Shown: one piece after another, positions 1 through 48,188 of the stretch
Layout of the letters: each line of letters starts with the position of its first letter
How positions within the stretch are numbered: position 1 is the stretch's first letter
Source: an uncultured Spartobacteria bacterium
GTDB lineage: Bacteria > Verrucomicrobiota > Verrucomicrobiia > Chthoniobacterales > Chthoniobacteraceae
Length of the DNA stretch: 48,188 nt
Assembly: GCA_903901425.1 (NCBI GenBank)
Contig: CAIURC010000049.1
Location: 1 to 48,188 of the forward strand
Direction of reading: 5' to 3'
The notes under the pieces: generated by a model
Seen by the model: only the letters and a program-made list of their open reading frames with translations
Database searches by the model: none
What the model was told of the DNA's origin: nothing
Program-made: the position numbers and the translations under genes

Positions 1-410
1 CCCACCCCACCCCACCCCACTGCCACATCCGGAATCGCCCTGGTTCTCCGGGATCTCGAGCCCGCGCTGAGACTCCCCTGCATCCGTTCTCGCCCCCAGC
101 CCCCTCCGGCAAACGCCATCCGCTGAACGCATGCGGAGAATGTGTTGGATCGTTCCCGCGCAGAAAAATCGCTGCCGATTCCAGCCTCAACGGCTCAGGG
201 AACCCAAGCCCACCCAGCAGGCAAGATTCCGCCGTCTCCCCTACCCTCCACCTACCCTCCACCGGCACCCCCCGGAAGACCCGGGCGAGAAAGAGCGGCC
301 CGGCTTTCCAGATTTTTGCCACCTTTCCCACCGGCGCCCTGCGTTCCCTGCGTTCCCTGCGTTCCCTGCGTTTCCCAGGGGCAGTTCCAGGAAAGATTCC
401 AGCGGAAAGC
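1..410. other. Non-coding, low-complexity GC-rich region
   Basis: I see no convincing gene here. The open frames are proline/arginine-rich, lack ribosome binding sites and overlap each other on both strands, as expected for GC-rich non-coding DNA. It begins with four copies of CCCAC at 1-20, contains an 11-base direct duplication at 241-262, and a 9-base tandem repeat at 337-372. The region lies downstream of the minus-strand dus gene and the small frame at 411-506. No clear terminator hairpin was seen. Confidence 0.6.
337..372. repeat. Tandem repeat, 4 x 9 bp
   Basis: Four perfect head-to-tail copies of CCCTGCGTT, read directly from the sequence. The length is a multiple of three, so a frame crossing it gives a repeating Pro-Cys-Val type peptide, but nothing else supports a coding role. 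It is probably a simple-sequence tract prone to copy-number change. Confidence 0.9.
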
Positions 411-506
411 TCAGGGGCGGGCTTGGGGGAGGATCGGGGGGCCTCGGGCGGCGTCCACGCGTTTGGTGCCTTCCTTTGGGTCCTCTTGGTCCATCATTTT
501 TTGCAT
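411..506 (-). CDS. Candidate 31-residue small protein
   Basis: This short frame starts at the ATG at 506-504 and stops with TGA at 413-411. It is charged at the start (MQKMMDQEDPKEG, then TKRVDAAR) and ends proline-rich (PPILPQARP). What makes it more than noise is the ribosome binding site: on the minus strand AAGGAGAGGAGG lies seven bases before the ATG, the strongest Shine-Dalgarno match I noticed in the window. It follows the minus-strand dus gene by about 120 bases, so it could be co-transcribed or have its own promoter. There is no membrane segment or recognised motif. It could be a free-standing small protein or a leader peptide. I do not recognise it. Confidence 0.4.
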   Translation of the reverse strand: MQKMMDQEDPKEGTKRVDAARGPPILPQARP

Positions 507-629
507 GCGCCAGCCTCCTCTCCTTAAATCGTTTGCGGCTCATTCTCTGGACGTGAAAAAAATGGGGAAATGCAGGTGTTCCCATTCCGATCCAAGCGCC
601 GCCCCACCTCCTCGCAAGCCCCGCCGTTT

Positions 630-1673
630 TTAGCCGTGCTCTCCCGCAAGCGGATCCCTCTCCGCCAGCACCAACTCGTAGGGCTCCAACCGCATCGGCT
701 CCCCGTGATCCAAATACCGCCGGCACACATCAAAAAAGTCGCCCCGGGTCGCCACCCGCCGGATCTCATGCAAAAACTGGCCGGTCGGCTCCACGCCAAT
801 CCCCAGAAAATTCAGGTACTTCTTCATCTTCTGGACATGGAGTTTTTCGACCGGATCCGGTCCTGACACGGCCCCGTACAAGGCTTCCACATAGGCCAGA
901 ACGTCCCGCCCCACTGGGAACCGCCACACCTCCCCGCGCAACGCTGCACGGATCTGCTCAAACAGCCAGGGGTTACGGATCGCGCCGCGTCCAATCATCA
1001 GGCCGCTGCACCCGGTCTCCTCCAGCACCGCCAAGGCACGCTGCGGGGTGCCAATGTTGCCGTTGGCCAGCACAGGACAGGGCAACTGTTCCACAGCGTG
1101 CCGGATCAGATCGTACCGGACCGCGCTCCGGTAACCGTCCGCCACGGTTCTGCCGTGCACCGTCACCAAGTCCACGCCGTGTTTGGCCAGCAAGGCCAGC
1201 AGCCGGTCGTAATCTGCCGCATCGGAAAATCCCAGCCGGGTTTTGACGGTGAACTTGCCCGAAATTGCTTCCCGCAGCGCCCCAAGGATCCTGTCCACCC
1301 GATCCAGTTCGCGCAACAGGCCGCCTCCAGCGCATTTCCGGTACACCACGGGAGCCGGGCAGCCCAGATTGAGGTCCACTGCCGCAATCGGATGCCGTTC
1401 CAGCTCGCGAGCGGTCCGGACCAGGGCGGCAGGATCGTTGCCGATCATCTGCGCCACCACGGGCCGGCCCGTAGGGTTCTCGACAATCGAGGCGAGAATG
1501 GCCCGGTCTAGACGCGAATCGCCGTGCACCCGGAAATACTCCGTGTAATACAGGTCCGCCCCGCCGTAGGCCGTCATCAGCCGCCAGAAAGGCAGGTCCG
1601 TCACATCCTGCATCGGCGCCAGCGCCAGCACAGGCCTTCCCAACAACGATTCAATTTGCGTTCCGGTTTCCAA
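630..1673 (-). CDS. dus: tRNA-dihydrouridine synthase
   Basis: This is an FMN-dependent enzyme that reduces uridine to dihydrouridine in the tRNA D-loop, using NADPH, in the cytoplasm. The N-terminus has the family signature LALAPMQDVTDLPFW. The conserved NLGCPAP motif with the active-site-type Cys is near residue 105, followed by a GG-Leu-Leu turn; VHGRT and the flavin phosphate-binding MIGRGAIRNPW come later. I chose the TTG at 1673 as start (347 residues) because the frame upstream of it has no family similarity and overlaps the divergent rlmN gene; the in-frame ATG at 1829 would give 399 residues. The catalytic domain is followed by a C-terminal helical part of normal length. It is divergent from rlmN, another RNA-modifying gene. 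Subfamily (DusA, B or C) is not resolved, though the layout looks DusB-like. Confidence 0.9.
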   Translation of the reverse strand: METGTQIESLLGRPVLALAPMQDVTDLPFWRLMTAYGGADLYYTEYFRVHGDSRLDRAILASIVENPTGRPVVAQMIGNDPAALVRTARELERHPIAAVDLNLGCPAPVVYRKCAGGGLLRELDRVDRILGALREAISGKFTVKTRLGFSDAADYDRLLALLAKHGVDLVTVHGRTVADGYRSAVRYDLIRHAVEQLPCPVLANGNIGTPQRALAVLEETGCSGLMIGRGAIRNPWLFEQIRAALRGEVWRFPVGRDVLAYVEALYGAVSGPDPVEKLHVQKMKKYLNFLGIGVEPTGQFLHEIRRVATRGDFFDVCRRYLDHGEPMRLEPYELVLAERDPLAGEHG

Positions 1674-1720
1674 TTCCCCGAATCTTTCCCAGATCCGACT
1701 CCGGACGCCAGTCCTGATCC

Positions 1721-2839
1721 ATGAGTGACCCCATCCAATCCCTGCACGACCTCCGGTTCCATGATCTGGAAACCGAACTGGAGGCTGCCGGGGTGTCCAA
1801 ATCCCATGCCCGCGCTCTGTTTGGCGCAACCCACCGACTGGCGGATCCGAACCCGGCGGACCGCACGGATTTCCCGCCCCCGCTCCGGCGCTGGGTTCAA
1901 ACCCATGCTGCCCCAGGCCAGCGGCTTTCCCCCGAGACCCCGGAAATCACGGCGGAAATCCCGAGCATGGACGGGCTCACCCACAAGTTTCTGTTAAAAC
2001 TACGGGACGGCCAGACGGTGGAGACGGTGGCGATGGGGTATCCAGGCCGGTTCACCGCCTGTCTGAGCACTCAGGCCGGGTGCGCCATGGGGTGCGTGTT
2101 CTGCGCCACGGGTCAGATGGGGTTTGTGCGCCACCTGCGGCCGGGGGAGATTGTCGCTCAGGCGCTGGTGGCCCAGCGCCACCTCCGGGCCGCCGGGCAC
2201 TCCGGATTGCGAAACTTGGTTTTGATGGGGATGGGCGAACCCCTGCACAATTACGACTCGGTCATGCAGGCCTTGGAGATCCTGTGCGACACCCGGGGGC
2301 TGAACCTTGGGCCGTCCCGGATCAGCATCAGCACCGTGGGCCTAGTCCCCGCCATCCGGCGGATGGCGGAGGAAAAACGCCCCTACCATCTGGCGGTGAG
2401 CCTCCATGCCGCCTCGGATGCCGAACGGTCAGCCCTACTGCCGGTCAACCAGCGCTGGCCTCTGGCAGAGCTGCTGGAGGCCTGCCGTTTTTACAACCAG
2501 CAAACCGGGCAACGGATCTTCTTCGGATGGACCCTGATTGAAGGGATCAACGATTCGCCGGACCACGCCATCCGCCTGGCCGCGCTGCTGGAGGGCGTCA
2601 ATGCCCACGTCAACCTGATCCCCCTCAACCCCACCCCGGCCTTCCATGGTGCCCCCCCGGAAGATGCAGCCGGTCGCGCCTTCCAGAAAATCCTGCGCGC
2701 CTCCGGGATCCCCTCCACGATCCGGCAACGCCGCGGGATCGATGTGGACGCCGGCTGCGGCCAACTCCGGGCGGAACGACGCCCCGGAAAAGCCGTGTCT
2801 GGATCGTCGCCGGCGCCTGAGCCGGTCACAGGGCCGTAA
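1721..2839 (+). CDS. rlmN: Dual-specificity 23S rRNA/tRNA adenine C2 methyltransferase RlmN
   Basis: This radical-SAM enzyme methylates C2 of A2503 in 23S rRNA and of A37 in some tRNAs. The iron-sulfur motif CAMGCVFC gives C121, C125 and C128 as cluster ligands. The C-terminal IDVDAGCGQL gives C346, the Cys that carries the methyl in RlmN. The GMGEP motif (about 171-174) and the SISTVGLVP stretch are also typical. The length of 372 residues is normal. The N-terminal helical domain is slightly reduced and the last 20 residues are a non-conserved tail. The start is the ATG at 1721, 47 bases from the divergent dus start, so the two RNA-modification genes probably share a promoter region. Confidence 0.96.
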   Translation: MSDPIQSLHDLRFHDLETELEAAGVSKSHARALFGATHRLADPNPADRTDFPPPLRRWVQTHAAPGQRLSPETPEITAEIPSMDGLTHKFLLKLRDGQTVETVAMGYPGRFTACLSTQAGCAMGCVFCATGQMGFVRHLRPGEIVAQALVAQRHLRAAGHSGLRNLVLMGMGEPLHNYDSVMQALEILCDTRGLNLGPSRISISTVGLVPAIRRMAEEKRPYHLAVSLHAASDAERSALLPVNQRWPLAELLEACRFYNQQTGQRIFFGWTLIEGINDSPDHAIRLAALLEGVNAHVNLIPLNPTPAFHGAPPEDAAGRAFQKILRASGIPSTIRQRRGIDVDAGCGQLRAERRPGKAVSGSSPAPEPVTGP

Positions 2840-2988
2840 TTTTTTGTATTTCCCCGAATTTATTTCTTGCGGTTTCCGAAACCCGGGAATACAAAGGTCA
2901 CAGTTCTTGATGAATTGAGCATTTTCCTCCGAGATTTTCTCCCAGAAACTGTTCCCCCAACCCCCAGAAATCCCCCAAGAACAAACTG

Positions 2989-3030
2989 GTAAACGCCGAC
3001 TGGATCCGTTCAGTCGGCGTTTACTCTTTT
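2989..3030 (+). terminator. Rho-independent terminator or leader attenuator
   Basis: A perfect 14-base-pair stem, GTAAACGCCGACTG at 2989-3002 pairing with 3011-3024, with an 8-base loop and followed by TCTTTT. The T-run lies on the plus-strand side only, so it acts on plus-strand transcription. It is 150 bases past the rlmN stop and only 35 bases before the NIPSNAP start. It can therefore be read as the end of the rlmN transcript or as a conditional element in the NIPSNAP leader. Confidence 0.88.
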
Positions 3031-3064
3031 AAGACACCACCCCAAGCCCCCCCCATCTCCCCCC

Positions 3065-3829
3065 ATGAAATCCTTGTTTCTCTGTACCCTGATCATGGCC
3101 ACCGCCCTGTTTGCGCAGTCTGCGCCTGCCGCCGACAACCGTCTCTTTGAACTGCGGATCTACCATGCTGCCCCGGGTAAACTCGATGCCCTCAATGCCC
3201 GGTTCCGGAACCACACCACCCGGTTGTTCACCAAACACGGGATGACCCAACTGGGCTACTGGGTGCCCATGGAAAACCCGGACAACCTGCTCATCTACGT
3301 CCTTGCTTACCCCGACCGCCCAACCAGGGAGGCGGCGTGGAAAGCGTTTCTCGCCGACCCGGACTGGATCAAGGCCAAAGCCGACTCCGAAACCGAGGGG
3401 ACACTGGTGGCCAAGGTGGACCAGAAGTTTTTGAAAGCAGCGGATTTTTCTCCGGCGCTTCAGGCCTCGTCGGGGAACGCTCCCCGTGTGTTTGAGATGC
3501 GGACGTACACCACGACCAACAGCAACCTGCCCGGGCTTCTGGACCGGTTCCGGAATCATACCGTCCAACTCTTCGCGAAACACGGGATGACCAACCTCTT
3601 TTACTGGGAACTACAGCCTGACCAACCCGACGCTGACAAGACGCTGCTCTACCTCCTTGCACACTCGAGCAAGGAAGCGGCAACCGCTTCATTTGCCGGG
3701 TTTCGCAAAGACCCCGACTGGGTGGCGGCACGGACCGCCTCTGAGGAAAAGGCCGGCGGGTCGCTCACGATTCCCAACGGCGTGCAGTCCCTGTTTCTTG
3801 CGCCCACCGATTATTCCCAGACGCGCTAA
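3065..3829 (+). CDS. Secreted protein with two NIPSNAP domains
   Basis: The 254-residue product begins with a signal peptide (MKSLFLCTLIMATALFAQSAPAA). Two tandem NIPSNAP domains follow. The first, about residues 27-130, begins RLFELRIYHAAPGKLDAL; the second, about 141-245, begins RVFEMRTYTTTNSNLPGL. Both contain the family pattern F-x-x-H followed by KHGMT and an aromatic strand, and a DPDW motif near the end. NIPSNAP domains adopt a dimeric alpha-beta barrel-like fold. Eukaryotic members are mitochondrial and the bacterial secreted form has no established reaction. No Shine-Dalgarno is visible; the bases before the ATG are C-rich. A strong terminator-like hairpin ends 35 bases upstream. Confidence 0.9.
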   Translation: MKSLFLCTLIMATALFAQSAPAADNRLFELRIYHAAPGKLDALNARFRNHTTRLFTKHGMTQLGYWVPMENPDNLLIYVLAYPDRPTREAAWKAFLADPDWIKAKADSETEGTLVAKVDQKFLKAADFSPALQASSGNAPRVFEMRTYTTTNSNLPGLLDRFRNHTVQLFAKHGMTNLFYWELQPDQPDADKTLLYLLAHSSKEAATASFAGFRKDPDWVAARTASEEKAGGSLTIPNGVQSLFLAPTDYSQTR

Positions 3830-3925
3830 CCCGGCGCGACTGCCCGGACTGGGGCCGGTGAAAATCTGCGGGGCATTGATTCGGCATTGAACCGGGGCGA
3901 ATCAGGCCCGAAGTTGCGGGGTTTC

Positions 3926-4831
3926 ATGCACTCGGATTTAGGCAAGCTCACCGATCAACTGCTCCGCTCCTACCAGACAGGTGGCGGCACTAATCACATT
4001 GACGGTTCGAACCTGCCTTCCAAACGCGCGCTCGCGGCCCTCTGCGAAGACCTGCTCCAGTTGCTTTTTCCGGGGTTCCATGACGTGGAACCCATCCACT
4101 CCAGCCATCTCCCCCGGGTCACGGCACACCGGATTTTTTCCATCAGCGAACGGTTGCAACCCGAAATCTGCAAGTCGCTCCGCCTTTCCCGTCCAGAATG
4201 TCCCGATGCCGAGGCGGAGAGGATCATGGTCGCTTTTCTGGAGGCGCTTCCCGGTGTCCGGGAACTGCTTCGGACAGACTGCGAGGCGGCATTTGAAGGG
4301 GATCCGGCTGCCGCCAGCCTCGACGAGGTCATTCTGGCGTATCCGGCCATTGAAGCCATCGCCATCCAGCGGTGCGCCCATGTCCTCTACAAACTCGGCC
4401 TCCCGCTGATTCCGCGGATCCTGACGGAATGGGCACACTCCCGGACAGGGATCGACATCCATCCCGGGGCGGAGATTGGCTCGCATTTTTTCATCGACCA
4501 CGGCACGGGCGTGGTGGTGGGGGAAACCTCGGTGATTGGCACCCATGTGAAACTCTACCAAGGCGTTTCGCTGATTGCGCGGTCCCTTGCGGGTGGCCAA
4601 GCCCTGCGGGGCAAACGCCGACATCCCACCATTGAGGATCATGTCACCATCTACGCCGGCACCACGATCATGGGAGGCGACACGGTGATTGGCGCGGGAA
4701 GCACGATTGGCGCCAGCGTGTTTCTCACCCACAGCGTCCCTGCCCGGTCCCTCGTTTTCTTTGAGGAAAAAAGCCTGAAGATCCTCGATAAAAACCGGCG
4801 CGGCGAATTTGTCGGCGACTGGTGCATCTGA
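3926..4831 (+). CDS. cysE: Serine O-acetyltransferase (CysE/EpsC type)
   Basis: This cytoplasmic enzyme transfers acetyl from acetyl-CoA to L-serine, the first committed step of cysteine synthesis. The protein has an N-terminal helical domain (about 1-165) and a C-terminal left-handed beta-helix of hexapeptide repeats. Catalytic-type residues are visible: HPGAEIG (His about 179) and IDHGTGVVVGET (Asp 191, His 192). The long N-terminus matches the EpsC/plant-like form of about 300 residues rather than short CysE proteins. I prefer the ATG at 3926 (301 residues) over a TTG at 3887. It sits 60 bases before a cysteine desulfurase gene on the same strand, which fits a cysteine/sulfur unit. Confidence 0.92.
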   Translation: MHSDLGKLTDQLLRSYQTGGGTNHIDGSNLPSKRALAALCEDLLQLLFPGFHDVEPIHSSHLPRVTAHRIFSISERLQPEICKSLRLSRPECPDAEAERIMVAFLEALPGVRELLRTDCEAAFEGDPAAASLDEVILAYPAIEAIAIQRCAHVLYKLGLPLIPRILTEWAHSRTGIDIHPGAEIGSHFFIDHGTGVVVGETSVIGTHVKLYQGVSLIARSLAGGQALRGKRRHPTIEDHVTIYAGTTIMGGDTVIGAGSTIGASVFLTHSVPARSLVFFEEKSLKILDKNRRGEFVGDWCI

Positions 4832-4891
4832 CGTGTATTTGAGACCGACCACCGCGAAACACGCACCGGATTTCACGTCACCACAGGCCCC

Positions 4892-6031
4892 ATGATCGCC
4901 CTGGATTACAACGCAACCACCCCGCTCGCTTCCCGGGTTTTGGAGGCGATGCTGCCGTACCTGGCCGAGCATCATGGCAACCCGTCCAGCATCCACGCCC
5001 AAGGCCGTGCCACCCGGGCGGCCGTGGACTCTGCCCGCGACTCGATGGCCACCCTGCTCGGCTGCAAATCCCATGAGCTGATCTTTACCGGTGGCGGCAC
5101 CGAGTCCGACAATCTTGCGCTCCTCGGGATTGCCCGGTCCAGATCCAGCACACACCGCCACCTGATTGCTTCCGCAGTGGAACATCATGCCGTCCTTCAC
5201 CCGCTCGAACATTTGCAGAAGCACGAGGGCTTCACGCTGACCCTGCTCCCCGTGGATTCCCACGGCAGGGTGGATCCGGACTCCCTCCGATCTGCGCTCC
5301 GGCCGGACACCGCCTTGGTCAGCGTGATGAGCGCCAACAACGAGACTGGCACCCTCCAACCCGTGGAGGATCTGTCCGCCATCTGCCGCGCGGCGGGCGT
5401 GCCTTTCCATTCCGACGCCATCCAGTCCTTTGGGAAAAACGCGCTCTCCTGCGCCCCGTTCGACGCCCTTTCCCTGACCGCACACAAGTTCTACGGCCCC
5501 AAGGGGGCGGGACTCCTCTTTGTGCGTTCCGGCACTCCGATCCAGTCGATCCTGCACGGGGGCGCCCACGAGAACCAGAGGCGGGCCGGCACCGAGAACG
5601 TGGCTGCGATCGTCGGGCTGGCGGAAGCGGCACGCCTTGCGGTTCAGGACATGGAGGCCGAATCCGCGCGCCAGGCCGGGCTCCGAGACCGGCTCTGGGA
5701 GTATGTGAGGAAGGCTTGTCCGAGCGCGCGTCGCAACGGGCACCCGGAACTGAGCCTTGGCAACACGCTCAACGTGAGTTTTCCGGGCTCGGACGGGGAG
5801 TCGCTCTTGATGAACCTGGACCTTGCCGGGATCTGCGCCTCGAGCGGCTCAGCCTGCATGGTGGGTTCCCTGACCCCCTCGCATGTCCTGCTGGCCATGG
5901 GCATGTCCGATGCGCTTGCACGGGCCTCCGTCCGGTTCTCGCTGGGGAAACCCACCACCGAAGCGGACATCGAAACCACCGGGCGCATTCTGATTGAGAT
6001 CTGCAGACGGCTGAAACTGGATGCCGCCTGA
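4892..6031 (+). CDS. Cysteine desulfurase (NifS/IscS family)
   Basis: This PLP-dependent enzyme converts cysteine to alanine and passes persulfide sulfur to iron-sulfur cluster or thio-cofactor assembly. The PLP lysine is K199 in LTAHKFYGPKG. The catalytic Cys is C322 in ASSGSACMVGS, on the longer active-site loop typical of group I enzymes. The cofactor-binding TGGGTESDN (about 66-73), VEHHAVL and SDAIQSFGK motifs are all present. At 379 residues it is of normal length. No iscU, sufU or nifU partner is adjacent; instead it follows a serine acetyltransferase, so the pair makes cysteine and then mobilises its sulfur. Whether it is IscS, NifS or a tRNA-thiolation version cannot be told from sequence alone. 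Confidence 0.94.
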   Translation: MIALDYNATTPLASRVLEAMLPYLAEHHGNPSSIHAQGRATRAAVDSARDSMATLLGCKSHELIFTGGGTESDNLALLGIARSRSSTHRHLIASAVEHHAVLHPLEHLQKHEGFTLTLLPVDSHGRVDPDSLRSALRPDTALVSVMSANNETGTLQPVEDLSAICRAAGVPFHSDAIQSFGKNALSCAPFDALSLTAHKFYGPKGAGLLFVRSGTPIQSILHGGAHENQRRAGTENVAAIVGLAEAARLAVQDMEAESARQAGLRDRLWEYVRKACPSARRNGHPELSLGNTLNVSFPGSDGESLLMNLDLAGICASSGSACMVGSLTPSHVLLAMGMSDALARASVRFSLGKPTTEADIETTGRILIEICRRLKLDAA

Positions 6032-6181
6032 GCCTTCTGGACTGCCCTCCGTCCTCCCCTGCACACAGGGCTCCGGCACCGCCCCTCCTGCGCCCCCCTG
6101 TTTGCTGCCTCAGCCAGAGACAAGAAGCTGCATTTTCATCCGAGTCGAGGCAGGATTCCTCCAACCCAAAACCCATCCGGA

Positions 6182-6835
6182 ATGCAGCTCGATTTCTCCT
6201 TTCTCCGCCGCGCCCTGATTCCACCGGGGGCTCCCGTCACACCCCCGCCTCCATGCCGGAAAAAGACCGCCGCCCAAACACCTAAAAAATCAAAGGCCCA
6301 GAGTTTTCCGCCGGAGTTTGAGGCCGGAACACTGGAGACCAAGGCGCGTCAGCTCCTGGCTGAAGTCGGCTGCGCGGTTCTCGCGCAGAAACTTCAGGTC
6401 CGATGGAACAGCCGGATGCGGAGTACGGCTGGCATGGCGTATCCCACGCGGGTACTGGTGACTCTCAATCCGCGACTCATCAGTTTTGGCCCCGAAGAGG
6501 TGGACCGGACGCTGCGCCATGAACTAGCGCATCTGGTCGCCCATGCGCGGGTGGGCCGCCGGCGCATTGCCGCCCATGGGCCGGAGTGGCGACAGGCCTG
6601 CATCGACCTTGGCCTTCTGGATGAACGCCGCTGCCATGACCTCCCGCTCCCCAAACGATCCATCCGGCGCTCCCACTTTTACCAGTGCCCGGCCTGCGGA
6701 ACTGAACTGGCACGGGTCCGTCCGCTCAAACGCAAGTCCGCCTGCCTTGCGTGTTGCAAAAAACACGCGCGCGGGAAATACGACGAACGGTTCCGCTTTG
6801 TGAAGATCGCCCGGTCGAAGACGGAGCCTGTCTGA
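6182..6835 (+). CDS. SprT-like zinc metalloprotease-fold protein
   Basis: This 217-residue protein carries the SprT/Spartan catalytic motif HELAH (H113, E114, H117), with a third probable zinc ligand at H132 in AAHGPEW. A C-terminal zinc ribbon follows, with Cys pairs at C169/C172 (CPAC) and C188/C191. SprT-family proteins resemble the Spartan protease that removes DNA-protein crosslinks, but the bacterial function is poorly defined. The first 45 residues are proline- and lysine-rich and probably disordered. It is unusual only in this basic N-terminal tail. The gene is convergent with the giant protease gene, with only 39 bases between stops and no clear terminator hairpin there. Confidence 0.88.
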   Translation: MQLDFSFLRRALIPPGAPVTPPPPCRKKTAAQTPKKSKAQSFPPEFEAGTLETKARQLLAEVGCAVLAQKLQVRWNSRMRSTAGMAYPTRVLVTLNPRLISFGPEEVDRTLRHELAHLVAHARVGRRRIAAHGPEWRQACIDLGLLDERRCHDLPLPKRSIRRSHFYQCPACGTELARVRPLKRKSACLACCKKHARGKYDERFRFVKIARSKTEPV

Positions 6836-6874
6836 AAGGTTTTGACGCCCTGAGAGGCACCGTCCTCAGCCGGA

Positions 6875-9800
6875 TCAGGGAACGCGGACGCCGCCAACAG
6901 GTTGCGACAGGCGAGGGGTGAGTTCGACGGTGAAACTCCCGCCGGTTTCTCCCCAGCCCAAACCGATGCCCTGTTTCTGGAACACCACCCCCTGCAGCGG
7001 GAGGCTGGACCGGACACCCGGGATCCGGAAACCCGCCCCAAAAGTCCCATCGGCGGTTTCAAACCGGAACCGGACGTCACTCACGTTCGGGGTGTTGGCT
7101 GGAACCAAGACCGCGTTTCCATCCAACCCGAGCTGGAGCACCCCCTCGAACCGGCCGCCGAGCACCGCCGAATCCAAATCCATGTCCACCGCGAGGCTGG
7201 GCAGGCCTCGCCCACCCTCAGGCGCAGACACCGGCAAGGCCGGTCCAAAAACGGTGTGCGGATTGGCCGGCTCCGGCCGACCCGCACGAGGCCTCACCGG
7301 CGCCACATAACGCGACCCGAGGACCACCGGACGGATCTCCTCCCGGAGCCCCGCACCTGCCGGAGGTAGAACCCAGAGCGAAAAATCGCTCACGACGTCC
7401 GCTCCGTTTTCTTGGCCGCCGAACTGGAGTCGGCCAGCAACGAAACCGTTCTGTCGATCGAACCCCTGATGAAACGGGACACGGCCTGAGGCCGAGAGTC
7501 GGCTCCCGCAGGAAACCGTGCCATACCTGAGCCGACCCACCAGAGTGACGCTCCCGTTGGGGGAGACGCGCAATGCACCGGTACCATTCAGGCTCCCGGC
7601 CAGCCCTCTCAGATCGTTACTCTGGCCCGGCCCCAAAGTCGGTTCCCTCAACCATGCCAGCGTGTATCGACCGTTGTCCGATCTGGGATCCAGAACCTCA
7701 GAAGGTACCCGCCGCATCCCCGGTGGCAATGCCTTGGCATCGCTGAACACGCACTTTTCCGCCGTGATTCTGGAGTACAAAGCGCGGGTCTCAACCGCCT
7801 TGAATTCGCCGCGCAGGACGGGCCGCTCGCCGTTCTCATCGACCCACAGGCCGAGGCCGCCGAGTGACTCCCGCTGCCCAGGGTGGATGACGCGCAGTTC
7901 TAAAGAGCCTCCCGCAAACAGGACAGTGCCATCCCTCTGAACGGTGCCGGTAAAAGGAACCTCGGCCCCCGCAATGCAGACGCGCCCGGAGAGGGCTCCG
8001 GAGGCAGACACCGTGGTGCTCAGGATTCCGGTTCCCCGGCTGAGTTCAAAGGGCCGGTAATCTGGGGAAGCAGCGCCGAACCCCTCGAGAGTCGCAGCGG
8101 GCTCCAGAAGGCCGTCATACGTTCCAGCCAAATCAGGCCGCTGGCGAACAAACCGGAACCGCCGGACCACAGGCTCGGACACCATCCCATCCCCGCCCGT
8201 AGCAGTCACCCGGACCTGATTCTGACCCGGCTCAGGGATCAGGGTAGCCATCCACGTGACACCCGTTCCGTCAGGCAGAGGGACCAGGCTCGCAGCCACC
8301 GGCATTTCACCGTTCAAAGCCACCTCCACCCGCTCCACTCCAGCCATATCCATGGCCGTGCCTTTAAACAGGACCGATTCCCCGGAAACCGTGGCTCCGC
8401 TGGCTGGAGTCACCACCGTCAGTTGCGGGGGTTGATCGTCGGCATTCAGGAAGGTCAACAGCGCACTGCTGGGTGCCCCCAGTACGGCCCCTCCCGCAGG
8501 CCCACTCAAGCGCACCTGAATCTTCAACCCGTTGGCCGGAACCCGAGCGGTTCCATGGAGCAGCAATTTGAAATACTTGGGCTCCACTTCGCCATCCTCC
8601 CACAGAAACATCCTGCTCTCGGGAGGAATCAGATAGTCCGGCCCCTCCACAGCCATGGCGCTCGCCGTTTCCAGCATCACCGCCACGCGGCCCACGCTTC
8701 CGGCACTCCGATACACCGGAATGGAAACCTCCTGCTCCACTGCCTGCGGCCGCAGAAACCGGTACACCGGCGCGCCAAAGGCCAGTACCCCGCGCGCATC
8801 TGGCGGATTCACCCGGATCCGCACCGTGTTCACCGGCCCGATCAGCGCTCCTCCCGTGGGGTTCTGCAGTCTCAAGTCGATCGTCCAACCCCGCGCTGGA
8901 ACGGCTTGCCCGGCGGCAAACCGGACCCGGACCAGCTTCGGTGCGACTTCCCGATCCTGCCAGAGCACTGGCCCCTGAGTTTCAAGGAAATAACTGCCCG
9001 CAGGAGCCGTCCCACCCGCCACGGCCACCTCCACTCCTGCCGACCCCACGGAGCCCTGATTCCGCACCACGGGCACTTCCACAAAGCGATCCACAGTCCC
9101 ACTGGACTGGATCTCGAGCTTCTCCGCACCGAAGTTCAACATGCCCGGATCCGCCTGAACCAGCGTCACCACCTGAAGGAGGTTTTCACCGGGAGCTGCA
9201 TCCTGGAAACCCTCGAGACCGAACCGCAACTGCTCGCCTCCAGGCCGGATCTGCACCCCGGCCTTGACGGCCACCAGATAGGTCTTGTCCAACAAATCTC
9301 CCGGTGCCCAGCGCAATTCAGCCGGAGCCGGAAGGGTCCGGAAGGCGCTCTCCGGAAGCGTGCTGGAAATCGGAACGATCCGCACCGCGCCCCCGGACTC
9401 CCCGCCCCCGAAACGGCGCACGGTGACTGCGAACAGGAGTTCACCGGGAAACTTTGGCTGCCGGATCCCCTGCGAAGTGAATCCGATCTGATCCACCACA
9501 CGAATCCGGGCGGACTCGGAAACCACGACTCCCACCACGTTGCGAACCGACACCGCGTAATCCCCTTCCGCGGACTCGGTGAGCGGATTGAAAACCAGAA
9601 CGGAACCGGTGGCTCCGTCCATTCGCACCCCATTTCTGGACCATTGGTACTCCAGAGGTCCGGTTCCGGAAGCTTCCACCCGGAGTTCATAGGATTGGCC
9701 CGGCATCAACACGGCGCCCACGGGCTGGGTGCTGATGCTCACAGGATCATTCACCTCCAACCCAGCCCAATCGCTGGTCTTGCGGGCAAACTCGTTGAAC

Positions 9801-12800
9801 ACGGCTACCCAATAATCGCCCTGATCCCCTTCGGCCACCGCAGGCAGCACCAGACTGGGCCGGATCTGATCAGGAAGAGGTTCGCCATTTTTGTACCACT
9901 GGTACTGTAGAGTCCCCATTCCCTCTGCACGCACCGCGAACGTGACTGGGGTCCCAGGGTTCACGGTCTGAGACTCGGGTTGCTCAAGGATCTCGAGGAT
10001 CGGATCCACCGTCACCGTGAATGGACTTGAAGTGGCAACGCCCGCCGGGTTTGTCACCTCCACACGGTACTCCCCGCGGTGCGCATATGAAACCTGCGGG
10101 ACTGTGTAGCCGGGAGAGGTCGCGCCCCGGATCGGCTCTCCATCCTTGGTCCAGCGATAGGTAAAGGGACGTGTTCCCTGCGCAGAGGCCCTGAGGGTCA
10201 ATGCACGCCCTTCCGAAACGCGCCCGCCCACCGGGCTCGAGTCCACCGTCACCGCGGAGGGTGTCACCCACTGGAAAACAACGGGCTGGCTCTCCGAAAC
10301 AATCCCCCCATCCGAGACGGCCCGAAGCTGGATAGCCCGGTACCCTTGGGGAAAAACTACCTCTCCATTCCAAACCCCAGACACAAAGTTGGACGTGACG
10401 GCCGGGGTCACAGCGACCTCCACACCCAGACGGAGATTGGGAGCTTCAAAAACGCGGCCCGCCCCTGGGGTGTTGCCAGTCCACTCCAAGGGATCTCCAA
10501 AGGACATGGTCCGCGTTATGCTCGGCCGCCGTCTCGTGCCGTCAGTCGAGCACGCCACGACTGCCCCGCGCGACTGGGGTTCCGCACTCTTGAAGCTGAA
10601 ATCCACCATCAGGTTGCTCACTCCGTTATACTCAAACGGAACTTGGAACTGGAAGGGGATCCAACCCGGGGTCGAGATCGTCGTGTCCTGCTGGAAAACC
10701 GTGACCCACCCATCGGTTTCCCAGACCACCGGCTCCACAAGCTCCGTATGCCGCATCCGGATCGTCCATCGGCCCACGGTACCGGGAGGGGGCGAGATAA
10801 AGTTCAATGCCAGTGAATGGATTTTTACCGGGCCGCCCACCTGGCCCGCTGTGTAAACACACTGGGTTCTCTGAACAGGCCACCATGTGTTCAAGGGAAA
10901 TGTGGAACTGCTCCTGGATGGGGTGCCCGGAGCCACAGAAACGTCCTGCTGCACACGGCCCGACAACCGGACTGAACCCGAAAAGCCCTCCACCCGGTTG
11001 TTGGCCTCATCCAGAGCCTCCAGCCTCACCGCCGCCCCCTGCTCAGGACGCTGCTCTCCCTCCGGCAAAGTCCACCCAAAGTGGTCCAAAACCCCGCCCC
11101 CCACATCGAAGGTGTTGGTCTGCGCCGACAACCCGCCCGGTCCCGCGAAACGCACAGAAACCCCAGTGTCCGAATTGTTCACCACCACGCTCCCACTCCA
11201 CACTCCCGCGGTGAAACTACCGCTCCCCATCCGCGTGACCGACTGAGTTCCCGACGCACCCACCGCCGATACCTCGAAGGGGGAATTGTAAGCACTCGCC
11301 ACCGCCCCGTTCGTGTCCAAGGCTGTCACCGTGATGGGAATCGGCACCCCGCGAATCTGGCGCGCCCCTACCGGCGAGACGGTGAATCTGTAGATGTCAT
11401 CGTCCAGAACAAGCACGTTGCGCTGAGCCGATTCAAAACCCGCTGCAGAGGCCGTAACCCCCACAGTGACAGGACCATCGGTGACATTGTTGTCCCTGGC
11501 GCTCAGAACAAGAGTCGCAGCCGTGGCTCCCGCGGGGATCGTGACCGATTGCGGCACCGAAAGGCGCTCAGAATTGGCCGAATTGAGCGACACAGTCAGG
11601 TCCTCGCGGAGCGTCCCGGAAATCGAAACACCCACAGACAGACTGCTCCCCTCTGAGATCTGCTGCGGAAAGCCTGTAAACGTGAGTTGTCGGCTTTCAT
11701 TGTCCAGAGCTGAAATGCTGGCCGTCCCATCCTGCCAGCCCCACACACTGGCGCGCACCCCACTCACCACAGATCCATCAATCCGGATGTCGTTCACCGC
11801 CCGGATCGGAAACTGCGCGGACTGCGCGCCTTGGGGCACTGTCACGGTGGCGGGGACCCAGACATCCTCCGGCACAGTGGCCACCAAGCTCACCTGAAGA
11901 GCCACCTCCGCAGGCACGCTCAGCATCAGAGTACCCTGCCCGTCCGCCCCCCCTTCCTGCAGCGTTTCCGGCAATCGCATGGAAAGGCTGCCCCCGGCCT
12001 CGTTGTCCCGCACAGCCACCACGGCCGCTGCGCCCCGGCCCCCTGGAACGCTGGCCTGCAGAATCACTCCCGTCTCTCCGTCCACCCGTTGATTCTCCAA
12101 AACCTTCAGATCAAAGACCACAGACCGGTTCCCCACAGGGATTGTCACCTGGTCGGGTACCTGCAGGCGTTCCGGAGCCGAAGAAGCGAGGGTCACCCCG
12201 GTATCAGCCAATGCTGGCTGACTGAGGTTCACCCGGGCTGAAACCCAGCCGTCCCCTTCGGAAACCGAAACCGGCACCTCCCATCCCAGCACCTGTTCGT
12301 CCGGAGATTCGAGGCTGTACCGGCTAAAATCGCTTTTTACAAAACCACTCGGGATACCGCCTCCCCGAGACAACCCAATCAACCCGCCAACCGCATCCAC
12401 TCCCAGGCAGGTGATCCGGATCCGGCCGTCCTGATAAAGCTCCACCTGAAAACTGTTCCTTCCCGCCCTTCCATACTCACCCATCTCCTGCCAAGTCACC
12501 GACACCCGGTCCGTCCATGCTTTCCACGACACCACCGAACCCTCCACCGGAATCAGGTCACAGAACACCCCGGACACCCTCGGTTGCGCAAAATGGGCCC
12601 CGTAGGATTCCACATACCCAGTGTCGCTTCCGGCAAACGTCAGGTACCCGTTGCTCCCCACATAGATTTGACCGTAGGGACTCCCGTATACGCTGGCGGT
12701 CCTCCCGGCCGGAAGCGAGACCCGTACACTGGTGTCGTCCGTCATCGGCAACACCGTGCCTCCCGCCGGATCCGAAGGAAACTGCTGCACCACCGTCCGC

Positions 12801-15436
12801 TCCACCCGGTAAAAGGACGACGAACCGTCCGGCACAAACATCCAACTCTGAAAATCCGTGTCATTGGCCGAGCCGGCTCCAAACGCCTCGGTGTAGGCAT
12901 CCCGGTTCCCCACGGAAAGAGACACGTTTCTGAGGATCTCGACGCCGGAACCCAAATTTTTGAATCCGACTTGTCCGGAATAACTCCCACTGGGAAGCGT
13001 GGCGGATTCGGGCCTCAAACCCAGCACCACCTCCGTGCTCCCCCCGGGCGCCAACACTCCTCCCACAGGGGACACTGCCAGCCAGGAGGCCGCACTCGCT
13101 GCGGTCCATCGGAGTTCATTTTGCGCATCCAGATTATTGAGCACAAACCGTTGCGATGCCGTCTGGGCACGCGTGGGGGGTTGGATCTGGAACGTTACCC
13201 CTTCCAACGGTGTCACCCGCAGGGAATCCGGCAGGTCAAACGCCTCAACAACCCCCGTCGACGTCGAACTGGCCGGCACCCGTGCGCTGGCTCCCATCCC
13301 ACGCTTGGCAAACCCGCGCCAGAGTTCCCTCTGATTTGCCCCCCGGGTCAGGTTCAGGTCTGCTTGAAGAATAGCGTCCCGGGCCTGGAGGAAGGTCGGG
13401 TTGACCGGGCTGAGCTTCATTCCATCGGTCACCAGTTGAAGCATCAACTCGTTTCCCACTTGCCAGCCGTGCTTGGCAATCAGGTTGGCCCGAGCTTCCC
13501 ACAGTGTCACACACCACACTTCCCCCATGTAATGGACCTGAGCCCGCCCCCCCTGGGTAGGGTCAATCTGCTTGAGGGTATGCGGATTTTTGGCCAGATC
13601 GGTGGTGTAGGGATACGTCCGGATCCCGCGGTAATAGTTGCCCGTCAGGTACCCCCCGGCCGCATAATTCCCCCCCGGTTCGTCCCCGGGTTCGCTCAGC
13701 AGGCTCAACCCGTAGAAATCAGACCATCCCTCCCCCATCCCCGCCGATTGCAGGGCGTTGATTCCGACTCCGCCTCCGACCAACCGGTTGCTGAGCCCGT
13801 GAGTGTACTCATGGAAAACCACCTCCGCATCCAGGGAAGAATCCCGGCCCGGCGTTGTTGTGGTAAACACATACATTTGCATCCGACCCGAAAAACCATC
13901 GCGGGGTGTGGAAAAATTGGCGTTGTTGGTTCCACCGCCGTCCTGCACATCTGCCAGCACGGCATCCAGTCCCGAACCGCCCCGGCCAAAATTGTCCTGC
14001 TGGAAATTGCCCGCCGTCTCCGTGAATCCGAGCGAGTACAGGCGGTCATGATACCAGTTGCACAGGTAAAAAAGCGTCGTCATTGCCGCCTCGCGGTACT
14101 GGGCGGGCTCCTGATCCAGCGCCATCGGAAAATCAAAAACCCGGTCCTGACTAACCGCATGCGGCCCCACCCCGTACCCGGGGTTGGCATTCGAAAGATC
14201 CAGATGCACGTCGACATTGTTCCCCGCTGTCCTGCTCACCCCCTCCGGAATCCATCCCTGCGGCGAGGCCGTAAGATCCAGCGCCTCCCATGTCACCACA
14301 GACCGCGGCTGTTGCGGTGGCTGCGTAGTCTGCGGAGTCGCATGCCCCGGGGACATCGGCTGCGGACTGTCCAGCGGTTTCCGCGTTTCCGGGTTCACAT
14401 GCACCCGGTAACTGGCCGGACTCAGGTCGCTCGTCAGAGAGGTGCGGATCAGCAAATCCCCAGATTCCGCATGCACCGCCGCCCGGAACATCTCTTCCCG
14501 GCTCATCCAGGTCACTTCCCAGGCCAAAACCAGACGCTTGGACCCCATCGGCACCCACACCAACTCCGCCCGCGCATCCGACACCTTCTCCCCCTCCAAC
14601 TCCTGCATCCTCCGCGCTCCAACCGCCTCTGGCTTGACCCAGACTTCCGCCGCACTGATCCCCTCGCCCACTCCCGCCGAAGCCAACTCCAACGCACGCG
14701 CCACAGTCACCGGCGGCTTGCGCTTCAATGCCTCCCGCTGCCCGGCATTCATCCCGGTCGCAGCTGCAGGGTCCTTCAGAAAATGGCTACCCACCCCCAG
14801 AAGTTCCCCCCGCGATGTCAGGTTCGCCCGGAAAACTGTGTCGTAAAGCGGCACCCCGTCCAGCTCCTGCTGCCATACCAGGGTCCGCAACCCGCTCCCG
14901 GCGGTCACGTCCTCCCGCGCCAGTAGCACTCCATTCTCCAAAACCTCGGAACCATATCCGAACAATTCACGGTTCTCATCCAAGAAGCGGCGCAGCCCAC
15001 CCTCCTTCTGCCCTTCCTCTGGCCCCGTCAAAAAACTGCCCGCCGCCATCACATGGCTCGCAGCACCCGAAACCGGATCAAACTGCACATCCACCCCGGG
15101 AACCTTTCTGCGCAGCGCCTCCACGGCACGCTCTTGGACTGGTGTTGCCGACCATACGCCTCCCCCACGGACATCCAAATTCGGCAGATGCTTTTCATGG
15201 TCATGCCCGTCCCCATGTTCAGAAGGCGCACCCTGCGCATCAACCAACACGGGTTGACCCGGGCTGAAGCCCGGACCGCGATCCGGTTCAGGGGAGCGGT
15301 TGCCGGAATTGTTTTCCACCGCCAGCGTGTTTTGAAACCCGGAACGGGATCCGGAAGGGATGCCGCGGAACAGGAACCACGCCAGACACACCAGCAGAAG
15401 GCCAGCAATCAGAAACTTCAAATTTGCGGGGCGCAT
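6875..15436 (-). CDS. Giant secreted M36 (fungalysin-type) metalloprotease with multidomain tail
   Basis: A 2853-residue exported enzyme. Residues 1-27 form a signal peptide or anchor. A propeptide (FTP/PepSY-like, about 95-330) precedes the M36 catalytic domain (about 340-735). The zinc site is HEYTH (H542, E543, H546) with E569 in GMGEGWSDF as third ligand. After it come a BACON-like domain (about 738-845), a nidogen-like region (about 900-1045), three Calx-beta-like repeats of about 95 residues (1055-1347), three Ig-like domains (about 1727-1982), Calx-beta-like strands (about 1990-2330), a Bacterial-Ig-like domain (2336-2430) and a C-terminal region (2437-2843) that resembles the end of the product of 26563-32820. 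Purine-rich AAAGAGAGAG precedes the ATG. Family members are secreted proteases cleaving extracellular protein; most are under 1000 residues, so the tail is unusually long. Confidence 0.92.
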   Translation of the reverse strand: MRPANLKFLIAGLLLVCLAWFLFRGIPSGSRSGFQNTLAVENNSGNRSPEPDRGPGFSPGQPVLVDAQGAPSEHGDGHDHEKHLPNLDVRGGGVWSATPVQERAVEALRRKVPGVDVQFDPVSGAASHVMAAGSFLTGPEEGQKEGGLRRFLDENRELFGYGSEVLENGVLLAREDVTAGSGLRTLVWQQELDGVPLYDTVFRANLTSRGELLGVGSHFLKDPAAATGMNAGQREALKRKPPVTVARALELASAGVGEGISAAEVWVKPEAVGARRMQELEGEKVSDARAELVWVPMGSKRLVLAWEVTWMSREEMFRAAVHAESGDLLIRTSLTSDLSPASYRVHVNPETRKPLDSPQPMSPGHATPQTTQPPQQPRSVVTWEALDLTASPQGWIPEGVSRTAGNNVDVHLDLSNANPGYGVGPHAVSQDRVFDFPMALDQEPAQYREAAMTTLFYLCNWYHDRLYSLGFTETAGNFQQDNFGRGGSGLDAVLADVQDGGGTNNANFSTPRDGFSGRMQMYVFTTTTPGRDSSLDAEVVFHEYTHGLSNRLVGGGVGINALQSAGMGEGWSDFYGLSLLSEPGDEPGGNYAAGGYLTGNYYRGIRTYPYTTDLAKNPHTLKQIDPTQGGRAQVHYMGEVWCVTLWEARANLIAKHGWQVGNELMLQLVTDGMKLSPVNPTFLQARDAILQADLNLTRGANQRELWRGFAKRGMGASARVPASSTSTGVVEAFDLPDSLRVTPLEGVTFQIQPPTRAQTASQRFVLNNLDAQNELRWTAASAASWLAVSPVGGVLAPGGSTEVVLGLRPESATLPSGSYSGQVGFKNLGSGVEILRNVSLSVGNRDAYTEAFGAGSANDTDFQSWMFVPDGSSSFYRVERTVVQQFPSDPAGGTVLPMTDDTSVRVSLPAGRTASVYGSPYGQIYVGSNGYLTFAGSDTGYVESYGAHFAQPRVSGVFCDLIPVEGSVVSWKAWTDRVSVTWQEMGEYGRAGRNSFQVELYQDGRIRITCLGVDAVGGLIGLSRGGGIPSGFVKSDFSRYSLESPDEQVLGWEVPVSVSEGDGWVSARVNLSQPALADTGVTLASSAPERLQVPDQVTIPVGNRSVVFDLKVLENQRVDGETGVILQASVPGGRGAAAVVAVRDNEAGGSLSMRLPETLQEGGADGQGTLMLSVPAEVALQVSLVATVPEDVWVPATVTVPQGAQSAQFPIRAVNDIRIDGSVVSGVRASVWGWQDGTASISALDNESRQLTFTGFPQQISEGSSLSVGVSISGTLREDLTVSLNSANSERLSVPQSVTIPAGATAATLVLSARDNNVTDGPVTVGVTASAAGFESAQRNVLVLDDDIYRFTVSPVGARQIRGVPIPITVTALDTNGAVASAYNSPFEVSAVGASGTQSVTRMGSGSFTAGVWSGSVVVNNSDTGVSVRFAGPGGLSAQTNTFDVGGGVLDHFGWTLPEGEQRPEQGAAVRLEALDEANNRVEGFSGSVRLSGRVQQDVSVAPGTPSRSSSTFPLNTWWPVQRTQCVYTAGQVGGPVKIHSLALNFISPPPGTVGRWTIRMRHTELVEPVVWETDGWVTVFQQDTTISTPGWIPFQFQVPFEYNGVSNLMVDFSFKSAEPQSRGAVVACSTDGTRRRPSITRTMSFGDPLEWTGNTPGAGRVFEAPNLRLGVEVAVTPAVTSNFVSGVWNGEVVFPQGYRAIQLRAVSDGGIVSESQPVVFQWVTPSAVTVDSSPVGGRVSEGRALTLRASAQGTRPFTYRWTKDGEPIRGATSPGYTVPQVSYAHRGEYRVEVTNPAGVATSSPFTVTVDPILEILEQPESQTVNPGTPVTFAVRAEGMGTLQYQWYKNGEPLPDQIRPSLVLPAVAEGDQGDYWVAVFNEFARKTSDWAGLEVNDPVSISTQPVGAVLMPGQSYELRVEASGTGPLEYQWSRNGVRMDGATGSVLVFNPLTESAEGDYAVSVRNVVGVVVSESARIRVVDQIGFTSQGIRQPKFPGELLFAVTVRRFGGGESGGAVRIVPISSTLPESAFRTLPAPAELRWAPGDLLDKTYLVAVKAGVQIRPGGEQLRFGLEGFQDAAPGENLLQVVTLVQADPGMLNFGAEKLEIQSSGTVDRFVEVPVVRNQGSVGSAGVEVAVAGGTAPAGSYFLETQGPVLWQDREVAPKLVRVRFAAGQAVPARGWTIDLRLQNPTGGALIGPVNTVRIRVNPPDARGVLAFGAPVYRFLRPQAVEQEVSIPVYRSAGSVGRVAVMLETASAMAVEGPDYLIPPESRMFLWEDGEVEPKYFKLLLHGTARVPANGLKIQVRLSGPAGGAVLGAPSSALLTFLNADDQPPQLTVVTPASGATVSGESVLFKGTAMDMAGVERVEVALNGEMPVAASLVPLPDGTGVTWMATLIPEPGQNQVRVTATGGDGMVSEPVVRRFRFVRQRPDLAGTYDGLLEPAATLEGFGAASPDYRPFELSRGTGILSTTVSASGALSGRVCIAGAEVPFTGTVQRDGTVLFAGGSLELRVIHPGQRESLGGLGLWVDENGERPVLRGEFKAVETRALYSRITAEKCVFSDAKALPPGMRRVPSEVLDPRSDNGRYTLAWLREPTLGPGQSNDLRGLAGSLNGTGALRVSPNGSVTLVGRLRYGTVSCGSRLSASGRVPFHQGFDRQNGFVAGRLQFGGQENGADVVSDFSLWVLPPAGAGLREEIRPVVLGSRYVAPVRPRAGRPEPANPHTVFGPALPVSAPEGGRGLPSLAVDMDLDSAVLGGRFEGVLQLGLDGNAVLVPANTPNVSDVRFRFETADGTFGAGFRIPGVRSSLPLQGVVFQKQGIGLGWGETGGSFTVELTPRLSQPVGGVRVP
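11396..12274 (-). repeat. Three Calx-beta-like protein repeats in the M36 protease
   Basis: Residues 1055-1146, 1150-1247 and 1250-1347 share the same plan: a strand of the SEGxxxSVxVSL kind, a PxxVTIPxG turn, strands xxFxxxAxxNxxxDG, and a final acidic DNE/DDD. This is the Calx-beta-like repeat common in extracellular proteins of PVC bacteria. Acidic ends suggest calcium binding, which is an inference. Confidence 0.7.
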
Positions 15437-15780
15437 GACTCTCTCTTTGTAAGTTAATTTTTTTATTTGCCGAGCTTCTTTTCAGACCGCCAGGCCCCGC
15501 GCCGGGAAGCATCGGGCATTCGGCCTCGGAGGAATCCCCCCAACTGAACAGGGCTGATAATATTCCCATTAATAAAATTCGCAATGTAAATACATGGTGG
15601 TTTCAAACCCCTCATCCAGACACTCCTTCCCCGCCTTCACTCCACAGTCCGACCGCCGCCCAATCCGGAATTCCCGAGAATCCGTACCGCAAATCGCACC
15701 GTCTCCCCCGGTTGTCCCGTTCCCATTCTCCCACCCAGAATCGCCTTGACCGACCCGCAGTCCGCCGCACCATCGGGACT
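15437..15780. promoter_or_regulatory. Divergent intergenic region, AT-rich
   Basis: This gap separates the start of the giant protease (minus) from the start of the kinase (plus). It is much more AT-rich than its surroundings, with runs such as AATTTTTTTATTTG near 15457-15470 and TGATAATATTCCCATTAATAA near 15553-15573. Both genes probably have their promoters here. I could not assign exact -35/-10 pairs. No hairpin or third gene was seen. Confidence 0.5.
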
Positions 15781-18700
15781 GTGGAATCTTGGTCCCTCAC
15801 CCTGAAAGGCCGCCTCGGCGTGGTCCGCCGGATGGAATCCGGCGAAACCGAGGTCATCCTCGGCTCGGGCAGCGATGCGGACGTTCTCCGGGTTGAGGGC
15901 GAGGGGGTGGTTGCGCGGCACGCGAGGGTTCAGGTCACACGGCACGGACTCCGGATTGAGGATCTCGCCGGCGGAATCCTCTTAAACGGCGCTCCGGTCT
16001 CCGGAGAGGCGCGCGCCGACTACCCGGCATCCGTCCAAATTGGAGACAGCACACTGGTGGTTGAACGTCTCAAAGACACCGAGGTGACGGTCGCATTTCA
16101 TGCGCCAGAAACCGTCGCATTTTTGGCGCCGGACCCCGGGGCCCCAACCTGGAGTGCCGACTCCGCGATTGCCACAGATGCGCCGCTCACCGGGAAATAC
16201 ACCCTTCAGAGGGAACTCGCCCGGGGCGGAATGGGCCGGATCTATTTTGGCGACGACCCCCAACTCAAGCGGCAGGTTGCTGTAAAAGTGAGCGACCTTG
16301 CCCAGAACGGAAGGGATCTTCGGTTTGTGCAGGAAGCCGAGGTGCTCGCCCACCTTGCGCACCCGAACATAGTCCCCATCTACTCGATTGGCACTGATGC
16401 CGCGGGACGCCCTTTCTACGCCATGAAACTGGTCCAGGGCCGCACGCTTCAGGCGGTCCTCACCGCGCTCAAGAATGGCGACAAGCAGACGGCTGCGGAA
16501 TATCCCAGACCTGCCTTGCTGACCATCTTCCGCAAGATCTGCGATGCCGTGGCCTTCGCGCATTCCAAGCACATCCTGCACCGAGACCTCAAACCCGAGA
16601 ACATCATGGTGGGCGAGTACGGAGAAGTGCTCGTCATGGACTGGGGCCTCGCCAAGCCCCTTGGCCGGGATGGTACCCTCCTTGAAAGCCGCGGGAGCGT
16701 CTCAGGCGATCCGGGCATGACCATGGAGGGGGAAGTGATGGGCACTCCTCAGTACATGTCACCGGAACAGGCCGCCGGCATGGTCGCAGGACTTGACCCG
16801 CGTTCCGACATCTATTCCCTGGGTGGCATCCTCTACGCCATCCTGACTCTCCATCCTCCCATCGAGGGCACCACACTCGAAGAGGTCCTCTCCAAGGTCC
16901 GGACGGGCGAACTCCGCCCCATGCGCTCCGGCCACAGTTCTGCAAAAACTCTGACCGGGAGCCGCCCCCCCCCAAAAGACCACGTTCCGGAGCCGCTCAA
17001 GGCGGTGACGCTCAAGGCCATGGCCAAGGACCGGACAGACCGCTACCCGACCGTCGAGGCTCTGGCCGCGGACATCGCCGCCTACCAGAATGGTTTTGCA
17101 ACCAGTGCACTTCAGATCGGCCTTTCCGGACAACTGCTCCTTCTCATTCGGCGCAACCGCGGCATCACCACTTCGATCGCTGCCGCACTCCTCATCCTGT
17201 TCGCACTCTCCGCATGGTTTGTGCTCAGCCTTCAGTCGAAGGAACGCGCTGCAACCCGCGCCGCGGAAATTGCTGAAAGGGAAAAAAGTCGCGCACTCGA
17301 CGCCGAGAACACTGCCCGTTCGGAAAAGGATCGTGCGATTGAATCTGGGCGGTCTGCGGAGGCGGCCTCCGCCAGAGCCCGGGTCGCGCTTGCCGAAGCC
17401 TCGTTTCGCGCCGGCGACTTCACCGCAATGGCCGAGGCTTTGGCGGCGTGCCCGGAGGAATTCAGGGACCAGACATGGAATTACCTCGCCTCAAAAAAGG
17501 ACAGCTCCCTCGCCCCGCTGAGCCTCCCGGGATTTGAAAAACCCGTCGCGATCCGGGCGGTTCCCGGGGAACCCGGCCAGTTCGCCCTCGGAACCGAAAA
17601 CGGCTCAATCGGCTTTGCGGATGCTTCCTCCCGCTCGCTTCTGCGGACCGTCCAGACCGGAAAAGGCCTCCGCGACCTGCTCTTCTCCGGGGATGGGCAA
17701 ACCTTTGCAGCGGTTCTCGGCTCCCGCGACGTCTCGTTTCACGACACCGCTACGGGTGTGCTCCGGAACAGAATCACCCTGCCTGCGGACATTGTAGACC
17801 TGCAATCCAGCTACCCCAGCGCGGAAACCATTGCGTTGGACCGAACCGGCAAACGACTGGCTGCAGTGGTTCGGTTCGCGGACAAGCCCCGCTCTCTCAC
17901 CCTGCTCCTCGCAGGCTCCACCGATGGTGCCATCCAGTGGAAAACTGAGTTACCCTTCCTCCACGGCATTCAGTTTGACTCCGAAGACAAACGTCTGCTG
18001 GGAATCACCGGCGGATCCGCCCGCTACTTCTGGACGTTCGACGCCGACACGGGAAACCGTCTCACCGAGTCGCGCATCTACGGTCTCTGCCAGGCCCTTC
18101 ACCCCGAAGGCAAGATTCTGGCTGTTGGCACCCGCTCAGGAGAGGCAGAGTTCTTCGACCTCGCCGCAGGCACACGTCTTTGGAAGGCGAAGCTTCACTC
18201 CGGCCAACTCACCGCGATGGCGTGGTCCTCCGATGGACACCTCCTCACCATGGGCACCGAGGGCAAACAGGACGACAGCCGTTGGCTCCTGAAACTCTGG
18301 GCCCCAAACACCCTCGCGCTCCGCGCTGTCTTCTCCGGCCTCCATTCCAACACACGCACCCGGTGGGCTTACGACCCTCTCAGTGGACTCCTTCTCACAA
18401 GGGAAAACCCGCCACGCATCTGGCGCATCCCGGCCGGCCGCGAACGGGCCCGCATGGTTCACACCTCAGAAACTGGCTATTCCGGAGCGTTCCTTTCCAA
18501 TAACGTCCTCCTTGCACGCGACGGAGGATGGGGCCTTGCCTTCTACGACGTCGGCACCCCAGGCGAATGGACCCGGCTCAAGTCTGCGCCCGTCTGGAAA
18601 GACCGGTATTCCGCCGTCCACGCACAAACCGGCAGGATCGCCATCACCGGCGTTGATGCCCCCCTCACCCTCCACCTTTTTTCCACTGAGGACACCGAGG

Positions 18701-19359
18701 CGCGCGAACTGTTTGCACACCCTCTGCCCTCCTCCATTTCCGACCTGCGCTTTCATCCGGAGGGCGATGCCGTGGTCGCGGCGCTCAACAACGGGACCCT
18801 CCAGACCTTCTCCGTTCCCGCAGGGCAACTTCTTCTCAATCTCCAAGGCAAATTCCGCAAAGCGCTTTTTGCCGGCCCAGAACACCAACTCGTAGTATCC
18901 CAGCAGGGCGCCGGCCCCGCCGAACACCAGATTCTCCGGATCCACGGAAAGACAGGCGCCATCCTCAACTCCACAACCTGCCGTTTTGAGCTCCAGGCGA
19001 TCGCAGTCTCCCAGGATCAACGCCTCCTTGCCCTCGGAGGCACCGACCACAGCATCCATTTTCTCGATGCACAAACCCTCGCGGAAAAGCCATCCCTGCG
19101 GGCGCACGAGGGCGAAATCGGTGCACTCGCCTTTCATCCCTCCCTGCCCATCCTTGCAAGCGCGTCATCCGATGGCTCCATCAAACTCTGGAACCATGAG
19201 ACCCGAACCCTGCTCGACCACTTCATCGGACTCAACGGAATGCCTGTCACCCTCGCATTCAGCCCCGACGGAAGACTTCTCTTTGCCGAGGCACAGGAAA
19301 ACACAAACCGCCTCTACGATGTCAGCCACCTCTCTCCGCGCTCCGAAAGCGCCAAATAG
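15781..19359 (+). CDS. FHA-domain Ser/Thr protein kinase with transmembrane segment and propeller-like sensor
   Basis: The 1192-residue product has an N-terminal FHA-like phosphothreonine-binding domain (about 8-95), then a Hanks-type kinase (about 137-440). Kinase motifs are complete: glycine loop ARGGMGRIYFG, VAVK lysine K169, HRDLKPEN with catalytic D269, and DWG at 287-289 in place of the usual DFG. A membrane helix lies at about 463-484, followed by a charged coiled-coil (KERAATRAAEIAEREK). The rest is a WD40/PQQ-like propeller region, ending in a clear WD repeat (SASSDGSIKLWN). Inferred topology: cytoplasmic kinase, propeller across the membrane. I chose the GTG at 15781, directly before the FHA strands, over a TTG at 15712; neither has a good ribosome site. 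The FHA-before-kinase order and the DWG are common in this kinase group in PVC bacteria. Confidence 0.9.
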   Translation: MESWSLTLKGRLGVVRRMESGETEVILGSGSDADVLRVEGEGVVARHARVQVTRHGLRIEDLAGGILLNGAPVSGEARADYPASVQIGDSTLVVERLKDTEVTVAFHAPETVAFLAPDPGAPTWSADSAIATDAPLTGKYTLQRELARGGMGRIYFGDDPQLKRQVAVKVSDLAQNGRDLRFVQEAEVLAHLAHPNIVPIYSIGTDAAGRPFYAMKLVQGRTLQAVLTALKNGDKQTAAEYPRPALLTIFRKICDAVAFAHSKHILHRDLKPENIMVGEYGEVLVMDWGLAKPLGRDGTLLESRGSVSGDPGMTMEGEVMGTPQYMSPEQAAGMVAGLDPRSDIYSLGGILYAILTLHPPIEGTTLEEVLSKVRTGELRPMRSGHSSAKTLTGSRPPPKDHVPEPLKAVTLKAMAKDRTDRYPTVEALAADIAAYQNGFATSALQIGLSGQLLLLIRRNRGITTSIAAALLILFALSAWFVLSLQSKERAATRAAEIAEREKSRALDAENTARSEKDRAIESGRSAEAASARARVALAEASFRAGDFTAMAEALAACPEEFRDQTWNYLASKKDSSLAPLSLPGFEKPVAIRAVPGEPGQFALGTENGSIGFADASSRSLLRTVQTGKGLRDLLFSGDGQTFAAVLGSRDVSFHDTATGVLRNRITLPADIVDLQSSYPSAETIALDRTGKRLAAVVRFADKPRSLTLLLAGSTDGAIQWKTELPFLHGIQFDSEDKRLLGITGGSARYFWTFDADTGNRLTESRIYGLCQALHPEGKILAVGTRSGEAEFFDLAAGTRLWKAKLHSGQLTAMAWSSDGHLLTMGTEGKQDDSRWLLKLWAPNTLALRAVFSGLHSNTRTRWAYDPLSGLLLTRENPPRIWRIPAGRERARMVHTSETGYSGAFLSNNVLLARDGGWGLAFYDVGTPGEWTRLKSAPVWKDRYSAVHAQTGRIAITGVDAPLTLHLFSTEDTEARELFAHPLPSSISDLRFHPEGDAVVAALNNGTLQTFSVPAGQLLLNLQGKFRKALFAGPEHQLVVSQQGAGPAEHQILRIHGKTGAILNSTTCRFELQAIAVSQDQRLLALGGTDHSIHFLDAQTLAEKPSLRAHEGEIGALAFHPSLPILASASSDGSIKLWNHETRTLLDHFIGLNGMPVTLAFSPDGRLLFAEAQENTNRLYDVSHLSPRSESAK

Positions 19360-19535
19360 GGAACCACGGCAGAAACCAAGCGCAGCCGGGCTCACAGAAG
19401 CCGCCATCGATCTCCACCCATTCCAACCGCAGCCGCACGGCCACTGAGGGCAATGTCCGCGACACGCTTCATCCCGCTTCTTCCCTTGTAACCGGAACCG
19501 CCCTCACTGCGTCCAAAATCGCGTCCCTGCTCCTC

Positions 19536-20348
19536 ATGCAACGCTCTCTCCTCTGCCTGCTTTTCCTGCTCATCAGAAACCTTCACGGGGCAGCACCCGA
19601 AGGCTTTGTTGAGCGCTCCTGGACCATCCAAAGTGCGCAGCGCACTGCCCTCCTCCGGATCCCAAAATTGGTCCACCGGAAAATGCCGGTGGTTTTCTGC
19701 TGGCACGGCCATGGAGGCACTGCGGAACACGCCGCCCGAGCATGGGGACTTCCCTCCGAGTGGCCTGAGGCGCTCCTGGTGTTTCCGCAGGGCCTTCCCA
19801 CCCCCGGCCAACTCACTGATCCAGAAGGCCGGCGGACAGGCTGGCAGCCTAGGCCCGGCGCGCAAAATGACCGCGACCTTGAGTTTTTTGACACCCTGCT
19901 GGCTGCGCTGAAATCCGAACATCCTCTGGACCAAAACAGGGTCTACTCCACCGGCCACTCCAACGGGGGCGGTTTCTCTTATCTTCTTTGGTCGCAGCGT
20001 CCCGGCGTCTTTGCGGCGATTGCGCCGGTGGCCGCGACTCTGGGAAAAACGCTGCGCCCCGGAGCACCGCTTCCCGTGCTCCATGTGGCCGGCCAGAAGG
20101 ACTGGCTTGTGAAGTTTTCCTGGCAGGAGGCAACCTTCGCTGCGATCCGCTCCAACAACCAGTGCCGTCCGAACCCGGCCCCGTGGGCGGAGTTGGGGTC
20201 GTTGAATGCTCAGTTGTTTGACTCCCCCATCGGCGCGCCGCTGGTCACTGCCATTCACCCCGGGGGACACGAGTACCCGGCGGGAACCGCAAAACTGGTG
20301 GTCCGTTTCTTCAAGGAACACACCCGCGCACCGGTTACCTCCCAATAA
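19536..20348 (+). CDS. Secreted alpha/beta-hydrolase esterase (PHB-depolymerase/LpqC-like)
   Basis: This 270-residue protein has a signal peptide (MQRSLLCLLFLLIRNLHGAA) and an alpha/beta-hydrolase fold. The nucleophile elbow is GHSNGGG (S142), with probable acid D189 in AGQKDWLVKF and base H245 in HPGGHEYP. The oxyanion region is CWHGHGGTAEHAA. The family includes extracellular polyhydroxybutyrate depolymerases, feruloyl esterases and LpqC-like esterases; the substrate cannot be told from sequence. It follows the kinase gene by 176 bases on the same strand and converges on the glycosidase gene. No clear Shine-Dalgarno is visible. Confidence 0.85.
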   Translation: MQRSLLCLLFLLIRNLHGAAPEGFVERSWTIQSAQRTALLRIPKLVHRKMPVVFCWHGHGGTAEHAARAWGLPSEWPEALLVFPQGLPTPGQLTDPEGRRTGWQPRPGAQNDRDLEFFDTLLAALKSEHPLDQNRVYSTGHSNGGGFSYLLWSQRPGVFAAIAPVAATLGKTLRPGAPLPVLHVAGQKDWLVKFSWQEATFAAIRSNNQCRPNPAPWAELGSLNAQLFDSPIGAPLVTAIHPGGHEYPAGTAKLVVRFFKEHTRAPVTSQ

Positions 20349-20438
20349 CCAAACCAGCTCTTCCCAGCCTGAGCGGCCTCCGGATTTTACACCATGCCGC
20401 GCCGAACACCGGCCTCAGGAGACTGTTTCCAGCCGTCT

Positions 20439-23168
20439 CTAACCGTTCTGCAGCCGGCTGCGTTTCTCCCCCACCAACTTCACAACCAGTGCCGTCCAGC
20501 CCGTCTGATGGGAGGCCCCGATGCCTTCACCCGTCTCAGCATGAAAATACTCGTGGAACAGCAGCAGATCCTTCCAGTGCTCCAACTCTGCGTACCGGGT
20601 GGCCGCCCCGAAACAGGGCCGGTGCCCTTCGGCATCCGGAAGGAAAAGAGAGATGAGCCGGTCACACAGGTCGGTTGCAATCTCCCGCAGGGTGCAGGCC
20701 CGGCCTGAACCCGTCGGGTACTCCAGCTTGAAATCGTCCCCGTAGAAATGGGCGTAGTTCTCCAGGGCCTCAATGAGGAGGAAGTTGGTTGGAAACCAGA
20801 TGGGGCCGCGCCAGTTGGAATTGCCTCCAAACATGTCGGTAGTGGCCTCACCCGGGGCATAGGCAACCTCATGCCGCTGGCCGCCGTGTTCGAAGGTGAA
20901 CGGCGTTTCGTCGTGGGCTTTGCTCAGCGAACGCACGCCAAACTGGGACAGGAACTCGTCCGGATCGAGCATGTAGCCAAGGCTTTTCTTAAGCCGTTCC
21001 TCGGTGGGAATGGCCAGCAGACAGCGCCCCTTGCGGACGCTGATGTACCGGAGTAAATCGGGCCGGTGCGCGAGAAACCAGTCCATCCGTTTCCGGAAAT
21101 TTGGCAGCGCATCAATGGTTTCCTGGCGCAATACCGTCACGGCGCACATCGGCAGCAGTCCGACCAGGGACCGGATTTTGAGCGGAATGGGTTCCCGGTG
21201 GTTGATGATGAGCTGGTCGTAATAGAAACCATCTTCCTCGTCCCAGAGCCCGGCTCCTCCGAGCGAATTGATGGCATCGCAGATATTGACGAAGTGCTCG
21301 AAAAACTTGGACGCTACATCCTCGTACACCGGGCGAACCGCGGCCAGTTCGAGAGAGATGGACAGCATCGTCAGGCAGTAAAACGCCATCCACGCGGTTC
21401 CGTCCGCCTGGTTGAGCCGTCCACCTCCGGGCAGCGGCCGTGAACGATCAAACACCCCGATGTTGTCGAGCCCCAGGAACCCGCCTCCGAATACGTGCCG
21501 CCCCTCGACATCCTTGCGGTTCACCCACCAGGTGAAGTTCATGAGCAGCTTCTGAAAGGCGCGCTCGAGAAAAAACACATCCCGCTCCCCAGCGGCATCG
21601 GCAATCTTATACACCCGCCAGACCGCCCAGGCATGCACGGGCGGGTTTACATCAGAAAAATTCCATTCGTAGGCTGGCAACTGGCCGTTGGGATGCATGT
21701 ACCACTCCCGGAGCAGCGTGATGAGTTGGTCCTTCGCAAAATCCGGGTCCACGGAACAGAACGGGATCATGTGGAACGCGGTGTCCCACGCTGCAAACCA
21801 TGGGTACTCCCATTTGTCGGGCATTGAAAAAATGTCCTTCGCGTAGAAATGGCTCCAGTCCGAGTTTCGCCCGTTGAGGCGGGCCTCAGTGGCGGGCCGT
21901 CCGTTGCCCCCGTTGAGCCATTCCTCGACCACGTAGTAGTAAAACTGTTTGGTCCAGAGCAGACCGGCGTATCCCTGCCGGCAGATCCGGCGTTCCTCCT
22001 CCCCGATTCCCGAGGGAATCACCTCCTCATAAAACGCATCACACTCCGCAGCCCGCTCCGCCAGGGTCTCCTCAAACCCTTCAAGACCATCGCACCCGTT
22101 GGTTTCCCCCACCAGATGCAGCCGGCACCGGATCCGGATCGTGCCTCCCGCCGGCACCTCACACGAGAAATGGGCGGCCGCCTTGGTCCCCTCCCCCACG
22201 GGATTCACCGCATCGGTTTCCCCATGGATCAGCAGTCGGTGAAAGGCGTCTTTGACATGCGGCACCGGGTTGGTTTCAGCCCCGAAACTCCGGTGATTGG
22301 TCTCGTTCTCCGTGAACAACCACGCCGCGTCTGCATCCGGGGAATCGGCATAAAACCGGAACCGCCCCAGTTCTTCGTGCTCGATGAGCAGACCGTCTTC
22401 TTCTGCGCGGATGAACGGTTTGCGGAGCGGGGCCTCAGAGTTGTTCGGCCATGCCCAAGTGTTCCGCAACCAGACCGTCGGCAGGACGTGGATCGGGGCG
22501 GATTCGGTGCCATGGTTGGTGACGGTGATCTGCCAGAGGAGATCCTCGGGTGAACGTTTGGCGACCTCCTGTAGCACATCGAAATACCGCCCCCCGTCAA
22601 ACAGGCCGAGATCGGCAATCTCCATTTCCGGGCCGAGCCGGCCGATCCGCTGGTTTTCCTCGCGCAGCGGGGTGTAGGGGTATCGGGCGTGCGGGTACTT
22701 GTAGAGGGCCTTGGTGTAGGAGTGGGTGGGCGTGGAATCGAGGTAATAATAGCACTCCTTGACGTCTTCCCCATGGTTGCCCTCAAACCCGTTGAGCCCG
22801 AAAAGGCGCTCCTTCAAAATCGTGTCCTGACCGTTCCAGAGCGCCGGAGCAAAACACAGGCGGCACTGCCGGTCGGTCCATCCCTGCAAACCGTCCTCGC
22901 CCCACCGGTAAGCGCGGCGCCGGGCATGGTCATGCGGAAAACTCTCCCAACTGTTGCCATGATCCGAGTCGTCCTCGCGCACCGTGCCCCACTGACGTTC
23001 GCTCAAGAAGGGCCCCCAACGCCGCCAGCGTTTCGAACCGGACTTCTCCTCAGCTAATCGCGCTTTTTCGGCGTGCATCCGGGCTTTGTAACAAAGCTCT
23101 GGCGTGCCCGTAAACATCCCACAGCGATGGATTTCAGCATGGTCCTGCTCCGTTTGCGACCAGGCCAT
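20439..23168 (-). CDS. GH63/MGH1-like glycoside hydrolase
   Basis: A 909-residue cytoplasmic-type protein without a signal peptide, matching bacterial GH63-like proteins that begin KRWRRWGPFLSERQWGTVRED. The (alpha/alpha)6-barrel lies in the second half. Its probable acid is D462 in PWFAAWDTAFHM, and the second acidic cluster is LWDEEDGFYYD (about 641-650). The N-terminal half is a beta-sandwich. The family acts on alpha-glucosides or mannosyl/glucosyl-glycerate-type solutes; the substrate here is unknown. The true start may be the ATG at 23078 (MHAEKARLAEEK), since the 30 residues before it are not family-like. It is the third gene of the btaA-like operon, 53 bases after the GNAT-like gene. 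Confidence 0.85.
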   Translation of the reverse strand: MAWSQTEQDHAEIHRCGMFTGTPELCYKARMHAEKARLAEEKSGSKRWRRWGPFLSERQWGTVREDDSDHGNSWESFPHDHARRRAYRWGEDGLQGWTDRQCRLCFAPALWNGQDTILKERLFGLNGFEGNHGEDVKECYYYLDSTPTHSYTKALYKYPHARYPYTPLREENQRIGRLGPEMEIADLGLFDGGRYFDVLQEVAKRSPEDLLWQITVTNHGTESAPIHVLPTVWLRNTWAWPNNSEAPLRKPFIRAEEDGLLIEHEELGRFRFYADSPDADAAWLFTENETNHRSFGAETNPVPHVKDAFHRLLIHGETDAVNPVGEGTKAAAHFSCEVPAGGTIRIRCRLHLVGETNGCDGLEGFEETLAERAAECDAFYEEVIPSGIGEEERRICRQGYAGLLWTKQFYYYVVEEWLNGGNGRPATEARLNGRNSDWSHFYAKDIFSMPDKWEYPWFAAWDTAFHMIPFCSVDPDFAKDQLITLLREWYMHPNGQLPAYEWNFSDVNPPVHAWAVWRVYKIADAAGERDVFFLERAFQKLLMNFTWWVNRKDVEGRHVFGGGFLGLDNIGVFDRSRPLPGGGRLNQADGTAWMAFYCLTMLSISLELAAVRPVYEDVASKFFEHFVNICDAINSLGGAGLWDEEDGFYYDQLIINHREPIPLKIRSLVGLLPMCAVTVLRQETIDALPNFRKRMDWFLAHRPDLLRYISVRKGRCLLAIPTEERLKKSLGYMLDPDEFLSQFGVRSLSKAHDETPFTFEHGGQRHEVAYAPGEATTDMFGGNSNWRGPIWFPTNFLLIEALENYAHFYGDDFKLEYPTGSGRACTLREIATDLCDRLISLFLPDAEGHRPCFGAATRYAELEHWKDLLLFHEYFHAETGEGIGASHQTGWTALVVKLVGEKRSRLQNG

Positions 23169-23221
23169 TTCAAAACGGATTCCACAGTCAGTTCAGCGCC
23201 GTCCGGCCAATGAACCTCCCA

Positions 23222-24406
23222 TCAAATCTTTCTCGACTCCAAAAACGGTTTTCCCACGCGGTTTGCCAGTTCCCTGAGCCCCAGAAACCCGGCTCTCCGC
23301 GAGGGATGCAGATGCCGCGTGTAAATGGCATTCCATTCCAAAACCGGCTCACCTCCGCGGCGCCGTTTGAAATCACCGGCTCCCGAGGAGTAGTTGAGAA
23401 GCAGCCGTTCATCAGCCACGTCTTTCAGCAGGAGCGCCACCAGCATCCGGTACAATCCCAGTTCCGCTGGGAGCCGGGTGTCATATCCGATGAACGGAGT
23501 GGAAGTCGTTGAACCCTGCCGGAAACAGCCAAAAACGCCGTCCAACCATCCCGAGGGCCCGCGCAGCCCCGTAAACTCCAGCCACCGCTCCCGCACCGCT
23601 CGCTTCACAAACTGCTCGGTATACTGGGGGTTGAGCCGGGAATGCTTCTGGACATAGAGCTGGTGGTAGAGGTCCGTAATGCGCGCAACGTCCGCCGGCT
23701 CAAGCTCCGTGTGCCGGACCACCCGATACCGCCTGAGGTTCGCGAGTTCCTTCTGATCCCTCCTCACCGCGCTGCGCTGTTGAAAGAATTTGCTGCGTCC
23801 ATTAAAAAAGTACAGTTGGCGGCTGCACACCAGATCGTAGCCCGCCCGGCGGAACACCTCAGGAAGCCCGGGATCCTCGTACCCGTGGACATTCTTAACC
23901 AACACCGCATGCCCCGGGAACTCCGTTGCCAGCGCCTCGGTCACCTCAGGAACGGCATCCCGGAGACATGCGGGATGCAGGTTGGTGGAAAGCAGCAGGC
24001 TGTTCCATTGCACCACACGTTCCACGCGTGCCAATCCAAGAAGGGCATCCACCCCCGCTAATCCGGCCCGGGCTGCCACGCGCGTCAGCATTCCCGGCAC
24101 CACCCCCAGTTCGCAGAGCGGATACCGCACATACTGGGTCCGGAGCGAACAGGGATAGGAATTCACTCCTGGCCCCTCCCCCAGCGTCACGGGCCAGACC
24201 TTGCCTCCGATAGAAACCACACCCGCACGGGTATCGAGATTGGGTGCGAACGCCTGCGGAGTTTCCTCCAGCACAGCCCGCCAATAGGATGCCGCAGCAG
24301 GTCCCGCCGCCCAACCCGGGTTCAACACCTCCCCGGCCTGCTCCCCCCAATGCACAACACCCGCCCCCCGCTCAGGCGGGAAGGTCGGCAATTGAAAAAC
24401 TCCCAT
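23222..24406 (-). CDS. GNAT-like acyltransferase family protein
   Basis: A 394-residue soluble protein with a C-terminal GNAT/BioF2-like acyltransferase fold, about residues 170-370. Visible pieces are a central strand with VLVKNVHGYEDPGL, a basic helix FFQQRSAVRRDQKELANLRRY, DLYHQLYVQKHSRLNPQYTEQFV, and the late motif LLLNYSSGAGDFKRRRGG. The acceptor is unknown. Its start overlaps the end of the DUF3419 gene by 35 bases, which implies translational coupling and a shared pathway. The start at 24406 is the first ATG and has no strong ribosome site, consistent with coupling. The N-terminal 150 residues have no motif I recognise. Confidence 0.65.
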   Translation of the reverse strand: MGVFQLPTFPPERGAGVVHWGEQAGEVLNPGWAAGPAAASYWRAVLEETPQAFAPNLDTRAGVVSIGGKVWPVTLGEGPGVNSYPCSLRTQYVRYPLCELGVVPGMLTRVAARAGLAGVDALLGLARVERVVQWNSLLLSTNLHPACLRDAVPEVTEALATEFPGHAVLVKNVHGYEDPGLPEVFRRAGYDLVCSRQLYFFNGRSKFFQQRSAVRRDQKELANLRRYRVVRHTELEPADVARITDLYHQLYVQKHSRLNPQYTEQFVKRAVRERWLEFTGLRGPSGWLDGVFGCFRQGSTTSTPFIGYDTRLPAELGLYRMLVALLLKDVADERLLLNYSSGAGDFKRRRGGEPVLEWNAIYTRHLHPSRRAGFLGLRELANRVGKPFLESRKI

Positions 24407-25568
24407 AGGTATGAACTCGATCCCTCGTCTGGCACTCCACCGCAGTGTCCCGGTCGTAACTCAAAAGATCCCCCATCCGCCTCACCTGCCCCCGGAACAG
24501 AACCCGGATTGGATCCACAAAATCCACAACCGCCCCGCCGCTTCTCCAGAGAACCCGGGCTCCGGAGCGCGCCCGGTCCACAATAGCCTGCCACTCCTCC
24601 GCCAGTGATCGCGGTTGGGCATGGCTTAGCCAGTCCATGTGATCCAGCAGCACAAAATGGGAAAACGTGCCAGGATGGTTTTTGAGAAAGCCCGTCAGAT
24701 CGGTAGTGTGCACCTCAATTTTTTCCACCAAACCGCCCTTCAACCTTTCAAAGTTCTCCTGCTGGAGATACCCCGGACAGCATTCCTTTGAGTAACGTCC
24801 AAACAGGTAAAGTCTCCAGAAATAGTTGTCGGCAGTAGGCAACCTCGTGAACACGGCCTCCATGCATGCCTCCATAAAATCGGCCACGGTGCACGCACAG
24901 GTGCGCTCCAGGTGCTCTCGCTGAGCCTTGGGCACTCCCAGAAGGCTCAGGACCGCGTCGGTACGCAGAGCCCGCTTCATCGCCGGATGCCAGAGACGAT
25001 CCCGAATCGATCCGAAATAAATCTGCCGCTGCTCCTCCACGCTTGTTGCCGCAAACAATCGGAGGGCGTCCGCATACACTCGGGCCCACTTCAAATAGTA
25101 AACCAGCCACTGTGCAAAGCGGCCTGTCGTTCCACGATGGTAAAAGGAACCCGCCCCCTCCTGGTGGCTGAAATAATGCTCCCGCCGGTCCCAGTACTCC
25201 CGCGCCCGGTCACCCAAATGCGCCCGGAGCCGCTGCTGGTACCATTTCGGGAACTCAGGATGCCCGCCACTGCCAAACAGCGAGAAAAACTCCTCGAACT
25301 CCAGCGCCCGGATTCCGGCCCGCTTCAGCTCCAGAAGCGCATTCTGCCGGAAATTCATGTCCACGGCATGAATCCTCCGGGGTTCATCCAGTGCATAATC
25401 AAGGGCGTTACAACCAGCCGAAGTAATCAGCACCACCTCGTCGTCAGCCCCCAACCGCATCACCTCCCGGTCCAAACGCGGATCCTCCCAGCAACAATTA
25501 TACACCAAGTGGTTCCCGTGAACCCATTTAAACACCTCTTTTGTCGTCCAATCCGTGATCGCTTTCAT
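24372..25568 (-). CDS. DUF3419 (BtaA-like) SAM-dependent aminocarboxypropyl transferase family protein
   Basis: 398 residues from the ATG at 25568. The family hallmark LVYNCCWEDPRLDREVM (about 21-37) is followed by a SAM-binding segment, VLITSAGCNALDYALDEPRRIHAVDMN (about 46-72), and a later LLDHMDWLSH motif. BtaA, the characterised member, moves the 3-amino-3-carboxypropyl group of SAM onto diacylglycerol in betaine-lipid (DGTS) synthesis. I infer a related transfer here, but the acceptor need not be diacylglycerol. A longer in-frame start at 25697 adds 43 residues with no family similarity and runs into the divergent promoter region. The gene is first in an operon with a GNAT-like protein and a glycosidase, and is divergent from a methyltransferase gene. 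Confidence 0.82.
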   Translation of the reverse strand: MKAITDWTTKEVFKWVHGNHLVYNCCWEDPRLDREVMRLGADDEVVLITSAGCNALDYALDEPRRIHAVDMNFRQNALLELKRAGIRALEFEEFFSLFGSGGHPEFPKWYQQRLRAHLGDRAREYWDRREHYFSHQEGAGSFYHRGTTGRFAQWLVYYLKWARVYADALRLFAATSVEEQRQIYFGSIRDRLWHPAMKRALRTDAVLSLLGVPKAQREHLERTCACTVADFMEACMEAVFTRLPTADNYFWRLYLFGRYSKECCPGYLQQENFERLKGGLVEKIEVHTTDLTGFLKNHPGTFSHFVLLDHMDWLSHAQPRSLAEEWQAIVDRARSGARVLWRSGGAVVDFVDPIRVLFRGQVRRMGDLLSYDRDTAVECQTRDRVHTYGSFSIADLPA

Positions 25569-25611
25569 CTTTATTCCGGAACGCCATGCGCCCGTCGGGA
25601 TGAGCCCTAGT

Positions 25612-25630
25612 CCAGCCCGCCAAGGGCTGG
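25612..25630. promoter_or_regulatory. Small palindrome in the divergent promoter region
   Basis: CCAGCCC at 25612-25618 and GGGCTGG at 25624-25630 form a perfect 7-base-pair inverted repeat with a 5-base centre. It lies in the 158-base gap between the btaA-like gene and the methyltransferase. It could be an operator for both genes or a chance hairpin. There is no T-run next to it, so it is unlikely to be a terminator. Confidence 0.35.
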
Positions 25631-25726
25631 CAAACCCGGTTTCACATCTGCACCCAAACTTAACGCGATAGCCATGCGGCCTTTGAAAACCCCACACAAC
25701 CTCCCTCTCTCTGCCACCGACCTCCG

Positions 25727-26428
25727 ATGTCCCTGCACAAGTACTCCCGTTTTGTTTGGAACACCATCCGCCAACAGGGACTGTGGTTCTGCATGTCCGA
25801 GTTCGCGTCAGAGCTCCTGTTTGATCTCACACACGGCACACGCACGCTCACCCCGGTGGAACCAGACACCGCCGGAACCACCGGCTCGGTCACAGACGCA
25901 GTGCAGTACCAAGGCTGCAGCCCAGCCATCTCTCGGTCTCTTTTGGCCACGCTTCCCCATGAAGCATTTAATGCCCAGTTCACCGATTTCGGATCCGGAA
26001 AAGGCCGGACATTGATCCTCGCCCTCGAAGCCGGTTTTCCGGCTGTCACGGGTGTCGAATTCTCAAGCGCACTTGTGGCCGCGGGCCGACGCAACCTCGA
26101 GCGCTCCGGCGCTTCCAATTCCAAAGCGGCAATCCTCCACCTGGATGCGGCCGTGTACGAACCGCCCCACGGACCACTCGTCGCCTTCCTGTACAACCCA
26201 TTTCACGGCAGAACCCTCAAACGAGTGATCGCCAACCTGGTCCGCCACGCCTCAAAACCGGACTGTCCCCTTTGGGTCCTTTACCTGAATCCCAAGGGGC
26301 TCCGAGCGTTTCTCGATGCAGGTTTTGCCGAAACGGCACGAATCGAACGCCGTGGCCGAACTCTCGGAGTCCAACTCACAATTCCCTCCGCAACCGCAGA
26401 ACGTTCACAAGGGAAAGCGTCACTCTGA
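25727..26428 (+). CDS. Class I SAM-dependent methyltransferase
   Basis: A 233-residue cytoplasmic protein with a Rossmann-type SAM-binding motif, FTDFGSGKGRTLILALEAGF (about 85-104), and a second acidic strand, VTGVEFSSALVAAGRRNLE. A catalytic-loop candidate is VAFLYNPFHG (about 145-154), which replaces the DPPY-type motif of nucleic-acid methylases. The same FGSGKGR...GVEF...NPF layout occurs in small uncharacterised methyltransferases. It starts 158 bases from the divergent DUF3419 gene. In alpha-proteobacteria a BtaB N-methyltransferase sits next to BtaA, so a role on the same product is possible, but this protein does not obviously resemble BtaB. The start is the ATG at 25727. Confidence 0.8.
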   Translation: MSLHKYSRFVWNTIRQQGLWFCMSEFASELLFDLTHGTRTLTPVEPDTAGTTGSVTDAVQYQGCSPAISRSLLATLPHEAFNAQFTDFGSGKGRTLILALEAGFPAVTGVEFSSALVAAGRRNLERSGASNSKAAILHLDAAVYEPPHGPLVAFLYNPFHGRTLKRVIANLVRHASKPDCPLWVLYLNPKGLRAFLDAGFAETARIERRGRTLGVQLTIPSATAERSQGKASL

Positions 26429-26562
26429 GACCCGTTCCGACCGCCCCTTACAAGGCGAAGGCGTTCCTCACACCGAGACTCGTCACCTGCCCACGCTTCT
26501 TAGCCAACGGCACCTGACCGAATCCGCGCACTCCAGAAATACCAAGCCCAGCACACAGCCCC

Positions 26563-29500
26563 TCACTTTTTGAGGATCTCGAAATGGCCGCTCTCCGAAA
26601 CCCCGACTGGGTTGGCCCTGGCAGGGGTATACAGAAAGTACCCGGCTGCGCTTTGACTCTTCTGCAGAACCGCCCCCACCAGATCCACAGTCACAGCCCC
26701 ATACTTGAACGAAGACCGCCCCAGAAGCCCAGTCTTGGTATCGAACTTCACGCTCAATCCCTCCGCCCCGATTTGACCCGACGTCACTCCAGCCACCGTC
26801 ACGGCATTGGCAGAACTGATCCGTGCGTCATTCGACGTCTGGCCGAGCCCCCCCCGGGTCCGGACCAACAGGCTGCTTCCTTCCGTGGTTCCCGGGATGC
26901 CGAGGATGGTGCTCGTCGTCGGAACCACGTACTTGGAAGCCGCCAACCCAAGGTGGATCCCCTTCCGCCACCCCTGCCGGTACAGCATGGCACCGGATAC
27001 TGAAGAAGGCCGGAACCAGAGGAGATCCGCACTTGCGTCCGTAGTCTCGGCATCCGGATCGAACTGGACGTCGCCCCAGATAAACCCCCGCCCCCCGTAA
27101 AGCTGGACGTACAGCGGAAGAACGTTGTTGCTGGAGAGCGAATTTGAGTAAGACACAGCGGTTCCATCGGCCAATTTTCCCACCACACGCACCACGCCCG
27201 CCTTCGAAATGTTCATCGTGGCAGTTCCGGAACCCCGAGGATAAGCAGACTCCGGATACCCGTTGTTGGGCCCCTGCACCGCACGGAATGCCGCCGTGTA
27301 ATTCCCCTTGTCCGCAGCACCCAACAGATCAGTCGGCACATTGCGGAAAGGTGCCACCGGACTCACCTTGTCCGTGTACAGGGATTGGTCCGCCACCAGA
27401 TTCGCAAATGTCACTGGATGCAATTCGTCGGGATCAGTGGTTAAGCGACCCACAATCCTCCGGTTTTCAGAATCCAGCTCGAGCGCCAAAAATCCCAGCG
27501 ACATGTCATGGGGTGACCCGGGCTTGAACAACTCCAGCGCACTGGTCGCCATCTCGCCATCGCCGAAAACGGCTGTTCCATCGGAGAGGAACAATCCTTT
27601 GATGGCGAGGCGGAGCCCAGCCATCGTCACCGTCCCCGTAAAGCGTTGCCCTGCCGTCACATCCAACCGGATCAAGCCATTGTGGTTCAGTGAAAGTCCG
27701 CCGGTAAGAAGCGCAAGTTTCGCATCCTCCTCCGCATCCGCCTCAAACAATCCATTATAAACCCCAACGGTCTCAGGACTCGCAATCGAGACCGTCACGG
27801 ACACGCTGGCCGTAGACACATTCTGATTTGCATCCGTGGCAGACACCGCAATCCTGCTCACGCCGTTCTCCAGCCCCTCCAAAGTGACCCGATACCCCCC
27901 GTTCTGGAGCACCATCGGAACCGGGGTTCCTCCGTTGACACTCGCACGGACTCCGAGAACTCCGACAGGGTCGGTGGCTGTGGCCTCCACACTCACAGTC
28001 GCCAACCCGGAAGCGGAGATTGCAGCCCCAGCGCGGGGTGTTCTGATCGCCACCACAGGACCCGACCGATCCACGGACTCCGTGATCGTAAAGATCGCTG
28101 TGCCCGTTCCGCCCACCTCCGCATTGACGGTGGAAGTAGTGACCTTGAGTTCGATGGTCTCCGCCGGAGAGCGGTCCGGATCCTTCTTTACCACCACCGG
28201 GATGGTCTTTGTGCTGGAATCCCCGTTAGCCCACACCACAGTTTGAGCGACCACGTTGTAATCAGTCTCAGCGGTCGCAGTGCCGCCCTCAGAGGTGATA
28301 AGCGCCCCCAAATTCCCATCCGTTCCTCCGGTCCGGGTGAGGGGCACTAGATACGTGGCTGTCTCACTGCCAGGCGCAGGCTCAGCACCTGCATACCGCG
28401 CCTGGCTGAATGAAACCGTGCCGGGAACAAAGTCGGCCACCGTCACCGACGCAGAAGCGTCCGTGGAAAGGACGTTCGTCTGGCCCACCGGACTCAGAAC
28501 CACTTGGAACGTTCTCTGGGCTTGGATCCCTGCCCGATTCAAAACAGTGACAGGCACCGTTTTCGTAGTCTCATTCAGCGCAAATGAAACGGTGAGGTTC
28601 GTCAGAGCGGAGTAATCCGCACCCGTTGCAGTGCCATTCTGCGTGTTCACGGCGACCGTTGCTGCGGTCAACGCACCCTGCCGCTGAATTGTGAGCGACA
28701 CAGTCCCCGCATTCTCCGAAACGGTATAGCTCTTCGGTGAGAAACTGAAGGTTGGATCCGCCTGCGCAACCGTGATTTGGAAGTCCGCAGACACCCCCAA
28801 AGCCGTAGCGCCCGTGCCGTCCTTGGCAGTCACGCGGACCTGCAAATTTCCCACGTCCCCAAGTGCAGGGGTGCCCGTGAAGGTCCGGGTGGAGGCATCA
28901 AAGCTCAACCAAGAAGGCAGCGGAGAGTCGTCCGCCCTAGATGCACTGTATGAAAGAACGTGATTCTCAGGATCCACAAAAACCCCCGCAGGAACCGTGT
29001 AATTGAAGGCAACCAACCCCTTTCCATTTTGGTCTTGAATCGCGCTGGTCACAAAAGGCGCCTGATTGTCGGGCCCCGCCAGACGCACCCGGTACGCAAG
29101 GACGAGGGTGTCATGATCGAGAGTCGCGTCATAGTCCTGAAGCGCCCCATTCCCATCCAGGTACTTTCCTGTCCTGCTCTGAAAGTCGTTGTCGTTTCCA
29201 ATGAAGAGAAAATAGTCGTTCGGGTTGGCGGCGTCATTGGCTGAGAGAAGCGCCATCGCCTCCCATTTCTCGCTCACCGTGTTGGTGTCGCCAGGAGCAG
29301 CATTCAGATTGAGACCAAATTTTTCCACCTCCGCAGTCGTACCGCCGAGCTTGCCGATCATGTTGAGCGCCTCGGTGTAAGCCATCGGCGTGATGGACGG
29401 AGCCAATGCCCCGCCGCTCAGAATCGTGGCCCCGTCCGCCTCATACAGCCCATCGATGTTGGATGCAGACGCCGTGTCCGCGAGAAGGACCGACTTAAAC

Positions 29501-32500
29501 ACAGGCGCACCGCTGGCTCCGCGCCCGTTGCCGTCTCGGGATAGAATCAGGATCTGGTGGGAGTTGAGCGCCACGATTGCGCTCTGGGCCGCCGTGCGAT
29601 TCACCGTTGTTCCGTTAGTGGTCAATCCGGTGGAATCCACCCTCGGCAATTGGATGACATACTGTTCCACCGGATCGGAGGGCGTATCTGATGCGGTAAT
29701 GTCGTAGACTAGCATCCGGGTGTTGAACCGATCTTGGTTTCCCGTGGGGCTCAAGCTGTCCTGAACCGTTGCGCTCTGAAGCAGCACAAACAAACGGCTG
29801 CCGTCAGGACTCTGTGCAATGCCCTCAATCCCTTGGTTGTCCCGGCGTCCACTCACCGGCGTGCCATTGAAATTCCGGGTACCCGCCGGGTTGGATGGCA
29901 GCAGCGCCGCAGGAAGCAGCAACTGACCGTCCAACTGTTTTGCGCTGTCAAAATGATAAACCGAGGCCCCGTACTCATCCCCCACCCAACCCGTGCCACC
30001 CTTTCCGGAACGACGGTCAAAAACCAACCCCTCGGCATCCACCGTCAGGCGCCCAGTAAAGCTGCCGTCCGATTGCACCTGCGTGCCCGTGGCAATCGGC
30101 ACCTGGGTACCGAACAAATTACCCACGCCGGTGGCCAGCAATCCGGTTGTAAAAATCGGCGCGCTTCCAGCATTTGAGTCGTGATCGTAGGTGAACCGGG
30201 TCGACGCCACGTAAGTCATCGCGATCTGGTTCTGCTGCAAAGTCGCTGTCCCGGCTGTGTACGGGGTCAGCGTAAAGTCAAACTCGTTGATCCGAGCCGC
30301 ATAGTTCGAGAACGTGGTGCCTGCGTTGTAGCCGCGATCTGGAAGGAAATGGAACCGGCCACTGTAGGTGCCGTCCCCATTCTTCCGCCACCGGCTCACC
30401 TGCATATCTGACACCGACCCCACAGACTCTCCGGTCACGGGATCCTTCATGGTGCTTGGAACTCTGCCGACCCCCTGAAGACCCAGATTCACAAAACTTG
30501 TTCCATTCAAGGTCACACCAGCGGGGTTCCATGTCACCGTGTTCGGTTCGAGAACAAGTCCATTCGCACTCGAAACTGGAGTTCCCAGAGCGACCGTCAA
30601 AACCGCGGTGGCGCTGTCCACTGTCCCCCGGCCATTGCTGACACGGACCCAGTAGCTGGCACTTGAAATCAACACCGGCGTGGTGAAAGTCGCAGAAGTT
30701 GCATCAGGCAATGGTTGAGCGGTGTTACCACTCGTGCCCGAGTACCACTGATAGGTGAGCGTGGGCGAACCTGACGCTGTCACTGATAGCGCTGCGGTGC
30801 GGCCCGAAACCACGCTGGAACTCGCCGGTTGGACCGTGATCGACGGAACCACGTCATCATTCTGTATGGTGCCGGTACCCACGGCAGTCCCGATCTCCGT
30901 CACCCCGGTACTGTTGATGAGATTCGACAGCGTCACCACCACCGTCTCATCCGCTTCCACCGCGATGTCGCCATTCACCGTGACCGAAATGTTCTGCACA
31001 TCCACTCCACCGACCGTGAATGAAAGGGTCCCACTAGAAAGCACGTAGTCAGTCCCAGCACTCGCAGTCCCACCCGTCACCGCGTAGTCCACGGTGAATG
31101 CAGTTCCGTTCCCAGTCCGAGTGACCGGCAGGTTGAGGGTGGTGATCCCGCTGTCCCCCTCGGCAACCGTGCCACTCCCAATCGCAACCGAATCCGAGAG
31201 TTCGTACACAGTCAAAGTGTTGGAAACCTCGTTGGCGGCAATCAGGAGAGGCCGACCGCCCGGCGCATCCGCCGCGCTCACCACCACCAACCCCTCCGGA
31301 CTGGTGTCGCCCGTCCTGCGCAATCCATTCACGAAAACCGGTGCAAGCGGATTGCTCACGTCAAACACCAGGACCAGACTCGAGCGCTCCAACCCGACAA
31401 ACGCGTATGGCCGGCCGCCAATCACAGAAACCGTGACTCCCTCCGGCTCCGGCCCCTTGTTGTCGCTGCGCGTGTCATCAAAGGACGTCGCAAACTGCGT
31501 GGACACGATCACCTCGATCATGTCTCCGCTGTCAAAAACCATCTTACCCGTCGAATCCAGGATGCTGAACGAACGCCCTCCGTAGCTCAGAATCTCGTCC
31601 ACATCCCCGTCCCCGTCTGTGTCTCCGCGCAACCCGGAGGCATTGCTCACCACCAAACGTCCCAGAACACCCAGCGCCTTCAGGGCCGCAGCATTCGGAA
31701 ACCGCGTGCTGTCCAGGACATACCCTGCGTTCCCGACTGTGGTCGTCTCGTCTGGATTCAGAAAGTCATTCCGGTCATCTCCCTCGTTCGCGATCACATA
31801 GTACGTCTGCCCTCCAGAACTGAACGCGGCGATCCCGTCCGGCATGTACAATCCCTTTACAGGGTTACCCGTCGTGAGGTTCACCAATGCCGTGGCACTG
31901 GGGCCGTCCCGGTCGCTGAAATCGTGGCGGCCCGTTGAGAAATCCTTTTTCCCAAGTGCCACCACATTGGTGAACGCCCCGGCCACAAGATCCAAAATCC
32001 CGATGGCGTTCGCCTCCTGCAACGTCACAAACGCCTTGGTGCTGTCCGGGGATACCGCAATGTATTCCGGTTCAAAATCTGTCGAGGGCACTCCATTGGC
32101 GTAAATCCGGACCCCCGCCTCCCTCAACGCCGCCACGCTGGCTGCACCGTCCCAGGCTCCAAATCCTGCGGTTGCCACGGATGGGGTCACGAAACCGCCG
32201 CTCACATCGATGATGCTCACAGTTCCTGCCGCTGTGTCCGGGATCGTTGCACTCGTTCCATCCAGTTCTCCCTCGTTGGCCACAAGCACCTTGTTTCCGT
32301 CCGGGGTGAACATCACGTGATCTGGGACCACGCCCACTTGGACCACGCCCAGCAGTTCCAGCGTGTCTGCTCGGCAAAAAACCACATGCCCATTATTGGT
32401 TTTTGGTGAGTTAATCACTGCAGCCGCCAGAACGCTGAACCCGCCTCCTGTGCCCTTCCGGACTGCGATGGACGAAATGTCATTGCTGGTGACCCCGCTC

Positions 32501-32820
32501 GCTGCCGCAAGAGTTGCCGGAGCAAGGGTGCTCACGAAAACAGGCGCAGAAGGGTCCGTCAGGTCCACCACCTGCACACCCGTCCCGGATGCCGCAAACG
32601 CCCGCTTCGAGACGGGATCAAACGCCGGAATCTCCGATCCCGCGAGCGAAACGCTCCCCTTGACCGTGGAAGTCAGAGTCGGATTCGGCAAATAACTCTC
32701 CTGCGCGTTTACCCTGTGACCTGCAAAACCCAACGTTCCCATCACCGCGAAGAACATGGCCCTCAAGACAGTCCCCGCACGGACATTCTCTTTTTTTGCG
32801 ACGCAATTTGATTTTTTCAT
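26563..32820 (-). CDS. Secreted double-propeller protein: choice-of-anchor I plus phytase-like esterase, with Calx-beta and Ig domains
   Basis: 2085 residues. Signal peptide 1-40 (cut after HRVNAQ). Residues 43-542 form a choice-of-anchor-I-type propeller, including GKKDFSTGRHDFSDRDG and the calcium-loop-like DTDGDGDVDE. Then come a Calx-beta domain (546-656), an Ig-like domain (658-744), a phytase-type esterase-like domain (about 755-1248, with DAEGLVFD, NQGIEGIAQSPDGSRL and a late EKWEAMALL), a putative-Ig/cadherin-like domain (1255-1350), two Calx-beta domains (1354-1463 and 1465-1580), a Bacterial-Ig-like domain (1585-1680) and a C-terminal region (1685-2083) resembling that of the giant protease. 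The phytase-like family is associated with extracellular phosphate-ester turnover; activity here is not proven. No PEP-CTERM-like tail is present. The ATG at 32820 has no obvious ribosome site. Confidence 0.88.
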   Translation of the reverse strand: MKKSNCVAKKENVRAGTVLRAMFFAVMGTLGFAGHRVNAQESYLPNPTLTSTVKGSVSLAGSEIPAFDPVSKRAFAASGTGVQVVDLTDPSAPVFVSTLAPATLAAASGVTSNDISSIAVRKGTGGGFSVLAAAVINSPKTNNGHVVFCRADTLELLGVVQVGVVPDHVMFTPDGNKVLVANEGELDGTSATIPDTAAGTVSIIDVSGGFVTPSVATAGFGAWDGAASVAALREAGVRIYANGVPSTDFEPEYIAVSPDSTKAFVTLQEANAIGILDLVAGAFTNVVALGKKDFSTGRHDFSDRDGPSATALVNLTTGNPVKGLYMPDGIAAFSSGGQTYYVIANEGDDRNDFLNPDETTTVGNAGYVLDSTRFPNAAALKALGVLGRLVVSNASGLRGDTDGDGDVDEILSYGGRSFSILDSTGKMVFDSGDMIEVIVSTQFATSFDDTRSDNKGPEPEGVTVSVIGGRPYAFVGLERSSLVLVFDVSNPLAPVFVNGLRRTGDTSPEGLVVVSAADAPGGRPLLIAANEVSNTLTVYELSDSVAIGSGTVAEGDSGITTLNLPVTRTGNGTAFTVDYAVTGGTASAGTDYVLSSGTLSFTVGGVDVQNISVTVNGDIAVEADETVVVTLSNLINSTGVTEIGTAVGTGTIQNDDVVPSITVQPASSSVVSGRTAALSVTASGSPTLTYQWYSGTSGNTAQPLPDATSATFTTPVLISSASYWVRVSNGRGTVDSATAVLTVALGTPVSSANGLVLEPNTVTWNPAGVTLNGTSFVNLGLQGVGRVPSTMKDPVTGESVGSVSDMQVSRWRKNGDGTYSGRFHFLPDRGYNAGTTFSNYAARINEFDFTLTPYTAGTATLQQNQIAMTYVASTRFTYDHDSNAGSAPIFTTGLLATGVGNLFGTQVPIATGTQVQSDGSFTGRLTVDAEGLVFDRRSGKGGTGWVGDEYGASVYHFDSAKQLDGQLLLPAALLPSNPAGTRNFNGTPVSGRRDNQGIEGIAQSPDGSRLFVLLQSATVQDSLSPTGNQDRFNTRMLVYDITASDTPSDPVEQYVIQLPRVDSTGLTTNGTTVNRTAAQSAIVALNSHQILILSRDGNGRGASGAPVFKSVLLADTASASNIDGLYEADGATILSGGALAPSITPMAYTEALNMIGKLGGTTAEVEKFGLNLNAAPGDTNTVSEKWEAMALLSANDAANPNDYFLFIGNDNDFQSRTGKYLDGNGALQDYDATLDHDTLVLAYRVRLAGPDNQAPFVTSAIQDQNGKGLVAFNYTVPAGVFVDPENHVLSYSASRADDSPLPSWLSFDASTRTFTGTPALGDVGNLQVRVTAKDGTGATALGVSADFQITVAQADPTFSFSPKSYTVSENAGTVSLTIQRQGALTAATVAVNTQNGTATGADYSALTNLTVSFALNETTKTVPVTVLNRAGIQAQRTFQVVLSPVGQTNVLSTDASASVTVADFVPGTVSFSQARYAGAEPAPGSETATYLVPLTRTGGTDGNLGALITSEGGTATAETDYNVVAQTVVWANGDSSTKTIPVVVKKDPDRSPAETIELKVTTSTVNAEVGGTGTAIFTITESVDRSGPVVAIRTPRAGAAISASGLATVSVEATATDPVGVLGVRASVNGGTPVPMVLQNGGYRVTLEGLENGVSRIAVSATDANQNVSTASVSVTVSIASPETVGVYNGLFEADAEEDAKLALLTGGLSLNHNGLIRLDVTAGQRFTGTVTMAGLRLAIKGLFLSDGTAVFGDGEMATSALELFKPGSPHDMSLGFLALELDSENRRIVGRLTTDPDELHPVTFANLVADQSLYTDKVSPVAPFRNVPTDLLGAADKGNYTAAFRAVQGPNNGYPESAYPRGSGTATMNISKAGVVRVVGKLADGTAVSYSNSLSSNNVLPLYVQLYGGRGFIWGDVQFDPDAETTDASADLLWFRPSSVSGAMLYRQGWRKGIHLGLAASKYVVPTTSTILGIPGTTEGSSLLVRTRGGLGQTSNDARISSANAVTVAGVTSGQIGAEGLSVKFDTKTGLLGRSSFKYGAVTVDLVGAVLQKSQSAAGYFLYTPARANPVGVSESGHFEILKK

Positions 32821-33233
32821 TGGGCGTTTGAATCTTTACGCAGGCGTGGATCGAAACGGGAGTGATGTACATGGCTCCGGACCCGGACGGTAAGTTTCCA
32901 AATGCAACTTCTTCGGGACCGCTGTCACACGTCTGCGATGGTTCCGGCCATGCCTCACTGGCACTGGTCACGCCCTCCCAAACAAATCCAGGAGCCATTC
33001 TTCGGGCCGCGCTGCGCCGCCCCCCGCCCCCCTTTTACGACGATTCACGCCTCCACAGATTTGCCATCTTCCGGACGCAAACGTGCAGATCTCTGCAGAT
33101 CCATCCTGAAACCGTCGCCTTGCTGAAACAGTGACACAGAAGATCGCCCGCAAGGCGGCTCCAAGCACCATGGCGATCCCAAGAACCCGTCAAGGATCAC
33201 CTTGCACCGCTGACTCCACACCAAGAACCGAAA
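32821..33233. other. 413-base intergenic region upstream of the phytase-like gene
   Basis: It lies between the stop of the small double-Cys gene and the start of the 2085-residue gene, both on the minus strand. It probably holds the promoter of the latter. Short plus-strand frames occur, but none has a ribosome site or recognisable motif. A CTGCAGATC-like duplication near 33083-33100 is the only local repeat. I see no terminator hairpin or RNA gene. Confidence 0.5.
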
Positions 33234-33761
33234 CTATCTCAGAACTGCCGCCCCCGGCGCCTCCGCAGGCGCCACGCTGGCTCCGCGAAGAACCGCCACC
33301 CAACCCGCATCTGTTCGTTCGAAACCCAGTTCGGCAGTCACCCGGACCCAGCCCTGCAGTAGACCTTGGGCAGCAGGTTCCCGGAGTTCCACCAAAACCC
33401 CGGACTCCTTGGCATGCGTGCTGCAGCACCCCAACTGGCTCCGCACCACGCGAAAACGGCCCATTTCATCGCGTGTCCATTGCCCAACCGATTCCACACG
33501 TTGCCCCCGCATCAACGCCGAGACATCCGGATCGAGTGCCATGTGCAGCATCTGCGGCACTTCAATCAAAAACGCCCCACCCTTTCCCACCCCATACTGG
33601 GCCCGCAGATCGGCCAGCGTCACCGCAACCTTCGGGAGCGTCCGGACCGCCGGCACTGGCACGGACTGGGCCGCCACTCCACCGGATACCGTCAACCAAA
33701 GAAGTGCGGCTCCGCAGCGCCCAGAAATCGGCCACAGGTTTTCTTTAGACGCATTCATCAC
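33234..33761 (-). CDS. Small secreted protein with CC motif (DUF1980-like)
   Basis: A 175-residue protein with a probable signal peptide (hydrophobic stretch GRCGAALLWLTVSGGVAA, residues 14-31). The mature part contains GQRVESVGQW (about 87-96), adjacent cysteines C112-C113 in VRSQLGCCSTHA, and QGWVRVTAELGFE (about 136-148). The arrangement of two adjacent Cys followed by a W-V-R-V-T strand recalls the C-terminal domain of DUF1980/TIGR03943 proteins, which are usually longer membrane proteins; the similarity is by eye only. The gene starts 11 bases after the stop of the giant sulfatase fusion, so the two are almost certainly co-transcribed. The function is unknown; the Cys pair could bind metal or form a vicinal disulfide. 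Confidence 0.6.
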   Translation of the reverse strand: MMNASKENLWPISGRCGAALLWLTVSGGVAAQSVPVPAVRTLPKVAVTLADLRAQYGVGKGGAFLIEVPQMLHMALDPDVSALMRGQRVESVGQWTRDEMGRFRVVRSQLGCCSTHAKESGVLVELREPAAQGLLQGWVRVTAELGFERTDAGWVAVLRGASVAPAEAPGAAVLR

Positions 33762-33772
33762 TTGCCTCCGGC

Positions 33773-36700
33773 CTAGGGTGCCACGACGCGGAGTCGCATA
33801 AACACACGGGTTCCCACGGTCTCAGGCACGCTGAACCGGTGCATTGAACCCGTCCCAATGTCGGGCACCGCGGTCCACGGGCCGTTCTTCAGGTCGCTGG
33901 TCCATTCCGCACCATACACCACCCCGTCCACACCCTGCGGTGTGTTGAACTCAAAGAAAGAACTCCCGCCCGCGCGCTGAAGTTGTGGCAACATGCCCGG
34001 ACGCGCCAGCGCCGGGTTTTGTTCCGGCCCCAGCAAGGCGAATACCACGAGATTCGAGAGCCCCGTGCCGTACGGATCCGCTGTGTTGGCAGAATCGCCC
34101 GTGCCCGTACCAAACCAGCGCTGACGCCATAACTGCAGCGCGCTGGGCAGTTCGACCGTCAGACGGTACTCACCGGTCGTGACCCCGTCCTGAGCCGTCA
34201 CCTGCACCAACACCAGCGTGGTTCCAGTCTGCAGCGGAACTGGCACACCGCCCCCGGAAACCACCGTGCCGTTCACCCGCACCGTTGCCCCGGGTTCCTG
34301 AGCAATCGGATTCACGGTCAGCGTTCCCGTGCCGTACGGAACTGCCACCGAATACTGCGTGGTGGCCGCCGAAAACGCCGGGGAAAGAGTCCCCGCGCTC
34401 AGCGTGATTCCAGAGAGAGCCGTGTTCGCGGACACAAAGGGCGCCATGCTAAAGCTATGAGTGACATCGCGGTTCCTGCGGCTGGCATTCTCGTCCTCGG
34501 GCCGGTAAGCGCGCACGTACTCGGCCACCGCCTGACCGGGAGCGATCGTGACCCGGATATGGCCCGAGTTCGCCTGAAGCACGCCCTGGGTGTATTTGCC
34601 GTCCCCGGCGCTCCCCAGAGTCACGTAATTGGCGGTGCCGGGCTGCGGGCATTCGAGGTAAACTAGGCCATCCAAGGTCTGGTAGCCGTAGAGGTGGTCG
34701 TGTCCGTGGAAGACCACGTTGACATGGTTGGCCACAAGCAACTGGTGGATCGGCATGTCCCATCCTGGCCGCTTGGTCGCAAAACCGGCCGACCCATCGG
34801 CGTTCTTGCCGCCCCACTCGTACTTGTCGGCCACCTCCACACCGCCCCGGGCCGCCACGTTTGTGGTGACGCCATCTGCCAGCGTGGTCGTGCCCCCGAC
34901 AATGTGGTGCATGAACACAAACCGGTACCGGGCCCCGCTCCTCTGAAGCGTCTCCTTGAGCCAGTCGTACTGGGTCTTGCCCAGCGTCCATTGCCACGCG
35001 TCATTGAGCGAGTTCGGGTTGCCCACGGTGTTCCAGAACGGGTCCAGCACGATGAAAAGCGCGTCACCCCATTCCCAAGCGTAATAGTCCTCGAGCAGCC
35101 CCAGTGTGCCCCCCGGGTAATCCATCGGCTGCGGATTCCCGCGGTAGAACGGCCCAGGGGTCGGCGCCGGATAGTACGCCTTGCGCGCCTTCAGGTTCCA
35201 CGCCGGAATGTTGTTCTGCTTGTCCGTGGCCGCGTTGAAAATGTAGCCGTACTCCGCCTCGTGGTTGCCCAGCACGTAAAAGTACGGCACCGAGTGGCAC
35301 ATCAGCTCAAAGTAATTCCGGAAAATCGACGCCCGCAGGTTCACACGGGCCTGGTTCGGAACACCCCCGCCGTACTGGGCCGGCACACCAATGACGGTGT
35401 CGGCCATCTTGTCCGTCATGAAAATGTCCCCAAGGTCGATGTGGAAGTCTGGCCGGTCCGCCAGAATGTTCCCCATCGCACGCGCCAGAAGCCCCGGATC
35501 CGTGTTAAAGTCCAGATGCGGATCGGCCGTCACGGTGAACTGGAATCCGCCGCCCTTCGGACGCGCCGTCCGGAAACTGCGCTCCCCACGGGCCACATAA
35601 GAAGCAGAGCCGGGCAACCGGTAGCGGAACCGGTAATGGTGCTGCGTGTTGGGCGCCAAACCGCCCAGTGCAATCCGCAGGGGCCCGGCGGATGCGGGAT
35701 ACAGCGCAGGCACCGTGGCGCCCGAGTACACCCCGGGCTGGGTGCCGTATTCCACGTAGGCTTCGACATCCACGGCGGCTCCCACCGTCAACGTTACGCC
35801 GGTGTCGGTGGGCAGCGTCAGAAACTCCGCATTCACAAGGTCCGCGTTGGTCAGCGCGCTCGAGACCACGTAGCTCGCACCGGCAGGTGGCACCGTGGTC
35901 GTTCGCCCCAGGCTGTCGGTGGCCACCACCCGGTAGTTCACCGTCGTGCCACCCGGTTGCGCCGGGACTTGGGCTCCATACACGCCATCCCCAGCCGCCC
36001 CATCCCCGTGGAGACCGTCATCGAACATCGTCACCAGGACCGGGACGGGCGGCGCCGTGGTGAACACCACAATGTCGTCCACATCCACCTTGGGCGCGCG
36101 CAGCGGCGCCGCTGCTGTGTACCCGGAAAACTGAAACCGCAGCTTCAGATTCGCCCCGAGCTCGGCCCCGGCAAGGTCGTACCGGTATTTTTTGAAGTCA
36201 TGGTTGACGGTGGTCGCCGTGGCCGTCACTAGCGCCTGCGCGGTATTCAGATAGAGCGCCGTGCTTGCCACAAAATCCGTGGCGCTGGTTACAGACGCCA
36301 CCGTCGCTCCACTTGGGAAACAGCCCGCCGCCAGCGCCGTGGCAGCACCGGTTGCAGTCGGGTTCGCGCTGAGCGTCACGGACACATCCGCCTGCACCGA
36401 AAGGATCCGCGTCCCATTCGGGATACCCGTCCCCTGAACAAACATCCCTGCGGCGAGCCCGGCGGTGGTGCTCGTTGTGACCACTGCGTTTCCGCTGGTC
36501 ACGCCGCCCGTGAAAAACACCAGCGGCCCGCCCAGAACCTGTCCAGCAACGAGGCCCGCCGTGCTCGTGCATGTCACCGCGGTGGATCCCAGCGCGTTGC
36601 CCGTGGGATTCACAACCACGTTACTGAGGTTCACGGTGGAACCGTCCCACGATTCCGTGATCCGTGTGTTCCACGTTGTCCCGCCATCGGCTGAGGTCTG

Positions 36701-39700
36701 GAACACCCAGCGGTTGTTGTTGCTCGCCGCCATGTCCCGGGTCTGGACGTAAAACTCCACGTATCCCCCGGAACCGGTCGCGTTGATTGAACTGGAGGTG
36801 ATCTGGGTGTCCGAGGGATTGGCCGTCCCGATGGTGAACTCCGCTGCCGCGCCCGACGCCGTGAGGGTCAGTCCGGCTCCAGGCGTCGTGGGCGCCACGT
36901 TCATCGTAAACACAGTGGCAGAGGTAATGCCCGCCACTGTGGCGTTGTTTGCAAGCCCTGCTCCCCCCAGCGCCATCCCGATCGCCAGTCCGGCGGTACT
37001 GTCGCAGGTGACGCTGGTACTCGCAGCCGTCGTGGTACAGTTGGTCAGGGTGGCTCCGGCCACCGTCAAACCCTGGCCTGAAGCTGTCCCTGATGCGTTC
37101 AGATTGAGGGTGAACGACTGAGGCCCGGTCACACTCCCAATCCGCGTTCCCGCCTGGATGTTCGGACCGCTAATCGAAAGCCCCGGGAACAACGCCGCGG
37201 TGCTGGCACACGTCACATTTGGACTGCCAACCGTCGTATTGCAGCCGCTCAGTAGGAACGGCACCGTCCGGTTCGCCACACCCACCGACTGTTTCACATG
37301 GCTGCTCGTCAACGCGTTGACCGTCCACGGATTCACCGCGCTGCTGCCGTTCCACGCGTTGGCCGCGCCCAAAGCAAAAACCTCCTGATACACCTTGGTA
37401 GCGACAGGCATCCCAAGGTCGTAGGAAAGCGTGACGTTCCCGAGGGTTGCACCTGCCCCGGGCTGCACCCGGGCAGTGATCCAGACCGGATCCAGATACG
37501 CGGGAGCCGTGGGCCCGGTGGCCAGCGAGGAAACCACGGGAGCCAGTGCGTTCACCGTGTACTGGATGCTCGCGGTGCCAGGATTCCCTCCGGTTTGCGC
37601 ACCGTCCACCGCGGTCGCGGAAATCGTGTTCACACCCGCCTGAAGACTGACCGTGGCCGTCCAAGTGGCAAAGTTGTCGGCGGAAGTTGCGGCCACGCCG
37701 TTGACCAGAACCCCACTGACTCCGGACAACCCGTCTGATGCCGTTCCCGTCACCGTGACGCTTGAAGAAGCTCCGCTTCCCCCAGAAACAGGCGTAGTAA
37801 TGGCCACCACAGGCGCCACGGCATCCTGGGTGGAGCTCACCACGTTGCTGGAACCGGATGGAAAGGAACCATCGGTGGCGCGTACCCGGTAGTAGTAGGT
37901 GGTTCCATGGCTAAGCCCGGTAAATGTCACCGTCGGCGCGGTTCCCTGCTGGCTCGCGAGGATGGAGTTAAAGCCCGCCGAAGTGGAAACCTCGGCGGTG
38001 TACTGGACAGCCCCTGAAATCGCAGGCCACTGCAAGGTGCGGCTGCTTCCCTTGGTAAAGGCGGGCAGCGCCGGAAGCGCCGGAGCATCCAGCGCCAGAG
38101 TGACCGTTCCGGACTCGCTGGTGGCGGCCCCGGCGACATTCGTGACCACCACGTCGTAGCTGCCGATGTCCGCAGCCGAAAGGTTGGAAAGGGTGAGCGT
38201 CGTGGTGTAGGCCCCGCCGACCGTTGTCCCCAGGGCGTCCGCGAGCGGGGTAAAAGATGTGGCCCCCGCAATCGGCTGGCCGTTCCTCCGCCACTGAACC
38301 GTGGGGGTGTCGTAGGAGGTAAACGGCGCATACAACGTCGTTGTCCCCCCCTGGGGTGCCGTCTGGGTGATCAACGGCGGCCCAATGTAGGGCGGATAAG
38401 AGTCCACTGTCACCCCGGTGATCGCGGCAGTGAGCGAGGTGACAATCGGCGCGTAGGAGGCTCCGGATGCACCCGCTGAAAGCTCCGTCGTCTCATAGGG
38501 ATCGTCGGTCAGGTTGAAGAGCTCGTTGGTCACCCCCGCACTGGTCTTTGTGTAGATCAGCTTAAAGAGCTTGTTCCCGCCGTTCACCGGATCCACATAC
38601 TGATCCAGCGCAACCGTTGGCGACGCGGGCGTCACCAGCGGCACCCCGCGCGGCGCACCGTCCGGATTCGCCGGGCTGATGGTTTGCAATGCCGGCCAGA
38701 GGTTCACTCCATCCAGCGGTTTCGGATTGAGCGAGGGCACGCCCGTGGCTGCGCAGAGCGTTGGAAAAAAGTCGCCCACCCAGACCAACTGGTTGCTCGT
38801 GACACCGGCCGCCAGATGACCGGGCCAGGCGATTGCCGCCGGGGTGTGGATCCCGCCGTCATACGGGTCTGTCTTGGTTCCCCGCAGGGGCGCGTTGATC
38901 TGGCCGGCGGCGTTGTTGCCTCCGTTGTCGCTCATGAAGACGAGGATCGTGTCGTTGGTGATCCCCGCCGAATCCAGCGCCCCCAGCACGCGCCCCATGG
39001 CCACGTCCATGCAGTCCACAGCCGCCACCACGAGGCGCCGCAACGGATCTGCCACGTACCGTGCCGTGTCGGCGGGATTTGCATACTTGGCAATGTAAGA
39101 AGGAGGCGCCTGCACAGAGGCATGAATTGCGTTGAACGCAAGGTAAAGTAGCAGCGGCTTGGCCGGATTCCGGTTCTGGATCAGCGACACCGCCTTGTCC
39201 GCGAGCAGGTCCGTCGAGTATCCGCCCGCCGCTTGGCCGTTGGCATCCAGCAACTGGTTGCCCTGTTGGTCCACGAGGTCGTTCTGCTGGACTCCATTGA
39301 GCCACCAGTCGGGCCTATCCAGGTTCTCCTCCTCCTTTGACCAATGAGTAAAATAATCAATCGATCCGCTGTAGTTGCCGTAATGCACGTCCCACCCCCG
39401 GTTGAACGGCGCGTACTGCAGGCCTTCCTGGATCACCCGGACCTGCCTCCCGTTCACCGTCACAAAGTGGCTGTTGTTTTCCGAACCGCCCAGATGCCAC
39501 TTTCCGCACATGTACGTCTGGTAGCCTGCCGCCTTGAACGTCTGCGGCATGAGATGCTCGCTCAAATCGATCCCCCGCGAATTGTTGACCCCCATCCGGA
39601 TGCAACTGCGCCCCGTCAACAGCGTCGACCGCGTCATGCTGCACACTGCCGTCGGATAAAACCGCTCCAACCGAATCCCCCGTGTTCTCAATCCATCCAT

Positions 39701-42700
39701 GTTCGGCGTTGGAATCGGCACCTGCCCGGGAGCGGTATGGTAGCCGATATCGGCCCAGCCCTGGTCGTCGGTCACAATGATCACCACGTTCGGAGGTTTT
39801 ACCGTGTTGAGCGTGAACGAACGGGCTGCAGTGCGTCCGGCGGAGTCGGTCACCGAAGCAGTAAAATTGTAGGTGCCAATTGCAGTCGGCGTTCCGCCCA
39901 GAACCCCCGTACTGCTCAGCGTCATCCCCGGAGGCAGGGTCCCGGCAGAGAGTGTCCACGCGTAGCCCGGCGTGCCCCCGGACGCCGCAAGGCTCTGCCC
40001 GTACGCCGCCGTGGTGAGCGCATTTTGAAGGGTTGCCGGCGTGGTCACACTCAGCGGCGCCAGCACGGTGTAACTGCCCGCCGCTTCCAGCGTGGTGCTG
40101 GTGCCGTCGGCATAATTCACCACCACTGAATACTGGATCAGCGTCCCGGCCGCCTGCCCAGGAATCGCCCCGCCGTACACCCCATCCCCGGCCGCGCCGT
40201 CACCGTGGAGCCCATCGTCAAAAAGCGTCACGGTCACCGGCGGAACCCCGGTGGTCGTCTGCACCACAATGTCATCCACGTAGACTTTGGGACCGGTCGC
40301 CCCCCCGGTACCGTTCCCTGTGAACTGAAAGCGCATCTTGAGCGTGTTCACCCGGTCCGCATCCGGCAGGTCATAGTGATAGAGCTGAAAGCCGTGCGCC
40401 GTGGCGCTATTGGTCTCACTGAGGCGGGTCGTAAAATCCGCGGCGTTCCCCGTCGGCGAGAGTTGGAATGTCCAGCCCAGCCCGACCGAGGGATTGATCG
40501 TCGCCGCGTAGAACTCCACAAAGGCTGGGTTGCTGGCGCCGGGCAGCCCTGCGGCGGGGATCGCATTCCGGGTCGAAGCTTGGGTCTGCGTTGCGGTCGC
40601 TGACCCCTTCTGGAAAACCAGTCCCGCGATTCCAAGCCCCGAAGCCGTGTGATTCGCATTCCCGATAGCCTGCTGAACATTCCCCCCCCCGACCACGTCC
40701 CACAGGTTGTCCGCGTTGGTGCCGTCCCACGGACTCACCGCCGCCTTGGCCATGGTTTCGCTGAACACTGACGCTGTCGTGTTGGTCCCGACGCGGTACA
40801 CCATCTCCACCGGCGACGAAGCCCTCAACGTCTTCCCGTTGGGAACCGTCACCCGGACACTGACTGCAGCGCTGTCCCCCGACACCGGCGCCACCGGAAC
40901 GGTCTGGATCCCACTGATCACCGGCACCGTTCCGCTCAGCGAAACGTCAAAGGCGCCGTTCACTGCAGGGTCGTTGCAGCCCACATGAAGCGCTGCCTGG
41001 TACGTCACGCCCGCACTCGCATTTCCAAAGTTCACCGCAAACGTGGTGCTCGCCCCCGCAGCCAGGACGCTCCCTGCCGCAGGCGCACCAGAAACGGTGA
41101 ATGCCGCCGCTCCGGGCCCGTCCACGGTGACTCCCGTCAGCGTGAGCCCAGTCACCCCCGTGTTCCGGAGTGTCAGCGTGCGCGGCCCGGTGGCGGAATA
41201 CCCGAGCGTGCTCACCCCGTCTGCCAGCGCGTTGCCACCTTCTGAAAGGGTCAACTGCGTCACCGGCGTCGTGGTGCGGACCGCAAACACAGGGTAGCTG
41301 GAAGTCTTTACTTCGTAACTGATGATCCCCTGTGAGGTGCGGGCAGGACCATTGGCCGCAGGCAATGTCGCGTTGATTCCTGCCTCCAAGAGCCATGCCT
41401 CGGTGGAATGCCCCGCCACCGTGGTTGACGACCAGTAGGCCGTGGGGGGGGCCAAGGCACGGAGAGAGAGCCCGGTTCCGCTGCGCAGCGCCGCGCTGCT
41501 CATCGTGAAACTCGTCGGCGTCAAAACCGCCACCACCGTCGGCGAGGGCGATCCTGCAAAGTAGTAGCCCGCCGCGTTCACTGGATCCACCACGGGCATT
41601 CCGGGGAGCAACCCCGTGGTGTCCGCACAGGTCACCGTGGTACTCCCTGAAGTGAGCGTGCATCCGGTCAGCAGCGCCGAAAACATCGTCCGATGGATGG
41701 ATGGCTTGATCCCAACCGCGCTGGTGGCCGTGGCCAGCGGGTAATCCGTCAGCGTCTGCAATTCCTTGATGTTCGGGAGCCGCCAGTCCGTGTACCCCGC
41801 CGTGCTGAGTCCCTCCGCATAGGCCAGTGCTCCCTCCCAGTTCCGCGCAGCCCCCGGCACTTGGGTCCACATCAAACCCGTGTCGAGATCCGTCACCGTC
41901 CCGTCCCCGTTCGGGAGGTAGTTGTGGGTGTTGGATGGTTTGGGTCCCCGCACATACCGTGCGTGATAGGCCAGCGTGCCGCCCGCACTGATCGTCTCAC
42001 TCTTGGGTTTGCCGCCGAGCCCGCCCCCCTTGTTGGCGCACCACACGTTGGTTGTGCTGGCCCCATACACATCGCTCGTCCACCAGTACTCCGCCGCGCT
42101 GGCTGGAAAATACGTGGAGTTCAACGCCGGATTCCCCGTGTACACAAATAGGCTGAAGATCTCCGCAGGCGTCGGCAACCGCCAGTCCGTGTAACCTCCG
42201 GTGTTCACCAGCGACGCGTTGCTCACCGCCGCCTCCCAGGTGCTCTCCCCGTTGTCCACCTTCTGCCACATCAATCCCGTCACGTTGTCTGTGATCGTCC
42301 CGTTCCCGTTGTCCGTGAACGAAGGCGGGTTCACCGTGTAATCCGCGTCCTCTCCGAAAGTTGCAGTCGTGTCTGCCACCTGAGCGGTGTCGGGCAGCTT
42401 GGAAAGGGTGGGCGCTGCCATCGGATAGGCAGTCAAACGGTTCCCGTTGTTCGCGTAGGTCGTGGTCGTTGTCCCCGTCGGAAGACGCCACGTGATCGTC
42501 AGAGTCTTTGCCACCGTCCCCCGGTTGATCCGCCAGCACTGGTCGTACGACACCCCGGCAATCGTCACACGAAGCCGGAAATTGTCCGGGGACGGCACCG
42601 CACCCGGCGTGGTGTCCTCGGAGAGATGGCCGGAGCCGTCCATCACCAGTGCCACGGGGTTTTTGTAGGCGTTGGCTAGGAACATGGCCCCGGCCACCAC

Positions 42701-43927
42701 CTTGGCCTCGTATCCGCCCGTACCCGAAGCCCGGATGGCCTTCACCTCGGCCTGGCCGTCCACCTGTCCCCCGTAATTCACCACGGTGCCATGAAAAGCC
42801 CGCATCAGGTAGGGCGACTGCGGGGTCCCGTAGGGATGGGTCGCGTCCGTCGCAGTCGTGCCCATCGCATGGTAATGGTAGCCCCAGCCATTCCCGATGT
42901 CGTGCCCGCCGTCCGCATCCAATGCCTGACGCGCCGAGCCGTCGGGCTCCACGTACCCGTAGATCGGGTAGCCGTCGAGGGACCAGGCCACAGGCTTGTC
43001 GTTGGCCAGCACCCCGCCAAACGCAGCCTGCAAATGGGTCGGGATAATGTGGTAATGGTAGTCGTCTGCCATCCCGCAGTGGCCCCCGTAATAGTCCAGC
43101 TCCCCAATCTCGTAAGCCACCTCCCCGCGGTTGTTTGCCGGATTGAAAATCGCAATCCCGTTGGCCGCCAGCGCCACCGCCCCACGCTGGAAGTTGCCCG
43201 AGGAAATCGGAATCGGTGCCGCCGCCGGCACCGGCACCAGCGGAAACCGCCAGTAATTGGGCTGCCCATAGCCGATGGAGGCAGGGTCGGTGTCCGGATT
43301 CGGCGTGCTCGCAAAATAGGAAGTCGGCAACGGGATCTGTTGCTGCCATGCGGTGATCCCCACCATCTTGTCCGGCATCCCGTCCGGCATGTTGTCCGAC
43401 TCGACAAAAAATGTCCCGGCATCCCAGTAATAGCGCACCTTGGGTTTGAAGGCCCCGAACGAGGCACTCATGAGTGCCGCGTTCCCAGGAGGGGCAACCG
43501 CCTGTGGCGGACTCCCTGCAGGCGCCACTCCCCACCACAGCCCCAAACCGCTGGCAACCCCGCCCGTCACCCCGCGAGCCCATCGCCCCATCCAACCGCC
43601 CCCCAACCCACCCAGCCAACCGTTCCTCCCTGCAATCACCGGGCTTCGCGCTCCGGATATCAGCCCAGTCACCGCCCCAGTCCGCGTTTCTTCCGAGGCA
43701 CGGAACCATTCCGGCGCACGGTCCCGTGACTCCCTCCGATCATGCTCCGCGCTATGGAGAATTTCCTGCGCAATCCCCTGCTGAATCCGGACAGCTCCGG
43801 TTTTTCCGGAGAATAAGTCCTGAAACTGGCTTTCAATCCGCCCGGTTTCCAGGCCCTCATGGGCGGAAGTTTCTCCTCCCAAAACGAGCGCGATCCCGCA
43901 GGTGGCCGCTAAAAATGAATTCCTCAT
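33773..43927 (-). CDS. Giant secreted fusion: YHYH, DUF1566, sulfatase and calcineurin-type metallophosphatase
   Basis: 3384 residues from the ATG at 43927 (MRNSFLAATCGIALVLGG, signal-like); an ATG at 44014 would add 29 residues before the signal. Numbered from 43927: YHYH domain with YHYH at 290-293 and 350-353; DUF1566-type lectin-like domains (about 537-660 and 672-886); choice-of-anchor-D-like domain (about 890-1001); duplicated beta-module copy 1 (about 1011-1288); He_PIG-like domain (1291-1373); sulfatase (1378-1841) with D1387, D1388, Cys1429 in CSMTR, K1476, H1478, H1602, D1667, N1668; Ig and FN3 domains (1856-2036); module copy 2 (about 2129-2689) with inserted repeats; phosphatase-type FN3 (2700-2788); metallophosphatase (2796-3121) with D2802, H2804, D2834, GNHE 2887-2890, HH 3007-3008 and GHDH 3075-3078; cadherin-like sandwich (3171-3260). 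Both enzyme domains look intact. The gene is co-directional with the small double-Cys gene downstream. Confidence 0.9.
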   Translation of the reverse strand: MRNSFLAATCGIALVLGGETSAHEGLETGRIESQFQDLFSGKTGAVRIQQGIAQEILHSAEHDRRESRDRAPEWFRASEETRTGAVTGLISGARSPVIAGRNGWLGGLGGGWMGRWARGVTGGVASGLGLWWGVAPAGSPPQAVAPPGNAALMSASFGAFKPKVRYYWDAGTFFVESDNMPDGMPDKMVGITAWQQQIPLPTSYFASTPNPDTDPASIGYGQPNYWRFPLVPVPAAAPIPISSGNFQRGAVALAANGIAIFNPANNRGEVAYEIGELDYYGGHCGMADDYHYHIIPTHLQAAFGGVLANDKPVAWSLDGYPIYGYVEPDGSARQALDADGGHDIGNGWGYHYHAMGTTATDATHPYGTPQSPYLMRAFHGTVVNYGGQVDGQAEVKAIRASGTGGYEAKVVAGAMFLANAYKNPVALVMDGSGHLSEDTTPGAVPSPDNFRLRVTIAGVSYDQCWRINRGTVAKTLTITWRLPTGTTTTTYANNGNRLTAYPMAAPTLSKLPDTAQVADTTATFGEDADYTVNPPSFTDNGNGTITDNVTGLMWQKVDNGESTWEAAVSNASLVNTGGYTDWRLPTPAEIFSLFVYTGNPALNSTYFPASAAEYWWTSDVYGASTTNVWCANKGGGLGGKPKSETISAGGTLAYHARYVRGPKPSNTHNYLPNGDGTVTDLDTGLMWTQVPGAARNWEGALAYAEGLSTAGYTDWRLPNIKELQTLTDYPLATATSAVGIKPSIHRTMFSALLTGCTLTSGSTTVTCADTTGLLPGMPVVDPVNAAGYYFAGSPSPTVVAVLTPTSFTMSSAALRSGTGLSLRALAPPTAYWSSTTVAGHSTEAWLLEAGINATLPAANGPARTSQGIISYEVKTSSYPVFAVRTTTPVTQLTLSEGGNALADGVSTLGYSATGPRTLTLRNTGVTGLTLTGVTVDGPGAAAFTVSGAPAAGSVLAAGASTTFAVNFGNASAGVTYQAALHVGCNDPAVNGAFDVSLSGTVPVISGIQTVPVAPVSGDSAAVSVRVTVPNGKTLRASSPVEMVYRVGTNTTASVFSETMAKAAVSPWDGTNADNLWDVVGGGNVQQAIGNANHTASGLGIAGLVFQKGSATATQTQASTRNAIPAAGLPGASNPAFVEFYAATINPSVGLGWTFQLSPTGNAADFTTRLSETNSATAHGFQLYHYDLPDADRVNTLKMRFQFTGNGTGGATGPKVYVDDIVVQTTTGVPPVTVTLFDDGLHGDGAAGDGVYGGAIPGQAAGTLIQYSVVVNYADGTSTTLEAAGSYTVLAPLSVTTPATLQNALTTAAYGQSLAASGGTPGYAWTLSAGTLPPGMTLSSTGVLGGTPTAIGTYNFTASVTDSAGRTAARSFTLNTVKPPNVVIIVTDDQGWADIGYHTAPGQVPIPTPNMDGLRTRGIRLERFYPTAVCSMTRSTLLTGRSCIRMGVNNSRGIDLSEHLMPQTFKAAGYQTYMCGKWHLGGSENNSHFVTVNGRQVRVIQEGLQYAPFNRGWDVHYGNYSGSIDYFTHWSKEEENLDRPDWWLNGVQQNDLVDQQGNQLLDANGQAAGGYSTDLLADKAVSLIQNRNPAKPLLLYLAFNAIHASVQAPPSYIAKYANPADTARYVADPLRRLVVAAVDCMDVAMGRVLGALDSAGITNDTILVFMSDNGGNNAAGQINAPLRGTKTDPYDGGIHTPAAIAWPGHLAAGVTSNQLVWVGDFFPTLCAATGVPSLNPKPLDGVNLWPALQTISPANPDGAPRGVPLVTPASPTVALDQYVDPVNGGNKLFKLIYTKTSAGVTNELFNLTDDPYETTELSAGASGASYAPIVTSLTAAITGVTVDSYPPYIGPPLITQTAPQGGTTTLYAPFTSYDTPTVQWRRNGQPIAGATSFTPLADALGTTVGGAYTTTLTLSNLSAADIGSYDVVVTNVAGAATSESGTVTLALDAPALPALPAFTKGSSRTLQWPAISGAVQYTAEVSTSAGFNSILASQQGTAPTVTFTGLSHGTTYYYRVRATDGSFPSGSSNVVSSTQDAVAPVVAITTPVSGGSGASSSVTVTGTASDGLSGVSGVLVNGVAATSADNFATWTATVSLQAGVNTISATAVDGAQTGGNPGTASIQYTVNALAPVVSSLATGPTAPAYLDPVWITARVQPGAGATLGNVTLSYDLGMPVATKVYQEVFALGAANAWNGSSAVNPWTVNALTSSHVKQSVGVANRTVPFLLSGCNTTVGSPNVTCASTAALFPGLSISGPNIQAGTRIGSVTGPQSFTLNLNASGTASGQGLTVAGATLTNCTTTAASTSVTCDSTAGLAIGMALGGAGLANNATVAGITSATVFTMNVAPTTPGAGLTLTASGAAAEFTIGTANPSDTQITSSSINATGSGGYVEFYVQTRDMAASNNNRWVFQTSADGGTTWNTRITESWDGSTVNLSNVVVNPTGNALGSTAVTCTSTAGLVAGQVLGGPLVFFTGGVTSGNAVVTTSTTAGLAAGMFVQGTGIPNGTRILSVQADVSVTLSANPTATGAATALAAGCFPSGATVASVTSATDFVASTALYLNTAQALVTATATTVNHDFKKYRYDLAGAELGANLKLRFQFSGYTAAAPLRAPKVDVDDIVVFTTAPPVPVLVTMFDDGLHGDGAAGDGVYGAQVPAQPGGTTVNYRVVATDSLGRTTTVPPAGASYVVSSALTNADLVNAEFLTLPTDTGVTLTVGAAVDVEAYVEYGTQPGVYSGATVPALYPASAGPLRIALGGLAPNTQHHYRFRYRLPGSASYVARGERSFRTARPKGGGFQFTVTADPHLDFNTDPGLLARAMGNILADRPDFHIDLGDIFMTDKMADTVIGVPAQYGGGVPNQARVNLRASIFRNYFELMCHSVPYFYVLGNHEAEYGYIFNAATDKQNNIPAWNLKARKAYYPAPTPGPFYRGNPQPMDYPGGTLGLLEDYYAWEWGDALFIVLDPFWNTVGNPNSLNDAWQWTLGKTQYDWLKETLQRSGARYRFVFMHHIVGGTTTLADGVTTNVAARGGVEVADKYEWGGKNADGSAGFATKRPGWDMPIHQLLVANHVNVVFHGHDHLYGYQTLDGLVYLECPQPGTANYVTLGSAGDGKYTQGVLQANSGHIRVTIAPGQAVAEYVRAYRPEDENASRRNRDVTHSFSMAPFVSANTALSGITLSAGTLSPAFSAATTQYSVAVPYGTGTLTVNPIAQEPGATVRVNGTVVSGGGVPVPLQTGTTLVLVQVTAQDGVTTGEYRLTVELPSALQLWRQRWFGTGTGDSANTADPYGTGLSNLVVFALLGPEQNPALARPGMLPQLQRAGGSSFFEFNTPQGVDGVVYGAEWTSDLKNGPWTAVPDIGTGSMHRFSVPETVGTRVFMRLRVVAP
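36245..37246 (-). repeat. Tandem Cys-pair repeats inside the giant fusion protein
   Basis: About four to five short units share the pattern C-x5-S-x-x-VTC-x-S/T-T-A-G/A-L-x-x-G-x-x-(x)-G-x-x-I-x-x-G-T. Examples are CNTTVGSPNVTCASTAALFPG and CTTTAASTSVTCDSTAGLAIG; some copies lack one Cys. A lone copy sits in the second DUF1566 domain at 41465-41667. They split host beta-domains, so they look like inserted modules. Confidence 0.7.
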
Positions 43928-44215
43928 GGCTTCAGATTTCGGGGCGGTTTTAAGCACTCCGCCGACGGGAAAAATGCCAGAAGGAACCTTAAATCCGGGT
44001 GAAGCCGCTGCCAAACACCCCCGGACAACGAGTCGATCCGGGCCGGCTCAGCCCAAAAACACGGCAGGCGTGGGCCGTCGCCGCCCCCCTCCTTGACCCT
44101 CTGCTTCGCGGCTCGCCGCCGTGTTGACGAGCCCCCAATTTTTTGAGTTCGCACCCTGCAACATCCGGGCTTGCGCCGCTCGGTAGGCTCGCTGCCGGCG
44201 TGCAGCTTCCGAGGG

Positions 44216-44680
44216 TCAGGACACCGCCGTCATCGCCCATTTTCGGGTCCGATGATGGCGATATTTGAACAGCAATTTCAGATACAGCCTCACGCCGGTC
44301 TCAGAAACGAGTTTGCCCCACCAAGATCTTCCCCATTGATAGGTGACCGTGTCATGCATGACGCATTCGGAGGCCCCCCGCCTTTCGAAGCGGTGCTCGT
44401 GGATGAACAGCGCGAAAGGACCTTCCACGATCTCATCCACCAAAAGATCGGGGGATTGCACGGTTTTCCACCGGCAAATCCAGTGCATCGGGATGATCCA
44501 CCAATCGCGGCAATGCAGCTCGATCGTCCGCCCCTCCAGAGCCGGACCCTCCGTTTTCAGGCTCACCAGTTTCAAGGTCGGAGGCATGACCACCGTCAGG
44601 TTGCATGGATCGCTGTGGAATTTGAACATCGTCTCCACGCTGGCGGAAACCGGGGTGCTGGCATGGAAAATCGATGGCAT
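44216..44680 (-). CDS. SRPBCC-family (START/Bet v1-like) protein
   Basis: A 154-residue cytoplasmic protein with the helix-grip pattern of SRPBCC/cyclase-dehydrase proteins: a first strand PSIFHASTPVSASVETMFKFHSDP, a mid-chain FALFIHEHRFER strand, DTVTYQW, and a long C-terminal helix ending FKYRHHRTRKWA. These bind hydrophobic ligands, and some act in ubiquinone or polyketide metabolism. It starts 5 bases after the FAD-oxidoreductase stop, so the two form an operon. Similar SRPBCC/FAD-oxidoreductase pairs are found next to photolyase genes in some bacteria, but no photolyase is in this window. The ligand is unknown. Confidence 0.8.
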   Translation of the reverse strand: MPSIFHASTPVSASVETMFKFHSDPCNLTVVMPPTLKLVSLKTEGPALEGRTIELHCRDWWIIPMHWICRWKTVQSPDLLVDEIVEGPFALFIHEHRFERRGASECVMHDTVTYQWGRSWWGKLVSETGVRLYLKLLFKYRHHRTRKWAMTAVS

Positions 44681-44685
44681 GGGGT

Positions 44686-45945
44686 TTATTTGAAAAACCT
44701 GACAATCGCATCCGCTGTTCTCAAGCCGGAGTGGATCGCTCCTTCAATGGATGCACTCCAATTATGATCTCCGCAAAGGTAAACGCCGGCTTGCTCTCGA
44801 AAACCCGGTCCGGTGAATCCTGTGCCGGGCGACTGCCGGGGAAGCGCCCGCTCGATCCGATAGGTCCGGAGGTGGCGCCATTCGCGCACCTGTCGGCCAA
44901 ACCACCCCTCCAGCTCAGCCAAGACCCGCGCTTCCAGATCGTCTGGATCCACACTTCCGAGAACACTGACCGAAACCAGCGCCTGGCCGCGCGGCGCATA
45001 CTCCGGCGCGAGATCTGAAGGAACGCAGACGTTATTGACCAAGCCGGCCCCAGTGCCATCCAGGGCGATGATCGCCTCGCCAAGGGGCGAGCGATTGGCC
45101 GCGAAGTACAAACATTTCACGGACCGCCACACCGCGCCGACGGCTCCTGCGGCAGGCACCAATTCCGCCGCAGTCGTCGCATCGGTGGCAACAACCACGG
45201 CATCGCCTTGGAATTTCTCACCGGATTGAAGGACAATCCCTCCCGGCTGAATCTGCGTCACCGGTGCGCCGAGACGGATCGCTGCCGGAGAAAGCCGGGA
45301 GGCCAACTGGCGAGGAATTTCCCCCATGCCTTTTGCCGGCAGGGTGGCCCTCCCCTGCGAGAACATCTTGAACGTGAACTCGAACATCCGACTGGAGGTC
45401 TGGAGTTCCCGTTCGAGAAATATGCCCCCGTAAAAAGAACGGAAGAACCCATCGATCATCGCCGCAGAAAAACCGGCGCGCTGGAGATAACTCTCCGTGG
45501 TCATGTCTTCATGCACGGCGATTTCCTGGGTGGTCCGACCCATCAAACGCAGCCTCAGCCCTGCCACCCGCAGTTTGTCCGCAAACGATCCCACAGGCGA
45601 CAGAGCGCTTTCAAGAAGGTGACGCGGTTCACGGAAAACGTCCATGACCCGTTCCATCCCCGAAGTCTGATGGATCAAGGCGCCCGGCCTGAATGCCCGC
45701 AAATCGAGGCTTTTTTTATCCAGGAGTTCACAAGCCTCCGGATAGGCATCGAGGAACACTTGAAACCCTCGGTCCAAAAGAAATCCATCCAGAGGATCCG
45801 TCCGCACCCGTCCACCAACGCCGTCGCTTCCCTCGAAGATCAACGGCCGGACACCGGCTGCATGCAGGCGAACGGCACACGCCAGACCCGCCAGTCCGCC
45901 GCCCACGATCAACACCAATTTCTCCGCAGCGCTCATGGACGGCAT
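44686..45945 (-). CDS. FAD-dependent oxidoreductase (amine-oxidase/protoporphyrinogen-oxidase-like)
   Basis: 419 residues with an N-terminal dinucleotide-binding motif, VLIVGGGLAGLACAVRL (about 11-27), E38 at the end of the second strand, and GVGGRVRTD (about 42-50), the GG doublet of this family. The C-terminal FAD segment is GVYLCGDHNWSASIEGAIHSGLRTADAI. The fold matches flavin amine oxidases, phytoene desaturases and protoporphyrinogen oxidase; the substrate is unknown. It is translated just before an SRPBCC protein, a possible ligand-binding partner. Start choice: the ATG at 45945 or 45936; the three-residue difference has no effect on the motifs. Confidence 0.87.
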   Translation of the reverse strand: MPSMSAAEKLVLIVGGGLAGLACAVRLHAAGVRPLIFEGSDGVGGRVRTDPLDGFLLDRGFQVFLDAYPEACELLDKKSLDLRAFRPGALIHQTSGMERVMDVFREPRHLLESALSPVGSFADKLRVAGLRLRLMGRTTQEIAVHEDMTTESYLQRAGFSAAMIDGFFRSFYGGIFLERELQTSSRMFEFTFKMFSQGRATLPAKGMGEIPRQLASRLSPAAIRLGAPVTQIQPGGIVLQSGEKFQGDAVVVATDATTAAELVPAAGAVGAVWRSVKCLYFAANRSPLGEAIIALDGTGAGLVNNVCVPSDLAPEYAPRGQALVSVSVLGSVDPDDLEARVLAELEGWFGRQVREWRHLRTYRIERALPRQSPGTGFTGPGFREQAGVYLCGDHNWSASIEGAIHSGLRTADAIVRFFK

Positions 45946-46164
45946 TCAAACAGACTTTGTGGTTCCGGGAAATCGTTTCCGGTTGAGTTGACGAGCCGCG
46001 CTCTGCGCACGGGCACCGTGCGGTCGGTGAAATCGATCCGGCACTGCACGGAGGAGTGGAGACAATCCCGCGGTGCGTCCCCACGGCACTCCGCAATCGA
46101 CCGGGCTGTCCCACGCTCTCTCCGGCACAAACGAGTTCCTCCACCGCTTCCGAACGTGGCCCGT

Positions 46165-46617
46165 TTAATTCACCAACAACCCTTCCAATTTCGCCAGCTT
46201 TCTCGCCTCCGTGTCAAAGCTCCAAAACGTGTTGCAGCCAAGGAACAAGGCGGAGCAGACATGCAAAAGGTCATACGTGCGGAACCCTTCATTGGCCGTG
46301 TGACGGAGGGAGAGGGTTTGAAACAACGCTTCGACAGACTCCGGAAAAATCGCCGCGTGTCGGTAGCGAATCCCCGCTTCAACATCTTCAAAGAACTGAG
46401 CCTCCACCACCGCGGCAAGCTCCGGCGTGACACGCATCTGGCGCATTCCCTGCCGAGCCAAAAACACGCACTGTTGCAGGGCGTTGACCACCTCTGCCCG
46501 GTGCAGCCAGGTCACGGGAAGACTTTCTGTGCACTCTGCCAAAAGTCCTTCCGCCTCGAAGCGGTGAGACATGTCCACCAGTGGGTTGGTGAAGATGTTG
46601 GTGTCCGCGTAGATCAT
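46165..46617 (-). CDS. PIN-domain ribonuclease, VapC-type toxin
   Basis: A 150-residue PIN-domain protein with the expected acidic residues: D5 in IYADTNIF, E42 in HRAEVVNAL, D116 in RTYDLLHV and D135 in WSFDTEARKLA. VapC toxins cleave RNA, often tRNA or 23S rRNA, and are held inactive by an adjacent antitoxin. Its ATG overlaps the upstream short gene by four bases (ATGA), the usual arrangement of a toxin following an antitoxin. All four acidic residues are present, so it looks functional. Confidence 0.85.
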   Translation of the reverse strand: MIYADTNIFTNPLVDMSHRFEAEGLLAECTESLPVTWLHRAEVVNALQQCVFLARQGMRQMRVTPELAAVVEAQFFEDVEAGIRYRHAAIFPESVEALFQTLSLRHTANEGFRTYDLLHVCSALFLGCNTFWSFDTEARKLAKLEGLLVN

Positions 46618-46724
46618 GGCTCCTCACCGGCGATCATCCGGGCGATCTTTTCCGAGTCCTCTTTGGAAGGAGCCACAAAACCCATCCGGCAGAGTCTTTC
46701 GCGGAAGGCGTGCTGGCGCTGCAT
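46614..46724 (-). CDS. Short VapB-like antitoxin, possibly truncated
   Basis: From the ATG at 46724 this encodes 36 residues (MQRQHAFRERLCRMG, then FVAPSKEDSEKIARM, ending IAGEEP), with GGCGGAG six to seven bases upstream. The frame is open as far as an ATG at 46823 (69 residues), but that extension runs through the left inverted repeat of the IS256 element, so an upstream start would be borrowed from the IS. Most antitoxins of this kind have 60-90 residues with an N-terminal DNA-binding part; this one would keep only the C-terminal toxin-binding helix. Either the first half was removed by the insertion, or it is a naturally minimal antitoxin. Its stop overlaps the vapC start. Confidence 0.5.
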   Translation of the reverse strand: MQRQHAFRERLCRMGFVAPSKEDSEKIARMIAGEEP

Positions 46725-46816
46725 AAATGACTCCGCCTCTTGGATCCGCCGGTTCGAAGCCGGAACATCCGGGGGCGGTGTAATGTTTCTTCTGTAAAAG
46801 TGATTTGTCCTTGCCA

Positions 46817-46891
46817 AGCGCACCCCACCTGGGGGCGCGAAGCGAGGCGAGCGTAGCGAGTAGAGCGCAGAGCCCCCAGGTGGGGTGCGCT
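46817..46891. repeat. Perfect 20-bp inverted repeat (REP-like hairpin) in the IS leader
   Basis: AGCGCACCCCACCTGGGGGC at 46817-46836 pairs perfectly with 46872-46891; the 35-base centre is itself full of GCGAG/GCGA motifs. It lies between the left IS end and the transposase start. No T-run follows on either strand, so it is not a simple terminator. It could limit read-through transcription into the transposase, or be a REP-type repeat that entered the IS. Confidence 0.85.
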
Positions 46892-46970
46892 ACAAAAAAT
46901 GGAAAGGGGCGGGCCAGTGTGGCGTTGTGTCGGGGTGGCTTCAAAAACACCTCCAACCTGCATCACACAC

Positions 46971-48155
46971 ATGACCCACCCTTCCGAATCTGACGTCCTC
47001 GAAACTGTTTTGCAACTCCTCACCTCAGAAGGCACTTCCAGCCTCGCCAAATGCCTCCAGATTCTCATCAACCAGGCCATGCTCCAGGAGCGCTCCGCTG
47101 TTCTCAATGCTCAACCCTATGAGCGTTCTGAGGAGCGTAAGGGGCACGCCAACGGATTCAAACCAAAGACCCTCGCGACTCGCGTCGGAAAACTCGACCT
47201 TCAGGTCCCTCAAGTCCGCGGCGGCGTCAAGTTCTACCCTTCCTCCCTCGAAAAAGGCTCCCGCTCTGAAAAGGCTCTCCTCCTCTCCATGGCTGAGATG
47301 TACGTCTTTGGCATCGCCACTCGCAAGGTCACCAAAGTCGTCGAAGAGCTCTGCGGCTTTGAAGTCAGCTCCTCCCAGGTCAGCGCCTGCGCTGCCTTGC
47401 TCGACTCAGAACTCGCTCTCTGGCGGGAACGCCCGCTGGGCGCTTTTCCCTATGTCCTCCTCGATGCACGCTACGAAAAGGTCCGCCAAAACGGCATTCT
47501 CGTCGACTGTGCAGTTCTCATCGCCATTGGAATCGACTCCAATGGAATGCGCACCGTTCTGGGCACAAGTGTCGCTCTGAGCGAGGCGGAACCCCACTGG
47601 CGCGCATTTCTGACCTCTCTGGTCCAGCGGGGCCTCCACGCCGTCACCATGATCATCAGTGATGCTCACTCAGGCTTGGATGCCGCTCGCAGGGCCGTTT
47701 TCCCTTCCGTCCCTTGGCAGCGCTGCCAGTTTCATCTCCAGCAAAATGCTCAGGCTCACGTTCCACGTCAGGACCTCAGGTCGGTCGTCGCCTCCGACAT
47801 CCGCTCCATCTTCAACTGTCCGGATCTCCCTACCGCTCAGGCTCGCCTCAGGGACAGAGTCGCTCATTACTCTAAGTCCATGCCCAATCTTTCCGCTTGG
47901 ATGGAACTCAACATCCCAGAGGGCTTCTCCGTCTTCCTTCTCCCTCATTCACACCAACGCCGCCTCCGCACCAGCAACGCTGTCGAACGCGTAAATCAGG
48001 AAATCAAACGCAGAACACGCGTCGCATCCATCTTTCCACACCCGGCCTCCCTGCTGCGCTTGGTCTCCGCACTCCTCTCGGAAATCTCCTCCGAGTGGGC
48101 CACCTCAAAACTCTACCTCAACATGACTCCAAACCAGCCTTCCTCTCTCTCCTAA
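46971..48155 (+). CDS. IS256-family (mutator-type) transposase
   Basis: 394 residues from the ATG at 46971. The DDE triad is visible: D165 in LLDARYEKVR, D231 in IISDAHSGL and E339 in NAVERVNQEIKRRTR, the family signature. The C-H pair of QRCQFHLQQN (C252, H255) lies between the second D and the E, as is usual. The N-terminal region with ERKGHANGFKPKTL matches the DNA-binding part. I see no frameshift or stop, so it is probably active. An in-frame ATG at 46899 would add 24 residues unlike the family. The gene is divergent from the toxin-antitoxin pair. Confidence 0.95.
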   Translation: MTHPSESDVLETVLQLLTSEGTSSLAKCLQILINQAMLQERSAVLNAQPYERSEERKGHANGFKPKTLATRVGKLDLQVPQVRGGVKFYPSSLEKGSRSEKALLLSMAEMYVFGIATRKVTKVVEELCGFEVSSSQVSACAALLDSELALWRERPLGAFPYVLLDARYEKVRQNGILVDCAVLIAIGIDSNGMRTVLGTSVALSEAEPHWRAFLTSLVQRGLHAVTMIISDAHSGLDAARRAVFPSVPWQRCQFHLQQNAQAHVPRQDLRSVVASDIRSIFNCPDLPTAQARLRDRVAHYSKSMPNLSAWMELNIPEGFSVFLLPHSHQRRLRTSNAVERVNQEIKRRTRVASIFPHPASLLRLVSALLSEISSEWATSKLYLNMTPNQPSSLS

Positions 48156-48188
48156 TCCACACTTTTACAGAAAAACGCTTGCGCGGCC

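Follow-up and report, generated by a model that had tools for sequence, protein, structure and literature searches.

Two giant genes in the 48,188-nucleotide stretch of DNA analyzed here (the window) raise the question of why proteins with unrelated catalytic parts should end in the same way, and what such an ending might be for. ORF A (6875–15436) encodes an M36 protease of 2853 residues and ORF B (26563–32820) a choice-of-anchor-I/phytase-like protein of 2085 residues; both frames are uninterrupted, and all coordinates given for A and B refer to the minus strand. The Peptidase_M36 catalytic domain of A spans residues 371–718 (13283..14326; E 9.4e-118), and the N-terminus of the protein is hydrophobic, without a clear cleavage motif. 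A domain search places a choice_anch_I domain at residues 61–541 of B (31198..32640) and a phytase-like domain at residues 821–1213 (29182..30360; E 3.4e-29). A preliminary description of this DNA had noted that the two C-terminal tails follow one plan, and we could locate every landmark that it listed: a G-rich FTG block, a DENG/DSEN strand, a P-x-R-x-VP motif and a closing GVVFQKQ or GAVLQKS. The motif GTYDGLLE, starting at 8125 in ORF A, opens tail A (residues 2438–2853, 6878..8125), which continues to the stop codon, and GVYNGLFE, starting at 27765 in ORF B, opens tail B (residues 1686–2085, 26566..27765).

By sequence comparison, tails A and B are homologous. The last 416 residues of A and the last 400 of B align end to end, with 27% identity over 438 columns in BLASTP (89.7 bits, E 6e-24) and 60.8 bits (E 7e-21) in phmmer, and the profile alignment of the two tails that the preliminary description had suggested gives an hhalign probability of 97%. 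Over their whole length the tails match tail profiles with 186–294 bits (A) and 361–382 bits (B). Tail B scores 360.7 bits (2e-109) and tail A 185.9 bits (2.4e-56) against a profile of 22 tails, all from other genomes; the rows of this profile come from a joint alignment in which A and B were also present. Chance similarity is ruled out by 1000 shuffled tails, which reach at most 8.5 bits against the same profile, compared with 186–361 bits for the real ones.

The similarity between A and B does not stop at the start of the tail. In a full-length BLASTP comparison, residues 2090–2848 of A (6893..9169) align with residues 1349–2073 of B (26602..28776; E 2.5e-25), a stretch that comprises a stalk as well as the tail and that in B is a Calx-beta stalk by domain search. 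The length common to A and B is therefore ∼730–760 residues, whereas divergent members of the family share 315–430. The shared region of ∼400 residues first proposed thus holds as the core of the divergent members but is too short for this pair. An Ig-like domain had likewise been placed before both tails; A has a significant Big_7 match immediately upstream of its tail (residues 2337–2406, 8219..8428; E 7.8e-06), but the region in B has no Pfam match, although it aligns with A.

The preliminary description caught part of a larger picture. In the genome from which the window comes (5.1 Mb in 224 contigs, 96% complete), we found 24 tail matches at E 1e-5, on ORFs of up to ∼2870 residues. Five tail genes of this genome are cut by contig ends (L035, L036, L038, L039 and L047), and the copy number may be an underestimate because similar copies may break the assembly. 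Counting this genome, 17 of 38 near genomes carry the tail domain, with up to 39 copies each. It is present in all four genomes of the genus that were searched (this one and three others) and in 12 of 20 other genomes of the same family, and is nearly absent from the rest of the order (1 of 14 genomes). Across the phylum, 19 of 288 sampled genomes have it, this one included, with several other families among them. These counts come from a profile search of genomes; a scan of genome contigs with a peptide pattern, which is too strict for a census, returned one named relative, in a Chthoniobacter flavus MAG, which places the window in Verrucomicrobiota. A viral origin was also considered and rejected, as no relative turned up in two scans of viral contigs.

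The proteins that carry the tail have little else in common. Besides the M36 protease and the choice_anch_I/phytase-like protein, tail-bearing N-terminal parts include an FGE-sulfatase (twice), a BspA LRR protein, a subtilase (S8), a GDSL lipase with cadherin-like domains, CotH/LTD (lamin-tail), an M12B-like (reprolysin-like) peptidase, a trypsin-like protein with FG-GAP, MBG repeats, RCC1, a DUF5122 propeller and CAP. By a simple hydrophobicity scan rather than a trained signal predictor, nearly all complete members have a signal-sequence-like N-terminus, in which visual inspection mostly shows no lipobox. The idea that the tail moves as a unit is borne out by its occurrence at the end of ∼20 proteins of this genome, with mostly unrelated N-terminal parts. 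In one pair, an FGE-sulfatase (L032) and an LRR protein (L034), the last 950–966 residues are 67% identical and nothing is common upstream; the restriction of this identity to the C-terminal part is direct evidence for recombination of a cassette of stalk plus tail. As a C-terminal domain of ∼385–430 residues, the tail is mobile and occurs on large proteins of many functions.

The position of the domain is close to invariant. Among frames with a readable stop codon, 55 of 63 tail copies end no more than 10 residues from the stop and 59 of 63 no more than 40; the first profile was built solely from tails of this genome that run to the C-terminus, and in other genomes, where the copies of distant families were found with a profile to which they had not contributed, 37 of 42 copies end within 10 residues. 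Four copies lie more than 40 residues from the stop. L074 and L085 each have two tail copies in tandem, of which the first is the one concerned and is not C-terminal; in L100 the copy is split, with a gap between modules 1 and 2, and its first half is the one counted; and in L047 a further C-terminal region follows the tail. A further copy, L048 (G000:C97:1-6000), is split over two overlapping frames of 546 and 251 residues and results either from a frameshift in the gene or from misassembly.

Alignment divides the tail into three modules. Module 1, with the consensus G-x-Y-x-GL ... TGsFSG ... GG ... F-x-G ... GTL, occupies 7676..8125 in A (G-Y-x-GL ... G-x-hS-G ... F-x-G; boundary approximate) and 27376..27765 in B. 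Module 2 has the consensus G-x-YT ... PQGsG ... G-x-LADGT ... P ... LY ... G-x-h-x-G ... W-x-RP ... YPsGW ... GSxY, and lies at 7289..7675 in A (NGRYT ... GxLxxGT ... W-x-x-P ... GSxYV; boundary approximate) and at 26920..27309 in B (KGNYT ... GKLADGT ... WFRP ... ASKYV). Module 3, L ... TG-x-h-x-GSF ... F-x-GV-x-x-QK ... GhFL ... SG-x-V, closes the tail at 6878..7288 in A (tG-x-F-x-G ... GVVFQKQ ... G-rich end) and at 26566..26919 in B (tG-x-x-G ... GAVLQKS ... end). Some members (L042, L043 and L045) end after module 2. Modules 1 and 2 may be related to each other, with an hhalign probability of 74% (E 2.8e-5).

Structure prediction points to small beta-barrels. Modelled alone with AlphaFold2, module 1 of tail B (modelled stretch 27376–27780) is predicted to be an antiparallel barrel of eight to nine strands (pLDDT 81, pTM 0.74), and a barrel is predicted by homology for module 1 of tail A. 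The model of the whole of tail B, made from three sequences, has a pLDDT of 46.8, so that its fold matches serve as a weak hint only; module 2 is barrel-like in it, and module 3, for tail A as for tail B, is without confident structure. In VIA-align, the first matches of module 1 are the barrels of NHBA, TbpB, HphA and fHbp, with Z from 8.0 down to 6.3 and rmsd of ∼3.5–5 over ∼100 residues, and module 2 in the poor model finds fHbp, HphA, NHBA and TbpB together with designed barrels; Z of 6–8 is the level of a common arrangement and speaks to fold class, not to homology or function. On these models, the tail would consist of two beta-barrel modules, probably related to each other, and a beta module that closes it.

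What would such a domain do at the end of so many proteins? That dozens of giant proteins, signal-bearing but otherwise unrelated, end in the same domain is most readily explained if this domain is something that the cell envelope reads. By analogy with known systems we favor, by a modest balance of probability, the interpretation that the tail serves, as a C-terminal domain, to sort proteins or to anchor them at the surface, and sorting or anchoring in the wide sense is at least as probable as that and perhaps appreciably more so. The signal peptide would take the protein through Sec into the periplasm, as the signal-like N-termini suggest, where the C-terminal domain would fold. An outer-membrane machine for exit or anchoring would then recognize the folded tail as a unit, and the enzyme or stalk would end up either exposed at the cell surface or released from it. 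Anchoring, secretion and substrate binding had initially been put forward side by side; the strict C-terminal position, the high copy number, the signal-like N-termini and the absence of a common substrate favor sorting or anchoring, and leave substrate binding as the less favored part of that proposal.

Several known sorting systems share elements of this arrangement. Export of T11SS cargo across the outer membrane is directed by eight-stranded barrels at the C-terminus of the cargo, and the Slam cargo proteins TbpB, fHbp, NHBA and HphA resemble the tail proteins in placing a small C-terminal beta-barrel behind a variable N-terminal effector part (PMC12282271). The tails differ in that they probably have two barrels and a third module, occur on proteins of up to >3700 residues and belong to Verrucomicrobiota rather than Proteobacteria, with a sequence identity to T11SS barrels of ∼9–18%. 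None of 12 tails matches the TbpB_B_D or lipoprotein barrel models of Pfam at E 0.1, and the T11SS outer-membrane protein SlipAM/DUF560 (PF04575) has no match in this genome and is present in 3 of 38 near genomes. In one genome that also has tails, a SlipAM-like gene (L101, G022:C139) directly follows a small ORF with a lipoprotein-like N-terminus, and the two possibly form a separate T11SS pair.

The T9SS export signal, too, is described as a folded C-terminal beta domain (PMC4804311). Like the tail, the T9SS C-terminal domain (TIGR04183 and relatives) is a conserved beta domain that ends many unrelated proteins with Sec signals, in many copies per genome, but its model has 72 positions compared with ∼385 for the tail. 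TIGR04183 has no match in this genome, whereas the positive control matched; no NCBIfam or Pfam model of a T9SS sorting domain matches the 12 tails; and SprA_N (PF14349), of the T9SS translocon, has no match in the 38 genomes, nor in the positive-control set. A genome of the same order has one match to a T9SS-type C-terminal domain (G034:C68:1396-1617, E 2.1e-11), with no SprA_N match there. On these searches, neither T9SS nor T11SS is supported as the partner of the tails.

PEP-CTERM proteins consist, at their C-terminus, of a short motif, a transmembrane helix and a basic end. The PEP-CTERM/exosortase system is comparable to the tails in being a C-terminal tag on many secreted proteins, in Verrucomicrobiota too, but the tails are large beta domains that end in a beta-strand-like SG-x-V-x-h and a short polar end. 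Two exosortases are present in this genome, none was detected in four other tail-bearing genomes (G006, G012, G016 and G020), and exosortases also occur in genomes without tails, so that among the 38 near genomes their presence does not track that of the tails. With its distribution uncoupled from the tails, exosortase is not supported as a partner either. The C-terminal barrel of autotransporters is likewise a beta domain ending a large exported protein; the predicted strands of module 1 are short, however, and its barrel small and soluble-like, and no Pfam match to the autotransporter (T5SS) barrel family was obtained.

A more specific form of the sorting interpretation, which we put forward as a tentative proposal, is that Verrucomicrobiota have a dedicated export or display route in which the twin-barrel tail would be the folded signal for an outer-membrane machine, following the logic of T9SS and T11SS without their canonical components. 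If true, this route would give some species a surface proteome of some 20–40 giant proteins. The common tail would mark the likely cargo set of one system and predict an extracellular location for many unannotated proteins.

The most serious alternative, which we regard as possible though short of probable, is that the tail serves for surface anchoring alone: proteins would leave the cell by a general route, for example a type II system, and the tail would then bind LPS, an outer-membrane protein or a glycan of the surface. It is a narrower form of our preferred explanation, and the confidence placed in the two overlaps. All 38 genomes have secretin homologues; these do not discriminate tail-bearing from tail-less genomes, and an exit route may therefore exist without a tail-specific translocon. 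The Ig, Calx-beta and cadherin stalks would fit display away from the surface.

It appears unlikely that the tail instead acts as a ligand- or carbohydrate-binding module and targets many enzymes to a single substrate or matrix outside the cell, its barrels holding a ligand as lipocalins and fatty-acid-binding proteins do. Small ligand-binding barrels predominate among the Foldseek matches of module 1, with the spirocyclase OlmO, fatty-acid- and retinol-binding proteins and nitrobindin on top, but they are weak (best E 3.6e-4). Moreover, proteases, a lipase, a phytase-like protein, LRR, RCC1 and Ig-only proteins offer no common substrate, and the tail almost always stands at the extreme C-terminus, unlike binding modules, for which any position in a protein is usual. 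Least likely of all is that the tail is a structural cap that stabilizes long Ig/Calx-beta stalks, has no sorting role and has spread by duplication and recombination: A and L032–L037 do have the stalk as well as the tail in common, so that part of the spread is that of a larger cassette, but divergent members share only the last 315–430 residues, and neighbors as different as a subtilase (L040), CAP (L077), an LTD/beta-helix (L046) and a DUF5122 propeller (L063) precede the tail.

The sorting or anchoring interpretation would thus apply to a domain that is so far unnamed and that may work like known C-terminal sorting domains. No named domain already covers it: none of 12 tails has a match in Pfam (E 0.1) or NCBIfam, and we found no solved structure related to the tail by sequence. 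A literature search found neither a description of the domain nor an account of how the giant proteins of Verrucomicrobiota are exported and attached. As no model in Pfam or NCBIfam matches it, the tail deserves a family model of its own. In some Verrucomicrobiota, giant exported proteins are encoded by dozens of genes, and the common tail offers a handle on their export and attachment.

Other large genes lie around A and B in the window. Between the two giant genes, 15712–19359 (plus strand) encodes a Ser/Thr protein kinase with a C-terminal WD40-type beta-propeller region, and 20439–23168 (minus strand) encodes an MGH1-like/GH63-type glycoside hydrolase of 909 residues, adjoining GNAT and DUF3419 genes. 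In an ORF of 3413 residues at 33773–44014 (minus strand), YHYH, two Lcl_C, sulfatase, Ig, metallophosphatase and cadherin-like domains are joined in one protein. The C-terminus of this protein (GTGLSNLVVFALLG...) differs from the tail, has no match and may be a second C-terminal type.
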